Positions 1 to 64,000 of a stretch of 64,000 nucleotides of DNA are shown here, in pieces (within the stretch, counting starts at the first letter, position 1; each line of letters opens with the position of its first letter). Source of the stretch: Candidatus Poribacteria bacterium (lineage in GTDB: Bacteria > Poribacteria > WGA-4E > GCA-2687025); the NCBI GenBank assembly GCA_026004875.1, contig BPJZ01000001.1:64001-128000 (forward strand), written 5' to 3'. The position numbers and the translations under genes are program-made. Below the pieces are notes generated by a model that ran no database searches, was not told the DNA's origin, and saw only the letters and a list, made by a program, of their open reading frames with translations.

Positions 1-84
1 TACCGGCCCCTGGCCGTCCCCTTCGATCCGTTGCCTCCCCACTCGCGGCTGGAGCTCCCCACGATTCGGCTCACCCCTGAATAG
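1..84 (+). CDS. C-terminal end of an unidentified protein (cut by the window edge)
   Basis: Reading from base 1, frame 1 stays open for 27 codons and ends in TAG at 82-84. The peptide is proline- and leucine-rich and ends in RLTPE. The downstream fmdB-like gene has its own ribosome binding site 70 bases further on in the same direction, so the two may share a transcript. The remaining residues show no diagnostic motif, so I assign no function. That this is a real gene end rests only on the open frame and its placement. Confidence 0.4.
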   Translation, partial: YRPLAVPFDPLPPHSRLELPTIRLTPE

Positions 85-169
85 GGAGAGCCGGCAGGGT
101 CCATCGGTCGCTATCATTGGGAACAGGCGTTCTATCGGGCTTGTCCTGAAAACACGGAGGAAAGCCATC

Positions 170-442
170 ATGCCGACCTACGAGTACCGTTGTGAGGCGT
201 GCGGCACTCGGTTCGAGCGCTTCCAAAGCATCACTGCAGCCCCTGTTCAGGACTGTCCAGAGTGTGGAACCACTGGGAAGGTGCGACGACTGATCAGCGG
301 AGGCGCCGGACTCATCTTCAAAGGATCGGGCTTCTACATCACCGACTACCGAAGCGAGTCGTATAAGCAGGCCGAAAAGCGCGAAAAGGAGTCCCAGAAC
401 CAAAGCTCCAGCAAGTCCTCCGACAATTCGGAGAAGTCTTAG
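170..442 (+). CDS. FmdB/CxxC_CxxC_SSSS family zinc-ribbon protein
   Basis: A 90-residue protein opening with MPTYEYRCEACG. It has two CxxC knuckles (C8/C11 and C29/C32) that form the zinc ribbon of the FmdB regulatory-protein family. The middle carries the usual glycine-rich stretch followed by GFYITDYR. The tail from about residue 68 is Lys/Glu/Ser/Gln-rich and probably disordered, which is typical of the family. A GGAGGA ribosome binding site lies about 8 bases before the ATG. The family is widespread; a role in regulating amidase/formamidase genes was proposed only for the founding member, so the cellular role here is unknown. Family assignment is secure. Confidence 0.93.
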   Translation: MPTYEYRCEACGTRFERFQSITAAPVQDCPECGTTGKVRRLISGGAGLIFKGSGFYITDYRSESYKQAEKREKESQNQSSSKSSDNSEKS

Positions 443-474
443 GCTTTCGGTCCGATCCCTTGAGCGAAGCACCT

Positions 475-500
475 CCCCGTCTCCCCCTTGCGAGACGGGG
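475..500 (+). terminator. Perfect 9-bp hairpin downstream of the FmdB-like gene
   Basis: CCCCGTCTC (475-483) pairs exactly with GAGACGGGG (492-500) across an 8-base loop, 33 bases after the stop codon of the FmdB-like gene. No T-run follows, so it may be a weak intrinsic terminator or a transcript-end stabiliser. Placement between two co-directional genes supports a 3'-end role. Confidence 0.4.
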
Positions 501-629
501 ACTCGTGTGCCCAAAGCTCGACTCGCCACTCCAAGGATATCCCTCAAGACCGGATGCCTCCCCTCGAGAGTTCAGGTAGGATGCCTTCAAGGAGCCCGTG
601 GGCCAAACAAGCGAGAAAGGAGATCTCCC

Positions 630-1934
630 ATGCCGATTCAACCGGAACCCACCGTTGGGGACACGAGTTGGTTCGTCCACGACCGCTTTGGGCTGTTCAT
701 CCACTGGGGCATCTACGCCCTCCCAGCCCGTCACGAATGGGTAAAAAACCGAGAGCGAATCCCCGATGAGGTCTATCAAAAGTACTTCGACCACTTCGAT
801 CCGGACCTGTACGATCCCCGCGTTTGGGCGCAGGAGGCCAAATACGCCGGGATGAAGTACACCGTGATCACCACCAAGCACCACGACGGCTTTTGTCTGT
901 GGGACTCGGCCTACACGGATTACAAGGCCCCCAACACCCCCTACGGCAAGGACGTGCTCCGTCCCTTTGTGGAGGCGTTTCGGGACGCGGGCTTCAAGAT
1001 CGGGTTTTACCATTCACTGATCGATTGGCACCACCCAGAATACCCGATAGACGGCCTGCACCCGATGCGAGACAACGAAGAGTTCCGAAAGCAGAACGCG
1101 CATCGAGATATTCGGAAGTACCGAGAGTACCTTCACAACCAGACCCGTGAGCTGCTAACCCAGTTTGGGAAGATCCACATCATGTGGTTCGACTTCTCCT
1201 ACTCTGGGGCCGATTGGGGCTGGTCCAAAGGAAAGGGAAAGGAGGACTGGGACTCCGAACGACTGCTCGCCATGGTGCGGGAGCTCCAGCCGGGGATCAT
1301 CGTCAACGACCGCTTGGAGATCGGCGGCGACATCAAAACGCCGGAGCAGTACCAACCGACCGGTTGGCTCACCGTAGACGGGAAGCCGGTCGTCTGGGAG
1401 GCCTGCCAGACGATGAACGGAAGCTGGGGCTACCACCGGGACAATCTGGACTGGAAGTCCCCAGAGATGTTGATCCAGATGCTCATCGACACCGTCTCCA
1501 AGGGCGGAAACATGCTCCTGAACGTCGGGCCGAACGGTCGGGGGGAATTTGAACCGAAGGCGATCGAGCGGCTCCGGGCGATCGGGGACTGGATGCGGCT
1601 TCACAACCGCTCCATCTACGGCTGCACGGCCAGTGACTTCACCCCGCCGCCGGATGCCCGTTATACCCAAAACGGCAACCGGCTGTACCTCCATCTCTTC
1701 GCCTGGCCCTATCGCCATGTCCATCTGCCCGGTTTGGCGGGGAAGATCGAGTACGCCCAGCTCCTGAACGACGCCTCGGAGATCCGCTATCGGGAGATCG
1801 ATCCCAACGCCACACCGCAGAACACCCAGATGCGGGGGCTGGCCGGAGCGGTCACCTTGGAGCTACCCGTTCAGAAGCCGCCGGTAACCGTGCCGGTGAT
1901 CGAAATCTTCCTAAAGGAGGGCGCGACGGCCTGA
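630..1934 (+). CDS. Alpha-L-fucosidase, glycoside hydrolase family 29
   Basis: A 434-residue retaining exo-fucosidase (EC 3.2.1.51) expected to release L-fucose from glycans. It shows the GH29 signatures in order: FGLFIHWGIYA near residue 20, KHHDGFCLWDS near 83, and IHIMWFD near 182, whose aspartate (about D188) sits where the family nucleophile lies. A GGNMLLNVGP block follows near 290. I chose the ATG at 630 because GAAAGGAG precedes it by 7 bases; an open extension back to 507 lacks family similarity. No signal peptide is visible, so it probably acts in the cytoplasm on imported oligosaccharides. The acid/base glutamate is poorly conserved in GH29 and I did not place it. Confidence 0.95.
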   Translation: MPIQPEPTVGDTSWFVHDRFGLFIHWGIYALPARHEWVKNRERIPDEVYQKYFDHFDPDLYDPRVWAQEAKYAGMKYTVITTKHHDGFCLWDSAYTDYKAPNTPYGKDVLRPFVEAFRDAGFKIGFYHSLIDWHHPEYPIDGLHPMRDNEEFRKQNAHRDIRKYREYLHNQTRELLTQFGKIHIMWFDFSYSGADWGWSKGKGKEDWDSERLLAMVRELQPGIIVNDRLEIGGDIKTPEQYQPTGWLTVDGKPVVWEACQTMNGSWGYHRDNLDWKSPEMLIQMLIDTVSKGGNMLLNVGPNGRGEFEPKAIERLRAIGDWMRLHNRSIYGCTASDFTPPPDARYTQNGNRLYLHLFAWPYRHVHLPGLAGKIEYAQLLNDASEIRYREIDPNATPQNTQMRGLAGAVTLELPVQKPPVTVPVIEIFLKEGATA

Positions 1935-1958
1935 GCGGGGCCGCTTCTTTTCAGCGGA

Positions 1959-1990
1959 GGCGCTTTGGCGATAGACAGCGTCAAAGCGCC
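1959..1990 (+). other. Inverted repeat overlapping the crystallin-gene promoter
   Basis: GGCGCTTTG (1959-1967) and CAAAGCGCC (1982-1990) form a perfect 9-bp stem with a 14-base loop, 24 bases after the fucosidase stop. It could end the fucosidase transcript, although no T-run follows. Its right arm falls in the spacer of the promoter called at 1972-2001, so it could also be an operator. Confidence 0.4.
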
Positions 1991-2001
1991 TTCGCTACAA
2001 T
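1972..2001 (+). promoter_or_regulatory. Sigma-70-type promoter for the crystallin-domain gene
   Basis: TAGACA (1972-1977; 5 of 6 match TTGACA) is followed by an 18-base spacer and TACAAT (1996-2001; 5 of 6 match TATAAT). Transcription would start about 30 bases before the start codon at 2038. Confidence 0.5.
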
Positions 2002-2037
2002 ACGGGGGCGGCCTCTGAAGAGGAAAAGAGCTGAGCG

Positions 2038-3378
2038 ATGGTGGTGCTTAAACCGCGTCTCATCGTAGAGCTTTATGAGGGATGGGGCTTCAGCGGCCAT
2101 CGGGCTGTAGTCGTGGACGCTGTGCGCGACCTCAGCGAGATCGGCATGGAAGACCGCGTCTTCTCCCTGCGGGTCTTCAAGGGACCCGGCTACCGCGAAG
2201 CCCCCGACACTCGCTTGGTGCTCTACGACCGCCCCGGATTTCGCGGACAGAAACTCTATCTCGGGCCGGGTTTCTATCCGAACCTCCAAGACGTGGTCAA
2301 GCACTTCGGCTCGGTTCGCTCCTTGCGGTTTGAGGCGGCAACGGAGACTTCCGGTCCCGAGTGGGGTCCGATTCCGGTGATCATCGAGGCCTACTGGAGT
2401 CCCAACTTTGGCGGCCGGAAGACGGTCCTCCTCCGAGACGTGGCCAACGCCTTCGACTACGGGTTTAACAACGTGATCTCCTCGGTGCGGATCCTCAAGG
2501 GGCCGGACTTCCCACGGGGTGGCTGTCGGGTCACGTTTTATGCGGCACCAGACTTCTCCGGCCGCCGCCTGCCGATCGAGATCCATCCGTACGATTACAA
2601 AAAAGAGATCCCAGACCTGTCCCAGCTTCCGCAGACGTTCGACAACGTGATCTCCTCGGTCCAGATCGAAGGATGGAGCGACCAGACCCCGTTCGACGCG
2701 GTGGTCTTTGAGGATCGCTTCGACGGAACGGAGCTGGCCGACGGCTGGCGGTGGGAGGACCCTAAAGGGGGCGGACGGTGGCAGGTGCACCAGGGGTACC
2801 TAGAGATGGTGGCCGAACCGGGGCAGGACCTGTGGTTTGGCGCCAACTTCGACGCGCCCCGGCTGATTCGACCGGCGTGGGGGGACTTCGCAATCGAGAC
2901 GCGCTTGCCGGTGGACCCGGCGCTCAACCCCCACGGCGGTCTGTTGGTCTGGAAGAACGAAAGCCGGTTCCTGCGGTTGGAGAAGACTTCGGTGGCGCAC
3001 GCCTTTCAGGGAGACGTCCGTTTTGAGCGGCATCGCTGGCGGGGCTATGAGCTCGTCGGACGCGGCTCAGGGCTCCGCGACGCGCGGGAGCTTTATCTGC
3101 GGCTGGAGCGAACCGGCGACGTCTTTGTCGGATGGGCTAGCGCCGACGGCACGACTTGGCAGTACTGTGGCGCGACGGTGATGGGCATGTCCGATCCGGT
3201 CTGGGTGGGGCTACACGCCCTGGCGCCGGGGAACGTCCCCGCCACGCGCACCCGCTTTGATTACTTCATCCTACGCCGCCGCCAACGGGACGTGATGGAA
3301 CAACAGCGCTTGAGAGAACGCCGGCGAGGGCGTCGTTGGATGGCTCGCCAGCTTTACGGTTCGGTTCGTGCCCGTTGA
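2038..3378 (+). CDS. Beta/gamma-crystallin protein with C-terminal concanavalin-like (DUF1349-like) domain
   Basis: A 446-residue protein. Residues about 8-48, 59-98, 113-153 and 163-211 are four Greek-key motifs of the beta/gamma-crystallin fold, with the typical F-x-G-x pattern (FRGQK, FGGRK, FSGRR). NNVISS (144-149) and DNVISS (202-207) match the microbial-crystallin calcium motif (N/D)(N/D)xx(S/T)S. From about residue 221 a beta-sandwich region (EDRFDGTEL ... GGLLVWKNESRFLRLEK) resembles DUF1349/LamG-type concanavalin domains, which often bind carbohydrate. No signal peptide is seen, so location is uncertain. Microbial crystallins of this kind bind Ca2+ and stabilise structure; the role here is unknown. 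The tail is strongly basic. Confidence 0.8.
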   Translation: MVVLKPRLIVELYEGWGFSGHRAVVVDAVRDLSEIGMEDRVFSLRVFKGPGYREAPDTRLVLYDRPGFRGQKLYLGPGFYPNLQDVVKHFGSVRSLRFEAATETSGPEWGPIPVIIEAYWSPNFGGRKTVLLRDVANAFDYGFNNVISSVRILKGPDFPRGGCRVTFYAAPDFSGRRLPIEIHPYDYKKEIPDLSQLPQTFDNVISSVQIEGWSDQTPFDAVVFEDRFDGTELADGWRWEDPKGGGRWQVHQGYLEMVAEPGQDLWFGANFDAPRLIRPAWGDFAIETRLPVDPALNPHGGLLVWKNESRFLRLEKTSVAHAFQGDVRFERHRWRGYELVGRGSGLRDARELYLRLERTGDVFVGWASADGTTWQYCGATVMGMSDPVWVGLHALAPGNVPATRTRFDYFILRRRQRDVMEQQRLRERRRGRRWMARQLYGSVRAR

Positions 3379-3399
3379 TCGGCTGGAGAACCCTTTCCC

Positions 3400-4560
3400 A
3401 TGTCCTCTTCACGTCCCCAGCACTGGCGATTCGGCCTGCTCTACTTTATCTCGTTCGCTTCGATCTCGCTGCCGGGAATCTACGGCAACCTGTTCTTGGA
3501 GCGCTCCGGCGTCTCGAAGTACCAACTGGGCGTCCTGGGGGCGATCTCCGCGTGGGTGAGCGCTTTTGCCCCGCTGTTTTGGGGACTTGCGGCGGACGCC
3601 CTTCAGCGTTTTCGGCCGGTGCTGGGGGGAATCCATCTGGCCGCGGGGTTGCTCTATCCGCTCTTTTGGTTCTGGGCGGAGGCTCCTTTCTGGCGCCTGG
3701 CGGTGCTGATGGCCCTGTTTGCCTTCTGCTTTCGACCGGCGATTCCGTTGACCGACGCCTGGACGCTAGGGTACCTCCGGGAGCACGGCGGAGACTACGG
3801 GCGGCTTCGTAGTTGGGGATCGCTCGGGTTCATTGCGCCGTTAGCGGTTTCGGTCTTCGTCTTGGGCGGGGAGGCAGGAGCTTCAGCCCGCTCGCTCTGG
3901 CCGATCTTCGTCGGCTTTACGTTCTTCAAATTGATCGCCGTAGGAACGATTTTCGCCCTACCTGACCGGCGGGCGGCAACGGCCAAGCGCCGATTTGCCT
4001 GGCGTGAGCTGAGCGCCTATCTGCATCCGTTTGCGATCGTCTTCTTTGGAGCTTCGTTCTTACGGTTTGTCGTCTTCACGGGATACTACACCTACTTCAG
4101 CATCTACTTGGACGAGATCGGCGTCCCGGACAACTGGAAGGGCTCCTACTGGGTAGTTGCGGTGGGAGCCGAGACGCTGTTGATCGCCGTCTCTGGGCAG
4201 CTACTCCGGCGGTGGGGGGTCGTCCCGATGCTGCTGTCGGCGTTTGTGGCGATGACGGTTCGGCTGGCCGTCTGGGCGATGGTACCCCCTTGGTCGGTGG
4301 TTCTGCTGACCCAAACGCTCCATGCGTTCACGTTTGGCGCCTTTCACGTCGCCTCGATGTATGTTATAGATCGCTTGACGCCCGAAGCGCTCCGAGCCAG
4401 CGGGCAGACGTTCTACGCGCTGGTTCAGGGCGTTGGGGGAATTCTTGGGGGATTCCTTTCTGGCCTGCTTGCTGAAGCGTACGGCATCCCATCGCTCTAC
4501 GGGTGGTTGGCGGTGCTTTCGCTGGCGACGACACTGTCTGTGGGATCGCGTTTGTGTTAG
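3400..4560 (+). CDS. Major facilitator superfamily transporter (MFS_1-like)
   Basis: A 386-residue integral membrane protein with about 12 hydrophobic segments. It resembles MFS_1-like (nucleoside/oligosaccharide-type) carriers: an early SISLPGIYGNLFLE region, the cytoplasmic loop LREHGGDYGRLRSWGSLGF near 126-144, and a late LTPEALRASGQTFYAL motif. The RxWGSxGF loop is characteristic of the LacY/NupG/phenyl-propionate permease branch. Position downstream of a fucosidase suggests sugar uptake, but the substrate is not determined. The gene starts 21 bases after the crystallin gene, probably as one transcript. Confidence 0.85.
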   Translation: MSSSRPQHWRFGLLYFISFASISLPGIYGNLFLERSGVSKYQLGVLGAISAWVSAFAPLFWGLAADALQRFRPVLGGIHLAAGLLYPLFWFWAEAPFWRLAVLMALFAFCFRPAIPLTDAWTLGYLREHGGDYGRLRSWGSLGFIAPLAVSVFVLGGEAGASARSLWPIFVGFTFFKLIAVGTIFALPDRRAATAKRRFAWRELSAYLHPFAIVFFGASFLRFVVFTGYYTYFSIYLDEIGVPDNWKGSYWVVAVGAETLLIAVSGQLLRRWGVVPMLLSAFVAMTVRLAVWAMVPPWSVVLLTQTLHAFTFGAFHVASMYVIDRLTPEALRASGQTFYALVQGVGGILGGFLSGLLAEAYGIPSLYGWLAVLSLATTLSVGSRLC

Positions 4561-4597
4561 TCCCTCGCCCGCGGGGGTTGCACTAAGGAAGCTAAAC

Positions 4598-5237
4598 ATG
4601 GGAGAGGGAGGTCCAATTTACGAGCAGGAGATCGCTCCGGTTTGGGAGCGAAGCCAGGGTCTCCGCGCCTTCTGGGGGACCTTTCGCGAAGTAGCGTTCC
4701 GCCCCGTGACGACCTTCCGACGCCTTCCACGGGAGAACTCCGCCGGACCGGCGATTCTCTACTTGCTCATTGGTGCTGCGGTCTCCGGATTGCTCTCCTT
4801 CTGGGTGGTCGGGACGCTTAGAAGAAGGCGGTGGAGCCGGCGCTTTTGGATTAGGGGGAGTATGGATCGGCTTAGTGGGGAGTCTCGTAGGCGGTCTGCT
4901 GGGGATCGCTCTCGCCTCTGCTCTGTACCACCTGGCGCTGATCGTCCTGGGCGGCCGCAACGCCCCTTACCGGGCGACCTTCCGGGCGATCGCGTACGTC
5001 AACGGAGCGATGGCCTGGATCGCCTGGATTCCGGTTCTGGGGTGGCTAGGCGCTTGGATTTGGGGCATCGTCTTGGAGGTGCTCGCGCTCCGGGAGGTCC
5101 ATCGGACGACCACGGGCCGGGCCGTCGTAGCAGTCTTGGCACCGCTTTTGGTGATGCTGCTGGTTTTAGGTCTGCTCGCTGCCCTGGTGCTGAAGCTTTT
5201 TCTGGAAACAAAAGAAAAAAGCCCAGGCTTGATCTGA
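4598..5237 (+). CDS. Yip1-family membrane protein (apparent +1 frameshift)
   Basis: Two reading frames join into one ~212-residue Yip1-domain protein. The first part, from ATG 4598, begins MGEGGPIYEQEIAPVWE. It continues through AFRPVTTFRRLPRENSAG, the usual N-terminal motif, and a first membrane segment ending WVVGTL. The second part, in the next frame, holds LGGVWIGLVGSLVGG, ALIVLGGRNAPYRATFRAIAY and three more membrane helices. The switch falls at 4817-4824 (CTT AGA AGA), where one base is extra. This is either a sequence error or a mutation; a slip from CTT to TTA is possible in principle. The family is membrane-embedded and of unknown biochemical role in bacteria. Confidence 0.75.
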
Positions 5238-5253
5238 CCGTCTCCGGCGCCGA

Positions 5254-5283
5254 TTGACAACGTCCTGGAAGTTGGACCATCAT
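5254..5283 (+). promoter_or_regulatory. Sigma-70-type promoter for the UDP-sugar decarboxylase gene
   Basis: A perfect TTGACA (5254-5259), an 18-base spacer and CATCAT (5278-5283, 4 of 6 match) lie 39 bases before the GTG start at 5322. An AAAGGAAGGG ribosome binding site lies between. Confidence 0.45.
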
Positions 5284-5321
5284 CGCACGCAGCGCGACCC
5301 CATAGAAAGGAAGGGACGGCC

Positions 5322-6281
5322 GTGAGCAAGGAGAAGCGCGTTCTCGTTGCCGGGGGTGCGGGGTTCCTGGGCTCCCACCTTTGTGATCTGTTAATCCGGG
5401 AAGGGTACCGGGTTCTTTGCGTGGACAACTATTGCACCGGCACCCCTCGGAACGTTGCCCATCTGACGGATCACCCGCGCTTTGAACTCCTCCAGGCGGA
5501 CATCACCGAGCCGATCGATGTAGAGGGGCCGCTGGACTACGTGCTGAATCTGGCCAGTCCAGCCAGTCCGCCGGACTACTTGCGGCTTCCCATCGAGACG
5601 ATGCGTACCGGCGCCTGGGGAACTTATCACCTTCTGGAGTTGGCCCGTCAGAAAGAGGCGGTCTTCTTATTGGCCTCTACCTCGGAAGTCTACGGCGATC
5701 CGACGATCTCTCCTCAGCCTGAAGACTACTGGGGAAACGTCAATCCGATCGGACCGCGCAGCGTCTACGACGAGGCGAAGCGGTTCGCCGAGGCGATGAC
5801 GATGGCCTACCATCGAACCTACGGTCTGCAGACGCGCATCGTGCGCATCTTTAACGCCTACGGCCCCAGAATGCGGCCGAACGACGGTCGGGCCGTTCCC
5901 AATTTCATCACCCAGGCGCTCCGAGGCGAAGACCTGACCGTCTACGGGGACGGCTCTCAGACGCGTAGCCTCTGCTACGCGCTCGACGAGGTGGAGGGGA
6001 TCTACCGGCTGATGCTCAGCGACGTTACCGTTCCGGTCAACATCGGCAATCCCTCGACAGAGATCACCATCCTCCGCCTCGCTGAGACAATCCGGCGGCT
6101 GACCGGCTCCCGGAGCCGGATCCGCTTTCTTCCCCTGCCGGAGGACGATCCCAAGCAGCGCCGGCCCGACATCACCCGAGCCCGAGCACTCCTGGGTTGG
6201 GAGCCCAAAACCGATCTGGAGACCGGCCTGAAACACACCATCGAGTACTTCCGAGAGTTGATCGAACGCGGGGAGGTCTAA
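5322..6281 (+). CDS. UDP-glucuronate decarboxylase (UDP-xylose synthase), SDR family
   Basis: A 319-residue extended short-chain dehydrogenase expected to convert UDP-glucuronate to UDP-xylose (EC 4.1.1.35) for cell-surface polysaccharide. It shows the GGAGFLG NAD-binding loop (11-17) and SEVYGDP near 121. It also shows [11 protein letters not shown] and the catalytic YxxxK (Y149, K153), then [11 protein letters not shown], all typical of UXS enzymes. The last part has the usual [16 protein letters not shown] block. Start is GTG, supported by AAAGGAAGGG upstream. It converges with the PHP-domain gene, three bases from its stop. Distinguishing it from other UDP-sugar SDRs rests on the YWGxVNPIGxR block, which is strong. 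Confidence 0.9.
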
Positions 6282-6284
6282 AAG

Positions 6285-7379
6285 CTAGGCGGATAAAGCC
6301 TCCGCCTCTCCGTCGCGGATGTAGATCGGGTTGGAGAAGATCCAGGGACGGAACTTCTTTCGCACCTCGACCCGATAGACGCCGGGCCGATCCACCCGGA
6401 AGCGGAGCCGTTTCCCGTCCCCCTCGGCGACGACTACTCCGTCGCGGAGCAGGCAAAGGTGGGCCGACTCCGGCGCTGAGGCAATTAACGTCAGATCGGG
6501 CGAAAAGGGCAGCTCCTCCCCCATCCATCCGACAACGGCGTTCTGGCGCTGAGCGACAAAGTGGAAACCGGTGCTGTCGCCAAAGCCGTCGTGGGCAAAG
6601 AAGCAACGGCCATTCCTCAATGCGTCGTACACCTGGCGAGCGGCGCGCTGCCAGTCGCTCCGGCTCAGGGGACTTTCCAGGAGGATATGGGTTCGAACCG
6701 TCCCAAAGGCAAAGCGATAGGGGAGCACCGTCGGGTAGACCAGCCCTGGGATTCTCTTGGCGTGGATGTCCAGCGTTCCCAGTCCGACGACGCGGCGGCA
6801 CTTGCCGATGGCATCCCAGCGCCGGAGCGCTTCTCGATGAGGCCCCCGAACGATTGAGTCGGGACGGGCCAACGCGGCCGCAACGTTCGACCAGCGGAGG
6901 TTCCTCGCCCAATCGTGCATATAGGACCAGATTTCGATTCCGGTGAAGCCGCTGACCGTCCAATCCAGCCAGGGACAGGCCATCGCCCGCGTCGGATAAC
7001 CCTCTCCGATCGGGTGAGCGATAAACCCCAGTCCTCCCTGCTCCGCGACGGCGTCAATCAGCTGTTGGGGACGGTTCCAGTTGCCGCGACCTCGAACCGG
7101 TCGCTCGATGTCAAACGCAAGGTAGTGGTTGTGAAACCGGGGCGTCACCTCTTCGCCAACCAGAAGCAACAGCTCATCGTGCCAGCCCTCAAATCCCAGC
7201 TCCCGAGCCTGCAGGTGCTCGTGGTCGGTTAGGATGAGAAAATCAAGGCCCGCCTCCTGAGCGTGCTCGACAATCTGCGGGACCGTTCCGGAACCGTCGG
7301 AGAGAGTGGAATGAATGTGAATCGCCCCTGCGTAGTCGTAAGCGATCCCCGCGTTCCGATCGGAGGAAAGCATGCTCAT
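6285..7379 (-). CDS. PHP-domain metal-dependent phosphoesterase-like protein
   Basis: A 364-residue protein whose N-terminus holds the PHP metal motif HIHSTLSDGSG (H21, H23) followed by FLILTDHEHLQ near 52. Further histidines occur at HNHYLAFD and FIAHPIGEG. This matches CehA/McbA-type PHP hydrolases, which cleave phosphoester or related bonds using a metal cluster. The last ~80 residues form a beta-rich domain (YRVEVRKKFRPWIFSNPIYI), often seen C-terminal in this subgroup. Start ATG 7379 has AAGGA upstream. It follows the PfkB gene by 21 bases on the same strand, probably as one transcript. Substrate unknown. Confidence 0.85.
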   Translation of the reverse strand: MSMLSSDRNAGIAYDYAGAIHIHSTLSDGSGTVPQIVEHAQEAGLDFLILTDHEHLQARELGFEGWHDELLLLVGEEVTPRFHNHYLAFDIERPVRGRGNWNRPQQLIDAVAEQGGLGFIAHPIGEGYPTRAMACPWLDWTVSGFTGIEIWSYMHDWARNLRWSNVAAALARPDSIVRGPHREALRRWDAIGKCRRVVGLGTLDIHAKRIPGLVYPTVLPYRFAFGTVRTHILLESPLSRSDWQRAARQVYDALRNGRCFFAHDGFGDSTGFHFVAQRQNAVVGWMGEELPFSPDLTLIASAPESAHLCLLRDGVVVAEGDGKRLRFRVDRPGVYRVEVRKKFRPWIFSNPIYIRDGEAEALSA

Positions 7380-7400
7380 CGAAGTCCTTCTTGGTTGGCT

Positions 7401-8306
7401 CTACGACTCGACGGCCATCAACCGCCGGATCGTCTCGACGCGATCCTGAACCTCGTCCGGCGAGGCGCTCAGCAACCGGTTGGGACCAAAGTCCTCAACG
7501 GCCAACGAAGCGACCGCCGTGGCGTACAGGATCGCCCGCCGAAGCGTGCCCTCTGTTAGCGTCTCCGCAGCCGCTAAGTATCCAACCAACGCCCCGGCGA
7601 ACGAATCGCCCGCGCCGGTGGGGTCCACCACCTGCTCCAGCGGATAGGCCGGCGCCACAAAGTAGTCGTCCTCTGAGAACGCTATCGCGCCGTGCTCGCC
7701 TTTTTTAATGATGACCCTCGCCGGACCCAGCGTCAATAGCCGCCTCCCGGCGCGGATCAGGTTGTCCTCCCCGGTCAGTTGGCGCGCCTCTTCGTCGTTC
7801 AGAACCAGGAGGTTCACCCGCTTGAGGAGATCCACCAGCTCCTCCCGGGCGGTCTCGATCCACAGGTTCATCGTGTCGGCCAGAACCAGATGCGGCGAGT
7901 CCACCTGCTCCAGCACCCGCGCCTGGAGCTGAGGCGCAATGTTTGCAAGAAACACAAACGGCGCCGAACGGTACTCCTCCGGCAACACCGGCTCAAAGTG
8001 GGCAAAGACGTTCAGCTCGGTGGTCAGCGTCGTCCGGGAGAGAAAATCCGGCGAGTAGCGCCCTCGCCAGTAAAAGGTCCTCCCCTCCCGCCGCTCGAGG
8101 CCGCTCAGATCGATCCCCCGCGCCTTGAGGGCCAGTAGGTGTTCCTCTTGGAAATCCTCACCGACCACCCCTACCAGCATCACCGGCCCAAAGAAGCTAG
8201 CCGCAAGAGAAGCGTAGGTCGCCGATCCCCCGAGTACCCGATCCACCGTCCCGTGGATCGTCTCGATCCCGTCGTACGCGACCGAGCCGACGATCAGCGT
8301 GTTCAT
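7401..8306 (-). CDS. PfkB-family carbohydrate/adenosine-type kinase
   Basis: A 301-residue ribokinase-fold kinase. It opens NTLIVGSVAYDGI, has GGSATYAS at 26-33, the N/E substrate-lid LNDEEARQLTGE near 169, and the anion-hole signature DPTGAGDSFAG at 228-238 with D234 as probable base. I chose ATG 8306 because GGGAGAGG precedes it and the family begins there. It lies downstream of metK and ahcY in the same orientation. AhcY releases adenosine, so an adenosine-kinase role is attractive, but PfkB members also phosphorylate sugars and the substrate cannot be fixed from sequence. Confidence 0.88.
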   Translation of the reverse strand: MNTLIVGSVAYDGIETIHGTVDRVLGGSATYASLAASFFGPVMLVGVVGEDFQEEHLLALKARGIDLSGLERREGRTFYWRGRYSPDFLSRTTLTTELNVFAHFEPVLPEEYRSAPFVFLANIAPQLQARVLEQVDSPHLVLADTMNLWIETAREELVDLLKRVNLLVLNDEEARQLTGEDNLIRAGRRLLTLGPARVIIKKGEHGAIAFSEDDYFVAPAYPLEQVVDPTGAGDSFAGALVGYLAAAETLTEGTLRRAILYATAVASLAVEDFGPNRLLSASPDEVQDRVETIRRLMAVES

Positions 8307-8329
8307 CCGACCTCTCCCCGTCGCTTGAT

Positions 8330-8554
8330 TTAAAAGGGAAATCCCGGCGGGCGCCTCTGCTGGTCCCGAAAGGCGCGGCGCAACCGCAAAAACCGCCGCA
8401 CCAACAGCACCGCCAACATCAGACCGGCAACCACTAAGAGCGCCCGGTACTCCCACGGGAGCGGCTCCTCCTCACGGGCCAGACGGATCATCGGCAACAA
8501 CGCCAACGTGCAAAGGAGTATGAGAATGCTCTCGATCCACTCGGCCCGTGACAT
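8330..8554 (-). CDS. Small two-helix membrane protein, unknown function
   Basis: A 74-residue protein with two hydrophobic segments (ILILLCTLALLPMI and ALLVVAGLMLAVLLV) separated by a short acidic loop. A basic, proline-containing tail ends RRPPGFPF. It sits 17 bases after ahcY and 23 before the PfkB gene, so it is likely part of that transcript. ATG 8554 is preferred over a TTG two codons upstream. I recognise no family. The compact membrane topology and operon placement support it being real. Confidence 0.6.
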   Translation of the reverse strand: MSRAEWIESILILLCTLALLPMIRLAREEEPLPWEYRALLVVAGLMLAVLLVRRFLRLRRAFRDQQRRPPGFPF

Positions 8555-8571
8555 GAACAACCGCTTTGGGG

Positions 8572-9858
<1,287 letters not shown>

Positions 9859-10986
9859 TCAGGAGCGCAACGCGTCCACGCAGTCCAACCGCTCCCAAGT
9901 GAAGGTTGGCTCGTTGCGCCCAAAGTGCCCGTACGCTGAGGTCGGTTGATAGATCGGACGACGCAGCTGAAGCCGCTCGATAATCCCGCGCGGAGTGAAG
10001 TCGAACACCTCCCGGACCCGTTTGAGGATCTCCTCTTCGGGAATCTTAGCCGTCCCAAAGGTCTCGATCGCCAACGAAACCGGCTCCGCAACGCCGATCG
10101 CGTAGGCGACCTGAAGCTCACACCGATCGGCCAGCCCGGCAGCGACGATGTTCTTAGCCGCATGACGGGCCGCGTAGGCGGCGCTCCGGTCCACCTTCGT
10201 TGGATCCTTACCGGAGAACGCCCCCCCTCCGTGACGGGCCAAACCGCCGTAGGTATCCACAATCGTCTTGCGGCCGGTCAGACCGCAGTCCGCCTTAGGA
10301 CCACCCAGAACGAACCGGCCCGTGGGATTGATGTGGTACCGAATCGTTGGCGAGCGAAGCTCCGGCGGAATCACCGGGTAGATGACCTCCTCGATCAGCG
10401 CCTCCCGGATCGTCGCCGAAGAGACATCCTCGTCGTGCTGGGCGGAGACGACCACCGTCTCAACCAAAAGCGGACGGCCGTCCTGATAGCGAACGGTTAC
10501 CTGGGTCTTCCCGTCGGGTCGAAGCCAGGGGAGCCGCTTCGTTTTTCGGACCTCGGCCAGCCTTCGGGCCAACCGATGAGCCAGGACGATCGGCATCGGC
10601 ATGAGTTCTTCGGTCTCCCGACAGGCGTAACCGAACATCATCCCCTGATCGCCGGCCCCGTCCTTGTTGACCCCACAGGCGATATCCGGCGACTGCTGAT
10701 CAATCGAGGTCAACACGGCGCAGGTCTCGTAATCAAACCCGTACGTCGCGTCAGTGTAGCCGATCTCGCGCACGACGTTCCGGACAATGTCGGGGATGTG
10801 AACGTAACAGTTCGTGGTGATCTCTCCGGCCACCAGCACCAGGCCGGTGTTCACCAACGTCTCACAGGCGACCCTTCCAAAGGGGTCCCGCTCCAAAATG
10901 GCGTCTAAAACGGCGTCCGAGATGCGGTCGGCCATCTTGTCCGGATGGCCCTCGGTGACCGACTCAGAGGTGTAAAGGTACTCCAC
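9859..10986 (-). CDS. metK: S-adenosylmethionine synthetase
   Basis: A 375-residue MetK (EC 2.5.1.6) making S-adenosylmethionine from methionine and ATP. It starts [24 protein letters not shown], containing the conserved [17 protein letters not shown] near 111 is PROSITE signature 1, and [16 protein letters not shown] near 252 is signature 2. Start is GTG (10984-10986). Length and motif order are those of the normal bacterial enzyme. It heads the metK-ahcY-(membrane protein)-pfkB-PHP run on the minus strand. The 132-base upstream leader holds two hairpins but no SAM riboswitch that I can recognise. Confidence 0.97.
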
Positions 10987-11045
10987 GGAGGCGACATCCT
11001 TTTCAATTGGATCGAATCCACACAGTTAGGGAACAGGCTCCATCC

Positions 11046-11108
11046 CTCCGGTCGTCGAGCACGAAAACAACCGGAGACGCGCGCGGCCCCCGAAAGGTCG
11101 AGGGCCGC
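11046..11108 (-). terminator. Tandem hairpins between rpsA and metK
   Basis: Two inverted repeats lie just after the rpsA stop codon. GCGGCCC/GGGCCGC pairs 11083-11089 with 11102-11108, and CTCCGGT/ACCGGAG pairs 11046-11052 with 11070-11076. In rpsA direction the first is near the stop and the second follows it. Neither has a full U-run, although TTGTTTT occurs inside the second. They may end or process the rpsA message, or form the metK leader. Confidence 0.4.
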
Positions 11109-11118
11109 TGCGCACGGG

Positions 11119-13146
11119 TCAATCCTCTTTTTCCTTTTCGGCCTCTTCAGCCTGTCGCCGGGCCATCTCAATCAAGTCGCCCAGCGTCGTTCGCTCGGGG
11201 ACCTCACGCCGCTCGGGGCGCTTGGGCCGTTCGGCGCGTTCACGTGCGGGGGCTTCACGCCGGGGCTCCTCCTGCGCCCGGCGGTGGGCTTCCAGCTCGG
11301 CCCGCTGCTGATCGATCAGGTAAGCCTTCCGGCTGAGGCCGATCCGGCGCTCCTGGAGGTCAATGTTGATCACCTTCACGTGCACCCGGTCGCCGACGCT
11401 GACGACCCGAGCGGGGTCCTCTACGTGCTCATCGCTGAGCTCGGAGACGTGGATCAACCCCTCGATTCCGTCGTCCAGCTGGGCAAAGGCGCCAAAGTTG
11501 GTCACGTTGACGATCTCTGCCTCGACGACGGTGCCGACCTTATACTTCTCCGGCACGCTCAGCCACGGATCCGGCGTCAGCTGCTTGTAACCGAGGGAGA
11601 CGCGCTCGCGCTCCCGGTCAATGTCCAGGATAACCGCCTCGATCTCGTCCCCTTCCTGAAACAGCTCGGCGGGGTCTACCCGCTTGGTCCAGGAGAGATC
11701 GGAGACGTGGATCAGCCCGTCAATGCCCTCCTCGATCTCCACAAAGACGCCAAAGTCGGTGATGTTGCGGACCTTGCCCCGAACGCGCGAGCCAACCGGG
11801 TGCTCCCGCTCGAGCCGATCCCACGGATTCTCCTGAAGCTGACGCAGCCCCAAGGAGATCTTTTGCCGTTCGCGGTCAACGCTTAGCACCCGAACGGTCA
11901 CCTCCTCGCCGATCCGGAGGATGGTGCGCGGGTCGACGTTCCGGCGGGTCCAGGACATCTCCGAGACGTGGATCAGGCCCTCGACGCCCTCCTCAAGCTC
12001 GACAAAGGCGCCGTACTCGACGATGTTGACCACCCGACCCTTCACGTCGCTGCCGACCGGATAGCGCTCCTCGATCCCCTCCCACGGATCGCGGGTCAAC
12101 TGCTTTAACCCCAGCGAGACCTTTCCGGTCTCCTTGTTGATGCTGAGGACCATGACCTCGATCTCTTGATCCCGCTCGACCACATCGGAGGGATGGGAGA
12201 TGCGCCCCCAAGACATGTCCGACTTGTGAAGCAGCCCGTCCAGGCCTCCCAGATCGATGAAGGCGCCAAAGTTGGTGATGTTCTTGACGACGCCCCGGCG
12301 AATGTCCCCCGGCTTGAGGGTTTCCAAGAGCTCCTCGCGCTGCTTGGCTCGCGCCTCCTCCAGGAGCACCCGACGGGAAAGGACGATGTTTCGACGGCGG
12401 CGGTTCAGCTTGATGACCCGCATCTCCAGGGTCTGGCCGATGTAGTCGTCCAGGTTCGGAACCGGTCGAATGTCCACCTGGGAGGCGGGGAGAAAGGCGT
12501 ACATGCTCCCAATCTGAACCCGGAGGCCACCCTTGATGCGACGCGTGGGAACCCCCTTCACCGGGCGCCCCTCTTCGTAGGCCCGTTCGATCTCCTCCCA
12601 GATGCGGCGCTGATCGGCCACCACCTTGGAGAGGACCACCTGACCCGTTTCGTCCTCCAAGCGGGCGATGTAAACGTCAATCTCGTCGCCCGGCTGAACC
12701 TCCAGCTCGCCCGATTCGGTCCGCTCGAACTCGCTGGCGGGAATGAACCCCTCAGATTTGTAGCCGATGTCTACTAACACGCCCTCTTCGCCGACCGCCA
12801 AGACGATCCCGCGAACGACCTCGCCCTCCTGGATGCGCGACATGGTGGCCTCATAGGCCTCCTCGAGCATCTCCGGGGTGAGCATCTCTTCGTCCAGCTC
12901 CAAAGCGAAGACGCCCGCAGGGGGCGCCTCACTCCCAGAGGTATCAATCTGACTGGGATCGATCGGCTCCGGGCGCTCCTCCTCCCGGGACTCTGCGCCC
13001 TCGACAGGGGCACTCTCCTCCGGAGAGGGAGACGCCTCAAGCTTTTCGTCAACGGCGGCGGGCTCTGGCTGCTGGGAATCTTCTGCAGACGACGGCTGGT
13101 GCTCTTCCCGTTCCACGGCGTCGGAAGGATGCTTCGTATCTGTCAT
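11119..13146 (-). CDS. rpsA: 30S ribosomal protein S1
   Basis: A 675-residue protein with six consecutive S1 RNA-binding domains between about residues 105 and 610. The later domains repeat the pattern GxVxNITxFGAFVxLxxGxxGLIHVSxxSW very closely. Domains 1-2 are the more divergent ribosome-docking pair (GEVVRGIVLAVGEEGVLVDIG; RPVKGVPTRRIKGGLRVQIG). The first ~95 residues are an unusually long Glu/Pro/Ser-rich, probably disordered extension. The last ~65 residues are charged (RAEREAPARERAERPKRPE type). It delivers mRNA to the 30S subunit. The start has no clear Shine-Dalgarno, as in other rpsA genes. Its promoter is called at 13249-13277. Confidence 0.93.
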   Translation of the reverse strand: MTDTKHPSDAVEREEHQPSSAEDSQQPEPAAVDEKLEASPSPEESAPVEGAESREEERPEPIDPSQIDTSGSEAPPAGVFALELDEEMLTPEMLEEAYEATMSRIQEGEVVRGIVLAVGEEGVLVDIGYKSEGFIPASEFERTESGELEVQPGDEIDVYIARLEDETGQVVLSKVVADQRRIWEEIERAYEEGRPVKGVPTRRIKGGLRVQIGSMYAFLPASQVDIRPVPNLDDYIGQTLEMRVIKLNRRRRNIVLSRRVLLEEARAKQREELLETLKPGDIRRGVVKNITNFGAFIDLGGLDGLLHKSDMSWGRISHPSDVVERDQEIEVMVLSINKETGKVSLGLKQLTRDPWEGIEERYPVGSDVKGRVVNIVEYGAFVELEEGVEGLIHVSEMSWTRRNVDPRTILRIGEEVTVRVLSVDRERQKISLGLRQLQENPWDRLEREHPVGSRVRGKVRNITDFGVFVEIEEGIDGLIHVSDLSWTKRVDPAELFQEGDEIEAVILDIDRERERVSLGYKQLTPDPWLSVPEKYKVGTVVEAEIVNVTNFGAFAQLDDGIEGLIHVSELSDEHVEDPARVVSVGDRVHVKVINIDLQERRIGLSRKAYLIDQQRAELEAHRRAQEEPRREAPARERAERPKRPERREVPERTTLGDLIEMARRQAEEAEKEKED

Positions 13147-13162
13147 AAGCTTACAGACTTTA

Positions 13163-13193
13163 CCGAGGCCCTCGCTCGGAGACCTCAGTCTCC
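13163..13193 (-). promoter_or_regulatory. Overlapping hairpins in the rpsA leader
   Basis: In the ~95-base untranslated leader, GGAGAC (13178-13183) pairs with GTCTCC (13188-13193). CCGAG (13163-13167) pairs with CTCGG (13175-13179). The two stems share bases 13178-13179, so they exclude each other. No strong Shine-Dalgarno precedes the ATG. SD-less, hairpin-rich rpsA leaders serve S1 autoregulation in gammaproteobacteria; extending that here is inference. Confidence 0.4.
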
Positions 13194-13248
13194 TCCTTTT
13201 CGTGATGGATTTCGAAGAAGCCCGTTCATCCTAGGCTTCACGCACGAT

Positions 13249-13277
13249 AGTGTACGTCGGAAAACGGAACCTGTCAA
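13249..13277 (-). promoter_or_regulatory. Sigma-70-type promoter of rpsA
   Basis: On the minus strand a perfect TTGACA (13272-13277), a 17-base spacer and TACACT (13249-13254, 4 of 6 match) lie about 100 bases before the rpsA start. It is among the best promoter matches I found in the window. Confidence 0.6.
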
Positions 13278-13357
13278 GGTCAAGGCCGACAGGCCTCCTT
13301 CTTAAGCGTTCGGCCAAACCCTTCCTTCTAGGCGCTAAACGGAGCCCTGAAATCCCG

Positions 13358-13386
13358 TTGCCTCCCCCCCAGGGTTCCGGAATAAT
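13358..13386 (+). promoter_or_regulatory. Sigma-70-type promoter for the Gfo/Idh/MocA gene
   Basis: TTGCCT (13358-13363), a 17-base spacer that includes seven Cs, and AATAAT (13381-13386, 5 of 6 match) lie 57 bases before the ATG at 13443. The ribosome binding site AAAGGAG follows. Confidence 0.45.
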
Positions 13387-13442
13387 CGAAAGCAACGGAC
13401 AAAGCGGATTAAAACGGTGCCTTCTTCAAAGGAGCCAATCGA

Positions 13443-14463
13443 ATGGCCTCGGAGAACAAGATTCGAGTAGCGATGCTCAGCTTCGCCCACGTACACGCCA
13501 GGGGCTACGCCCGACAGGCGCAACAGAACCCACGTGTGGAGCTGGTCGCCGTCTGGGACGAGCCGGAGTACGGCGGCAAGCAGGCCGCTGAGGAGCTCGG
13601 CTTGGAGTTCTACTCCGACCTAGACGCGCTCCTCAGCCGCGAGGACGTGGACGGGGTAATCGTCAATGCCCCTACCTCGATGCACGCTGAAGTCATGATT
13701 CCAGCCGCGCGAGCGGGCAAGCACATCTTCACCGAAAAGGCCCTCGCCGTCACCTTAGCGGACTGCGACCGAATCATCGCAGCCGTTCAGGAGGCGGGCG
13801 TTCAGTTCATGATCTCCTTGCCGCAGCGGTGCAATCCGAACGTGCTGTTCGCCAAGAAGGCGATCGAAGACGGCCTGCTTGGCGAGCTTACCTTTGGACG
13901 GGCCCGCGGGGGCCCATTCCGGCGCCCTGGACCGCTGGTTTGGGGGGCCTAGCGCTTGGTTTGCCGACCGAAAGCGGGCCGGCGGCGGAGGACTCTTCGA
14001 TCTGGGCTGCCATCAGATGGACATCCTCCCCTGGCTGATGGGGGGCGACCCCCGACGGGTGACAGCGATCATCAACAACTTCTCCAACGCGTACCCGATT
14101 GACGATAACAGCGCGACGCTGATCGAGTTCGACTCCAAGGCGATCGGCGTTGTGGACGTCTCTTGGGTCCACCGTTCCGGCTTCAACATGGTGGAGCTGT
14201 ACGGAACGGAGGGGTCGATCGCCTGGGGCCACGGAGGGTTCCACTTCCAGACGCGAAAGCTGGATGACGCCGGACGGGAGCGGTACCTGCAGCAGCGGCC
14301 AGCGGGGCTGCCTTCGCCCTTTGAGCAGTGGGTGAACGCGATCCTAGACGGCGCTCCAACGACGATCACCATTCAGGACGGCCGGAACCTCACCGAGCTC
14401 CTCCAGGCGGCGTACCGCTCCGCCGAGTCGGGTCAGGCGGTGGTCCTGCCCCTGGAAAGCTAA
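13443..14463 (+). CDS. Gfo/Idh/MocA-family oxidoreductase (frameshift in a G run)
   Basis: An NAD(P)-dependent sugar/inositol-type dehydrogenase of ~339 residues. The N-terminal Rossmann domain (IRVAMLSFAHVHARGYARQ, then [16 protein letters not shown] and GKHIFTEKALAVT with the family EK motif) is in frame until about 13908. Reading then continues one frame on as HSGALDRWFGGPSAWF, GGGGLFDLGCHQMDILPWLMG and the C-terminal beta domain to 14463. The switch coincides with five Gs near 13904-13908; removing one restores the protein. Substrate unknown. AAAGGAG precedes the ATG. The downstream pseudo-caspase gene starts 4-13 bases later, probably in the same transcript. Confidence 0.85.
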
Positions 14464-14467
14464 CAAA

Positions 14468-16150
14468 GTGCCGCCGATGGACACATTTGGCCGAGCCCTT
14501 TTGATCGTGCTGCTTCTGAGCGGAGGGGTCCTCCCAACCGAGTGGGCCAAAGCCCAAGCGGCCCCTCAGGAGGTCTGGGCGCTGCTGGTGGACCTCGGCG
14601 CTCCGGCAGACGCTCCAGCACGTCCCTCCTCCCGTTCGGACGGAGAGGCCTTCGCGGCGCTCTTGGAAGACCGATTCGCGACCGACTCGGACCGAATCGT
14701 CCTTCGCCTAGAAGAGAGACTCTCGGCGGCGGAGCTCCGCGAGACGATCCGGCGCTTTGCCGAGCTCGTCCACAGCGCCCCGACGCCGGAAGAGCCGGAG
14801 ACAAGCCGACTGGTGCTCCTCTACCTCCGCGCGGAGGTGACCCGACCACCTCAGGAGAGCGCGATCTACTTCTTCTCCGGGGCGGCTCGCCTGGCCGACG
14901 GAACGGGGAACAACCCCGAAGCGATCCGGGACACCACGCTCAGCGAGTGGGTTCAGGCGCTGGAGCCGGCCACCGTTCTGACGCTGTTGGACCTGCGAAC
15001 CCAGGACGAGTCGCTGGGGGTTTACTTTGCCGCTCGAACGGAGATCGGCGACGGCCGGTTGGTCACAATCGCTCGCGAGGAGCTCCCCACGCCGGTTCTG
15101 GATCTCCTCAGCGGCATTCTCTCTGAGGCTCCCGATCCCGATCGAGACGGGTTCCTCCGCTGGGAGGAGGTGCTTCTGGAGTACCAACGCCGAGTCTACG
15201 CGACCGGGGTTAGCAGCGATCGGGTGCTGGTCGGCGGGACCGGCAACCCGGACCTGGTCCTGATGGCGCTTCCAGCTCGGCTTTACGTCGAGAGCGTTCC
15301 GCTAGAGGCGGAGGTCCTCCTGGACGGGCAGTCGGTTGGCAAGACGCCCTACGTTCTGGGACGCCTGCGGGTGGGCAGCGCCCATACGATCCAAGTCCGC
15401 AAGGCCGGATATCGACTTCCCGACCCTCAGACCGTCCTGGTTGAACAGGCACGGGGAGCGGCCTACGTCGCTCGCTTCGTCCTCCAACCGGTTACCATTC
15501 GGGTACAGGTGAGCGCACCGGGTCAAGAGATGCTCGGCCCGATCGTCGTTGTGATCCCGGGGACGCCGTTTCAGACGACGCTCCCAACGCTGGGCGAAGC
15601 GGTCTTCTCCGTCGGCGAGGAGCCGCTCACCGTCGGCGAAACCTATCGGCTGATCGCCGCCACGCCAGACGATCGTTATTTTGGAACGGCTTCATTCCTC
15701 TACACGGGCTATCAGGACGTCACGGTTGCCGTTTCTCTCCAAGAGCGCACCGCCTGGGAGGTGGCAGCGGCCCGATTTGAGGCCGGATTCACTGAAGAGG
15801 CCCTCGCCGCCGCGGAGCAGGCGCTCCGGGAGGGGCTCCTGGAGCCGCCGGAGCTCCCCGGCGAACTGGTCGCGCTGCTCCTGGAACGCTGGGGAGAGCG
15901 GGAGGCTGCCCGGCCCCTTATCGTCTGCGCCCAGCTCCTGGAGCGAATTGGGGCGGAGCGCCAGGCGCAGCGCTATTGGCGTCGCGCTCGTGAACTCGCA
16001 CCGCCCGACTCTCCAGAACGCGCCTTGGCCGACGCACACGTTCGCTCCGGCTGGGGACGGTGGGGATTGATCCTCCTCCTCGTTCTGATCCTGGGAGGAA
16101 CCGGGCTCTTCGCCTACCGCACGCTTCGCGGTTCCCGCCTAGGGGGCTAG
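14468..16150 (+). CDS. Degenerate caspase-like / PEGA-domain membrane-anchored protein
   Basis: A 560-residue exported protein (557 if the ATG at 14477 is used instead of GTG). A signal sequence ends near AKAQ (residue 30). Residues ~33-250 are laid out like a caspase (C14) domain, but both catalytic sites look lost. The strand normally ending SGHG reads LVLLYLRAEV (116-125), and the strand normally ending DACxSG reads LTLLDLRTQDES (171-182). A PEGA domain follows (LYVESVPLEAEVLLDG, ~272-335). Then come another beta domain, a helical segment (TEEALAAAEQALREG) and one C-terminal membrane helix (~538-556) with a basic tail. The caspase reading is inference from strand pattern. Confidence 0.65.
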   Translation: MPPMDTFGRALLIVLLLSGGVLPTEWAKAQAAPQEVWALLVDLGAPADAPARPSSRSDGEAFAALLEDRFATDSDRIVLRLEERLSAAELRETIRRFAELVHSAPTPEEPETSRLVLLYLRAEVTRPPQESAIYFFSGAARLADGTGNNPEAIRDTTLSEWVQALEPATVLTLLDLRTQDESLGVYFAARTEIGDGRLVTIAREELPTPVLDLLSGILSEAPDPDRDGFLRWEEVLLEYQRRVYATGVSSDRVLVGGTGNPDLVLMALPARLYVESVPLEAEVLLDGQSVGKTPYVLGRLRVGSAHTIQVRKAGYRLPDPQTVLVEQARGAAYVARFVLQPVTIRVQVSAPGQEMLGPIVVVIPGTPFQTTLPTLGEAVFSVGEEPLTVGETYRLIAATPDDRYFGTASFLYTGYQDVTVAVSLQERTAWEVAAARFEAGFTEEALAAAEQALREGLLEPPELPGELVALLLERWGEREAARPLIVCAQLLERIGAERQAQRYWRRARELAPPDSPERALADAHVRSGWGRWGLILLLVLILGGTGLFAYRTLRGSRLGG

Positions 16151-17439
16151 TCGACCGAATAATAGTAGCCGATCAAAATCGCCATCTCGTCTTCAGAGGT
16201 CAATCCCCATCGAAGCGGCTTTGGGTTGTCGAAGTTTTCGTGGGTGGCGCTGTGCCGAATACCGTCCCCCTTCCGAACTAGCAGCGGCGGGTCGAACCAA
16301 AGGTTGACCGGATCGAACCAGAGTCGGTTTTCGTAGATCCGTTCCCCGGTGCTAAGCAGTTCCGCAGTATACCGAACCCCATGCCGATGCATGTGCGAAG
16401 TCAGCATCAGCAGATAGACGTCCCGATCGGGCCGCCAGATCCGAGTCGTCGTCCGTCGCTCCCCGTAAGGAACCTCGATTGCCTCGTTCACGTCGAAGAG
16501 AGGGCGCAGCAGATGGCGAACCTCCGACTCGGGGATCGCATACAAGTTTACGTACACCTCGCCGGTCAGGGGACCGGTTGCGCAAAACTCGTTGGCGTAC
16601 AGTTCCCCGCCGTTCAGGTTGACGTAGTGCGAGTTGAGGTCAAAGCGAGTCCCTGCCGGCAGCTTTAAGGCAACGCCCGGCGGGAACTGAACGTCGATCG
16701 CGGGCGTCTGCGCTCCGATAATATACTCCCGACGGAGCATCTCCAGCTCCTGGGGAGATCGAGGATCTAGGTCCCGAAACCGGCCGACCGGCACCTCTCC
16801 CTCTCGAATCCGGTAGAGAATAAAGTGATGGCTTCCCTCCCGCATAACCACTTCGATCCGGTTGACGTAAAGGGTCTCCTCCAAAGGAGGAAGGGCAAAG
16901 AAGACCTCCCGCTCGGTGCCCGGCTGGATGGTGAACGGCTCCAGATGGAGCTGAACGCCTCGCTCTGGTGGCTTGGGAGGATGGAACTCCGGCGGCACCG
17001 TCGGCCGGCCAGAAAGGTCGGGCATCCCCGGAACAACACCCTCCCGCGGGGCGCCCGCTTCGATCCAGCGTCGAATAGCGAGGATCTGGTTGGGAGGTAA
17101 GCCGCGCGTCCCTCGCGGCATGAGCTGACCCATCCCAGGACCGGGACTGAGCAGCTTGACCATCAGAAAGCTCTGAAGCGGCTTTCCCGGCGTCACGCGG
17201 AGCCATCCCTTCTCCCGCGCCCGAGCGTTGGCCGGCTCTGCGCCGACCAGCTGCTCGTAAGCGTCGGGGCCCTCCAAGCTCAGATCTCCCGCCTGAGTCG
17301 CCTCCGAATGACAGGAGCCGCTGACACAGTTCGGTTCGAAGATCGCAGCCCGTAGCTGCTCAAAGGTCGAGGTCGCCTGGCCAAAAGCCGAAAGCACCGC
17401 TAGGATCCAGCTTCCCACACCCAAGAGAATCCGTTGCAT
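16147..17439 (-). CDS. Secreted heme-motif and copper-monooxygenase-like protein
   Basis: A 430-residue exported protein. ATG 17439 with AGGAG upstream gives a clean signal peptide ending near AFGQA. The mature N-terminus has a CVSGSCH motif (C38, C43, H44): a CX4CH heme-like site with wider spacing than the usual CX2CH. Planctomycete-type cytochrome features follow (LMPRGTRGLPPNQILAIRRWIEAGAP). The second half resembles copper type II ascorbate-dependent monooxygenases, with GSHHFILYR and HMHRHGVRY carrying probable metal-binding histidines. It may be a periplasmic or surface redox enzyme. The stop overlaps that of the converging PEGA gene by 4 bases. Substrate and true heme content are unknown. 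Confidence 0.7.
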   Translation of the reverse strand: MQRILLGVGSWILAVLSAFGQATSTFEQLRAAIFEPNCVSGSCHSEATQAGDLSLEGPDAYEQLVGAEPANARAREKGWLRVTPGKPLQSFLMVKLLSPGPGMGQLMPRGTRGLPPNQILAIRRWIEAGAPREGVVPGMPDLSGRPTVPPEFHPPKPPERGVQLHLEPFTIQPGTEREVFFALPPLEETLYVNRIEVVMREGSHHFILYRIREGEVPVGRFRDLDPRSPQELEMLRREYIIGAQTPAIDVQFPPGVALKLPAGTRFDLNSHYVNLNGGELYANEFCATGPLTGEVYVNLYAIPESEVRHLLRPLFDVNEAIEVPYGERRTTTRIWRPDRDVYLLMLTSHMHRHGVRYTAELLSTGERIYENRLWFDPVNLWFDPPLLVRKGDGIRHSATHENFDNPKPLRWGLTSEDEMAILIGYYYSVD

Positions 17440-17494
17440 CGGACAGAACTCCTCGTAAAACTGACGCACTAGTCATGTTTATGATAACGCAAGC

Positions 17495-18658
17495 TCAGGC
17501 GGAAGGGTTGACGAAAAATCGGGCCGAAAGGAACAACCCCAGCCCGTAAAGCAGCACGCCGATCAGCAACACCGAGGAAGGAAGCAAGCCTAGCTCCAGA
17601 AGGGACCAGGCGAGCAGCGGTCCGGAGGCGGCCCCCAGGTCGGAGCCGGTGACGTAGGCGGCCAGGGAGGCGGAACCGCGCAGGGCCGCCTCGCTGGTCA
17701 GGATGGTATTCAGTGCAGTGGCGACGGCAAAAAACCCGATCACCGCCCCGGCTAACAGGGGCAACGGTGACGGTCGCCAAAGGAGGAGCAAAAACACTCC
17801 GCCACCGATCAGGCTGCATCGGGTGAGCCGGTCGCGGCCGTACCGATCGGCTAAGGCGCCAAAGCCTGGGGCTCCCACCCCTTCCAGCACCCACCGGGAG
17901 GCCAGGAGAAGCCCGTTCAGCGTTGCCAGTCCCAACAGTGCCCCCTCTGAGCGCTGAGCTCCAAGCCGTTCGGTGAGCAGAGCGCCCAACGAAGACATCA
18001 CAATTCCGGCGACGCAGCCGACCAGCCAACCGTTGGAGGCGACCAGAACAAGCCGCCGCCACATTCGCCCTCCAGGAGCTGGCGGGGACGGCCTCTTGGC
18101 CCGAGACGGGGCCGCTCCAGCCAGCGGCACCGCCCCTAGCGAAACGAGGGCCATCAGGAGAAAGGTCCAAAACCATCCGCTCAGGTCTACCAGCAGACCG
18201 CCGACCGCGTTTCCAACGAGCGAGCCCAGCCGGGCGATACCGTTGTAAACGCCCACGCTGCGACTCTCCCGACCGGTGGCAGCGGAGGCGGTGACCTCTG
18301 CAATGCCGCTGTGTCGAATGAAGGACCAGCAGAGCCCCCAGACTACCCGCGCCAGTAGAAACCACCCAAAGGCCGGCAACAGCGCATAGGCAAACGTCGT
18401 CAGGCTCCCGACGAAGCAGCTGATCGCAAACAACACCCGCACCCGATACCGCTCCAGCGCCCAGGCGGCCAGCGAGTTGGTCAGAAAGCGGATCCATCGG
18501 TTGACGCTCAGAAGCAGTCCAACGTGAAACGGTGCCAAGCCCAACCGCTCATACTCCGTCGGCAGAACGGCGTAGAGCGCCTGGTCCCCCAGCAGCGAAA
18601 GCGCCGTTGCGCCGCTGACGAGCCAAGTCACCCCTAAGGTGCGTCGGGAACGCTCCAT
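17495..18658 (-). CDS. Major facilitator superfamily transporter
   Basis: A 387-residue permease with about 12 membrane segments. The MFS loop motif is visible as GVGAPGFGALADRYGRDRLTR (GxLADRxGRxR) near the second-half loop 8-9. An N-terminal WLVSGATALSLLGDQALYAVLPTEY segment and RYRVRVLFAISCFVGS follow the family layout. ATG 18658 has GAGGAGAA just upstream; longer upstream reading lies over the divergent subtilase gene and is rejected. Substrate unknown. It is divergent from the subtilase with only 58 bases between the starts, so the two probably share a regulatory region. Confidence 0.85.
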   Translation of the reverse strand: MERSRRTLGVTWLVSGATALSLLGDQALYAVLPTEYERLGLAPFHVGLLLSVNRWIRFLTNSLAAWALERYRVRVLFAISCFVGSLTTFAYALLPAFGWFLLARVVWGLCWSFIRHSGIAEVTASAATGRESRSVGVYNGIARLGSLVGNAVGGLLVDLSGWFWTFLLMALVSLGAVPLAGAAPSRAKRPSPPAPGGRMWRRLVLVASNGWLVGCVAGIVMSSLGALLTERLGAQRSEGALLGLATLNGLLLASRWVLEGVGAPGFGALADRYGRDRLTRCSLIGGGVFLLLLWRPSPLPLLAGAVIGFFAVATALNTILTSEAALRGSASLAAYVTGSDLGAASGPLLAWSLLELGLLPSSVLLIGVLLYGLGLFLSARFFVNPSA

Positions 18659-18716
18659 CTTCTCCTCGGTCCCTCCTTGGAATACCGATACTATATCCGG
18701 AGGAGTGGACAAGGTC

Positions 18717-21700
18717 ATGCCAGACGAAGGCAGATGCGTCAGGCGGGCGGCTCTGAGGAGCCGGAGACACAAAAGAACATTCCTGATCGGTTGGATGCTC
18801 CTGTTGCTGCTCCAAGGCGCTTGGGGTGGGGAGCCCTCCGGCTCCTCCGAACCGCTCTGGGTGCCTGGAGAGCTTCTCGTGTGGATGGCGGACGACTCCG
18901 ACCCGCTCACGGCGTCGGGGTTGCAGGAGCTCCATCGCCGCTGGGGTCTGGTTGAGCGGCGACCTCTTCTCCCTCCATCTAGGGAGGAAAGGGGCCCGCA
19001 CGGCCGTCGGCTAGAACGATGGTGGCAGCTGCGCTTTGCGGAGCCGTTCAATCCCATCCGGGCCGCTGAGGAGTACCGACGCGCCCCTGGCGTTGCCTGG
19101 GCGGTCCCCAACCGGCTGCTTCGAGCTCAAGCGCTGATCCCCAACGATCCGGAGCTTCCCCGTCAGTGGAACCTGATCCCCATCCAAGCGCCGGAGGCCT
19201 GGGAGATCGAGCGAGGATCCCCGGAGGTGGTCGTCGCCGTGATCGACACCGGCGTGGACCTAAGCCACCCGGAGCTGCGGGGACGACTGTGGCGAAACCC
19301 CGGCGAACTCGCCGGCAACGGTCGAGACGACGACGGAAACGGATATGTAGACGACCTCCACGGATGGGACTTCCTGGACGCGCCTGCCCTTGATGGAGAA
19401 GGGGACCTGAGCGATCCGGACCCGGAGCCCCAGGACGAAAGCGGCCACGGAACCCATGTCGCCGGAATTCTTTGCGCCGAAGCCAACAACGGACTCGGGA
19501 TCGCCGGAGTTGCCTGGAACATCTCTCTGATGCCGCTACGGGCCGGGTTGAATCTGCAGCGCGGAGGGACCTTCGTCGTCGAAGACGACATTGCTTCGGC
19601 GATTGTGTATGCCGTGGAGAACGGCGCCCAGGTAATCAACATGAGCTTCGGGGACGGGATCGCTTCGCCACTGCTCGCGGACGCAGTACGTTACGCCGCC
19701 GATCGAGACGTGGTGCTGGTCGGGGCGGCAGGAAACGAAGGGCGCAGCGAGGTAGTCTACCCGGCGGCCTTTCCGGAGGTGATCGCCGTTGCCGCCTCGG
19801 ATCAGAACGACAACGCGGCCTACTTCACCAGCGCGACGCCAGAGGTGGACTTGACCGCCCCCGGCCTGGCGATTCTAAGCCTTGACCTAGGAGGAGGTCT
19901 GCGGACGCTCAGCGGAACTTCGATGGCGACGCCCCACGTGGCCGGTGTGGCAGCGCTGTTGCGCTCAAAGCGACCTGGACTCTCGGCTGAGGAGGTGCGT
20001 CACATCCTCCGCGCCTCCGGCGACCCTCTCCACCAGGAAGGACGGGCCGTCGGCGTGCCCCGACTCAACGCGTTTCGGGCGCTGCAGATGGCCACCGTCC
20101 CTTGGGCGCGGCTAGAGTTGGACACCTCGATCGCCGATCAGGCAATGTGGGTCTCCGGGGCGGTCGGCGGTCCGGAGGTGCGCGGCTACCGATTGGAGTA
20201 CGGGTTCACTCAGCAACCGACCGAGTGGAAGACGCTGACGGAACGGGAAGGGCTCCACCAAGAGACGCGGTTCCGATTCCGCTGGGAGACCGCCGCCTTG
20301 CCAGAAGGATGGGTAACCCTGCGCCTGGAGGCCTGGAACCGAGAAGGTCTCCTCGTTCGCGATCAGCGACTGGTCTGGATCGCCCATCACGAGTTGATTC
20401 CGGCGGCGGAGCGGATCGGCACCCTTTGGGTCTCTGGGGTCGAAACGGGCTATTGGAGCCTGAGAGCAGCAGAGCCGATCGTGGCCGAGTTCACCTTCTG
20501 GCACGCAGAGACCGGCGAACAGATCGGCCCCTGGCGGTTTGGAACGCCCCGTCAGCTGTTCTTTCTACTCCCGGCGGCCTGGCTGAACGCCGGAACGTGG
20601 ACTTACCACTTCAAGGGGAGCGACGCCCTCGGGCGGACGGTACGGGCTCAGGGCACGCTTTGGGTCGAGGAGCGGCCGATCAACCCACATCGGTTCGCCC
20701 CCCTTGTTCTGGCGGCGCCGGCGCTCCGGCTGGCCCCTGTTGTACTGGATCAGGACGGAGACGGAAGGGTGGAGATCGTCGGCGGTTCACCGTCCGACTC
20801 CTCGCTCCAGGTGGCCCAACTCTACGAGTGGGAGGGGGGAGCGCTCCAACTAGAGCGAACGTTTCCGGAGCCTTTCGTTCCGGAGGGGGCGCTCCCCCTC
20901 CCGGACGGGCGAACGCTGATCGCCGGAACGCGGAAGGGGGCGCTGCTGCTCTGGGAGGTGGGCCAGAGCCTGCGATTGCGGGCGCGGATGGAGGGCTACT
21001 CGGACGCGCGCTTTGGCGACCTGGACGGCGACGGTACGCCGGAGCTCGTCGTCAAGCGAGGAGCTTCCGGCGTGGCCGCCCTCGACTGGCGAACCGATCC
21101 CCCCTCGCTCTTGGCGGTCGGGCAGAACCCCTCCGAGGGGCGGAATCACCTAACCGGCGCACCGGCGCTGCTCCCTACCGAGGACGGCTCCTCCGTGGAG
21201 ATCGTCGCGGGAGACGTGGACGGAGACCTGATCCTCTGGCGATGGGCCGGATCGGGGCTTCAGGCGAGCACCCTCCGCGCCGCCGGGCTGACGAGAATCA
21301 ACGCCCTCAAGGCGACGGCGGGGCCGTCCGGCACCGCTGTCGCCGTCCTGGGAGCAGAACCCCTCGACCCGGAGCGCCCAGAGGCGGGAGAGCTCTGGGC
21401 CCTGCGCTGGTACGTCCGAAGAGGGACGGAGCTGGCCCCTGCTAGCGTCGCACCGATTCGGCTTCTCTCCTCGAAGTCCCAACCCCAACTGGCGCTCTCT
21501 TCGACCCCTCGCGGGGTCCGAGTGGCCTTGACAACAGGCACAACACTCTACACCTTCCTTTGGGAGGAGGGGCGAAGCTTCCTCGTCCCAGAGTGGGTCC
21601 GCCGCGGCCGGGAGGTGGGCGAACCGACGTTTCTCCCCCTTGGCGAAAGGGAGGTCCTGTTTTTCGCCCAGGAAGGGCAGCTTCAGGCCGTCTTCGCCGA

Positions 21701-22562
21701 AGAACAACCGCGTTATGCAAGCCTCCCTTACCACCTCCAAGCAGAGATCGTTGGGTCGGGCCTGGTGCGCCTCTGGTGGCGAAATGACCGCCCGGTCTGG
21801 GCCGTCCGCGTCGTCCGAGAGACGGCGAACGGTCGTACGACGGTCCTGGGAGACACCTTCGCCACAGAGCTGCTCGACCGCTCCGCGCCGATCGGGGAGC
21901 GGGTGACCTATCGGCTTCAGGTTGGAGAGACGCTCGCCGACGCGACGGAGATATGGGTCGCCTCCCCGCCCCGTTTGAAGGAAGCGGCGCCTCTGGATGC
22001 GCTGCGAGTGCGACTCCGGTTTTCCGAGCCCATGGGGGTCTCCGCCACTTACGCCTGGGCCTATCGGGTAGTTCGCCTAGAAGGAGCAAGCGTTCCGGTC
22101 CGCTCAGCGGTTCGGACAGAAGGGGGGAGGGCCGTCCTCCTGACACTTGATCGGCCCTTGGTTCCGGGCGAGTATCGCGTTGAGGTCGTCGCTCCGCTTC
22201 ACCTCCGAAGTCGAGATGGGGCCCCCCTGGATCCAGCTGGAGCCGAGGTTCGGTTGTTCGTCGAGTCCAACCCCTCCCCCGTTTATTCGCTGGAGACCGG
22301 CCGGGTCTATCCTAACCCGGTACGTCCCTCTCGGAGCCATCCGGCACGGGTGAGCTTCGACCGACTTCCCAGCGGGACGGAGGTCCGCATCTACTCGACC
22401 GCCGGGCGGCCGGTCGCCTCCGGACGAATTCCGGAGGGGGAAGACCGGTGGGTCTGGCCGCTGGTCAACGAGGCCGGAACTCTGGTCGCTCCGGGCGTTT
22501 ACCTCTACGTCCTCGAGTGGAACGGACGGCACAGGGCGGGCAAACTCGCTGTGATCTGGTAG
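18717..22562 (+). CDS. Giant secreted subtilisin-like serine protease (S8) with FlgD-like C-terminal domain
   Basis: About 1,281 residues. A basic N-region and hydrophobic stretch (FLIGWMLLLLLQGAWG) form the signal peptide, and a propeptide-like segment follows. The S8 catalytic domain has D177 (VAVIDTGVD), H244 (GHGTHVAGIL), the oxyanion N340 (AAGNEG) and S402 (SGTSMATPHVAG). The middle has FG-GAP/VCBS-like repeats (DQDGDGRVEIVGG, DLDGDGTPELVVK, DVDGDLILWRW) and beta-sandwich modules. The last ~80 residues (YPNPVRPS ... VRIYSTAGRPVASG ... GVYLYVLEW) form a FlgD Ig-like/T9SS-type C-terminal domain. It is probably exported and surface-bound or released. ATG 18717 is preceded by GGAGGAG. Confidence 0.92.
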   Translation: MPDEGRCVRRAALRSRRHKRTFLIGWMLLLLLQGAWGGEPSGSSEPLWVPGELLVWMADDSDPLTASGLQELHRRWGLVERRPLLPPSREERGPHGRRLERWWQLRFAEPFNPIRAAEEYRRAPGVAWAVPNRLLRAQALIPNDPELPRQWNLIPIQAPEAWEIERGSPEVVVAVIDTGVDLSHPELRGRLWRNPGELAGNGRDDDGNGYVDDLHGWDFLDAPALDGEGDLSDPDPEPQDESGHGTHVAGILCAEANNGLGIAGVAWNISLMPLRAGLNLQRGGTFVVEDDIASAIVYAVENGAQVINMSFGDGIASPLLADAVRYAADRDVVLVGAAGNEGRSEVVYPAAFPEVIAVAASDQNDNAAYFTSATPEVDLTAPGLAILSLDLGGGLRTLSGTSMATPHVAGVAALLRSKRPGLSAEEVRHILRASGDPLHQEGRAVGVPRLNAFRALQMATVPWARLELDTSIADQAMWVSGAVGGPEVRGYRLEYGFTQQPTEWKTLTEREGLHQETRFRFRWETAALPEGWVTLRLEAWNREGLLVRDQRLVWIAHHELIPAAERIGTLWVSGVETGYWSLRAAEPIVAEFTFWHAETGEQIGPWRFGTPRQLFFLLPAAWLNAGTWTYHFKGSDALGRTVRAQGTLWVEERPINPHRFAPLVLAAPALRLAPVVLDQDGDGRVEIVGGSPSDSSLQVAQLYEWEGGALQLERTFPEPFVPEGALPLPDGRTLIAGTRKGALLLWEVGQSLRLRARMEGYSDARFGDLDGDGTPELVVKRGASGVAALDWRTDPPSLLAVGQNPSEGRNHLTGAPALLPTEDGSSVEIVAGDVDGDLILWRWAGSGLQASTLRAAGLTRINALKATAGPSGTAVAVLGAEPLDPERPEAGELWALRWYVRRGTELAPASVAPIRLLSSKSQPQLALSSTPRGVRVALTTGTTLYTFLWEEGRSFLVPEWVRRGREVGEPTFLPLGEREVLFFAQEGQLQAVFAEEQPRYASLPYHLQAEIVGSGLVRLWWRNDRPVWAVRVVRETANGRTTVLGDTFATELLDRSAPIGERVTYRLQVGETLADATEIWVASPPRLKEAAPLDALRVRLRFSEPMGVSATYAWAYRVVRLEGASVPVRSAVRTEGGRAVLLTLDRPLVPGEYRVEVVAPLHLRSRDGAPLDPAGAEVRLFVESNPSPVYSLETGRVYPNPVRPSRSHPARVSFDRLPSGTEVRIYSTAGRPVASGRIPEGEDRWVWPLVNEAGTLVAPGVYLYVLEWNGRHRAGKLAVIW

Positions 22563-22584
22563 TCGGTCTGGGATGTTCCGTCGC

Positions 22585-24437
22585 CTACTCAGCCGGCAGA
22601 GGAACGAAAACCAACTCCGGCCGGGGAGGCTCCTCCATCCCAGCGCCAAGGTAGTACCCGACCTGCGTGGGAAGATTGTACCCGACGTTCTGCCAGGCAA
22701 CGCTCAGCCGGTAGATCGGATCGTGCATCAGGGTGACCAGTCGGTGTTCCGTCGGCGCGGTGGAGACGAAGACTCGCAGCTCGGTGTTGTCCCGCGTGCG
22801 CCAGATCACCTCCTCCCGCCAGTCGCCCAGAATGTCGGCGCTCAGCGAGGGATTTGCCTTGGAGCCGTTGTTCCGGACACAGGCGTACTCCGCAGCGTCT
22901 AGCAGGAGCTCCGTCTCCTGGGTCTGAGGGTTCCATTTGAGGATTTGGGTCCCGTCGAGAAGCTCACGGAGCAGATCGCCGTCCCACCAGAGGGCCATAT
23001 TGCAGGAACGGGGCTTGACTTCAGAGATCGGCTCGCCCTTGGCGCTGTAGAGGGCGTCGAGACCCCGTCCGGAGGCCCAGCACTCGTAGCCCCGATAGCG
23101 CGGGTCAATGTCCGCGGTCAGCCCCCGGCTGACGTCCGGGGAGGGGACGCTCCAAAGAATCTCACCGGTCGCAGCGTCCCGGAGGTTGATCCCGTGCGGA
23201 TGGCGGGGGTTCTCGTGAATGGCAAAGACCTCCAGCCCGGGGCGGTCCGGGTCAATATCGGCCAGGTGGAGGGCGTCCCCATGCCCGAGGCCGGTGCTGT
23301 AAAGCCCTGTGCCATTATCGTCAATGGTACAGGCGCCGTACACGATCTCGTCCCGCCCGTCATCGTCCACGTCGCCGACGGCCAAGTTGTGGTTCCCCTG
23401 ACCGGCGTAGCGGCGGTTCTCCGGACCTCCTCCGTGGCTGTCGAAGGTCCAAACGCGGGCCAACTTCCCGTCGCGCCAGTTCCAGGCGACCAGAACGGTT
23501 CGGGTATAGTAGCCCCGCGCCATGATCAGGCTGGGCCGCTCCCCGTCCAGATAGGCGATAGCGGCCAGGAACCGATCTACTCGGTTGCCGTAGTTGTCGC
23601 CCCAATCGGAGACGTTTCCGCGTGGAGGGAGATAGTCGGTGGTGACCAGTGCAGCGCCGGTTCGCCCGTCGAAGATGGTCAGATACTCCGGTCCGTCGAG
23701 GATGCGTCCTTGAGGGTTCCGCCAGTCAGCGTTCGGATCGCCGATCACCTGACCCAGACCGTCCACGGTGCCGTCGGCAGTTTTGCAGGCGACCTCGGCT
23801 CGCCCGTCCCCGTCCAGGTCGTAAACCATGAACTGAGTGTAGTGCGCCCCCTCCCGGATGTTGATCCCTAGCTGAATCTGCCAAAGCCGGGTTCCGTCCA
23901 ACCGATAAGCCTCCAGGATGGGTGGATCGGTCCATCCGTCCTGGGAGTTGTCCCGCCCTCGTCCGGCCTGGTGAAGGACGATCTCGTACTCGCCGTCCCC
24001 GTCGAGATCGCCGACTGAAGCGTCGTTCGGAGCGTAGCCCTCCGGCGTTTGGAGGGGGATGGAAAGGTACGGCTGGACCGGCGCTCCAGCGGGAAGCACC
24101 ACGGAGCGGCTCGGCTCGCCCTCCTGACCGTTCAGGACGGGGCGAACGAAGTAGCGCAACGGTCGGCTGAAGTCGGGCGGGTTGTCTCGGAACCAGGTGA
24201 CCGCTTCGAGCGGCTCGCGGGTGAGCCGCTCGGGCGCCCCCCGCCTAAAGCACGGTAAAGGTGGAACGCAATCTCTGGCGGGTCGCTCCCCAGCAGCCGC
24301 CAGCTCAGAAAGACGCTCCGCTCGGAGTCCCGAAGGACGACCAGGCCACGTCCTAGCGTCTCCATCTGCCGCGCGGCGTGAACCGTAGAAAGCGCACACA
24401 GAAGCCATCCCAGCGCAAAAGAAATCCCTCTCCTCAC
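22585..24437 (-). CDS. Rhamnogalacturonan lyase, polysaccharide lyase family 11 (frameshift in a G run)
   Basis: An exported ~617-residue PL11 enzyme that cleaves rhamnogalacturonan I by beta-elimination. The N-terminus (signal MRRGISFALGWLLCALSTVHA, then RQMETLGRGLVVL and VFLSWRLLGSDP) is in one frame. From about 24245 the protein continues in another (APERLTREPLEAVTWFRDNPPD). The break is a six-base run (CCCCCC on the plus strand, 24237-24242). The rest is an eight-bladed-propeller type with calcium-site repeats (DLDGDGEYEIV, DLDGDGRAEVACK, DVDDDGRDEIVYG) and conserved SWDGNYGNR-like and MARGYYTR blocks. It is immediately downstream of the GH106-like gene on the same strand, with a 20-base gap, and both would act on the same polymer. 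Confidence 0.9.
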
Positions 24438-24457
24438 CGGTCAACTCCTCCTGGGCT

Positions 24458-27367
24458 TCACGGGCCTTCGCGGACGTCGCGGGAACGGTGCTCGACAGGA
24501 TCAAACCATTGGCCCTCGAAGGCCCGGATCAGCGTCGTATAGACCCGCAGGCGGAGAACGTTATCCCCCTCCCGCAGTTCAGCGGTGGGCAGCTGGAGCG
24601 CATAGGGCGACCAGGGCAGCGCACGCCACGGCCCCCCGTTAACCGACAGCTCCAAGGCGTCCTGAAACGGAACGCCGTGATCCAGCTCCAGGATCGCCTG
24701 CTTGGTCGGTGGGAGCTCCCGCTGTCGGAACTGCGCCCGGTACTCCACGGCGCCGGCGTAGTAGGGAAGGCCATTCTTGCGCCAGGCTTCATACTCCCCC
24801 TGCTCCGGACGGGAAGCCAATCGGGGAACTTCTCCGTCCAGCCAAACGCCAAACGGTCCGGCCAGATAGAGGGGGTTCCGCAACCCTCCGTCCAGCCGAT
24901 CGCTCTCCACCTGTACCGTTATGACGTTTTCGCCGGCCAAAAGTTGATCTGCGATCGGAGCTCCCAGACTCCCGCGAACGTGCGCATCGGTCGGCCGGAA
25001 GTCCTCCGGACGGAGGACCGCCCTCTCGTTGACTTGAATCGTCCATCTTCCTCCGATCGATCCGGGTTCGAGGACCAGCTCGCAGGGTCCCTCCCACTCG
25101 CTCAAGAACCGGTAGCGATAACGAACGACCAGCGGAGGAATCTCCATCTGGGGCATCACCCCAAAGGTAAACCGGAAGCGCGGAGAGAATCGAAATGCCC
25201 CCTCAGCGAGCTGATTGGCCAGTGGCATCGCCCGCACCGTCGCCCGCTGAAAGGCGGTTCCGTCCTCACCGAGCAGCTCCATCTCCCAAGGGTCCATCCG
25301 GAGCAGGTTGCTGTTCAGCGGGCGAACTTGGACCCTCGGGGCAACGGGCACCCGGACGCGAGGCACAAACTCGGTCGGCCCTTCCGCCTTCTCCTCTCCT
25401 TCTATCCCCTCCGCCAAGAGGAGCGACTCGAAGGGCGCCAGACGCCGCCGATAACGTCCTCCGCTTCGTTCCAACAGGGAGGGCAACCGATCGTCCAAGG
25501 GCACCTCCCGAAGCGGTTGGGCGTGACGAATCGTCAGCGAAAGGGTTTGGTCAGAAGTGTTCAGAAGGAACCAGACCCGGCGGGAGCCGTCTGTTCGCCG
25601 GACTACCCAGAGCCGTTCGCGAGGACCCGACTCGACCTCCAACTCCAGCGCTGGGAAGACACGCTCCTGAAGCCAGGTGAGAAGCGCCTCCTCCTCCCAG
25701 TCCAGCTCCAAACGGAGGACGGCTCCGCCCTTGCGCTCGAAGGCCTCCAGCCATCGCTGGAGTGGCTCCTCGACCGTTTGCATCGGGGGAAGGAGAAGGA
25801 CCGGAGCGGAGACCCCTCGCACTTGAACCCGCCCGTTTTCGATGATGCCCGATTCCAGAATCTCCGTGTCCACGATCAGGAACTCATATTGATTTCCGGC
25901 CAGCGTCTGGAGCAGCCGCTCGTAGGCGCGGAGCTGTTCGGCTCCGGGAAGCCCCGCGTGAGGGTCCAGGACGAGGACCTCCGCTTCGATATGTGTGCCT
26001 TCAAAGGCTCGAGCGATTCGTTCCACACGCTCGCTCAGGCAGGCAAAGAGCTTCCAATAAGGCATTTGAAAGAAAAAGGAGGGGGGCGCGTCATGTTTAG
26101 AAAGTCCGTGCGTGGTGTAGAAGAAGCCGTGAGGTACCAGATAGCGGATTCCGGCCCAGAGCAACCCTTCAGCGATCAGCTTGGCGTCCTGGAGGGTGCC
26201 GCTCCAGCCCAGGCTATGATAGCACTCACACAGCCCCCCTTCTTTGCCGTAGAAGTACGCCGCCGAGGCGACGGCCCGCGCGTTGCTTCGAATCGAGGCG
26301 CGGAGAATGTCCAGTGGTGCCCCCGCCTTGGTGTGCCCCGGATCGCAGCCGGGAAGGTCCATGAATCGGAGCTGGCTCAGCCGGAGGGAGGGCTTCTCGC
26401 CGGCGTACCGCAACCCTTGAGCTCGGCACCATCGAGCGACCGGCTCCTCAAAGCTCTCACAGAAGAGCCGGTAACGAAGTCGGTACAGATCGGCAGCGAC
26501 CCGCAGATGCTCCGGGTGGTCTCGATCCTGAAGGGCCGGCAGCGACCGGATCAAATCATAGCCATACTCGGCGCGAAAGGCCTCTGGAAGCCGCTCCGAC
26601 CAGCCGGGGGCTGTCTCGTCCACGAAGATCGAACCGATCCGCTTCCCGAACTGGTCCCCAAATCGGCGGCGATACTCCTCGTGCGTGAGCCGCAAAAACT
26701 CGCTCACGGCCTCTGGGTTTAGCACATCCGCGAAGTGACCCCAGTACTTATGCCCTTCGACGACCGCCTGAACCGACACGAACAACCGATAGCGTCCTTT
26801 GGGAAGCTCCACCTCCAGGACCGGTGTCGGATTGCTGGCGAAGTAACGCTTCCGATTGTAAGCAGTCAGACCCGTTTCATTAAAGGACTCGTCCGTTAGG
26901 ATCGGTCCGACGTGGGCGAGCAGGTCCACCGGTCGACCCCAGTCGGGGCCGTTCTCTCGAAGCGGATAGGCCGTGCAGTTGAGGACCTTTCCCCGCGGCA
27001 ACGCCAACCGAACGCAGCCCCCTTCGAGATCGTAGGTGCGCTGGATCAAGCGAGTAGCCCAGAAGTGGGGATTACCCAAGAGCACCTTTCCTCCCGCGAC
27101 CCCGCTGGGATAGGGGTATTCGTCGTAAAGGTGTACGATTAAGCCGTGTTTCTCCGCCTCTTCCAGGGCGACGGCGACCGCCTGAAAGAAGCTCTCCGAG
27201 AGATAGGGGGTGCCCAGCCCCTGCCGCGGATGAACGAAGAATCCCCGAATGCCGGCACGGGCCATCTCCTGGACCTGCCATCGGATCTCTTGGGGGTCCA
27301 AGGCCGCGTTCCAGAACCAGAAGGGATGAAAGCCGTCAGGCAGAGGTGTCCATTGCGGATGGCTCAT
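24458..27367 (-). CDS. GH106-type alpha-L-rhamnosidase
   Basis: A 969-residue protein with the GH106 opening (FHPFWFWNAALDPQEIRWQVQEM, AGIRGFFVHPR, HGLIVHLYDEYPYPSGVAGG). It then shows IGSIFVDETAPGW near the expected catalytic region, GKEGGLCECYHSLGWSGT and HGFFYTTHGLSKHDAPPSFF. The C-terminal ~300 residues are beta-sandwich modules with galactose-binding-like features (NVITVQVESDRLDGGLRNPLYL). GH106 enzymes remove L-rhamnose from rhamnogalacturonan and glycosides. No signal peptide is evident from ATG 27367 (GAGGGAG upstream), so action may be cytoplasmic. Upstream extension of the open frame overlaps the HEAT gene and is rejected. Substrate is inferred from family and from the adjacent PL11 gene. 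Confidence 0.82.
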   Translation of the reverse strand: MSHPQWTPLPDGFHPFWFWNAALDPQEIRWQVQEMARAGIRGFFVHPRQGLGTPYLSESFFQAVAVALEEAEKHGLIVHLYDEYPYPSGVAGGKVLLGNPHFWATRLIQRTYDLEGGCVRLALPRGKVLNCTAYPLRENGPDWGRPVDLLAHVGPILTDESFNETGLTAYNRKRYFASNPTPVLEVELPKGRYRLFVSVQAVVEGHKYWGHFADVLNPEAVSEFLRLTHEEYRRRFGDQFGKRIGSIFVDETAPGWSERLPEAFRAEYGYDLIRSLPALQDRDHPEHLRVAADLYRLRYRLFCESFEEPVARWCRAQGLRYAGEKPSLRLSQLRFMDLPGCDPGHTKAGAPLDILRASIRSNARAVASAAYFYGKEGGLCECYHSLGWSGTLQDAKLIAEGLLWAGIRYLVPHGFFYTTHGLSKHDAPPSFFFQMPYWKLFACLSERVERIARAFEGTHIEAEVLVLDPHAGLPGAEQLRAYERLLQTLAGNQYEFLIVDTEILESGIIENGRVQVRGVSAPVLLLPPMQTVEEPLQRWLEAFERKGGAVLRLELDWEEEALLTWLQERVFPALELEVESGPRERLWVVRRTDGSRRVWFLLNTSDQTLSLTIRHAQPLREVPLDDRLPSLLERSGGRYRRRLAPFESLLLAEGIEGEEKAEGPTEFVPRVRVPVAPRVQVRPLNSNLLRMDPWEMELLGEDGTAFQRATVRAMPLANQLAEGAFRFSPRFRFTFGVMPQMEIPPLVVRYRYRFLSEWEGPCELVLEPGSIGGRWTIQVNERAVLRPEDFRPTDAHVRGSLGAPIADQLLAGENVITVQVESDRLDGGLRNPLYLAGPFGVWLDGEVPRLASRPEQGEYEAWRKNGLPYYAGAVEYRAQFRQRELPPTKQAILELDHGVPFQDALELSVNGGPWRALPWSPYALQLPTAELREGDNVLRLRVYTTLIRAFEGQWFDPVEHRSRDVREGP

Positions 27368-27404
27368 CGCGTTCTCCCTCGGTGCGGTTGAGGTTGCCGT
27401 GGGC

Positions 27405-28169
27405 TCAAGACCGGGAGCGGCCTCGCGTGGATCGGGCGACTTCGGCCAGCTCCTGAGCCAGCCGATCGAGGTCGAAGGCGTCTCGCTCTCGGCGACGGGG
27501 CGGCGGGGCGGAGGGCCCCGAATCCGAGGGTGTCGAGGGCTGAGGTCGCGGCTCTGGCGGCGACTCCTGAGGAGGGGGCGCCTCCTGAGCGGCAGGACCA
27601 GCAACAGGCGCCTGAGACGCCTGGGATGGGGCGTGTTCGCCCCTCGCCGGTTGGGGTTCCTGGGGAGGGGTGGCATCTTCGCCGGTCTCGCCGACCGCCG
27701 CGGGTGCTTCGGCCTCTAGGTCGTGGGCGACCTGCTCCAAGAGCTCATCGAGCGAAGGCCGAGCGGCCCGTTCTTGGGCTTCGAGCTTCTCGGCGAGTTG
27801 GCGGAGCTCTTGGACCGCCTGCTGGGCCACCTCGCGCACCTCCGGGGCCTGGTCCTCGGAGGCCAGTCGCGAGAGGATGTCCAACGCAGCCACGTCCCCG
27901 TGGCGCCGGAGTTCATCGGCCGCCGCGGCCCGGACGCGCGGGTCCCGATGCTCGGTAAAAGAGCGCACCACCTCCAGGGCGTGTTCCCCCAGCGCGGCGA
28001 TCACCCGAACGCCGTACGCTCGCAGGATCGAGGCGATCTCGAACGGCTCCTGATAGGTGTGATAGCCGAGGTTCTGCACCAGCTGCTCGGCAAGCCGACG
28101 CACCGGCTCCGGCGGCTCGATCAGTCGAGCGGTATAGGTAACGGATGGACGACGAACGCGGCGACGCAT
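27405..28169 (-). CDS. HEAT-repeat protein with proline/glutamate-rich tail
   Basis: A 254-residue protein. Residues ~15-125 form about three HEAT-type helical repeats (VRSFTEHRDPRVRAAAADELRRHGD; LSRLASEDQAPEVREVAQQAVQEL), a surface for protein contacts. Residues ~155-230 are rich in Pro, Gln, Glu and Ala and are probably disordered. A short charged helix ends the protein (DAFDLDRLAQELAEVARS). It sits 9 bases after the VWA gene on the same strand, so the two are probably co-expressed and may work together. No enzyme motif. ATG 28169 follows AGGGGG. Function not known. Confidence 0.75.
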   Translation of the reverse strand: MRRRVRRPSVTYTARLIEPPEPVRRLAEQLVQNLGYHTYQEPFEIASILRAYGVRVIAALGEHALEVVRSFTEHRDPRVRAAAADELRRHGDVAALDILSRLASEDQAPEVREVAQQAVQELRQLAEKLEAQERAARPSLDELLEQVAHDLEAEAPAAVGETGEDATPPQEPQPARGEHAPSQASQAPVAGPAAQEAPPPQESPPEPRPQPSTPSDSGPSAPPPRRRERDAFDLDRLAQELAEVARSTRGRSRS

Positions 28170-28178
28170 CGAAACCCC

Positions 28179-30827
28179 CTAGGACCGTGCCCGCTCCCGC
28201 GCCGTCCGGAGACGTTCCCAGTGTTCCAAGACAGAGACGGAGTCTTGGGCTCGTCTCCACCGCTCCCGACGAAGGGCGTTCAACCGCGCCAGTAGTTCAA
28301 CCGTCGGCTCTGCGCTGGGACGACGACGCCGGGGGACGCCTAATTGTCGCACGACCCACTCGCAGAAGACAAGCAGTAGCCCCAGCCCAAGCAGCCAGGA
28401 GCGCAACGGCCGCTCCTGCACCCAGGGGCGAGGACGGATCGGCGCCCATCCCTTCGCGGGAGGGCTGTAGTACTGCCCTCCGGTCGCCTCAGCCAGCCGT
28501 CGAAGCCGCTCAGGGTCGGGAGGTACCCGGTACTCCGCCCCTCCCAGGAAGAGGATCTCTCGCCGGACCGTTGCGCCCTGTGGCGCCCGAACGCTTAGCC
28601 GGTAGGTGCCGACCCTCCGAAGGTCGAAGCCGGCCGCCGCGACGCCCCGGCGTACTGGGGCGCGTACCTTCTGGACCGTCCCCTCAGGGGCGCGGAGGAG
28701 AAATTCCGCCAGGTCGTTCGCCTCGGCGAAAAACGCCCGCACTTCGAGCCTTGCCCCGTTCAGGTTCGTGGTTAGATCGAACGGCTCCTCCACCGCCGGT
28801 AGAACGGCCTCCACCCAAGCACGAAAGGCCCCCCGCGCGCGAGGATCGGCTAGCCAACGGCGGCTCCATCGGCCTCCGTCGGTGGTCAGGGTCAGGACCC
28901 GCCCTAGGCCGAACCACCATCCGGCCAGAATCGGGTCCCCCGCTGGGGTGCGCAGGTAGACCTCCGCGGCCGGCTTAGGAGCGGTTGAGAGATATCCCTC
29001 GACCGGTGGGAGCTCAGAAACGGCCAGCGGATGATCCATCGCCGGAACAACCGAGACCGGCCCGGGATTCCAAAGCTCACCTTCCTGGCGGCTTTCCTCG
29101 GCAACGATCCGCGGAAGGGCTCGGGCGTCGCTGAGCGGATAGTAACGACCCCCGGTGAGCGCCGCCATCTCCTCAAGGGCCGGGTGGGCAGCCTCGCCGA
29201 TTCCGACGACGGAAAGAGTTATTCCGGCCTCCTCGACCCGACGGGCCGCCGCGAGTAAGTCCCCTATCGAATAGCCATCGGAGAGGAGTAACAGTTGCTT
29301 ACGCGGGAAGTGGACTCCCTCAAACAGCCGAGCGGCAGCCTCCAGCGCCGCTGGAATGTCGGTGCCGTTGCCAGGGCGCAACCGCCGGATCGCGTCAAGA
29401 AGGGGCCTTGAAGCCTCCGGCGACTGCCAGCGCAAAAGAACCTCCGGCTCTCGATCGAAGGCGACCACGCTCAAACGGTCCTGCGGCTGGAGCGCTTCCA
29501 TCGCTGCACGGACAGCAATTCGGGCCAGGTCCAGCTTGGATAATCCCTCCGCCGTTCCGGCCATACTCCCCGACTTGTCTAGGACAAGCACCAGCCCCAA
29601 AGGAAGGTGCCGATCCTGAGGGACCATCCGGACCGGCGTCAGCTCCTCAAGCGGCGTGCCCTGCCATCCCCCTAGGCCGTAGGTGTGCGGACCGCCAAGA
29701 CTCAGGAGACCGACACCAAGGTTTTGAACGGCGTCTCGGAGTGCCGCCTGCTGCGTTGGATCCAGGGCTTCGGCGGGTAGATCGTCCAGCAACAGGGCGG
29801 TCCAAGCCCGATACTCCGCCGCTGATCGAGGAAGCGCTTCGGGTGAGAGCTGGATCCATCGGTACCCTTTGGCCTCCTGGAGGAGCCGGGCCAGCGGGGA
29901 GGGACCCGCCGGGCCCGGGACAAACGCCAGGACCGGCGGCTCGGCTCGCTCGACGATCGCTCCGATCCGATCGTTCGCCGGTTGGTGGTCCCAGTCGGCC
30001 TTGAGGAAAGCAACGATCTCTGCGGACTCTCTAACGAGCGGGGGCAGGCTTCCCTCCCACTCCTGCACACCGACGCTCAGAGAAAGGGTCTGGGTGAGGG
30101 CCGTTTGTCCGTCCACCAGAAGGGAGAGCGTTCCCGTTCCCCGTTGGGTGCTTTCCAAGATCAACCGGACGGGGACGGACTCCCCCTCTCGCGTTTTGGG
30201 GGGCACCTCAATCTGCAGCAGTCGGGCGTCAGGGATCGGTTCCGGTCGCAGGGGAAGGACGTCGATCGGCACCCGCTCGGCCTGAAGGCGCGGCAGGAGG
30301 AGCTCCACCTGGCCGAGCGTTTCGGCGCCGTCGCTCAGGAGCAGAATCCGCCGCTCTCCCCAGGGGGGCAGGAGCCCGAGGCCTTGCAGAACGGCCCGCT
30401 CCAGCGAGGTTCCCTCGGTTGGGACCGGCGGCTCCCGGAGCCGATCGGCCCAACGCTCTGGGGCGTTGTTCTCCGGCGCCCCCGGCGGGATGACAACAAC
30501 CGGCTCTTCGGCAAACAGCAGAGTCGCTGCTCGCGCCCCTTTTGGAAGCCGGTCCAGATAATTGCGAAGCGCCGGAAGCTCCCTGGCCACTGCGCTCCGG
30601 CAGCTTTCGGAAACGTCCACGAGCAGGACGGCGGTCGCCTCGACACGAGAGCGGGGCCAGTACGGCCCGCTGAGCGCGGCCGCCAGGAAGGCTAGGCCAA
30701 GGACTCGCAGGAGAACTCCAAAGCGCTCCCGGCGGTTCCGCTGGCGCCGTCCCGTCCTCCAGAGGAGAAGCGTCCCCCCGATCGCCGTTAGTCCAACAAG
30801 GACGGCCCAGCCCGTCTGAGTGATCAC
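28179..30827 (-). CDS. Membrane protein with two von Willebrand factor A domains and a GATase1-like middle
   Basis: An 882-residue protein. Two N-terminal membrane helices (ALVGLTAIGGTLLLW region, and 37-58) are followed by a first VWA domain with MIDAS DVSES (71-75). A beta domain and a glutamine-amidotransferase-like segment come next (LLSLGGPHTYGLGGW, ~374-388). The second VWA domain has MIDAS DKSGSM (417-422). A C-terminal membrane helix lies near ~825. This resembles large BatA/YehP-style or DUF4159-neighbour proteins of Planctomycetes and Poribacteria that assemble surface or MoxR-linked complexes; no MoxR ATPase is in the window. GTG start at 30827. Partner: the HEAT gene just downstream. 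Confidence 0.8.
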   Translation of the reverse strand: MITQTGWAVLVGLTAIGGTLLLWRTGRRQRNRRERFGVLLRVLGLAFLAAALSGPYWPRSRVEATAVLLVDVSESCRSAVARELPALRNYLDRLPKGARAATLLFAEEPVVVIPPGAPENNAPERWADRLREPPVPTEGTSLERAVLQGLGLLPPWGERRILLLSDGAETLGQVELLLPRLQAERVPIDVLPLRPEPIPDARLLQIEVPPKTREGESVPVRLILESTQRGTGTLSLLVDGQTALTQTLSLSVGVQEWEGSLPPLVRESAEIVAFLKADWDHQPANDRIGAIVERAEPPVLAFVPGPAGPSPLARLLQEAKGYRWIQLSPEALPRSAAEYRAWTALLLDDLPAEALDPTQQAALRDAVQNLGVGLLSLGGPHTYGLGGWQGTPLEELTPVRMVPQDRHLPLGLVLVLDKSGSMAGTAEGLSKLDLARIAVRAAMEALQPQDRLSVVAFDREPEVLLRWQSPEASRPLLDAIRRLRPGNGTDIPAALEAAARLFEGVHFPRKQLLLLSDGYSIGDLLAAARRVEEAGITLSVVGIGEAAHPALEEMAALTGGRYYPLSDARALPRIVAEESRQEGELWNPGPVSVVPAMDHPLAVSELPPVEGYLSTAPKPAAEVYLRTPAGDPILAGWWFGLGRVLTLTTDGGRWSRRWLADPRARGAFRAWVEAVLPAVEEPFDLTTNLNGARLEVRAFFAEANDLAEFLLRAPEGTVQKVRAPVRRGVAAAGFDLRRVGTYRLSVRAPQGATVRREILFLGGAEYRVPPDPERLRRLAEATGGQYYSPPAKGWAPIRPRPWVQERPLRSWLLGLGLLLVFCEWVVRQLGVPRRRRPSAEPTVELLARLNALRRERWRRAQDSVSVLEHWERLRTARERARS

Positions 30828-31002
30828 CTCAGGTCAGCTCCTCTCCTCATCACAGGGAGTGTTCCGAACCGGACGGGGGAAGACAAGGCGAGGTTCTGCA
30901 AAAACCTCTGCTTTGCCCGTTTCGCCGTGAAAGCCGTGGGGTATTATTCCTCGTCGTCTGGGTGTGTTCGTTGCGTCCTGATCCGGGGAGAAACAAAGCC
31001 GG

Positions 31003-31887
31003 ATGCGAATCGGAATTCTCTCGCGGGGCCGATTGAACTATTCCACCCGCCGGCTGGGCCGAGCGGCCAACCGACGCGGGCACCGCGTGACGCTGATGGA
31101 CCCGTTCGACTGCACGATGTTCGTCGCCGCTGGAAGGCCCCGCATCCTCCACCGCGGCCGATCGGTGGAGGGGCTCCACGTCCTGATTCCGCGCTTGAGC
31201 AGCGCGACGGCTCGTTACGGCCTGGAGGTGATCGCCCACTTCGAGTGGGTCGGGGTTCCCTCGGTCAATCCGGCGGAGGCGATCGCCACCGCGCGGAACA
31301 AATGGCGCGCGCTTCGTGCCCTCTCTGAAGCCGGCGTGCCGGTTCCGGCCTCCTTTGCCGCCGGCTCCACTGAAGGATTGGAACGAGCGGTCGCCCGCAT
31401 CGGGGGGTACCCTTTCTTGATCAAACCGTTCGAGGGAACTCAGGGCAACGGATTGATCCTTTTGGAGACGGCCACCACGGCGGCGCTGACGCTGGACACC
31501 CTTTGGAACCTAAGGCAGGACTACGTTGCACAGCGGTTCTACGCCGAGAGCGCCGGTTCCGACGTGCGGGTACTGGTGGTCGGCGATCGGGTCTTGGGGG
31601 CTATGCAGCGGGTGGCCGCACCGGGGGAGTTCCGGGCCAACTTTCACCGCGGCGGGCTGGGCCGCGCGATCCCAATCGAGGAGGAGATCGCTGAGTTGGC
31701 CGTCCGCGCCGCACGGGCGGTCGGACTGGGCGTTGCCGGAGTGGATCTGCTGCTGACCCACGAGGGACCAGTCGTCCTGGAGGTGAACCCTTCACCAGGG
31801 TTTGAGGGCTTCGAACAGGCAACCGGCGCCGACGTAGCCGACGCGATCGTCGCCTACGCCGAGCGCATCGCCCGCACGCCTTCGTGA
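31003..31887 (+). CDS. rimK: RimK-family ATP-grasp ligase
   Basis: A 294-residue ATP-grasp enzyme. The N-terminal domain (MRIGILSRGRLNYSTRRLGRAANRRGHRVTLMDP) and IPRLSSATARYGLEVIAHFEWVGVPSVN are typical RimK. The ATP-grasp core has FLIKPFEGTQGNGLILLE, with DVRVLVVGDRVLGAMQR and a metal site at GVAGVDLLLTHEGPVVLEVNPSPGFEGFEQATG. The E. coli enzyme adds glutamate to ribosomal protein S6; relatives ligate amino acids to other carriers, including LysW systems. No LysW-like gene is nearby, so the S6-type or a generic alpha-L-glutamate ligase reading is preferred, with the substrate open. ATG 31003 follows a GGGGAGAAA. It converges on radC. Confidence 0.88.
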   Translation: MRIGILSRGRLNYSTRRLGRAANRRGHRVTLMDPFDCTMFVAAGRPRILHRGRSVEGLHVLIPRLSSATARYGLEVIAHFEWVGVPSVNPAEAIATARNKWRALRALSEAGVPVPASFAAGSTEGLERAVARIGGYPFLIKPFEGTQGNGLILLETATTAALTLDTLWNLRQDYVAQRFYAESAGSDVRVLVVGDRVLGAMQRVAAPGEFRANFHRGGLGRAIPIEEEIAELAVRAARAVGLGVAGVDLLLTHEGPVVLEVNPSPGFEGFEQATGADVADAIVAYAERIARTPS

Positions 31888-31897
31888 GCGGGCCCTC

Positions 31898-32545
31898 TCA
31901 GAGCAGAAGCCGCTCCTTGAGGCTGCAGTAGCGCCCCTCGCCGATGATGATGTGGTCCAAAACGGGGATCTCCAGAAGTCGCCCGGCTTCGACCACCCGC
32001 TTCGTCACGGCGATGTCCTCGCGGCTTGGCTCCGGATCCCCAGAGGGATGGTTATGGGCCAAAATCAGCGAGGCCGCCGAATTATCGATCGCAAAGTGGA
32101 AGATCTCGCGCGGGTGGATCACGCTGGCGTTGAGCGTTCCAATGAAGATCGGTCGGTAGTTGGTCACAACGTTTTTCGCGTTGAGTGCCAGGACATAAAG
32201 TATTTCCTGTTGAACCCCTCGGACGGCCGGGGTGAGGAACTCGACCACGTCTTTGGCGCTACGCACCTGCAAGCGTCGGGAGGGCACAAACTGACTCCAC
32301 CGGCGGGCCAACTCAAAAGCGGCGGCAATCTGGGCCGCCTGCGCCCGACCGATCCCGATGGTAAGGGTCAGTCCTTGAGGGCTCTCCTCCCCCAGGCGTA
32401 GAAGATCTCCATCGTAGTGACGAAGCAGGCGTTGGACTCGCTCCACCGCCTCAGTGGAGTTGCCAATCAGCGCGGCCAGGAGCTCTGCAACGGAGAGCGC
32501 CTCCGGTCCGACCTCAAAGATGCGATCACGAGGCCGTTCCCTCAT
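31898..32545 (-). CDS. radC: RadC/JAB-domain protein
   Basis: A 215-residue RadC-family protein. It has an N-terminal helix-hairpin-helix-like part (LTLTIGIGRAQAAQIAAAFELA). A C-terminal JAB/MPN metalloprotease-like domain follows, with the signature HNHPSGDPEPSRED (H164, H166, D177). Typical flanking blocks are LNASVIHPREIFHFAI and GRLLEIPVLDHIIIGEG. I chose ATG 32545, which overlaps the end of the nucleoside-hydrolase gene by 20 bases; a GTG/ATG further upstream would overlap more. RadC was named for DNA repair, but its biochemical role is unsettled. The overlap suggests translational coupling. Confidence 0.9.
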   Translation of the reverse strand: MRERPRDRIFEVGPEALSVAELLAALIGNSTEAVERVQRLLRHYDGDLLRLGEESPQGLTLTIGIGRAQAAQIAAAFELARRWSQFVPSRRLQVRSAKDVVEFLTPAVRGVQQEILYVLALNAKNVVTNYRPIFIGTLNASVIHPREIFHFAIDNSAASLILAHNHPSGDPEPSREDIAVTKRVVEAGRLLEIPVLDHIIIGEGRYCSLKERLLL

Positions 32546-33455
32546 CCCTTCCGCTCCCCGAGACGACGGCAAAGTAATGCTCGAAGAAGGCTTCCGGGTT
32601 TACCTCAACGGCGATTCGATGCCGCTTTTGGTCGGTATGAGAAAGGAACTGGGTCAATCCAGCGAGCGGCCCCGGACCCGTCTCAACGCGCACTTCTCCG
32701 TCCTGATATTCGCACAGCTCCGGCCGGAAGATCGTCGCGGCGGCCAGCGGGTCGTGAAAGGTGATCTGAGAGCGTCCGCGGAACCAAACCTCGGCCATCT
32801 GGGCAACTATCGAAAGCGGACCACCGGCCTCCCGAAAGCGCCGCCTGCAGGTGTCCGCGTCCAGCACACAACGAGTGGTCACCTCCAGCCCAATAGCGAC
32901 GGTGCGGGGCGTCTTTGCCCGATAGACAATCCCGGTGGCCAGCGGGTCGCAGAGTGCGTTCCATTCCCGCGCGCCAGGGCCGTGACCCCCTCGCGCCGTG
33001 AAGACGCCGTTCATCAACACTAACTCCCGGAGCATCTCCGGAATCTCCGGATCGGTCAAAAACAACAGCGCCACGTTGGTCAGCGGGCCGATCGCTAGCA
33101 AGACCACCTCCCCAGGACGGGAACGGATCGCCTCCTGGAGGAACGCAACCGCCCGAAACGAGGGGAACTCCAAACGGTGGGGGCGATTTTGGATCGCCTC
33201 GTATTGAGGCACGTGGGGCTGTCCTGGCCCGTGCCAAAGGGGCCCTGGTGATCCGGGATAGATCGGCACCCCTTCTTTTCCGGCGGCGCGGCAGACCGCA
33301 TCGGCCAGCGCCGCCCGCTGAACGGTGTCCCCGCTCACCGTGGTGACCCCTAGCAACTCGCACGCCTGCTGCCGAAGCAAGTAGGCCAGGCAAACGGCGT
33401 CGTCAATGTCGGAACCGATATCCGTGTCTAAAAGAACGGGCGTCTTGTTCCCCAC
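32526..33455 (-). CDS. Nucleoside hydrolase (inosine-uridine preferring family)
   Basis: A 309-residue N-ribohydrolase expected to split nucleosides into base and ribose. The N-terminus reads NKTPVLLDTDIGSDIDDAVCLAYLL. The aspartate cluster DTDIGSDIDDA is the Ca2+/ribose site, with a two-residue spacer relative to the classical DTDPGIDDA. LLAIGPLTNVALLF, VLMNGVF and a late FHDPLAAATIFRPEL (histidine) complete the fold. GTG 33455 is chosen because AGGAG lies 8 bases upstream and the family starts there. It is divergent from dut with about 70 bases between. Specificity (pyrimidine or purine) cannot be told. Confidence 0.9.
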   Translation of the reverse strand: MGNKTPVLLDTDIGSDIDDAVCLAYLLRQQACELLGVTTVSGDTVQRAALADAVCRAAGKEGVPIYPGSPGPLWHGPGQPHVPQYEAIQNRPHRLEFPSFRAVAFLQEAIRSRPGEVVLLAIGPLTNVALLFLTDPEIPEMLRELVLMNGVFTARGGHGPGAREWNALCDPLATGIVYRAKTPRTVAIGLEVTTRCVLDADTCRRRFREAGGPLSIVAQMAEVWFRGRSQITFHDPLAAATIFRPELCEYQDGEVRVETGPGPLAGLTQFLSHTDQKRHRIAVEVNPEAFFEHYFAVVSGSGRDEGTAS

Positions 33456-33524
33456 AGAACGTTCTCCTACACTGAGGTCGGATCGCTGAGGAGTACCTCT
33501 TACGGTAAACCGAGGACAACGACG

Positions 33525-33950
33525 GTGCAACTTCGAGTTCAGCGGCTCCGGCCCGGCGCTCGACTTCCGACGCGCGGCAGCCAGGAGGCCGCCGGCTGGG
33601 ATCTATACGCGGCGCTCGAGGAACCGATCCTCCTAAAGCCGGGGGAGACGGTACGGGTCCCCACCGGCTTGGCGCTAGAAATTCCCGCCGGGCACTTCGG
33701 GCTGATCAAGGATCGCAGCTCCTGGGCACTGCGCGGGCTACGCACCAGCGCCGGAGTGATCGATGCCGACTATCGCGGTGAAGTTCAGATCGTCCTGACC
33801 AACTACGGAGACGAGATCCAGACGATTCAGCCCGGCGAGCGAGTGGCTCAGCTGATCCTGATTCGCTACGAGCGCGCCGAGTTGGTCGAGGCGGAGCGTC
33901 TAGAAGCGACCCGGCGCGGCAGCGGAGGGTTCGGCTCGACCGGCCGCTAG
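33525..33950 (+). CDS. dut: dUTP diphosphatase
   Basis: A 141-residue trimeric-type dUTPase (EC 3.6.1.23) that removes dUTP and supplies dUMP. All five family motifs are visible: AAGWDLYA (I), DRSSWALRG (II), AGVIDADYRGEV (III), GERVAQLILI (IV) and GSGGFGSTGR (V). Length is normal. Start is GTG 33525. It heads a plus-strand run with the cupin and enolase-superfamily genes, with gaps of 36 and 10 bases. Confidence 0.96.
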   Translation: MQLRVQRLRPGARLPTRGSQEAAGWDLYAALEEPILLKPGETVRVPTGLALEIPAGHFGLIKDRSSWALRGLRTSAGVIDADYRGEVQIVLTNYGDEIQTIQPGERVAQLILIRYERAELVEAERLEATRRGSGGFGSTGR

Positions 33951-33986
33951 CCCCAAAAACTGCGCGAAGAGAAGGAGATGCGACCG

Positions 33987-34349
33987 ATGGAAAAACGGTC
34001 CCTGGTACGAGCCTCTGAGGTTCTTGTCGAACGGCTCCCCCATTGCGTGTTGCAGTGGCACTGTCACGGGAAGAACACCCCGGCCCAACACCTGGCGCTG
34101 GGAACCGCCACCTTTCCCAAGGGCGGAGGGCACGACCGTCACTATCACCCAAACGCCGAGGAGTTCATCTACGTCGTTCAAGGGAAGGCCCGACAGGGGC
34201 TGGAAGACCAGGAGTTCGAGATGGAACCGGGGGACTGTATTCTGATTCCGCAGGGGGCCGTCCACTACACAAGAAATGTAGGGGATGGGGAGCTGATCAT
34301 CCTGGTGGGCTTCAGCTCACCCCATCCGGAGACGGTGGACCTCAAGTAG
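33987..34349 (+). CDS. Single-domain cupin protein
   Basis: A 120-residue cupin_2 protein. The first cupin motif is GGGHDRHYHPNAEEFIYVVQGKA, with two histidines and a glutamate as metal ligands. The second motif is PGDCILIPQGAVHYTRNVGDGE with its histidine. ATG 33987 is preferred because AAGGAG is 9 bases upstream; an ATG nine bases earlier has poor spacing. Small cupins are often sugar isomerases, dioxygenases or binding proteins. Its place 10 bases before the L-rhamnonate dehydratase-like gene suggests a role in sugar-acid metabolism (inference). Confidence 0.85.
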   Translation: MEKRSLVRASEVLVERLPHCVLQWHCHGKNTPAQHLALGTATFPKGGGHDRHYHPNAEEFIYVVQGKARQGLEDQEFEMEPGDCILIPQGAVHYTRNVGDGELIILVGFSSPHPETVDLK

Positions 34350-34359
34350 GAGCGGAACG

Positions 34360-35529
34360 ATGCGCATCCGTTCGGTCGAGGTGTGTCGTCTGGAGCGGCC
34401 GCCGGACGCGAGCGCGGAGCCTGCAACCCCCCGGCGGGAGCCATGGGCCGTCCACGCTGAAGTGGCCAATCCGATGTCCAAGTTCCAGCGCTTCAAGCGT
34501 CATCGGAGCCTCTGGCTGCCCAAGTGGCCGCCGGTCTTCGTGAAGGTCACTGCCGAAGACGGCACCTGGGGACTCGGGATGACCTCCCACGGGCGCCCGG
34601 TGGCGGCTATCATCGAAGACCACTTAGGGCCGCTGCTGATCGGGGAGAACGCCTTCGCCGTCGAACGGTGCTGGGACCTGATGAACCGCGCCACCAAGCC
34701 GTACGGCACCTCCGGCTTGGCCTGCTGCGCCATCTCTGCGCTCGACTTAGCCCTTTGGGACCTGGTGGGGAAGCTTTTGGACCGTCCTGTTTATGAACTG
34801 CTGGGCGGTCCAGCGCGTGAGCGGATCTTTACCTATGCCACCGGAAACGATGTGGATTGGTACCAAGAGTGTGGCTTTCGAGCCTTCAAGTTAGCCTGTC
34901 CTTATGGTCCTGCGGACGGTTGGGAGGGCCTCCAAGCCAACGAGGAGCTGGTCGCCAGGGCGCGGGAGCAGATCGGCGACGAGGCCGAACTGATGCTCGA
35001 CTGTTACATGGCCTTCGACGTGGACTATACCGTCCGACTGGCGGAGCAGCTCCGTCCCTATCACCTGCGCTGGATCGAAGAGTTTCTATTTCCCGAGGAC
35101 TTTGAGGGACACCGCGCCGTTCGGGAGCGGATCCCTTGGCAACCGCTGGCCGGCGGCGAGCACCTGTTCACCCCTTGGCCTTTCCGCCGGCTGATCGAAG
35201 ACCGCTCGCTGGACGTGCTTCAGCCGGACATCTTCTGGGTCGGCGGCCTGACCGCCTGCCGGCACATCTGCACTATCGCCAACGCTGCGAACGTCGCGGT
35301 GATCCTGCACGGCGGAGGGATGCACCCTTATGGGCTCCACTTGACGGCGGCTATGCCGAACACGCCCTGGGCGGAGTACTTCATTGCGAGTCCGCCGGGG
35401 ATTCCCCTGAACCAGACTAAGCCGCTGTTGGCCACCGTCGTTCCGGAGGCGGGCTTCATCTTTCCGACCGACGCGCCAGGGTTTGGTTTGGAGGTCAAAG
35501 AGGAGTGGCTCAAGCCCTTCTTTGGGTGA
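34360..35529 (+). CDS. Enolase-superfamily dehydratase, probably L-rhamnonate dehydratase-like
   Basis: A 389-residue mandelate-racemase-type enzyme. Residues 37-47 (ANPMSKFQRFK) match the ATPMSKY segment of L-rhamnonate dehydratase (EC 4.2.1.90). ISALDLALWDLVGKLLDRPVYELLGG is the superfamily linker. Metal ligands are D214 (LMLDCYM), E240 (RWIEEF) and E267 (GGEHLF). A catalytic-type histidine is at H317 (ILHGGGMHPYG), with the QPD(I/V)xWxGGLT block before it. The match to rhamnonate dehydratase is by remembered motifs; fuconate or other acid-sugar dehydratases remain possible. It would convert a sugar acid to a 2-keto-3-deoxy acid. It follows the cupin gene directly. Confidence 0.82.
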   Translation: MRIRSVEVCRLERPPDASAEPATPRREPWAVHAEVANPMSKFQRFKRHRSLWLPKWPPVFVKVTAEDGTWGLGMTSHGRPVAAIIEDHLGPLLIGENAFAVERCWDLMNRATKPYGTSGLACCAISALDLALWDLVGKLLDRPVYELLGGPARERIFTYATGNDVDWYQECGFRAFKLACPYGPADGWEGLQANEELVARAREQIGDEAELMLDCYMAFDVDYTVRLAEQLRPYHLRWIEEFLFPEDFEGHRAVRERIPWQPLAGGEHLFTPWPFRRLIEDRSLDVLQPDIFWVGGLTACRHICTIANAANVAVILHGGGMHPYGLHLTAAMPNTPWAEYFIASPPGIPLNQTKPLLATVVPEAGFIFPTDAPGFGLEVKEEWLKPFFG

Positions 35530-35599
35530 ACCGTCCGGCCGAACCTCCCGATAGAAAAGAAGAGTCAACAATCCAGTAAGGAGAGGGGTACTGTTTTCG

Positions 35600-36616
35600 G
35601 TGAGCTGGCGAACGCTGCCGCCGTCGAGCCGGTCGGCGTCGGTGAGCCCGGAACGGCTGGCGTTGTTTCAAACGCTGGTGAACCCCGCCTTTCCCGACCG
35701 CCGAGTCCGGTTTGTCGAGCGGTTCCCGGGTCGAGGGGAGAACGAAGTCTACCGGGTCTTCTTGAGCGACGGACCGCCCTCCAGCGTCGTGGTCAAGGTC
35801 TTTCGACGGGCTGCAGGAGCAGAGCTGGCTCGGCTCTGCTGCCTGCGCGAGGTGGCCGCCCGCGAGGCGCTCCGGAAGATTCACCTTCCCGTCCCCGCGC
35901 TCCATGGATTTTACGCCTACGAGGGAACAAACGAGGCGTTCGACTATCTGATTTTAGAGTACGTGGACGCCGATCCGGTCGGTCCGAACTTCTCCTTTCT
36001 CTCCAGCGACCGGCTCTGGCGAGTTGGGTTTCAGCTAGGGGAGTGGCTCCGCCAGATGCATGCGATCCGTTTTGATCGGGTCGGGGAGGCGGTCGGCTCG
36101 GAGCTGTTGGCCGCCTCGGAGTGGGGCTGGGCCCCTTCGCTCGCTGGGCTGTACGCTGGAGCCGTCGAGCGGCACCTTGGAAAGCTTCCCGACGAGCTTC
36201 GCTTGCAGGTGGAGTCGGTCTTTGTCCGACGGATGCCGCTGGTCGAAAGGTGCGAAGCGAGCGCGGGCGTACTGATTCACGGCGGCTTAGACCCGGGCAA
36301 CTTACTGGTGGTCACCCACGACCGGGAGCGCCCCCTTCGCGCCCTCATAGACTTCGATGAGGCGCTTCTGCTCTGCCCGGAGGCGGAGCTCGGAATCCTT
36401 CACCACCGCTGGGCGGTCGGAGCCAGCGCTGAGCGACATGGGGCCTACCGTTCCTTACGCGAGGGCCTCTTGGAGGCCTACCAGCCCCAGCGGCTGGGAG
36501 AGGATTGGGAGGAGCGCGCCTGTGCCTTCGCCCTTTTGGAGGCCCTGCGCGGCTGGGAGACGCTCTCCAACCGAGAATATCTGCTCCGGATTGCCGGAGG
36601 GGGCTCCGGCGGCTAA
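35600..36616 (+). CDS. Aminoglycoside phosphotransferase (APH)-fold protein with altered catalytic loop
   Basis: A 338-residue kinase-fold protein. ATP-lysine is likely K66 (SVVVKVF) and a hinge follows at LILEYVDAD. The catalytic loop reads HGGLDPGN (227-234). The family pattern is HGDxxxxN, so the position of the catalytic aspartate is glycine (G229), with an aspartate two residues later. The metal motif reads IDFDEA (D251). APH-fold proteins phosphorylate sugars, choline or antibiotics; this one may have shifted or lost activity. GTG start at 35600; GGAGAGGGG lies upstream. It lies 70 bases after the dehydratase, so it may act on a related sugar, but nothing proves it. Confidence 0.78.
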   Translation: MSWRTLPPSSRSASVSPERLALFQTLVNPAFPDRRVRFVERFPGRGENEVYRVFLSDGPPSSVVVKVFRRAAGAELARLCCLREVAAREALRKIHLPVPALHGFYAYEGTNEAFDYLILEYVDADPVGPNFSFLSSDRLWRVGFQLGEWLRQMHAIRFDRVGEAVGSELLAASEWGWAPSLAGLYAGAVERHLGKLPDELRLQVESVFVRRMPLVERCEASAGVLIHGGLDPGNLLVVTHDRERPLRALIDFDEALLLCPEAELGILHHRWAVGASAERHGAYRSLREGLLEAYQPQRLGEDWEERACAFALLEALRGWETLSNREYLLRIAGGGSGG

Positions 36617-36622
36617 AGCCCC

Positions 36623-37492
36623 TCAACGGGGATAGATTAGATAGCCTCGACGATCGGTCCGCGCCCGAAAGAGACACCCGCTGGCCGTTACATAGAGCGT
36701 CTTCAAATCGTCGTCGCCCCAGGTGCAGTTGGTCGGATGCGCGTCAATCGGATGGGTCTCCAAAACGCGCCCGTTGGGGGCAAAGACGTAAATCATCGGT
36801 CCTGGCCCGCTCTGCTTCCACCCAGCGGTGGCGACGATGTTCCCTTCCTCGTCCAGGCACATCCCGTCGATGCCTCGGTGCGGATAGAAGTTGTGAAGCA
36901 CTTCGTAGGCGCCGACCGAACCGTCTTCGAACACCTCATAGGCGCGGAGCTCCCGTTTTTTGTTCTCTCCGTATTCGCTCTGAGCGACATAAAGCCGGTC
37001 CATTTCTGGGGTGATTAAAAGACCGTTGGGACGGGTCGTGTCATAGGTCACTCGGTGAATCGTCCAGGAGCCGTCCGGCTGAGGGTCGAGGCGGTACACC
37101 GACTCGTGGTCCAGCTCCATGTCGTCCCGCTTTTCGCCGTAGCGCGGGTCTGAGAACCAGAGTCGCCCCTTGAGGTCAAAAGCCAAGTCGTTAGGGCTGT
37201 TGAGCCGCTTCCCCTCAAAGCGGTCGGCGACGATCTCCTTGGTGCCGTCGGAACGAAACCGAACGATCGCCCGATCGCCGCCGGCACAACCGTAAAGGAC
37301 GCCGTTGGCGTCAAACATCAGCCCGTTGGTGCCGCCGGTGTTGGTGATGTACTCCTCGCACTTCCCGGTGCGAGGGTCGTAGCGCATGATCCGATTGTTT
37401 GGAATGTCGGTAAACAGGACTGCTTCGCCGTCCCAGGCGGGGCCTTCGGTGAATCGAAACGGACCGGCGACCAGCTCAAACTCCCAGCTCAT
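36623..37492 (-). CDS. SMP-30/gluconolactonase-family lactonase
   Basis: A 289-residue six-bladed propeller. Family blocks are RFTEGPAWDGEAVLFTDIPNNRI, GGTNGLMFDANGVLYGCAGG, LNSPNDLAFDLKGRLWFSDPRYG (metal-binding Asn/Asp), TRPNGLLITPEMDRLYVAQS and GIDGMCLDEEGNIVATAG. These enzymes hydrolyse sugar lactones such as gluconolactone with a divalent metal. ATG 37492 has AAGGAG 9 bases upstream. It converges with the APH gene and lies close to the rhamnonate-dehydratase-like gene, so a sugar-acid lactone substrate fits (inference). No signal peptide. Confidence 0.9.
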   Translation of the reverse strand: MSWEFELVAGPFRFTEGPAWDGEAVLFTDIPNNRIMRYDPRTGKCEEYITNTGGTNGLMFDANGVLYGCAGGDRAIVRFRSDGTKEIVADRFEGKRLNSPNDLAFDLKGRLWFSDPRYGEKRDDMELDHESVYRLDPQPDGSWTIHRVTYDTTRPNGLLITPEMDRLYVAQSEYGENKKRELRAYEVFEDGSVGAYEVLHNFYPHRGIDGMCLDEEGNIVATAGWKQSGPGPMIYVFAPNGRVLETHPIDAHPTNCTWGDDDLKTLYVTASGCLFRARTDRRGYLIYPR

Positions 37493-37730
37493 GAGTCGGT
37501 TCTCCTTTCTGAGGTGGCCTTGTTGGCGTTTTGTGTGGAGCCGCTGCAGCCGGGCGACCATCTCTGCTAAAACCGCCCGCACCCCTCGAGTCGGCGGACC
37601 GCGCGTTCAGGAGGCTAATCCGGACGATGAGCAGCTTCAGGCGACAAGCTCGCTCAGCGCATCAAAGTCCACCGGTGTGCCCGACTGATCAAGACCGGCA
37701 CCGCTTAAGGGTCGAGCCGTCCCATGTTTC

Positions 37731-39557
37731 TCACTCCGGTGAGACGTGGAGAATTCCGGCCCGGATCGCCCCTAGCAGCCGACCCTGGTACCACACCTCC
37801 ACCGGCACCACAACCGGACCGTAATCCCGATCCTCAGGGACCCAAAGGCGAAAGGGGATCCGTCCTTCAGCGCCACCAGGAAGGATCGAGTCCCCTTCGG
37901 TCCGTTCGCCGCCGACCCCTAGGACCCGCGCCCGAAGGGTTCGAGGCTCCGGGGCGTAGTTCGTCCAGACCAGACAAAGGGTAGCCGCTTCGCCGGGACG
38001 GACTCGCTGCTCGTACGGGTCCAGCCGAAGCCAATGAGGATCCAGCCCAAAGTCGGGATGTTCCCAGGCCAGCCAAGCACCGAACGCCTCCTGACGTTCG
38101 TTCAGGTTCTTCCGCATCTGTTGAATCTGTTCCGACGTGAAGCGGAATGGTACCTCTACATGACAGTTGAGCAGCCATACCCCATCGAGCTGCTCCAGGA
38201 GGCGCAAGCAGATGTGGTATCCCCTTCCAGAACCGATCGGGTTCCGGTTGGCGGTGCAGTAGTCGTCCATGCCGGTCGCCGTGAAGGAGTCCCCGATGAA
38301 AAAGAGCCGATCGCCCCGTCCTTCGACCAGCAACGCCGCGTGGTACCTCGTCTGACCGGGAAAGGCGTAGGCCGTCAGGCGAAACCCATTCCAGGTCCAG
38401 GACTCTCCGTCCTCCGTCCGATGGTCTACCCGCACCTGAGTAGGGGAGATGCAGGGCAACCGCCAGGCGGTTGGACTTTCGATCACCTCTGCAACGACGC
38501 GATGGGTTCGAGTGGGACAGGGAAACCGAGACTGAAACGCCTCCACCGCGTCCACGTGGTCGTCGTGATAGTGGGTGATCCAAAGCTCATCGATCCCCCG
38601 GATCTGTCCCTGGGCAATCAACCGCTCTAGCTCGGAGAGAACGCCCTGAGAGCCGCAATCCATCACGAGTGCTCGGCGGTCCTCTCCGATCAGAACCCAA
38701 GAGGTGCCCAGATGGAGCAGAAACTCCGGGACGGAACGGGTCTCGGCGCGGGGAAGCGCGCTCGGCAACGGCCCCAGCTCGGCGAAGAAGTCGGGGAAGT
38801 AGGCCCGAAGCGCAGACGCTTCAGCGTAAAGCCGATAGCATCGTTCCATTCGTTCGAGGGCCTGTCCGATAGCTTCCGCTGGCCGTTCGATCGGCTCCCC
38901 GTGGCTCGGGACAATCCAGTCCGGCCCCCAGGAGCGGAGCAGTTCCAAGCTGTTGGCCCACTCTCGCCGCGCGCCGAGGAATCCATGGTAATCGGTCAGC
39001 CCGCGGCGTCCCTTCTGGAGGCTGTAAGCGTCCCAAATTCGGCCCTGGGCGTCGGCGATCAGGTCGCCACAGAAGAGCACCCGGACCGTTCCATTGACGA
39101 CGCCGTAAGAGAGCGAGCCATCGGTATGGCCGGGCGTTGCAAAGGCGTGAAGGAGAAACGGTCCCCACTGCCAGACCTCACCGCCGCGCAGTCCTTTTGT
39201 CATCGAGACGCCTTCTGGAAGGATCGGCTGCTGCGGGCGGTCGTCGTACAGATGCCAGCGCCGGCGCGGATCCGTCCAGTAGACTTCCGGATTGGCGATC
39301 CAGTCCCGCTCCGCCTCCGGCCCAGCGACCTGAAGGCCGATCCCTCGTCGGAGCCATAGGCCGTAGGCGGTATCCGCGTGGTAATGGGTCAAAAGGACCC
39401 ACTCCACCTGCCGGACGCCTGCGTGGCGCAGGGTGTCGAGGACCTCTCCGTTTCCAAACTCGACGAGAACGGCCCGCTCTCCGTCCCGGAGGACGCCGAC
39501 CAGGAGCGCCCCGTCTTGGTAGACACCGATCCCCTCCGTCAGCCATCGAATGGACAT
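37731..39557 (-). CDS. Tandem metallo-beta-lactamase-fold protein with C-terminal beta domain
   Basis: A 608-residue protein containing two MBL folds. The first (1-235) has THYHAD (H58, H60, D62), a TPGHTDGS second-His motif near 141, FCGD near 162 and PSHG near 217. The usual DH pair reads DT. The second (275-480) has THYHDDH (328-334), ATGMDD and LLNCHVEV. Residues ~500-608 form a beta-sandwich (RPGEAATLCLVWTNYAP). It is probably a hydrolase of unknown substrate. A duplicated MBL in one chain is unusual. No signal peptide. Lies between the SMP-30 and DUF362 genes, each at least 66 bases away. Confidence 0.82.
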   Translation of the reverse strand: MSIRWLTEGIGVYQDGALLVGVLRDGERAVLVEFGNGEVLDTLRHAGVRQVEWVLLTHYHADTAYGLWLRRGIGLQVAGPEAERDWIANPEVYWTDPRRRWHLYDDRPQQPILPEGVSMTKGLRGGEVWQWGPFLLHAFATPGHTDGSLSYGVVNGTVRVLFCGDLIADAQGRIWDAYSLQKGRRGLTDYHGFLGARREWANSLELLRSWGPDWIVPSHGEPIERPAEAIGQALERMERCYRLYAEASALRAYFPDFFAELGPLPSALPRAETRSVPEFLLHLGTSWVLIGEDRRALVMDCGSQGVLSELERLIAQGQIRGIDELWITHYHDDHVDAVEAFQSRFPCPTRTHRVVAEVIESPTAWRLPCISPTQVRVDHRTEDGESWTWNGFRLTAYAFPGQTRYHAALLVEGRGDRLFFIGDSFTATGMDDYCTANRNPIGSGRGYHICLRLLEQLDGVWLLNCHVEVPFRFTSEQIQQMRKNLNERQEAFGAWLAWEHPDFGLDPHWLRLDPYEQRVRPGEAATLCLVWTNYAPEPRTLRARVLGVGGERTEGDSILPGGAEGRIPFRLWVPEDRDYGPVVVPVEVWYQGRLLGAIRAGILHVSPE

Positions 39558-39623
39558 CCCCGACTCCCGATCCGACGTGAAGCGTAGGGGTTCAGCGTAC
39601 CGAGAAACGAAACGAGGCGCAAC

Positions 39624-40829
39624 CTACGCGCGGACGCCGTCGAGAATTTCCCGATAGACGGCGTACACTTCGCGGTCCTCCGGCTCCGGGACCACCCGTT
39701 TCAAGTAGAGACCCTTGTTGCGCTTCCCGCGCTCTTTGGCGTACTGGCCGCGCGACTTGAGCCCCTCCAGCGTCTCGCCGACCTGAATCACCTCCCCGTC
39801 GAACAGACCGATGAACTGGCCCGAGAACTCCCGGAGGTACTCTTCGCGCCGCTCCAGGAACAGGGCCGCCTGCTCCGCAATCGAGCGGCGGATTTCGTCG
39901 AGGAGCTCCGGCTCCATGTGCTTGTCGGCGTAGAATCCGTGAACAGGCCGAAGGGGATCGCCGCGTAGCTCGATCTCCTCCAGGCGGGCGGAGCCCAGCC
40001 CCCGATCGTAGGCGATCCGGATTGGATTTCGGTCAAAGTGAAAGGGGGGCTCCGGGTAGTCGTCCAGAGGGCGGATCCCCATCACCCGCATGGCAACAGC
40101 GTCGGTCGCGACGCAGTTGTCTCCGACAAACAGCCATCCGGCGTCCACGCCCGGCCCATGCCACTCGGAGCGAGTCTGCCCGATTACTCCGTCAATGACG
40201 CAGAGCTGAGGACGCAGGATCAGCCCCAGGTCCACGATAACGCGGGGCAGCCGGACCGGCGCGTGAAGGTACCTCCGCGGAGCGCCGTACACCGAAGTAG
40301 GAGGGATGCCAAACAGGTTTTTCAGCGTCAGCGTCACACCGGTGGAGAGGTGCGCCTTCATCTTGGCGATGGAGACCACCAAATCGGCCCGAGCGAACCA
40401 ATCAGAGAGCACGTACTCATCGAACATGACACCTCCGCCGGGGACGGCGTAGGTCTGAAACGGCCCGTCGTTGAAGTCCACGATCCGAGCCCGATGGGGC
40501 GCCAACCGCTCAGGAAGGCCAATCGCTTCAGCAACCGCTTCGCAGCGAATCCCGGTCGAGGCGTCACCGACGACAATCTCCGCGTCGGTATGGCGGCGCA
40601 GCCAAGCGACCACCGCCTCAACGACGGCGGCGTCGGCTAGCGCACAGGGGCGTCCCCGATGAGTGCGAGCGTCAAGAATGCCGAGATTGGATTTGATCAC
40701 GATGCTCCGCATCGTCCCGAGGGAGCTAGCCAGTCCGTCCAGTCCGTCCAGCATCTCCCAGAGCGCACCGCGGATCTGAGCGTCTTCGGCGTCCGGCCCG
40801 ACGTATCGCGCGTGCACGATCGGCTTCAT
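39624..40829 (-). CDS. DUF362-domain protein
   Basis: A 401-residue protein of the DUF362 family. Recognisable blocks are IVIKSNLGILDAR, the VVGDAS strand, ADLVVSIAKMKAHLSTGVTLTLKNLFG, VIDGVIGQTRSEWHGPG and GDNCVATDAVAMRVMG. The core IAKMKxH...TLxLKNLxG is diagnostic. Unlike many members it has no 2[4Fe-4S] ferredoxin cysteine pattern. Biochemical role is unknown for the family. A GLDGLDGLASSLG stretch near residue 28 is encoded by a short tandem repeat. AAGGAG precedes ATG 40829. Confidence 0.85.
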   Translation of the reverse strand: MKPIVHARYVGPDAEDAQIRGALWEMLDGLDGLASSLGTMRSIVIKSNLGILDARTHRGRPCALADAAVVEAVVAWLRRHTDAEIVVGDASTGIRCEAVAEAIGLPERLAPHRARIVDFNDGPFQTYAVPGGGVMFDEYVLSDWFARADLVVSIAKMKAHLSTGVTLTLKNLFGIPPTSVYGAPRRYLHAPVRLPRVIVDLGLILRPQLCVIDGVIGQTRSEWHGPGVDAGWLFVGDNCVATDAVAMRVMGIRPLDDYPEPPFHFDRNPIRIAYDRGLGSARLEEIELRGDPLRPVHGFYADKHMEPELLDEIRRSIAEQAALFLERREEYLREFSGQFIGLFDGEVIQVGETLEGLKSRGQYAKERGKRNKGLYLKRVVPEPEDREVYAVYREILDGVRA

Positions 40830-41427
40830 GAAGGCTCCTTTCTGCTTCCGATCCTTGAAGGGCGAAATCTCCTGCCGGTCGAGGTCGGGCAGGTGGATCT
40901 CCGTGGGATTTTACCCTGTTTTGGGCCCTCGAGAACGGAGGACAACAGCGCCCAGACCAACGCCCGGCGAGGGTCGAACCGGCGCTACTCTAGGGTGCCG
41001 AGATCAAGCGGTTCGGCTTGGTAACGAGCTCCTGGAAGGCCCAGGGGTTGTCGTCTTGGGACTGAAGGGAACAGGAGGACTTTCCGCCAAGCCCGTCGTC
41101 GGAAAGGCCCACGCCCGGCCCTTCGAAGGCCTCGATGGGACAGAGAGCGGTTCCGGATGGACCGGGAGCGCCGAAGGGCGAGACGTCGCTTGCCTCCCAG
41201 GCGACGGGCGCCCGGCAGCAAAGCGGAGCGTCTAAGCGTAAGACCCGGAGTTTGGAACATCGTCGTTGCCTCCCCCTAGACGTTCGGAGCCCGGAGGTGC
41301 AACGTTCGTGCCCATGACGTTTCCTGAATAGACAGGAGATACACCCTACACGAAGGGTTGCGTTGGTGCGACCGTCGCAAAAGTGCGACCGCGCAGCGCT
41401 TCAGAGGGCACCCTTCTCGGTGGGAGT
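40830..41427. other. 598-bp stretch without a confident gene
   Basis: No reading frame on either strand gives a protein that I recognise. On the minus strand one frame stays open from about 41380 to a TAG at ~40985, but it starts without a clear ribosome binding site and the peptide looks compositionally random. Two inverted repeats occur: GTCGCA/TGCGAC (41374-41389) and a long imperfect one (~40938-40979). It may hold regulatory DNA, a decayed gene or an RNA that I cannot identify. Confidence 0.45.
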
Positions 41428-41754
41428 TTAGCGAGGCCAGTACATGATCACGCCGATTCCGGCCAGGCAGAGCAGGCCACCGATCAGATCGTAGCGATCG
41501 GGCTGAACGCCGTCCACGCCCCACCCCCAGAAGAGGGACATGACCACAAAGACGCCTCCCTAAGCAGCGTAGACGCGTCCGAAGTGGGCCGATTGGAGGA
41601 TGGGGATCATGCCGTAGAGGAAGAGGATTCCAGCACCCAAGAGCCCGTAGAGCGGACTTCGCCTTTCACGGAGCCAGAGCCAGACGAGGTACCCTCCGCC
41701 GATCTCACAGAGTCCTGCTAAGAAGAAGTAGAGCAGAAACTTTGCCACAGACAC
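41428..41754 (-). CDS. YnfA/UPF0060-family small membrane protein with an in-frame TAG
   Basis: A 108-codon gene, exactly the usual YnfA length, with four membrane segments. It begins [27 protein letters not shown] and continues through GRVYAA. After codon 64 a TAG (41560-41562) replaces the tyrosine of the conserved YAAYGG. The same frame then goes on as [42 protein letters not shown] and a TAA stop. The two halves are therefore one gene interrupted by a single base difference (TAC or TAT to TAG). The family resembles small multidrug-resistance transporters. Start is GTG. It is 34 bases after clpX on the same strand. Confidence 0.85.
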
Positions 41755-41788
41755 GTGTCTTGTTTTCCCCGGCGGGAGGACTTCTCTC

Positions 41789-43084
41789 TCACGCAGAGAG
41801 CGGCTCGGCCCGGTCCTCGTAGACGAGCAGGGGCGACTCCTCCCGACGGATGACGCCGGGGGTGATGATCACCTCCCGGACCCCTTCCAGGGAGGGGATG
41901 TGGTACATCACGTCCAGCATCGCGCCTTCCAGGACGGCGCGGAGGCCCCGCGCGCCGGTCTCTCGACGGATCGCCTCGCGGGCGATCTCTCGGAGCGCCT
42001 CCTCCTGGACGGTCAGCCGGACGTTCTCGAACTCAAAGAATTTCTGGTACTGCCGGATGATTGCGTTCTTCGGTTTGGTGAGGATGGTCACCAGAGCGTC
42101 TTCGTCCAGCTCATCGAGAGTGGCAATGACCGGAAGTCGGCCGACAAACTCAGGGATGAAGCCGAACTTGATCAGGTCGCGCGGCTCGACGTGCTGGAGG
42201 ACTTCGCCGATTCCTTCTTCTCGACGGTCGCGAAGCTCGGCACCAAAGCCCAGCGACTTGCGGCCCAACCGTTGTTGGATGATCTTCTCCAGTCCCACGA
42301 AGGCCCCGCCACAGATGAAGAGGATCTTTGAGGTGTCCACCTGAATGAACTCCTGGTGGGGGTGCTTCCGTCCGCCCTGAGGGGGCACGTTGGCGATGGT
42401 GCCTTCGAGGATCTTCAACAGCGCCTGCTGCACCCCTTCGCCGGAGACGTCGCGGGTGATCGAGGGGTTCTCCGACTTTCGGGCGATCTTATCGATCTCG
42501 TCGATGTAGACGATTCCGATCTCCGCGCGAGGAACGTCGAAGTCGGCGGCTTGAAGGAGCTTAAGGAGAATGTTCTCGACGTCTTCGCCGACGTATCCGG
42601 CCTCGGTGAGCGTCGTCGCGTCGGCGATGCAGAACGGCACGCGGAGGATCCGGGCCAGCGTTTGGGCCAAGAGGGTCTTGCCGACGCCGGTTGGACCGAT
42701 CAGGAGGATGTTGCTCTTGTCCAGCTCGACGTCTGAGTCGGTCATCCCGGCCTGAACGCGTCGGTAATGGTTATAAACGGCGACGGAGAGGATCTTCTTA
42801 GCCCGCTCCTGACCGATCACGTAGTCGTCCAGAACCGCTTTGATCTCCGTCGGCAGCGGCAGGTGGAACCGAATCTCGCGGCCCTCTTCCGTTTGAACCT
42901 CCTCGGCGAGGTCGCCCAGATCGGCGACGATCTCGAGCTCCTCGGCGATGATCTCGTTGCAGACGTCCACGCACAGGTCGCAGATATAGACGTTAGGCGT
43001 GTAGTAGGCCTTGATTAGCTTTCGGACTTCGGGTTCCGGCTTTCCGCAGAAGGAGCAGCGAGCGACTCCGTCGCCGTGGCGCAT
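41789..43084 (-). CDS. clpX: ClpX, ATP-dependent Clp protease unfoldase subunit
   Basis: A 431-residue AAA+ unfoldase. The N-terminal zinc-binding domain has CSFCGK and CDLCVDVC. Walker A is [12 protein letters not shown] and Walker B is [35 protein letters not shown], the RKHPHQEF pore-adjacent loop, the [15 protein letters not shown] motif and [12 protein letters not shown] (sensor 2) are all present. It feeds substrates to ClpP and lies 12 bases downstream of clpP in the conserved tig-clpP-clpX order. Confidence 0.98.
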
Positions 43085-43096
43085 ACCAGAGACTCC

Positions 43097-43693
43097 TTAT
43101 CGTTCTGGGGACGAGCGATGCTCGACGATGTGATCGATGATCCCGTACTCTTTGGCCTGCTCCGCCGTCATGAAGAAGTCACGATCCGAGTCGCGTTCAA
43201 TCTTTTCGATCGGCTGGCCGGTGTGCTTATGGAGAATCTTATAGATCTCGTCCCGGATACGCAAAATTTCCCGTGCGTGAATGCTGATGTCGGCAGCCTG
43301 TCCCCGAACCCCGCTCATCGGTTGGTGAATCAGCACCGTCGAGTGAGGGAGAGCGTACCGCTTGCCGGGCGTTCCTGCCGCCAGGAGCACAGCGGCCATG
43401 CTGGCCGCCATCCCCACGCACCAGGTCTGAACGTCCGGCTTGACAAACTGCATCGTGTCGTAGATGGAGAGCCCCGCCGAGACCGACCCTCCTGGCGAGT
43501 TGATGTAGAGCATGATATCTGCGTTGGGGTCCTCCATCTCCAAAAAAAGCATCTGGGCGATCACCACGTTGGCCAGCTCGTCGGTAATCGGCGAGCCGAT
43601 CATAATAATCCGGTCTTTGAGGAGGCGGGAGAAGATGTCGTACGAACGCTCGCCTCGGTTGGTCTGTTCGACGACGATTGGAATCAGCGACAT
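43097..43693 (-). CDS. clpP: ClpP, ATP-dependent Clp protease proteolytic subunit
   Basis: A 198-residue serine protease subunit. The catalytic serine lies in [16 protein letters not shown] and the histidine in [14 protein letters not shown]; the aspartate follows in the C-terminal half ([22 protein letters not shown]). Length matches the mature protein with almost no propeptide. It forms two stacked heptamers with ClpX on top. The gene lies 16 bases after tig. Confidence 0.98.
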
Positions 43694-43709
43694 CGTGAGC
43701 TCTCTTCCC

Positions 43710-45011
43710 TTACGGCGTTACGATCGTGGGGCGCTGCGCCGCGCGTTCGATCAGCAGCTCCACCACCCGCGCGTCGCGGAGCGCCTGTCGGTAGCTCTCC
43801 CAGCGGCCCTCCTGGCGCAACCGGTCTTCGAGCTGATCGGGGTCCTCCCCGCGCCCTCGCGCTTCGGCAACGACCACCGCGCGAACCTCCGCGTCGGAAA
43901 CCTCGATCCTCTCCCTCCGGGCGATCTCCTCTAAGATCCACTCCTCCCGGATGGATCGTTCGGCCTGTTCTCTGTGCGACTCCACCAGCGCTTGAAAATC
44001 CACCTCCTGAACCGACTGACCGCTCTCCTCCCGTCTTCTCAGCTCCAGGGCGGCCAGGTACCTAGCCTGGCGCTGGACCAGCGACTCAGGGACCGGAAAG
44101 TCGGCCCGTTCGATCAATTGGTTCAAGAGGTCCTGGCGCTGCTGCTCCCGTTTTTGTCGTTTTCGGGCCTCCACCAGCCGGTTCCACTGGGCGGCCCGGA
44201 GCGCCTGGAGGCTCTCGTAGTTCAACGTCTTGGCAAACTCGTCATCGAGCTCCGGAAGCCGCTTCTCCGCGATCCGCTTGACGGTCAAGAGCATTCGGGC
44301 CGTCTTTCCGGCCAGCTCCGGGTTGGGGTAGTCCTCCGGATAGGTGATCTGAGCTTCGCGCGTCTCGCCGACCTGGGCCCCCAGCAGCGTCCGTTCGATC
44401 TCTTCGAGGACCTGGCCAGTGCCCAACTCAACGGCGTAGTTCTCCTGCTGGGTGATCGGCTCTTCGCGGTCCTCGCGGAACAGCTTCCAATCGGTAAAGA
44501 CGACGTCGCCCTCCTGCGCCGGCCGGGGCTCCTCGGGGTCCACCAGCTCGGCGTACGCCTCCCGGAGCCGCTCGAGGAACCGGTCCACCTCCTCTTCGGG
44601 GACGTCCACAGGGGTCTTGTCCACCTGAAGCTCGCTCAGCTCCGGAAGCGGGATCTCCGGCCGCACCTCCAAGTCTGCGACAAACTCCAGGTCGCTTCCG
44701 TCTTCAGGGAGCTGCATCTCCTCCAGGTCGGGATTCAACTCGATCTCGCCGACGACCTCCAGTTGCCGCTCCTCAATCGCTTCGTTGAGCGCCTTGACGA
44801 CCAGGTCCTCCAAGACCTCCGAGCGGACCGACTCCCCATATCGCGCCCGAAGAACCGGACGGGGAACCCTCCCACGCCGGAACCCGGGAATCTGAACCGA
44901 CTTCTGGAGCGTCCGATAGGCTCGTTCGACCTCCTCCTGAACCCGTTCGCCAGGGATGGCAATCCGCATCCGTCGGCGGAGTGGGTCCAGCGTCTCCACT
45001 TCGACTTTCAA
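43710..45011 (-). CDS. tig: Trigger factor, ribosome-associated chaperone/prolyl isomerase
   Basis: A 433-residue trigger factor. The N-terminal ribosome-binding domain contains the signature-like [17 protein letters not shown]. The FKBP-type PPIase region runs ~155-245 ([36 protein letters not shown]). The helical C-terminal domain is rich in Arg and Glu ([22 protein letters not shown]). It binds nascent chains at the ribosome exit. Start is TTG 45011 with AGGAG just upstream. It lies 53 bases downstream of tRNA-Leu and may be co-transcribed with it. Confidence 0.96.
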
Positions 45012-45064
45012 CCGTCTCCTCCCAACTGAACCGACCCGTCAGGCGTTCCGTCCTCAAGCTTGAG

Positions 45065-45148
45065 TGGGCGGAGAGGGACTCGAACCCTCACGGGCTTGCG
45101 CCCAATAGATCCTAAGTCTATCGTGTCTACCAATTCCACCATCCGCCC
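45065..45148 (-). tRNA. tRNA-Leu (anticodon UAG)
   Basis: On the minus strand the acceptor arm GGGCGGA pairs with TCCGCCC. The D-arm reads GTGGAATTGGTAGACAC. The anticodon stem ATAGA/TCTAT encloses the loop CTTAGGA (anticodon TAG). A long variable arm (TGGGCGCAAGCCCGT) marks class II, and the T-arm has GAGGGTTCGAGTCCCTC. Discriminator base is A, as for leucine tRNAs. CCA is not encoded. Confidence 0.96.
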
Positions 45149-45199
45149 ACCGAATCCCGGTAGACCCTCTGGGCGCATGGGTGCCCGTCTGCCCGCGAA

Positions 45200-45229
45200 A
45201 TCCTAACAGCTCCTCCCCCTCTTCTTCAA
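45200..45229 (-). promoter_or_regulatory. Candidate promoter for tRNA-Leu/tig
   Basis: On the minus strand TTGAAG (45224-45229), an 18-base spacer and TAGGAT (45200-45205) lie about 50 bases before the tRNA. Each hexamer matches 4 of 6. Confidence 0.3.
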
Positions 45230-45286
45230 CGACAAAAGGGAAGAGAACCGCTTCGCCTTCGCGGTAGGAATTGTAGCCCGGCGAGG

Positions 45287-45315
45287 TTGACACCGAACAG
45301 GGAGAAGGGGACAAT
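45287..45315 (+). promoter_or_regulatory. Promoter of the MBL-fold gene
   Basis: A perfect TTGACA (45287-45292), a 17-base spacer and GACAAT (45310-45315, 4 of 6 match) lie about 110 bases before the ATG at 45425. A perfect palindrome sits just downstream at 45331-45342. Confidence 0.5.
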
Positions 45316-45330
45316 CGGTGCGGAACCTAG

Positions 45331-45342
45331 ACGGTTAACCGT
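45331..45342. promoter_or_regulatory. 12-bp perfect palindrome, possible operator
   Basis: ACGGTTAACCGT is its own reverse complement. It lies 15 bases after the -10 box of the MBL-gene promoter, around the expected transcript start, where a repressor could block it. The palindrome is seen directly; the operator role is inference. Confidence 0.35.
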
Positions 45343-45424
45343 TACGTTCGAGAAGGATTGCGGAACCGTTGGAGCCGAGGCAGGCGGACCAGGTCGATGG
45401 AACGTCTCATCTGGGAGCAGGACG

Positions 45425-46387
45425 ATGGAGGTCCGTTTTTGGGGCGTGCAGGGGAGTATTCCCGCTCCGTTGACGACGGGGGAGTACCTCACCAAGTTGC
45501 GGAGCGTTCTTCTCAGCGCTCACGGTGTCGATCTCTCTTCGGATGAGAGGATCGAGCAGTTCATCCAAGGGCTGGACTTCCCCGTTCGCCACGTGATCCG
45601 CGGCGACACGACCTGTATCAGTGTGACCGACGGGGAGACGCTCCTTATCTTCGACGCCGGCTCAGGACTCCGGCGTTTGGGGATCCATCTGATGAGCCTT
45701 CCGGATTCCCCTTACGCCCGTGGACAAGGTCAGGTCCATCTGTTCTTTTCCCACCACCACCACGACCACACGAACGGGTTCCCGTTTTTCACCCCCGCCT
45801 ACATTCCTGGCAACTGGATCTATTTCTACGGCCTGCACCCGAACCTAGAAGAGCGGATGGTCGGTCTGCAGGTTTACGAGTACTTCCCGGTCCCCTTCCA
45901 TGTGATGGCCGCTAAGAAAGCGTTTATCTCCCTGGAGCCGGATCAGCCGATCACCGTCGGAGCGTTTACGATCACGCCCTTTGAGCTGAAGCACCCGGGA
46001 GGCGCTTACGGCTATCGGGTCGAGTGGAAGGATCGAGTCTTCGTTTACTCCTCCGATTCGGAGTTCCAGAACCCCAGCGCGGCGGAGATCTTCTACTACA
46101 CCCACGCCTATCGGGACGCCGATCTGCTCTATTTTGACGCTCAGTACACGTTGACCGAGTCGTTCGTCAAGGAGGATTGGGGGCACAGTTCGGCGTGGAT
46201 GGGGATTGACCTTTCCGTTCGGGCGCGGGTCAAGCGGCTGTTGCTGGGTCATCACGAGCCGTCTCATTCCGAGGAGGAGCTGTTCGTCCTGTTGGAGGAG
46301 GCCCGGCGGTACCTTCAACTGAACTACCCCGAGGCGACGCTTGAGGTGCTGCTGGCCGTCCAGGACCAGAGCTTTCGCTTGGAGTGA
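45425..46387 (+). CDS. MBL-fold metallo-hydrolase
   Basis: A 320-residue metallo-beta-lactamase-fold protein. It opens [15 protein letters not shown], a hallmark of a PDE/cAMP-phosphodiesterase-like MBL group. [28 protein letters not shown] follows, then the metal motif [12 protein letters not shown] (H110, H112, D114, H115), FVYSSDSEF near 209 and [10 protein letters not shown]. It lacks export signals. ATG 45425 with GGAG upstream; the open frame continues upstream but without similarity. Substrate unknown; class III cyclic-nucleotide phosphodiesterase activity is one possibility. A terminator-like hairpin follows the stop. Confidence 0.88.
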
Positions 46388-46389
46388 CC

Positions 46390-46415
46390 CGTCCGCTTGC
46401 GGACGTTCTTCCCTT
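46390..46415 (+). terminator. Intrinsic terminator after the MBL-fold gene
   Basis: CGTCCG (46390-46395) pairs with CGGACG (46400-46405) over a CTTG loop, directly after the TGA and followed by a pyrimidine-rich TTCTTCCCTTT. Confidence 0.5.
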
Positions 46416-46466
46416 TCGATACCCTCCAAAGCGGATCAGGACGGCTTTTTCCAAGGCAACGAAGGG

Positions 46467-47715
46467 ATGCAAACGATGGGAACGCTGGAGTCTCGGATTC
46501 AGGAGCGCTACAAACTGCTGGTCGAAGACCTTCAGGAGCGGGGCGTAGACGTGGAGGACGTCAAACGTCGGCTCAAGGCACAACAGATCGAGACGCCCTC
46601 CTGGGGTTACGGCGATTCGGGAACCCGTTTTGGCGTCTTCCAGCAGCCCTGGGCGGCTCGCAACGTGCACGAACGGCTTCAGGACGCGGCGGTCACCCAC
46701 CGATATACGGGGGTGGCCCCTTCGGTGGCGCTTCATATCCCCTGGGATAAGGTGGACGACTGGGCTGCCCTCAAGCAGTACGCCGACGAGCTGGGGATTC
46801 GGATCGGAGCGATCAATCCGAACCTCTTTCAGGACCAGGACTATAAGCTGGGGAGCGTCTGCAATCCAGACCCTCGGATCCGCGGCAAAGCGATCGAGCA
46901 CCTGCTTGAATGCACCGAAATCATGCGAATCGTGGACTCCGACATTCTCAGCGTTTGGCTGGCCGACGGGACGAACTACCCCGGCCAAGACGACTTTCGT
47001 AAGCGGCATCAGTACCTGGTCGAGGCCCTCAAGGTCGCCTACGACGACCTGCCCGCGGACGCCCGGATGTTGGTGGAGTACAAGTTCTTTGAGCCAGCCT
47101 TCTATCACACCGATCTGCCCGATTGGGGGACCGCGTTACTGGTCTGCCAGCGACTGGGGGATCAAGCGCAGGTGCTGATTGATACCGGCCACCACCCTTT
47201 GGGCACCAACATCGAGATGATCGTCGCTCTCCTGCTGGAGTACGGCAAGCTGGGCGGCTTTCACTTCAACTGCCGGAAGTACGCCGACGACGACCTGACA
47301 ACCGGTTCGATCAACCCGCAGGAGCTGTTTTTTGATCTACTGCGAGCTGGTCAAGGAGGAGCGCAAGCCAGACTCGAAGGCGAAGATCGCCTACATGATC
47401 GACCAGAGCCACAACATTAAGCCTAAGATCGAGGCGATGATCCAGTCGGTAATGAACATCCAGACGGCGTATGCCAAGGCGCTGATCGTCCCGATGGATC
47501 GACTCCGAGAGCTGCAAGAGGCCGCGGACGTCGTCGGCGCCGAGCGGGTGCTCCAACAGGCCTACGAGACCGACGTTCAGCCGCTGTTGCAGACGGTGCG
47601 GATCGAAATGGGACTGCATCCCGACCCCCTGGAGGCGTTCCGAGCCAGCGGGTACCTCCAAAAGGCCGCCGAAGAACGCCGGGAAGGCCCTCGAACCGGC
47701 TGGGGGGCGTCCTGA
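46467..47715 (+). CDS. L-rhamnose isomerase (RhaI type), frameshift in a T run
   Basis: A ~415-residue TIM-barrel isomerase expected to convert L-rhamnose to L-rhamnulose. It has [76 protein letters not shown] and [26 protein letters not shown] and [16 protein letters not shown] carry metal-binding residues. All these are typical of the Bacillus/Pseudomonas-stutzeri RhaI group. Near 47327-47333 six Ts shift the frame; with one fewer the chain continues [15 protein letters not shown] ... [18 protein letters not shown] to 47715. The protein is otherwise complete. Context: its partners PL11 and GH106 lie 20 kb away. Confidence 0.9.
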
Positions 47716-47813
47716 TCCGCTGGATCGAGCTCCCCACCAGGGGCTATATCCTGAAGCGAAGCGATCTCCACGGCCTCGAGGCCTTAGCGAACCGAAGAAA
47801 CGGTGAAGGCGCA

Positions 47814-48908
47814 ATGTCGGAACGGAAGCTACTGCGACAGCTCCGAGAGATCGCCGAGGCGGGGGAACGGGCCGCCTTCTGTACCGTGATCGAGACGGTC
47901 GGCTCAACCCCTCAGAAAGCAGGAGCCCATCTGGTCATCCGTCCGAACGGGACAAGCTTTGGCACGTTAGGAGGCGGCTGCGTCGAGGCCGAGGCCCGGA
48001 AGCAGGCGATGCGCCTGATGCACGAGGGGCGTCCCCGGCTGCTCTCCTTCCGACTGGACGGCGACTACGGCTGGGACGATGGGCTGATCTGTGGCGGCAG
48101 CATGCGCATCTTTGTGGATATGACCGACCGGCCGGAGGATCGCCCTCTCTTTCGGGCGCTGGACGAGCGGATCGCCCAGGACGTGCCGCTGGTCTTAGCG
48201 GTCGTGGTGGACGGACCGGAGCCGCTGATCGGACAAAAGGCTCTTCTGGGCGCCGACGGAACCCGCCTGGGCAGCCTAGGCGAAGAGCGGGCTCGATCGG
48301 GAGCTGCCGCTCCACGCCGTCCGGGCCGTCTCGGCCCATCGTCCGATCGTCTGGGACACCGCCGACGGAATCCGGGTCTATCTGGAGGCCGTACTTCCTC
48401 AGGTAAAGGTGATCATCTGTGGCGCCGGACACGTCGGAAAGGCCGTCAGCGAACTGGCCGCTTTCTGTGATTTTCACGTGACAGTAATCGACGATCGACC
48501 AGAGTTCGCCAACGCCGAGAACCTTCCCGCCGCCAATCGAATTCTCGTGGAGGACATCCCCTCGGCGCTCCGACGGTTGCCGATCGATCCGATGACCTTC
48601 GTTGTGATCGTCACGCGGGGTCACCAGCACGATGAGGCCTGTCCTCCACGCAGTTATCGAGTCGGAGGCGGGGGTACATCGGGATGATCGGGAGCAAGCG
48701 AAAGATCAAACTGATCTTTGACGATTTGATCGACATGGGGGTAGCCCCTCATCTTCTGGATCGGGTTTATGCTCCGATCGGGCTGGACATTGGCTCCCAA
48801 ACGGTCCCCGAGATTGCCGTCAGCATCGTGGCTCAGCTGATCCAGGTGCGCAACTCGCGGAAGGTGGAAGGCTTCGCCGAACAGTTCCGGCGCTCTCACG
48901 GGAACTGA
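47814..48908 (+). CDS. XdhC/CoxI-family protein, three frame breaks
   Basis: About 363 residues once three frame breaks are healed. The N-terminal XdhC domain has AFCTVIETVGSTPQKAGAHLVI, GTLGGGCVEAEA and GGSMRIFVD. The C-terminal XdhC Rossmann part has KVIICGAGHVGKAVSELAAFCDFHVTVIDDRPEFAN. Then comes the last part, EAGYIGMIGSKRKI and GLDIGSQTVPEIAVSIVAQLIQ. Each break is one extra base in a short run: a GGG near 48289-48291, a CC near 48636, and GGGGG near 48670. XdhC proteins bind and insert molybdenum cofactor into xanthine-dehydrogenase-type enzymes. No such enzyme is in the window, so its partner is elsewhere. Confidence 0.85.
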
Positions 48909-49128
48909 AAGAATCCGACAAGCCCTGCTGACCTTCTCCGCAACTGACAGCGGGCGGTTCGTGACCGCGCCCTGCTGGTCGAGTCTGCTTTTCCTCTCAT
49001 CCCCTCGGCGACGGTTTTGCGAGCCTGAGCGGACGTCTTTCCCATTCCTTCGGGGGATACGGTATCCTTGGAGCGGTGCGCCCAAGTCGCCCAGAGGACA
49101 GAAAGGGAAAGGGGGACAAAGCGGATTC

Positions 49129-52100
49129 ATGGACCGGTTGCGGCTACTGACGATGCTGCTGGCGACGCTTACCCTAGGAGGAGGTCTTGTTCAGGCTCAA
49201 CAACAGACGGTCGAGTGGATCCCTACAGGAGACGAAACGATCCGGCTTCGGCTGGTCGTCCAGAACCTGCGCGAGGCGACCCGGCCGGACGGAAAACCGG
49301 TCCTGACGTTTGACGGCGGTCGGATCAGGGTCGCCCCTGAGGTGGCCTCCCCCTTTGCCGTGGTGATCGTCCCCATCGGTCTTCCTCCGGAGTCCCAGCC
49401 GACCCTTGTCCTCCGGGACGTCCAGGAAGAGCGGGTTCCCCTAGATCGGTTTCCAGACTTGTTGGCCTCCGACTGGAAGCTCGAGGAGACCCAGGAGCCG
49501 ATTGCCTCGGTCGAACCGATCGGGTATCTCCGCGATCGGTACATCGGTCGGGTGATCTTCCGCCCTCTGCGCGTAGAGGGAAACGAACTCCAGATCGTTC
49601 GCTCCTGCACGGTCGAGGTGCGGCCGAGTGTTCCGCTCCGCGCTCCCGATCCGTACGCGGTGCCCTATCCGCCCTCCGCGTTTGACGAGCTCGCCGGTTC
49701 GTTTTTGGCCAACGCGCCGCAATCGGCTTCCTGGCGAGCTGGGAGGCGCCCTGTCTTCTCGGCGGCGGCCTTCCCCCGGCCAAGAGCGGTCCGATCGAGG
49801 TGAGCGAACGGGGGTTGTACCGGATCACCTACAACGATTTGAGCGGACTTGGATACCGCCCAGAGGAGATCGATCCGACCACCCTTCGGCTGACGGTGCG
49901 CGATTTAGCGGTCGGCGTTGATCTCATCGGCGGGGAGGACGGACGCTTTGACCCGTCGGATTTTCTGCTCTTGGACGGGGGAAGGCCCTGGCCACAATCG
50001 ATTCACAACGGTCAATGCCTATCTGCTCTCCTGGGGCGGTTCTCCCGAGCCGCCCTTGCCGACGCGCGACGCCTCGGTGACCCGTCCGGACGCCGTCTCG
50101 CCCGATCGCCTATCGGGCCCCGGATCTCTACGAGGTCGACCGGATTCACGACGCGCTTCCGGAGGTCCGAGACGAGCACGCCGACCGCTACTTCTGGAGG
50201 GGGTTCACCGGCGGGGAGGTGCGGGAGGAGAAGAAAGAGATGTTCCTCCAGCTCCGCTTTCCGGCAGAAGCGGACAACATCCCCTATCCGGCGATTGGCC
50301 GCTTTTCTTTTCAAGGGGCTGGAGACCCCGCCAATCTCCACCGGATGCAGATTCGGATCGGCTCGGTGGTTCTGAACACCGCGGCCTGGCTGGGTCAGGT
50401 GGCCTATCAGACGCGCTTTGAGTTTCCCCAGGAGTACATCGGCGATGTGACCGACTTCTTTTTGAGCTGCCTGGACCGCAACGGGACGCCGGACGCCCCA
50501 AACGTCTTTGACGTCTACCTAGACTGGCTGGAGATCGATTATTGGCGGCAAATGCGCCACGTCGCCGGCGGCGTCTTTTTGACGCCGACGCTTTATCCGG
50601 AGCCCAAGGAGGGGGAGCCGGTGGTCTTTCGCGTCGCCGGACTTCCTTCCGATCGAATCTATCTGTATGAGCGCAACCAGTACGGATTGACCGCTCGGCT
50701 CACCGGTTACACCCTGACTCAGCAGCCGGACCGACGCTATGAGTTGAGCTTTCAGGCGCCGGAGGGGGGACGTTTTTACGTTATCGCGACGCCTTCAGAC
50801 CTCAAGCGCCCCATTGCGGTTCGCCCGGCGCCCTTTTCGGCGATCCGTAGCCCCTCGAACGACGCCAACTATCTGATCATCACCCACCGGGACTTTCGCG
50901 CTCCGGCGGAGCGGTTGGCCGACTACCGCCGGTCGCAGGGGGTACCGGGTCCTGGTGGTGGACGTAGACGAAATCTACAACGAGTTCGGCTACGGACTGG
51001 CCACGCCGTTTGCGATTCGGAACTTCCTCCGGTACGCCCTGAACGTTTGGGCCGCCCCTCCGGAGTTTGTCCTGCTGGTCGGGGACGCCCACTACGACTA
51101 TAAGAACGCCGAGACGCGCTACTACCAAGAGTTCGGAATCAACAAGGTGAACTATCCCAACTTTGTCCCGACGTTTCACTCCTGGTCCCCCGAGTGGGGA
51201 GAGACGCCGATGGACATCAAGTTCGCGGCGGTGCTGGGGGACGACCCGATTCCGGACTTGGCAATCGGTCGGCTACCGATTCAGCGGCCCGGCGAGCTGG
51301 ACGAGTACGTCGAGAAGCTAATCGCCTACGAGTCAAATCCTGATCCCGGTCCTTGGCAGGGAAGGCTGGTTCAGGTGGCCGACGACGAGCAGACCAACAT
51401 CGGGGACCACATCTTTCAGGCGAGCCGAGAGGAGCTGATCCGACGGGTGATTCCACCAGCTTGGGAGACCCAGCGGATCTACCTTCGAGAGATCGGCTCC
51501 TCGTACCAGACGAAGGCGCGGATCCGCGAAGCGATCTCGGCCGGAGCCCTGATCCTGGAGTACGCCGGCCACGGGGGGCGGACGATCTGGGCCGACGAGA
51601 ACATTTTTCACATCGCCGACGTCCCCCAGACGCAGAACGGAACCCGCCAGCCACTGGTCATCGCGACTACCTGTGAGATGAACTTCTTCGACAAACCGGA
51701 GGAGTTGGGCCAACGGCCGTTAGGAGAGCTGTTCATCTTGGGGCGCAATCGCGGGAGCGATCGCAACTCTGGGCGCTTCGCGCTTGACCTATGCGCTCTG
51801 TAACGCCGAGTTCGACCCTTATCTTTTCCGCCACTTCTTGGACGACCCGGACGACCGTCTTGGGGTGCTTTATACAGCGGCGCTGGCAGAAGGCATTACC
51901 AACGCCGAGGGGACGAGCTGTCTGCCAGGGCTTCAGCAGTACATCCTCCTGGGCGACCCGGCACTGCGCCTCCAGCGGCCGAGCCACCGAATTCCCGTCA
52001 TCCTCAACAGCCAGGCGCTCAACCCCGGTCAGGAGCTCCGTATCTTTCAGGGATCCGTTCAGGACGTTCGTCGTCAACCCCCCCAAAAGGACGGAAGCTA

Positions 52101-55100
52101 TCAGGGAACCCTTCAGGCGTGGGTGCTCTATCCGAACGACCTCGACTTTGACGCGACCAACGACATCAATCAGCCCCCGCGGGAGACTCCAGTCGTTGGG
52201 GGGGAGTTTGGAGACATCGCCTTTACGATCTCCAACCGCACTGCTGCCGGCGAAGGGATCGTTCGCCTGTTAGGGATCTCCCCTCAAGGGATCGCCATCG
52301 GCGGCGCCCGGTTCTCGCTGCGCCAGTCGCGCATTCTCAGCGTCGAGCACCGTCAGGAGGGTCCACGGCTGCGGATTACCGTCCGGTTAGCGAACCCTTC
52401 TGGGGCCGCGGGCGTTCGGTCGGTTCGGGTAGAGTGGACCAACACAGAGGACTTCCGGCTCCGGACTCAAGAGTTGGTCTCTCAGGCGGGGCTGGTCTAC
52501 GTCACCGACCCGCCGATTGAACTGCCCGGGTTGGGGAAGCGGCTGAAGTACACCGTCATCGTCACCGACCAGACGGGGCGGGAGATCGAGTCGCCGATGT
52601 ATGAGTTCCGGATGCCGTTAGGGCCGGACTTTCGGATCGCCGAGTTTGGCCGCACCCAGATTCCGGAGGTCTCTTACGAGTTCGACACGGCGTTAGGCCG
52701 CTGGGTCTTTCGAGTGGTCGTCGCGAACCGAGGCGACCAACGCCCAGAGGTGCCGGTCTCGGTCTACCTTCTGTACGGCGACGCCGATCGCGACGGCAAC
52801 TGGGTGCTCGACCCGGACGCCCAGGTGCTTGGCACCGCCCGGATCGCGCCGGAAGACTGGTACCACGACCCCAAGCAACCGGACGACTTCGAGCGAGCCG
52901 TCGCGGTGATCCCTTTGGAAGAGCCGCTCCGATCCGGCCTCCACACGATTACCTTCTGGGTGGACCCAGAACGGGGGAACCCGGGCCCCTCGGAGGAGCC
53001 GCGCGGAGAGGTAGACGAGTCGCTAGACCTGAACAACCGAATCACCCGGACGATCGAGATCAACGACTTTATCGTTGGCGACGAAGATACGGTCGCTTAC
53101 AGCCTCGATCGGACCGCTCGGGTCTTCGTCCCCGCCGGCGCGACGCCCAAGACGACGCTCTCGATCGTCCGAGAGGTTCCACCGGCAACGGTGCCCTTCG
53201 ACGCTCCTGAGGCACCGTTGGTGCCGGTGCCTTCGCTCCGGCTGGCCGATCCGGAGCGGTCGGCGTATCGGCTGCGGCTTCAGTCGGGCGCCCAACACCT
53301 GGACAAGCCGATCCAGCTGGCGATCACCTTCGATACAGGAGCGCTCCGCCGAAACCTAGCTGCGGAGATCGGTCTTTCTCCCTTTGAAGAGGAGTGGACG
53401 CCCGCCGACATCGCCCGATTGGACCGAGAGCTGGGGTTGAGCTACCCCTTCTTGGGAATCTACCGCTGGGCAGAGGATGAAGGGGTCTGGAAAAAAGTCG
53501 GCGGGGCCCTCCAGCTGACCCCAGAGGGCTCCCCCGCGGAGACGATCATCGTCACCGAACCGGTCCCGAACGGGGCGATCGATCGGGGTCTAAAAATCGG
53601 CAGCCTGGAGGTGGACCCAGACCTCACTCCGCTGGGGCGGTGGGCCATCTTCTTCCTGAACTCCGAAGAGTACGAAGTGCTCCTGGAGACGACAGGCGAC
53701 GGCACCTATCAGCGCTTGGCCTCTACCGGTCGGCTGAACGAGCTGTACTCAGAGCCGAACGTCGGCATCCGAACACTAGTGGTGACCAACGACTCGGAGT
53801 TCCGACCCGTCCTAGGCGATACGCTCGGATTTGAAACGGTACTGGGAAACGACGGACGCGTCCTCACCACCCGCTTTCGATCCAGCAATCGGGGCAACGG
53901 CACGGTTCAGCTGTTCCTGGATCCGGACGTCTCCGTCGAAGAGGCACCGATTGGCGATTGGGTCTTCTTCTTGATCGGGGATCGTTACTACGAGCTGCGC
54001 GACGCGCGAGGCGTGCCCCTCCGGAACGCCAGCGGCAGCCGAGCGATAGGAATTGTGGACGGGATCCGACTAGCCTTTTCGCGCCAGCGCTTTGAGGCCG
54101 TCGCGCTCAGCGGAACGGAGCCCTTCGCCTTTGGCGACACCTTCCGGGTCCGGGTGGGACGGGTGCGTTCAGTCGAAGCTCAGACCGATCGCACCGGATT
54201 GTACGCGCTCCTTCGAGACCGGGACCAGCAGCCCCCCCGCGTTCAGGTCTGGGTGGACAAGCAACCGGTCCAAAGCGGTCAGGTGATCCCTCCGCGACCG
54301 GAGATCTCGTTCCTGATCACCGACCCGAACGGGATCGACCGAGACTCGGTTCGTTATCGCGTCCACGCAGAGGGGGGTCTCGACTTCGCTCCCCCCCGCG
54401 CCGACCAGTTCAGCGTGGATTTTCCCGATTACGCATCCGCTCGGCTGACCCACCGCCCTGTTCTCTTTCCTGGCGTCTACCGGCTCCGCCTGGAGGTTCG
54501 GGACCTGGCAGGGATGAGCGTCGGCACCGAGACAGAGCCCTATCTTCTTTTCACCTTTCAGGTCACCCAGATGCCGGACATTACCCCGCCAAGCTTTAGT
54601 TTAAGCGCCGACGGGGCGCCCGTCCGACCCGGCGACGTGCTGGTTCAGACGCCGGCGCGCTACTCCCTGACGATCCAGGACGATTACGGCTTGGACGTGA
54701 AGACGCTCCAGCTGAGCCTTCAGCCGGCGGGAGCTGAGCCGGAGCCGATCGAGCGGTACGAGGTGGTGCACGACCCGGCGGCTCCCAGCGTCGTTCGGGT
54801 GAGCTGGGACGGAGACCTGCCCAATGGGGTTTACACCGTTCGAGCGCAAATGGCCGATACTAGCGCTAACGTCGGCTACCTAGGCGGAGAGCAGAACGTT
54901 GGAATCACCTTTACCATCGACGAACCGGCGGTCTTCGACGGCATGGTGCTCAACGCACCCAACCCCTTCAATCCGCTGAGCGCCGAGACACGGGGGACCT
55001 TTTTCACCTTCCGGGTCACTCAACCGGCAGAGCGAGCGATCGTCAAGATATACACTGTCGCCGGGCGGTTAGTCCGGACGTTGGAGAGCAGTCCCGTTCA

Positions 55101-55254
55101 GCGTGGGCTGAACGAGATCTATTGGGACGGTCGGGACGCCTCCGGCCGACTTCTGGCCAACGGAGTCTACTTTTACAAAGTTCGGCTCGAAGCGGTCCAC
55201 CTGGGCCAACCGATCGCCCAGGAGCGTACCGGTAAGTTGGCAATTCTTCGCTAG
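49129..55254 (+). CDS. Giant C25 (gingipain-like) cysteine peptidase with FlgD-like C-terminal domain, five frame breaks
   Basis: Joined across five breaks this is ~2,040 residues. A signal peptide (LLTMLLATLTLGGGLVQAQ) leads an N-terminal beta domain and a SGPIEVSERGLYRITYNDL segment. The C25 domain (~50.85-52.0 kb) has DYKNAETRY and AAVLGDDPIPDLAIGRLP. Its catalytic dyad is the histidine of EYAGHGG (51570-51572) and the cysteine of IATTCEMNFFD (51672-51674). Many beta-sandwich modules with aspartates follow. The end, NAPNPFNPLSAETRG to ERTGKLAILR, is a FlgD Ig-like/T9SS-like domain. Breaks: near 49773 (C run), 49980 (G run), 50099 (CCC), 50940 (G run) and 51733 (G run). Probably a secreted or surface protease. 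Confidence 0.88.
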
Positions 55255-55261
55255 TCTCCCA

Positions 55262-57343
55262 CTAGTCTCCCAACTGATGAAGCAACTCTTCGACCGAACC
55301 GGTTGGCGACGAACAGGTAAAGCGCCTGCAAAGGTAAAACGTCGCCTGCCCATCGAGGGAGCGTTTTCCCTGAACCAGCGGTGAGCCGGCCAGCGGATGG
55401 CTCGAAATGTCCTCCGAAATCCACACCAGCGTGCGGCCAGGAAGATAACGCCTCCAGACTTCGCGGAAGGCTCGCTTGGCCTGAGCGTCCGAGCGGGCGG
55501 CGACCAGGACGATCTCCGGCGCTGGGTCCAAGTAATCGGCCAGGTTCAGGAGCATCTCCGGATAAGCCGTCCCGTGCTGAGCCATCGGTTCAGCAAAGAG
55601 CCGAAGAACGGCTTCAACCCGCCGGAGGGTCTCTTCCTCGCCAAAGAGGTGATAAAGACGGAGCAAAACGCGCGTTGCGATCGCGTTGCCGCTGGGCGTC
55701 GCGCCGTCGTGGGCCTCCTTGAGCCGGGTCAACGGCACCCGGTGGGTCGCTTCGGCAGAAAAGAACCCTCCGGCACTCTCGTCCCAGAAGAGCTGAACCA
55801 TCCGCTCGGCGAGCTGCCTGGCCGCGCTCAACCAACGCGGGTCCTGGTCGGCCTCGAACAGGTCCAGCAAACCGTTGGCCAGATAGGCGTAGTCTTCCAG
55901 AAACCCAGGAATGTGGGCAACGCCGCGCCGATAGCTGCGGAGCAGCTTCCCGTTTTGAAACATCTTCTCTAAAAGGAAGGCTGCCGCCTCCTGGGCGGCC
56001 TGAAGATAGCGAGTCTCACCCAAGACTCCGGCGGCCTGCGCAAACGCCGAGAGCGCCAACCCGTTCCAGGCGGTCAGCACCTTGTCGTCCGTCTCCGGCG
56101 GCGTCCGCTGGGCGCGAAGCTGGAGGAGTCGTTCGCGGCCCTGACGGAGTAGCTCGGTCAGCGCCTCTGGGCTCATCCCCTCGGCGGCGGCCACCTCCTC
56201 AAGAGGATGGGCAACAAAGAGAATGTTCTTCCCCGGCTCCCAGTTGCCCCCCTCTCGAACGCCGTAATAGGCACAAAACGGCCCGGCCGCCTCTCCAAGC
56301 GCCGCCTCGATCTCCGCTCGGCTCCAGACGTAGTACTTTCCCTCCTCCCCTTCTGAGTCGGCGTCCTGACTGGAGTAGAACCCTCCAGCGGGATCGCGCA
56401 TTTCTCGAAGGAGGTAGTCCAGCGTCTCGCGGGCTACCGTTGCCCAGCGCTCTTCGCCAGTGAGCCGATAAGCTGCCAAATAGACCGGCGGGAGCAGAGC
56501 GTTGTCATAAAGCATCTTCTCAAAGTGTGGGACGAGCCAGCGTTCATCGGTGGAGTACCGATGGAATCCGCCCCCGAGTTGGTCGTAGATACCCCCACGG
56601 GCCATGTGGTCCAGCGTGTTCAGCAGCATCTCCAGGGCGTCGGAGTCGGGGCGGTGGACGGCGACCACCGAGAGGAACTCCAGCGCGGTCGGCTGGGGGA
56701 ACTTCGGCGCCGAGCCAAAACCGCCGTAACGGACGTCGTACCGAGCCCGGAACTGCTGAAAGGCCCGGTCCAAGGCCTCTAAACCGGGAAGCCGGTCCGC
56801 AGGTTGCATCTCGGCGGCTCCGCGCAAGACCTCTGCGATCTGAGCGGCGCGTTCCCGAAGCTCCTCCCGCTGGGTAGCGTAGTATTCGGCGACGGCCCGG
56901 AGCACACGAGGAAAACCGGGCATTCCCTGCCGGTCCTCCGGGGGAAAGTAAGTACCACCAAAGAACGGCACCAGGTCCGGCGTTAAAAAGACGGTAAGGG
57001 GCCAGCCTCCGTGGCCGGTCATCGCCTGAACGGCCATCATGTAGAGCGCGTCCAGGTCGGGCCGCTCCTCCCGATCCACCTTGATGCAAACAAAATGCTC
57101 GTTCATGATCCGGGCGATCTCCGGGTTCTCGAACGACTCCTTCTCCATCACGTGGCACCAGTGGCACGCGGCGTAGCCGATGCTCAACAGGATCGGCTTA
57201 TCCTCCCTTCGGGCGCGTTCGAGGGCCTCCTCGCACCAGGGGTACCAGTCCACCGGGTTGTCCGCGTGCTGCAGGAGATAGGGGCTGGTCGCCTCGGCCA
57301 GCCGGTTTCGCCTTGGAGTAGAGGGGGCGTCGTGCTCCGACAT
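55262..57343 (-). CDS. Thioredoxin-domain DUF255 protein (YyaL/spermatogenesis-associated 20 family)
   Basis: A 693-residue protein. The N-terminal thioredoxin-like domain starts [24 protein letters not shown] and has [17 protein letters not shown] with the redox-like C60/C63 pair. [19 protein letters not shown] and [27 protein letters not shown] follow. The rest is an (alpha/alpha)6-barrel region as in N-acylglucosamine 2-epimerases: [43 protein letters not shown] and [17 protein letters not shown]. Family and length are clear; biochemical role is unsettled. AAAGGAAAAG precedes ATG 57343. It converges with the C25 gene, seven bases apart. Confidence 0.95.
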
Positions 57344-57463
57344 GTTCTTTTCCTTTGGTTGGCTTCCAGTTTGGGAACGAAGGGAGCGGGCGACCTCGCT
57401 CCGTTTATAGCTCAGAAAGACCACCCGGTGCGAAGCGAACCGTTCCAACGGAGGGCAAACAGA

Positions 57464-58075
57464 CTATCCGGAGGCAACCCCGTAGACCTCGACCTCACGG
57501 ACTCGGGCGGGCAGCTCGACGATGATCTTATAGTACTCCACCCAGGTATTTCCGATCACCTGCCGGACGTGATCCAAAATCTTGTCGTCCCGATCGGGGG
57601 CCACTTTAGCGACGATCCGATCGTCCACCGTTCGGGTGACCACCAGGCGGATCTTATCGGTCGTGAAGTTGATCCCCCGGATGTCGTAGATCGGCTGAAC
57701 GATCCGCTCGTCCCCTTCGACGTCGCGCCGCTGCCAGACGGTTTTGAGGGTTCGCCAGTCGCCCCGTCTGGTGTCCCAGTACTCCACCCGAAACCGGTAA
57801 AGGTTGTCGTTCAGGATGCGGATTCTCCGGACGGTCTTTGGTTCGGGGAACTCGATGAGAAAGATACGAGGGTCGGCCTGAGGGGGCGTCTGGCCGACGG
57901 TCTCTGGGTTCCCGTCAATGATCGCCGGATCGGTCGCCCGCGTCCCCAAGTCGGCGAGGGCGAAGTTCTCCGTCCAGTTGGTCGTCAGCAGCGGCTCCAG
58001 CTGAGCGCACCCAAACAGGAAAAGTCCCCCGAGGACGAGAACCGCTCCCAGCCGTCCGAGACTCCAGCGAGGCAT
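57464..58075 (-). CDS. Lipoprotein with discoidin-like domain, unknown function
   Basis: A 203-residue exported lipoprotein. The signal sequence ends LFLFGC with the lipid-attachment cysteine at C23. The rest looks like a discoidin/F5-8C beta-sandwich (FLIEFPEPKTVRRIRIL; FRVEYWDTRRGDW; INFTTDKIRLVVTR). In those proteins this fold binds carbohydrate or other surfaces. It sits 4 bases after the phosphatidyltransferase gene, so it is probably co-transcribed. No enzyme motif. The fold call is inference. Confidence 0.7.
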   Translation of the reverse strand: MPRWSLGRLGAVLVLGGLFLFGCAQLEPLLTTNWTENFALADLGTRATDPAIIDGNPETVGQTPPQADPRIFLIEFPEPKTVRRIRILNDNLYRFRVEYWDTRRGDWRTLKTVWQRRDVEGDERIVQPIYDIRGINFTTDKIRLVVTRTVDDRIVAKVAPDRDDKILDHVRQVIGNTWVEYYKIIVELPARVREVEVYGVASG

Positions 58076-58079
58076 AAGA

Positions 58080-58658
58080 CTACTCCGCGTGTGAATCCGC
58101 GTGTGAGGGCGTAAATCGGTGCCAAAACTCGCGAAGGTAAAACGCGATCCGTCCTCGTTTCCAGTAAAGGGAGAGGATTCCCCACAGGATCAGTCCGATT
58201 AAGATCCAAATGCCCCACATTGGCCGCTCTGCGGCGATTCTCCGGAAGAGCAGGAACGGGATCACAACCAGCGAGACGCCATAAAGGATCGTCCGGAGGC
58301 TCAAGACGAAGTCGAGCGGGGTGAACCGCCGGAGGGCGCGGGGAGTGATCCAGGTCAAGGCCGCGTAGAGAACGCCTGCAACATAGAGCCAGGCTGGAAG
58401 GATAGCCGCCTGAACCAGCCCCAGACCGACCAGGAGCATCATCAGGCTGTCGACGAGGTGTTCGAGGATCTCTCCGGCACGGGAGCCAAGCCGCCAGCGG
58501 CGGGCCAGCTCTCCGTCGGCCCAATCGGTAGCCTGAGCGACCACCAGCGCCCCGAGCGCCTGTTCCAGCATCTCGCGCGAGAGCCAAGAGTACAACAGCG
58601 CCGAGAGCGGAATCCGTGAGGTGGTCAGCAGAAACGGAACCCATCGGCGCGCGCCCAT
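58080..58658 (-). CDS. CDP-alcohol phosphatidyltransferase-family membrane protein with altered motif
   Basis: A 192-residue protein with several membrane helices. The family motif is D-x2-D-G-x2-A-R-x8-G-x3-D-x3-D. Here it reads DWADGELARRWRLGSRAGEILEHLVD, so the third aspartate is glutamate. The opening TTSRIPLSALLYSWL is typical. These enzymes join a CDP-alcohol to a lipid or inositol-type acceptor in phospholipid synthesis. The Asp-to-Glu change may reduce or alter metal binding. ATG 58658 is preferred over an upstream TTG. Next downstream is the lipoprotein. Confidence 0.75.
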   Translation of the reverse strand: MGARRWVPFLLTTSRIPLSALLYSWLSREMLEQALGALVVAQATDWADGELARRWRLGSRAGEILEHLVDSLMMLLVGLGLVQAAILPAWLYVAGVLYAALTWITPRALRRFTPLDFVLSLRTILYGVSLVVIPFLLFRRIAAERPMWGIWILIGLILWGILSLYWKRGRIAFYLREFWHRFTPSHADSHAE

Positions 58659-58708
58659 CCTTGTACCCCAACAATCGCCTCTCAACCCTCAGTCGCTCGG
58701 AGCTGGGC

Positions 58709-59581
58709 TCAGCCGGCCCCCAGCTCATCCAGCATTCTCCGGATGTTCTCCAGACAGTAGCGGGTTGCTTCCTCCCCCGCCTCTGAGAAGGCCGCTCCGC
58801 CGGGACGGTTCAACAGCTCCTCCGAAAGCCGAACCTTGGGCCGCCAGTGAGTCTCCAGGCTTAAATAGCCCGTGTACCCGTCCTCAAGGTAGCGCCGGAA
58901 CTGACCCTTCCAATCGATCAGCCCTTCACCAACCGGCACGCTTTCTAGCTCGCCAGACGCGTTGCGATCAGCGTCCTTAATATGGCCGTGGACCATCACG
59001 TCTTTGAGGAGCTCGTATCCATCCGGGTAGGGGGTGACGCCCCCTTCGGCGTAGAGCTCGTTGGCCGGGTCCCAGATCGCTCGGACATAGGGCCGGTCGA
59101 TCTCCTCAACGAACCGACGGGTCAGCGCCGCCGTCGCCAATGAGGTGGAATGCTCGTTCTCCATTCCCAGGATCATCCCCTCTCCTTCGGCGATCTTGAG
59201 GGGCTCCTCAAAAGCGTCCAGGATTTCGTTCCAGCGCTCTTCGGTCCTGCCGGTGTTCCAGAAGGCAAAGCAACGGAGCAGATTGGTCCCCAACTTCTGG
59301 GCCAGCGCCGCGCAGTTCCGAAGAATCTGCAGGTGCTCCTGGCGCTCCTGAGGATTATCGATATCACACTTGTAGAACGGCGTCGCGATGCCGCAGATGA
59401 CGATCCCCGTATCGTCCAGTTCCCGCTTGATCGCCTCAACGTCTCGGTCGTCCAGGGCCTGGGGCGGTTTGTTAAAGACGCTCCGAATCTCAATCGCAGC
59501 GAGACGATAGTCCTTGGCCACCTGAACGACCGTTTTAAAGTCCTGAGAAACTTCGTCGGAGATCACCGCGAGCTTAAACAT
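58709..59581 (-). CDS. Sugar phosphate isomerase/epimerase-like TIM-barrel protein
   Basis: A 290-residue AP-endonuclease-2/xylose-isomerase-like TIM barrel. It begins KLAVISDEVSQDFKTVVQVAKDYRLAAIEIR, which is common in this family. Metal-type residues are in GMENEHS, RAIWDPANELYAEGG, VMVHGHIKDA and YLSLETHW, matching the E/D/H/E layout. Reaction and substrate are not fixed. The last residues GEEATRYCLENIRRMLDE are helical. It lies 28 bases after the LarA-like gene on the same strand and is probably co-expressed, suggesting a shared sugar or hydroxyacid pathway (inference). Confidence 0.85.
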   Translation of the reverse strand: MFKLAVISDEVSQDFKTVVQVAKDYRLAAIEIRSVFNKPPQALDDRDVEAIKRELDDTGIVICGIATPFYKCDIDNPQERQEHLQILRNCAALAQKLGTNLLRCFAFWNTGRTEERWNEILDAFEEPLKIAEGEGMILGMENEHSTSLATAALTRRFVEEIDRPYVRAIWDPANELYAEGGVTPYPDGYELLKDVMVHGHIKDADRNASGELESVPVGEGLIDWKGQFRRYLEDGYTGYLSLETHWRPKVRLSEELLNRPGGAAFSEAGEEATRYCLENIRRMLDELGAG

Positions 59582-59609
59582 GATCCTTTAGCTCCTTATG
59601 GGTATCGGC

Positions 59610-60893
59610 TCAGAGGGGCAACAGGTTGCCGTTTTCATCAAAGACGATCTCCTCTAGCTGGCCGGCGACCTTCAGGCGCGGGTGCCTTTGAACCTCCGGG
59701 AGTAACGCCTCGGAGACGAGCATCTCGGTCAGATGGAGCGTCGAGCGGATCCGCACCGTTCGGGAGCGTTCCGGCGGCGTCAGCCCCAGGGTGCTGAGGA
59801 TCATCGCCAGCGCCTCTCGGTCGGTGTCGAACCAGACGGGGATTCTCATCCCGTGCGGTGTCAGCGAGGTAAAGGTGTTCATCATGGTCGCGTGCTTGTC
59901 AATTTTTTGGACCAGGCGGGTGGTGGTGACATCGGCGAACCCGATCCCCGCCGCGTTGCCATAGGAGAGCGGGCTGAGGTCCCGAACGAAGATGCGCATA
60001 ATCCTTGGCGCCCCCTCCGGCAGCGGATAGAGGCCGGGGAACATCTCCCGACCGATAACGTTCATGTCCATGCCGGTGCCGCTGATGTCCTTGCCCATCA
60101 GGTCCACAATCAGGCAGTCCAACTCGTCAAAGGGGAGCCGACCCATCAGCGTTCGCGCCTCGCTGAGTAGCTTCTTCTCGGTGGGGATCAACTCTTCAGG
60201 CCGAACGGCAACCAGCCGGGCCGTCTCTTCGTAGGCGTTCTCCACGATAGCCAGCCCAAAGGCCACCTTCCCCGACTCCAAATAGACCCGAGCAGCGCCC
60301 TCCAGGATCTCTTGGTAAGGGTAGTGAAGAAAGGCGCGATGATAATGGTTCGCCCCGTACTGCTTTCCCAACCCGATCGCCATCATCTTGCAAAGGCCGC
60401 TCTCGATCTCGCCGTGGAAATCGGTGTGGGGCTTCACTCGGTTGATCACGCCGATGTGGTCCGCCTCAAAGGCGTGCTTGTCGCAGTAGACCGGCGTTCC
60501 GTAGACCGTCTCGCCAATCTTGACCGCCTCCATCGAGGAGCGGATTTTACACCCCATCGCCTCTTCGGTGATGCCGTAGTGGTGGAGGACCTCCAGCTGC
60601 CCTTCGGCGGTGGCTCCCCCGTGGCTGCCCATCGCCGGAACGATGAACGGCTCAGCGCCCAGAGACTTAACGAAGTCCACCACGGCCCGAAGGACCGTGG
60701 CGATGTCGGCGATCCCCCGCGAACCGGCGGTCAACGCCACGGTCTGGCCGGGGCGAATTCGAGACTCCAGACCCAGCGCTCCAAGCTGTTCGGCGACCGT
60801 TTGCGGAATGTCCTCCACACGGGGCCGAGGAAACTCCTGGTGAACGCGCACCATGCGCGGAAAGCGCACCTTCTCCACGGAGATCGAGATCAT
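59610..60893 (-). CDS. LarA-like (DUF2088) protein, possible hydroxyacid/lactate racemase homologue
   Basis: A 427-residue protein of the lactate-racemase N-terminal-domain family. PRPRVEDIPQTVAEQL, TAGSRGIADIATVLRAVVDFVKSLGAEPFIVPAMGSHGGATAEGQ and HIGVINRVKPHTDFHGEIESGLCKMMAIGLGKQYGA are clear. LarA proteins carry a nickel-pincer cofactor made by LarB/C/E; none of those genes is in the window. The histidines KPHTDFHG could bind metal, but the cofactor lysine was not pinned down. ATG 60893 has GGGGAG upstream. Substrate unknown. Confidence 0.82.
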   Translation of the reverse strand: MISISVEKVRFPRMVRVHQEFPRPRVEDIPQTVAEQLGALGLESRIRPGQTVALTAGSRGIADIATVLRAVVDFVKSLGAEPFIVPAMGSHGGATAEGQLEVLHHYGITEEAMGCKIRSSMEAVKIGETVYGTPVYCDKHAFEADHIGVINRVKPHTDFHGEIESGLCKMMAIGLGKQYGANHYHRAFLHYPYQEILEGAARVYLESGKVAFGLAIVENAYEETARLVAVRPEELIPTEKKLLSEARTLMGRLPFDELDCLIVDLMGKDISGTGMDMNVIGREMFPGLYPLPEGAPRIMRIFVRDLSPLSYGNAAGIGFADVTTTRLVQKIDKHATMMNTFTSLTPHGMRIPVWFDTDREALAMILSTLGLTPPERSRTVRIRSTLHLTEMLVSEALLPEVQRHPRLKVAGQLEEIVFDENGNLLPL

Positions 60894-61005
60894 TTGGCCA
60901 CTCCCCTTTTCTGCTCGAACCGACGGGCTATTCTCATTGTGCCACGAAACAAAGAGGGGAGAAAGCCTAGGGACTCTCCGCGCTGGATCACAGCGTTCAC
61001 CCTTC

Positions 61006-61035
61006 TTGAGGGGAGCATCGTCTATCCGGTACGAT
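61006..61035 (+). promoter_or_regulatory. Candidate promoter for the four-repeat exoprotein gene
   Basis: TTGAGG (61006-61011), an 18-base spacer and TACGAT (61030-61035) lie about 63 bases before the ATG at 61098; each box matches 4 of 6. A clear AGGAG sits 7 bases before the ATG-proximal end. Confidence 0.3.
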
Positions 61036-61097
61036 CTCTGCCGGAGAGGCTCCCAGAGAAGAACCGTTCGCACCGAGTTTCACCAAAGGCAGGAGTG

Positions 61098-63764
61098 ATG
61101 CGAAACCGATCCGTTTTGGGCTGGGCGCTGGTGTTGTTCTGGATGGCCGGAAGCGGTTGGGGCGTCACCGTTCGCAACCTGGCGCTGCCCCTTCCCGGCG
61201 AGGAGCGCGGCGCCATCGAGGGAACCGTCCTCTGGGAGGGGCGAACGCTGGCCAATACGACCCTTTATCTCTATCGGGACCCCGAGCTGAAGGACCTCTA
61301 CGGCGCGGCACCGCTGCTGTCGGACACCGGCCGGTTCCGCCTGAACGTCGAGCCGGGGCGTTACTATCTGGTCGCCGTTGTCGACCGGAACGGAAGCGGA
61401 AGCTTCGACGCTGGTGACGTCATGGGCATCTACGGCATTCAGGACTGGAGCGATGCTCGACAAGGAAAGCGCTCGATCGAGGTCCCCGCCGGGAAGAAGG
61501 CCACCAACGTGCGACTGCACATCTCCGCCGTTCGGATCGAGGACGAAAACGGCCCCCGGATCGTCGGCATCAACGTCGCGGACCCGTCGGCGCTGGCTCT
61601 GCCGGGGACGGAGGCTTCCGGGCTGGTGACCGGACGGGCGCTGCTCCCGCCAGAACTGGACCTCAGCGCCACGCCGGCTTACGTCTTTGCCTACACTGAT
61701 CTCTCCTGGACCAAGAAGGTCGCCTCTGCCCCCGTCTCCCCGGACGGAACGTTCTCCATCGAGCTTCCGCCTGGGCGGTACTACCTGAGCGTAGTGGTCG
61801 ATCGAAACGGCAGCAATCTCTTTGACGAAGGGGACCTGTTTGGCGTCTACGGCGTTCGGGTGGACCCGCAGAGCGGAACGCCTAGCTCCCCGCATCCGGT
61901 CACGGTGCTCCCCGACGATCGGGTGGAAGGGCTCTCGATCGGGACGGTCGCCGTTCGGACCGCAGAGGGCCGGTTGCGCCCGCTCCGTGAAGGGGAGCTT
62001 CAAGAGTCCCCGCCGGCGACCGTTGGGACGATCGAAGGCCGAGTGGTGGGGGCTGAAGGCCAAGAGGAGTGGACGGTCGTCGAGGTCTACGACAGCCCTG
62101 CGCTGATGAGCCCGGTCGCCTCGGTGCGGGTGGAGCCGGACGGCACCTTTCGAGCAGAGCTACCGACGGGAAGCTACTACTTGATTGCCAACGTGGATCG
62201 GGACCACAATGGCTTGATCAGTCCGACGGACGCGGTGGGGGCTTACGGGACGGCGGACATCCTGGAGAGTCCACCCCAGCCGGTCCGGGTGGAAGGCCAG
62301 CAGGTTACAGTCGAAATCCGGATCGCCAACGCCTACGACGACCGGGGTCAGATCGTTCGACTGAACCCGGAAGAGCAGGAGAGCGCCCCTCCTCCTAGCG
62401 GCATCTCCGGGCGCATCCTCTGGGACGGCCAGCAACCGGCTCAGGCGTGGATTTTAGCCGCCTCCTCGCCGGACTTTTCCGACGCGCCGATCTATCCGGT
62501 GCTTTTGGACGCCTTTGGGAACTACCGTCTCTCCCTCCCTCCCGGCGAATACTATCTGATGGCTATCGTCGAAGGGCCTGGAGATCAACAGGTAGGAATG
62601 GGGGACGGGATCGCCGTCTACGGCACTCGGGACGTGCTCTCTGGCACGCCCCAACCGGTGACCGTCTGGGAAGGCCGAGTCACGCCGTACGTGTTCTTCT
62701 GGGTCCGGGCGATCGCCACCGACAGTGAGGGAGGGTACGCCGTCCTGGACGACGGTCAGCGGGAGTACATCCGCCGCCGGTACGGCGAGCCGAACGATCG
62801 GTTCCGATACACGCGAAACGGAAAGACCATCGAGGAGTGGGTCTATTGGCTCCGGGGCTTTTCGTTCCGGTTTGTTGCAGAAGGCCCCGGTTGGCACCTG
62901 GACGACGTGGAGCGGTTCACTCCGAACTTAGAGGCCTTGGAGCGTCTTCGTCCGGAGGACCTGGACTTAACGCCTTCGTTTGTAGCCCAATCGCTCGTTC
63001 CGGCGGTCGTTTACTACACGATTGACCATGCCGTTTGGGCGCTCTTTCCGGACGGCTCTCAGGAGCCGCTCGCACCGGGGGGCGATCCCGTTCCAGCCCC
63101 TGGGGGGTTGATCTGTCGGGACGAGAGCGGAAACGTCGTTCGGATAGACCTCGCCGGAGGCTCTTCGGCGGTGCTTCTTCCAGCGGCGATGGGAGTGGGG
63201 GAGCTGGCGCTCTCGCCCGACGGCGGCCTGATCGCCTACACGCGTCGGGGGGAGCTGCGCTTCCGCCTTCTGGCGACCGGTGAAGAGCGGGCGCCGATGC
63301 TCCCTCTAGAGGGCGTTGAAGGACTCTCATGGCATCTGGACGGACGCGTTTTGGCCTTCTCGGCTCGTGATCCGGAACGGCCCGAAGCCGGTCGAAACCT
63401 TTACCTGTACGATGCAGCAAGCGACCACCTTGAGCCGCTGCTAGAAGGCTCCACCGAGGACTTTTCGCCCCGCTGGTCCCCCACAGACGGGGAACGGCTC
63501 GCCTTCGTTCGAATGGAGGAGGGACGCGCTCAGATATGGACGGCTCGCATCGCGCTGGACGGGAAGATCGCCGAACAGCGCCTCACCCGCTTCGGTGGCG
63601 AGGACCCTTCCTGGCTCCCGGACGGCTCCGGCCTGGTCTACCGCACCAACGGCCAACTCTGGACGGTGGACTTAGAAACCCAGACCGCTCGCCCCTTGCT
63701 GGTCAACGGTGAGCCGATCCTGGCCGAGCAGGTGGCCGTCTCGCCGCAACCGATCACTCAGTAG
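61098..63764 (+). CDS. Exported protein with four carboxypeptidase-regulatory-like repeats and a TolB-type propeller
   Basis: An 888-residue exported protein (signal MRNRSVLGWALVLFWMAGSGWG). Four beta-sandwich repeats of about 100-120 residues cover roughly 39-145, 175-287, 311-411 and 436-540. Each carries PGRYYL (or PTGSYYL/PPGEYYL) followed by an EF-hand-like loop: DRNGSGSFDAGD, DRNGSNLFDEGD, DRDHNGLISPTD, and a degenerate fourth (VEGPGDQQVGMGD). The end (590-888) has TolB/WD40-like blades (LALSPDGGLIAYTRRGEL; RWSPTDGERLAFVRMEEG; PSWLPDGSGLVYRTNGQL). It may be a surface or periplasmic binding protein; no enzyme site is seen. AGGAG is close to ATG 61098, which fixes the start. Confidence 0.82.
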   Translation: MRNRSVLGWALVLFWMAGSGWGVTVRNLALPLPGEERGAIEGTVLWEGRTLANTTLYLYRDPELKDLYGAAPLLSDTGRFRLNVEPGRYYLVAVVDRNGSGSFDAGDVMGIYGIQDWSDARQGKRSIEVPAGKKATNVRLHISAVRIEDENGPRIVGINVADPSALALPGTEASGLVTGRALLPPELDLSATPAYVFAYTDLSWTKKVASAPVSPDGTFSIELPPGRYYLSVVVDRNGSNLFDEGDLFGVYGVRVDPQSGTPSSPHPVTVLPDDRVEGLSIGTVAVRTAEGRLRPLREGELQESPPATVGTIEGRVVGAEGQEEWTVVEVYDSPALMSPVASVRVEPDGTFRAELPTGSYYLIANVDRDHNGLISPTDAVGAYGTADILESPPQPVRVEGQQVTVEIRIANAYDDRGQIVRLNPEEQESAPPPSGISGRILWDGQQPAQAWILAASSPDFSDAPIYPVLLDAFGNYRLSLPPGEYYLMAIVEGPGDQQVGMGDGIAVYGTRDVLSGTPQPVTVWEGRVTPYVFFWVRAIATDSEGGYAVLDDGQREYIRRRYGEPNDRFRYTRNGKTIEEWVYWLRGFSFRFVAEGPGWHLDDVERFTPNLEALERLRPEDLDLTPSFVAQSLVPAVVYYTIDHAVWALFPDGSQEPLAPGGDPVPAPGGLICRDESGNVVRIDLAGGSSAVLLPAAMGVGELALSPDGGLIAYTRRGELRFRLLATGEERAPMLPLEGVEGLSWHLDGRVLAFSARDPERPEAGRNLYLYDAASDHLEPLLEGSTEDFSPRWSPTDGERLAFVRMEEGRAQIWTARIALDGKIAEQRLTRFGGEDPSWLPDGSGLVYRTNGQLWTVDLETQTARPLLVNGEPILAEQVAVSPQPITQ

Positions 63765-63823
63765 TAGGCTTTTCTGCAGGGGATCTTCTACCCACCGGCC
63801 TGGAGCGGAGGGAGAGATCGACC

Positions 63824-64000
63824 ATGCAGATCGCACGGGAGCGAAACGAAATGGGGGAATTCGTGAGACAGGAGGATGCCTTCCGGGAGTGGGTCACCCG
63901 CGACGGCTCTTCAGGGTACCCCGCTGAGCCAGGGCGGTATCACCTTTATGTTTCGCTAGCTTGCCCCTGGGCCCACCGGGTAATCATCGTTCGGAAGCTG
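63824..64000 (+). CDS. N-terminus of glutathionyl-hydroquinone reductase (cut by the window edge)
   Basis: 59 codons are visible. The sequence FREWVTRDG and EPGRYHLYVSLACPWAHRVIIVRKL matches the start of the YqjG/ECM4-type S-glutathionyl-hydroquinone reductase (GST superfamily). The catalytic cysteine is C47 in LACPWAHR. It would reduce glutathionyl-hydroquinones, an oxidative-stress or aromatic-detoxification reaction. ATG 63824 has GGAGGGAGAG upstream. It lies 59 bases after the exoprotein gene. No part after the edge can be described. Confidence 0.85.
   Translation, partial: MQIARERNEMGEFVRQEDAFREWVTRDGSSGYPAEPGRYHLYVSLACPWAHRVIIVRKL

Follow-up and report, generated by a model that had tools for sequence, protein, structure and literature searches.

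The window, a 64,000-nucleotide stretch from contig BPJZ01000001.1 of a Candidatus Poribacteria bacterium, carries on its forward strand a gene (14468..16150) that encodes a protein of 560 residues. The frame starts with GTG, an ATG follows at 14477, and no longer frame in the list of open reading frames overlaps it. Open-frame homologues occur in 75 of the 82 genomes of the class, with E-values down to 2.1e-91 outside the source genome, which rules out a chance frame and, as the frames are open in 75 genomes, a recent pseudogene. A same-strand gene for a Gfo/Idh/MocA oxidoreductase (13443..14463) ends four bases before the start; it is broken near 13.91 kb and read in two frames, and its homologue in another genome of the taxonomic family (L149 in G004) has an intact 403-aa frame. 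The break adjoins a G-run and may thus be an assembly error. Tail to tail with the 560-residue protein gene, on the opposite strand, 16147–17469 encodes a 440-aa protein with weak PSCyt1 and Cu2-monooxygenase-type matches. Elsewhere in the window, 18639–22562 encodes a 1307-aa subtilase (PF00082, 1.9e-55); it has an FG-GAP match as well as a C-terminal tail that by eye is of a sorting type (YPNPV).

Two hydrophobic peaks, at residues 4–24 and 529–553, frame the protein. The first belongs to a signal peptide-like N-terminal segment (14468..14560), with a cleavage site placed by eye between AKAQA and APQ; the second marks a C-terminal membrane helix (16052..16126), which the AlphaFold model draws as a helix of residues 516–558 and which is followed by a basic tail. 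Between them lie a predicted pseudo-caspase domain (residues 31–267; 14558..15268), delimited by AlphaFold modelling, fold searches and profile links, and a PEGA domain (residues 272–316; 15281..15415), which gives the sole Pfam match above cut-off (PF08308, 29.7 bits against 20.8, E 6.2e-7). These are followed by a second beta-domain of carboxypeptidase-regulatory-like type (residues 339–425; 15482..15742) and by a TPR-like helical region (residues 429–515; 15752..16012), recognized from model helices and weak TPR matches below cut-off. The second beta-domain is identified by model strands, by PF13620 matches below that model's cut-off (best E 3.2e-6 in homologues), and by structural matches, with carboxypeptidase D structures among the whole-protein Foldseek hits. 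The full-length model has strands alternating with helices over residues 35–259, then beta-domains, helices at 429–510 and a long C-terminal helix.

Homologues were compared in an alignment of 74 of the 75 class members, the one left out (G056) being a C-terminal fragment with an open frame of 238 aa. By a hydropathy count, a C-terminal hydrophobic stretch is common to all 74, an N-terminal hydrophobic segment is found in 66, and 70 have a net positive tail. A single C-terminal membrane helix is well supported by computation. The preliminary description had proposed a PEGA domain and one membrane helix, both of which hold; it had not included the signal peptide-like N-terminus, the EF-hand-like loop, the second beta-domain (~339–425) or the TPR-like helices (~429–515). 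Its suggestion of a surface protein is modified by the topology, which suggests that the protein sits on the outer side of the inner membrane and not on the cell surface proper.

Predicted caspase fold and C14 ancestry

Structure prediction was carried out on the full-length protein (pLDDT 82.2) and on residues 31–267 alone (pLDDT 79.3), from a one-sided alignment in which 42 sequences, all from a single poribacterial group, accompany the 14468–16150 protein. In the full-length model, residues 26–270 superpose on metacaspase-4 with a VIA-align Z-score of 16.4 over 205 residues at 3.1 Å, and on MALT1 with a Z-score of 16.1. The best 50 matches listed include caspases and legumain-type enzymes, and all of them belong to clan CD. 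A whole-protein Foldseek search gave beta-sandwich proteins on the later domains as its first ten matches, with metacaspases from rank 11. For the isolated domain, the 50 Foldseek matches listed are caspases, metacaspases, MALT1 or c-FLIP, with E-values of 1.5e-5 to 3.5e-4 and, among these, moderate TM-scores of 0.39–0.55; VIA-align gave a top Z-score of 13.2, again with all matches listed in clan CD. Among the matches listed for this domain, both models give caspase-fold structures first, over its whole length, as the preliminary description had anticipated in assigning a caspase fold to the N-terminal part, and a caspase fold of residues 31–267 is well supported by these computed models.

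Searches with the protein on its own were uninformative: Pfam and NCBIfam gave no caspase match to it, phmmer with the single sequence against PDB chains returned nothing relevant, and a pattern scan of genome contigs that used this one protein yielded no relative. The link to C14 peptidases appears at the level of the family. In hhalign, a domain alignment of 43 sequences matched 14 poribacterial C14 domains with a probability of 98.1 and an E-value of 1.1e-13 (a single comparison). A family HMM built from the retrieved members and run over 201 open reading frames detected 13 from C14 loci at 19.2–41.4 bits and two from a gene cluster in genome G014 at 41.8 and 62.5 bits; no match came from the 201 after reversal or shuffling, and the 1616 background frames gave no matches other than 64, all above 60 bits, that are the family itself. 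The NCBIfam caspase model NF047832 matches two members, L070 (2.1e-15) and L009 (5.7e-5), with neither match reaching its cut-off, and PF00656 matches two of 25 members, with a best E-value of 1e-4. A profile of 25 domains searched against PDB sequences placed metacaspase-9 (E 0.084) and metacaspase-4 (E 0.55) among unrelated matches. In a tree of 40 rows, 12 C14 sequences form one side of a branch with support of 100/100, L070 adjoins them with modest support (85/86), and the G014 row sits on a long branch of unsure placement. Descent of the domain from a bacterial C14 caspase (orthocaspase), as judged from these profile comparisons, is well supported by computation.

The former active site and an EF-hand-like loop

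The two catalytic sites of C14 peptidases can be located in the alignment of 74 homologues. The SGHG site corresponds to YLRAEV (residues 119–124; 14822..14839) and the DACxSG site to DLRTQD (residues 175–180; 14990..15007), the same replacements as had been proposed from the protein's own sequence. In the aligned positions, the 14468–16150 protein has R121 for Ser, E123 for His and R177 for Cys; its caspase-like domain contains no Cys at all, and its sole His, residue 102, lies away from the catalytic site. A search for retained residues in the homologues, which the preliminary description had suggested as a check, found Cys at the Cys position of DxC in none of the 74 (Tyr in 66, Arg in four, and a single case each of Met, Ile, Phe and Leu) and His at the catalytic-His position of SGHG in one, L070. 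Where SGHG has Ser, 52 members have His, 21 Arg and one Tyr, and 59 of the 74 have no Cys anywhere in the domain. By contrast, among 29 C14 domains of the phylum used as a control, DxC is present in 28 and a simple [YF]xGHG in 27, the other two reading YLSGHG.

Some members depart from this pattern. Three (L052, L054 and L070) have a Cys directly after the Asp, as DC instead of DxC. In one group that reads YHG, the His lies in most members two residues upstream of the catalytic-His position, at the Ser of SGHG; in a profile alignment the HG of this group could alternatively be aligned across a gap with the HG of SGHG, with the nucleophile still missing. L070 itself (L070:1996-3681, genome G008) has RGH at the SGHG site, with a His at the catalytic position and a Cys one position off, and could be a transitional form or retain activity.

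Loss of the catalytic dyad, as read from the alignment, is well supported by computation, and the Arg and Glu at the Cys and His positions agree with the earlier proposal that both residues had gone. On this sequence evidence the 14468–16150 domain is a pseudo-orthocaspase, that is, a C14-derived bacterial domain without an intact dyad, and, as the dyad is missing, the protein would be inactive as a peptidase.

Other parts of the domain are strongly retained. D175, the Asp of the former DxC, is kept in 73 of the 74 homologues. After the former Cys loop, a family-specific conserved motif, YFAARTEIG (15023..15049; YxANRxxxG elsewhere), supplies Y186 (kept in 69), R190 (73) and G194 (74). Further on, an EF-hand-like loop, DPDRDGFLRWEE (residues 223–234; 15134..15169), follows the pattern D.[DN].[DN]..[hydrophobic]...E, which fits the 14468–16150 protein and 73 of the 74 aligned rows. 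Of the 29 poribacterial C14 domains, 8 carry a similar loop close to their C-terminal end; for many of the remaining 21, the stretch retrieved is shorter and may not extend that far. The loop is a putative Ca2+ site. Binding is unsure because position 6, the standard Gly in the 14468–16150 protein, is occupied by Arg in 68 of the 73 pattern-fitting members; the Pfam model EF-hand_7 gave at best an E-value of 0.12, in one of 25 members.

Distribution and gene neighbourhood

Homologues are present in 52 of the 54 good-quality genomes of the class, nearly always as one full-length match per genome. A contig scan with an alignment of 12 sequences found 45 loci, all in Candidatus or uncultured Poribacteria, with search patterns drawn from one group, so that relatives outside the phylum may be missed; no match was found among plasmid records. 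In the 84 phylum genomes searched, the two outside the class gave weak matches in the PEGA region only. These (G082 and G083), together with one match in G007, are multi-PEGA proteins and were discarded as whole-length homologues. True C14 matches occur in 54 of the 84 phylum genomes, with up to 14 in one genome, and none was found in the source genome, which is 64.3% complete.

The neighbourhood of the gene varies. The Gfo/Idh/MocA gene lies upstream on the same strand in G004 and G005 as well, two of the five other genomes of the taxonomic family, and G005 also shares genes presumed to be S1, MetK and AdoHcyase with the locus described here. For many loci in one large group (L071–L115) and for part of a second group, the divergent neighbour is what we take to be an operon for an outer-membrane factor, a MacA-like adaptor, a MacB-like ATPase and a GHMP-type kinase, with a gene presumed to be TruD convergent downstream in part of these loci. 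A search across the class for a common operon partner found no neighbour shared by all loci, and the neighbourhood therefore gives no function.

One cluster stands apart. In genome G014, three genes lie on one strand (L172:3-5958, contig G014:C648). One encodes a paralogue of 989 aa, in which a related pseudo-caspase domain (the HMM match at 62.5 bits) is followed by a beta-region, a TPR-like region and a membrane helix, all recognized by eye, and then by an AAA domain (PF13401, 2.2e-7). The cluster also encodes an nSTAND2 ATPase (PF20702, 1.3e-37) and a second C14-PEGA protein, which reads SGRG for SGHG and DCS for DxC. In a class-wide search, the full-length AAA fusion was present in G014 only. 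The fusion hints at signalling: it shows that an ectodomain of this type can face a cytoplasmic NTPase across the membrane. This supports a sensor role and an inside position of the tail, although a single case is an anecdote.

Proposed function and relation to known systems

The residues needed for cutting are lost and relatives are kept in nearly all sequenced members of the class, so the protein probably works by binding and not by cutting. A regulatory or scaffold role is a reasonable inference, as the preliminary description had supposed. In our preferred reading, to which we assign a probability of roughly 0.6, the 14468–16150 protein is an exported, bitopic inner-membrane protein of C14 descent that does not cut and most likely serves as a non-catalytic scaffold for binding or sensing. 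The order of parts would be a signal peptide, the pseudo-caspase domain with its EF-hand-like loop, PEGA, the beta-domain, the TPR-like helices, the membrane helix and the tail. The large N-terminal part would face the periplasm, with the short basic tail in the cytoplasm. The former active-site cleft, rebuilt around D175, Y186, R190 and a basic residue at 121, may bind a peptide or protein partner; the EF-hand-like loop, if it binds Ca2+, could stabilize or switch the domain; and the PEGA, beta and TPR-like parts may present the pseudo-caspase domain or bind envelope partners. The periplasmic orientation, Ca2+ binding, partner binding and sensing are the inferred elements of the proposal.

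The main rival is a purely structural envelope protein, in which the caspase fold would be a spacer and PEGA and the helical region would do the work, for example by linking envelope layers, with no sensing. The envelope-type domains and the anchor fit such a role, as does conservation, which averages 0.44–0.50 in the PEGA, beta and helical regions and is there as high as in the caspase domain once its best parts are set aside. Those best parts weigh on the other side: the motif after the former Cys loop (0.535) and the EF-like loop (0.537) are the best-conserved stretches, which would be needless in a mere spacer, and we consider the structural role a real but minor possibility. An inhibitor or decoy partner of co-resident true caspases, comparable to c-FLIP, which plays this part for caspase-8, is very doubtful. 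True C14 caspases in 54 of the 84 phylum genomes, and c-FLIP(L) among the structural matches, would suit it; yet the family is present where no C14 was found, including its own incomplete genome, and the only linkage to C14 genes noticed among the loci examined was that of the G014 cluster.

The least probable reading is a still-active protease with displaced catalytic residues. What speaks for it comes from a few members, namely L070 with its RGH and DC and its modestly supported position beside the C14s, L052 and L054 with their DC, and the YHG group, and it is set against a domain that lacks Cys in 59 of 74 members. For the 14468–16150 protein, whose only domain His lies off-site, it is very unlikely, and we reject it there, as the dyad is gone and the domain has no Cys.

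The binding or sensor scaffold that we prefer could be extended to a core transmembrane receptor of Poribacteria, whose dead-caspase head would read a periplasmic peptide or Ca2+ in the rebuilt cleft and signal through the helix to cytoplasmic STAND-type ATPases, mostly in trans and, in the G014 paralogue, in cis. We hold this extension to be distinctly unlikely; if true, it would give bacteria a counterpart to the pseudo-caspase regulators of animals. Apart from it, a dead caspase has been kept through nearly the whole class, usually in single copy, in an exported, membrane-anchored architecture. Its graded relatives, from L070 with RGH and DC through L052 and L054 with DC to the rest with neither, make the catalytic loss traceable, and, should the domain prove to be a sensor, it would be a convenient simple case in which to ask what role a caspase fold has without cutting.

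Close known relatives are the PF00656 Peptidase_C14 orthocaspases of Poribacteria themselves, which share the profile relation, the conserved Asp of DxC and, in 8 of 29 domains, the EF-hand-like loop, but keep the catalytic residues in nearly all 29 domains, where the pseudo-caspase family lacks them. The likeness to c-FLIP(L) (PDB 3h13) and MALT1, which both match the predicted model, is at the level of the caspase fold only: c-FLIP is a non-catalytic regulator, and both proteins are eukaryotic and cytosolic and have other partner domains. PADLOC anti-phage models gave no family for the 14468–16150 protein at E-values up to 0.01. Searches of open-licence literature on Poribacteria and caspase, PEGA and caspase, or Poribacteria and PEGA turned up no account of the family; one paper names caspase and PEGA, but only as separate extensions of FGE proteins.

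Dead bacterial caspases as such are already known; the parts of the sources drawn on here deal mainly with those of cyanobacteria, Alphaproteobacteria and conflict systems. A 2012 account of prokaryotic caspase homologues gives, in the portion consulted, a retained dyad for 84% of bacterial sequences and membrane helices for 15% (PMC3501461). Catalytically inactive caspase domains appear as non-enzymatic modules in NTP-dependent conflict systems in the excerpted text of an eLife paper of 2020 (PMC7159879). The inactive caspase module is common to these and to the poribacterial family, and the G014 paralogue is likewise tied to a STAND-type ATPase; the systems in that excerpt are of the vWA-MoxR ternary kind and the like, none of which was noticed beside the family in the loci examined. 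Close in kind, too, are the pseudo-orthocaspases of a 2019 survey, bacterial domains of C14/p20-type fold without the His-Cys dyad, some with C-terminal TPRs; the excerpted text reports dyads such as YS, YN, YA, FS, QC and HA, mostly from cyanobacteria and Alphaproteobacteria, and the word 'poribacteria' does not occur in the paper (PMC6426788). The poribacterial domain resembles them in its fold and its lost dyad. It differs from those covered in that excerpt in its residues, mostly (variable)-Tyr or (variable)-Arg, and in belonging to an exported, membrane-anchored protein with PEGA and TPR-like parts that is conserved through a class. The poribacterial pseudo-caspase is thus a new family and architecture of a kind, the pseudo-orthocaspase, that is already known.

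Follow-up and report, generated by a model that had tools for sequence, protein, structure and literature searches.

In Latescibacteria, a fucose/rhamnose microcompartment (BMC) has been predicted together with a PL11 enzyme (PMC4454575), and in Poribacteria satellite-like BMC loci have been reported without a signature enzyme (PMC4207490). Among the GH106 enzymes, the Ram106B proteins are cytosolic rhamnosidases without a signal peptide, which form a subgroup of the family in Thermotoga, Caldicellulosiruptor, and Thermoclostridium and in which Asp-Glu replaces Asp458-Ser459 of BT_0986 (PMC6828813).

The stretch of 64,000 nt analyzed here (the window) belongs to a poribacterial draft genome of 38 contigs, 2.84 Mb in total and 64% complete. 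Taken together, its genes are likely to reflect an ordinary rhamnogalacturonan-I capability of an uncultured bacterium. They are of known kinds, partly mis-framed, and an earlier note on this DNA, which had proposed a two-gene rhamnogalacturonan cassette and two parallel routes for L-rhamnose, over-read the pathway. The genes lying around the putative cassette were as follows.

22585..24437 (about), minus strand: PL11 rhamnogalacturonan lyase, probably exported (PF21348, PDB homologues)
24458..27367, minus strand: GH106-like enzyme of 969 aa, cytosolic, putative alpha-L-rhamnosidase (PF17132, profile search, fold search)
27405..28169, minus strand: HEAT-repeat protein without a known pectin link (PF13646)
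28179..30827, minus strand: VWA-domain protein, first gene of the run, without a known pectin link (PF13519/PF00092)

The PL11 and GH106-like genes are indeed adjacent on the minus strand, with 20 nt between the GH106-like stop and the PL11 start. The extent of two genes did not hold, since the same-strand run comprises four, VWA, HEAT, GH106-like, and PL11, the first two being separated by 9 nt and HEAT from the GH106-like gene by 37 nt. The reported absence of a SusC/D-type importer was confirmed within the window. Horizontal import of the pair was considered and found unsupported, as its GC and GC3 values resemble those of the neighbors.

The identity of the PL11 lyase is, as judged from its sequence, beyond doubt. 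The RGL11 catalytic domain (PF21348) scored 761.6 bits against a cut-off of 27 (E = 4.8e-229), and the catalytic domain resembles the Bacillus subtilis enzymes YesW and YesX, as well as the PL11 of 4cag, over its whole length, with long alignments to PDB entries 4cag, 2z8r, and 2zuy at E values of 1e-192 to 1e-209. It was the sole PL11 gene found in the genome. Unlike these counterparts, its N-terminal part is frameshifted in the assembly. The N-terminus of the listed frame (22585-24504) was out of register in a three-frame reading, and the true start was placed at a GTG at 24437, followed in frame 0 by VRRGISFALGWLLCALSTVHA and the beginning of the mature protein, the catalytic part being read in frame 2. 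A G-run adjoins the shift, which falls within 24263 to 24228 and leaves about 60 N-terminal residues in the other frame. The leader VRRGISFALGWLLCALSTVHA is signal-like, the signal peptide being called by eye. The N-terminal RGI-lyase beta-sheet domain does not share one frame with the catalytic domain and was left unscored because of the break. An S8-family protease gene (18639-22562) adjoins the PL11 gene in convergent orientation, and its C-terminal segment weakly resembles the PorZ model for type IX secretion (E 1.9e-7).

The GH106-like protein, for which no signal peptide was called by eye, passed the PF17132 cut-off of 29.0 marginally, at 29.0 to 29.4 bits. Relatives with 38 to 65% identity were found at 28 loci in public genomes of Poribacteria, Latescibacterota, Gemmatimonadetes, Lentisphaerae, Spirochaetes, Chloroflexi, and others; no close orthologue was found within the same family of genomes. 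An alignment of 23 sequences, 16 of which matched PF17132 individually, was turned into a profile for a PDB search, and every match with E < 1e-5 was a GH106 enzyme (5mqm/5mwk, E about 1e-12). In the fold search with an AlphaFold model (pLDDT 88.3), the three top Foldseek hits were GH106 entries (BT_0986 and RHA-P, E 2.9e-38 to 3.4e-32), and GH42 trailed by many orders of magnitude. The model superposed on BT_0986 and RHA-P with a TM score of 0.44 to 0.48 and a full-chain rmsd of 17 A; the domain arrangement therefore differs or is uncertain. In the alignment with BT_0986, D458 corresponds to D250, S459 to E251, and E538 to E324; the alignment ends before the catalytic base E593, for which E381 is a candidate by spacing, and conservation of the catalytic acid E461 was not evident. 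The protein thus shares with Ram106B the missing signal peptide, the remote GH106 similarity, and the Asp-Glu pair (D250-E251), and differs at the E538 position, apparently Glu here and His in Ram106B as compared by its published description (PMC6828813).

Because of the GH106 profile and fold matches and the parallels to Ram106B, a rhamnosidase is the most likely function, with catalytic residues that could be placed only in part. The remoteness of the GH106 similarity would also suit another exo-glycosidase of related fold standing beside PL11 by chance, and the neighborhoods of the relatives agree with this: among the 25 GH106-like loci compared, several of them on short contigs, PL11 was near in one, a Clostridia contig (L013) where it lies two genes downstream, and the others had varied neighbors (GH29 fucosidase, sugar isomerase-like protein, DUF1961, glycosyltransferase). 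Such an enzyme is nevertheless rather unlikely, given that the three best folds were GH106 entries far ahead of GH42 and that all profile matches below 1e-5 fell in GH106. Action of the pair on rhamnogalacturonan I is plausible; the L013 pairing did not recur across the varied loci, and the link to this polymer is thus only suggested.

The cytosolic "PFWFWN" enzymes, that is, the protein at 24458-27367 and its relatives in Poribacteria, Latescibacterota, Lentisphaerae, Spirochaetes, and others, might, as a tentative proposal, stand apart as a subfamily within GH106, or else share its fold and make up a new glycoside hydrolase family; in either case they would have an active-site set of their own and act on pectin-derived oligosaccharides. 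The invariant active-site candidates are D250, E251, E324, E381, H384, K424, H425, and D426.

The genes on which the proposed double route for L-rhamnose was based lie at higher coordinates in the window.

33978..34349, plus strand: small cupin, its gene ending 10 nt before that of the dehydratase (PF07883, 66.9 bits; no match in NCBIfam)
34360..35529, plus strand: enolase-superfamily acid-sugar dehydratase, L-rhamnonate dehydratase-like (PF13378/PF02746)
36623..37492, minus strand: SMP-30/gluconolactonase-like protein, facing the preceding gene in convergent orientation (PF08450, 143 bits)
46467..47715, plus strand: RhaI-type L-rhamnose isomerase, interrupted by a one-base shift (TIGR02635, PDB 2hcv/3m0y)

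The L-rhamnose isomerase named in the earlier note is present and of RhaI type, although not as a single open frame. The frame at 46341-47420 scored 454.4 bits with TIGR02635 over profile positions 2 to 262 of 378 and missed the cut-off of 531.35, because it stops at profile position 262 and the remainder lies in another frame. The intact isomerases of four relatives aligned in two HSPs, in frames 3 and 1, which meet within the TTTTTT run at 47329-47334. In most relatives the ORF is uninterrupted, about 404 to 460 aa long. The assignment to the Pseudomonas stutzeri type is good on sequence grounds: the protein matched PDB 2hcv/3m0y with E 3.9e-78, residues 9 to 289 being aligned with the P. 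stutzeri enzyme (2hcv), and the Glu, Asp, and His residues and DDD motifs of the metal-binding core are conserved. It differs from the P. stutzeri-type isomerase in its frame, broken at the T6 run, and in standing alone without a rha operon.

Taken as they stand in the assembly, the broken frames of the isomerase, PL11, and the XdhC-type gene could mark decaying pseudogenes. This is very unlikely, as homopolymer runs, the usual site of sequencing indels, are found at or close to the breaks, and both isomerase halves keep 58 to 81% identity to the relatives right up to the break. The XdhC/CoxI-like gene that follows the isomerase (47814-49100) seems to change frame at least two times, which points to an indel-prone assembly as the simplest reading of the broken isomerase frame. 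The assembly as a whole appears to be rich in one-base indels, and such shifts, as a warning, break genes that by-eye reading had joined.

A rhamnose operon around RhaI was sought in the relatives and rejected, since the neighbors, aspS, mazG, a potassium-channel-like protein, ComF, or an oxidoreductase with an RpiA-like protein, are unrelated. In two loci of relatives (L126, 11031-13968; L127, 2237-5096), genes for a GFO/IDH-like oxidoreductase and an RpiA-like isomerase come after RhaI, their ends touching, and this hints that RhaI may serve a purpose other than simple breakdown of rhamnose. Matches to the family of xylose-isomerase-like TIM barrels were found at 39 places of the 2.84 Mb draft, which amounts to a large expansion.

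Both the dehydratase and the cupin were found where the earlier note had described an L-rhamnonate dehydratase-like enzyme; specificity for L-rhamnonate was not borne out. An SMP-30 gene was likewise present near the coordinates given for a lactonase, its only NCBIfam match being a weak one to ScyD/ScyE. No link to rhamnose was found for the cupin or for the SMP-30 gene. The latter lies on the opposite strand, separated from the dehydratase gene by an APH-like gene, and conserved linkage of the cupin or SMP-30 gene to the dehydratase was looked for in the relatives and not seen.

If the dehydratase were a true L-rhamnonate dehydratase (RhamD), the organism would have two real L-rhamnose routes, isomerase and oxidative. 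Its best PDB matches were indeed L-rhamnonate dehydratases (2oz3, 3fxg, 2p0i, and 2i5q). Along with the long capping loop common to 2i5q, 2oz3, and 3fxg, it retains the RhamD metal ligands and His-Asp pair as D214, E240, E267, D290, and H317; we take the first three to be Mg ligands and the last two to be the His-Asp pair, with roles as in E. coli RhamD. Two HpcH/HpaI aldolases and several SDR dehydrogenases were found in the genome, and the isomerase and dehydratase are both class-wide. Two routes are nonetheless unlikely. The dehydratase scored 298.2 bits with the curated model NF011968, below the cut-off of 393, and its scores with RhamD entries (222 to 258 bits) were close to those with the other putative dehydratases 3ssz and 3stp (207 to 211 bits). 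The capping loop carries Glu and Asn in this protein and in all close orthologues compared, in place of His and Thr in E. coli RhamD. No linked rhamnose dehydrogenase or L-KDR aldolase was found, and the HpcH/HpaI aldolases scored higher as HpaI/GarL than as L-KDR aldolase. The dehydratase is probably not a dedicated part of a rhamnose route here.

Coexistence of the two enzymes was analyzed in 59 genomes, the source genome and its relatives. The isomerase was found in 53 and the dehydratase query was matched in 54; both occurred together in 50, or in 35 when only close dehydratase orthologues (E < 1e-165, at least about 59% identical) were counted. In the relatives' loci examined, the two genes were not side by side, each lying among unrelated genes. 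The control panel also gave a match to the rhamnonate dehydratase model for E. coli, which uses the isomerase route for L-rhamnose. The claim that both routes are suggested here, and that this is unusual, was therefore not supported: the genes coexist in most of the related genomes, which makes coexistence a class-wide trait, and neither route is complete in this 64%-complete draft.

The search of the genome covered chosen families and selected stretches. Of the rhamnulose kinase, aldolase, and L-rhamnose dehydrogenase to be sought according to the earlier note, no kinase above the cut-off, no class II aldolase (PF00596), and no identified dehydrogenase were found in the 64%-complete draft, nor was a GH88/GH105 enzyme for removal of the unsaturated uronate left by PL11. 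At this completeness such absences are weak and none is firm. The best FGGY kinase was closest to L-fuculokinase (234 bits, below the cut-off), and matches to TIGR02632, considered for rhamnulose-1-phosphate aldolase, cover the SDR part only. For the oxidative route, only generic SDRs and the two HpcH/HpaI aldolases came up as candidates.

Genes for a class II aldolase, a CoA-acylating aldehyde dehydrogenase, and a BMC-H shell protein were clustered in four relatives (G002, G005, G007, and G008); G001, G009, and G011 likewise had shell or aldolase genes. The aldolase-shell-aldehyde dehydrogenase loci, with family scans of G002 and G007 only, were the following.

L120, 7745-10434
L121, 9591-12443
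L123, 3593-6897
L124, 6884-9588

The trio may represent a deoxysugar microcompartment with a signature enzyme. It resembles the PVM-type L-fucose/L-rhamnose microcompartment and the satellite-like poribacterial loci (PMC4207490) in its three genes and differs from the PVM type in having one shell gene only at the locus; the aldolase was not found in the incomplete source genome. Within the class, the isomerase route would more likely drain through such a microcompartment and its class II aldolase. Weak PF00596 matches of about 350 aa in f2 relatives were also considered, and rhamnose-kinase neighbors were not evident.

In the likely scheme of rhamnogalacturonan-I use, the exported PL11 lyase would cut the backbone, an activity well supported at the family level, and the oligosaccharides would be taken up through an importer. 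The cytosolic GH106-like enzyme, as its fold and family suggest, would then remove terminal L-rhamnose, and the RhaI-type isomerase, with its frameshift regarded as an assembly error and the enzyme as functional in the cell, would convert it to L-rhamnulose, again at the family level. In the relatives, L-rhamnulose would probably pass through an FGGY kinase to the class II aldolase coupled to the microcompartment. The dehydratase would act on some aldonic acid and may feed the HpcH/HpaI-type aldolases.

Since these kinds of genes are known and close relatives carry them together, the double pathway called unusual is neither demonstrated nor a rarity, and having both RhaI and a RhamD-like enzyme is typical of the class rather than an oddity. 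The locus extends the list of uncultured lineages that can probably use rhamnogalacturonan I, and the one part that could merit follow-up is the GH106-like family, cytosolic and widespread.
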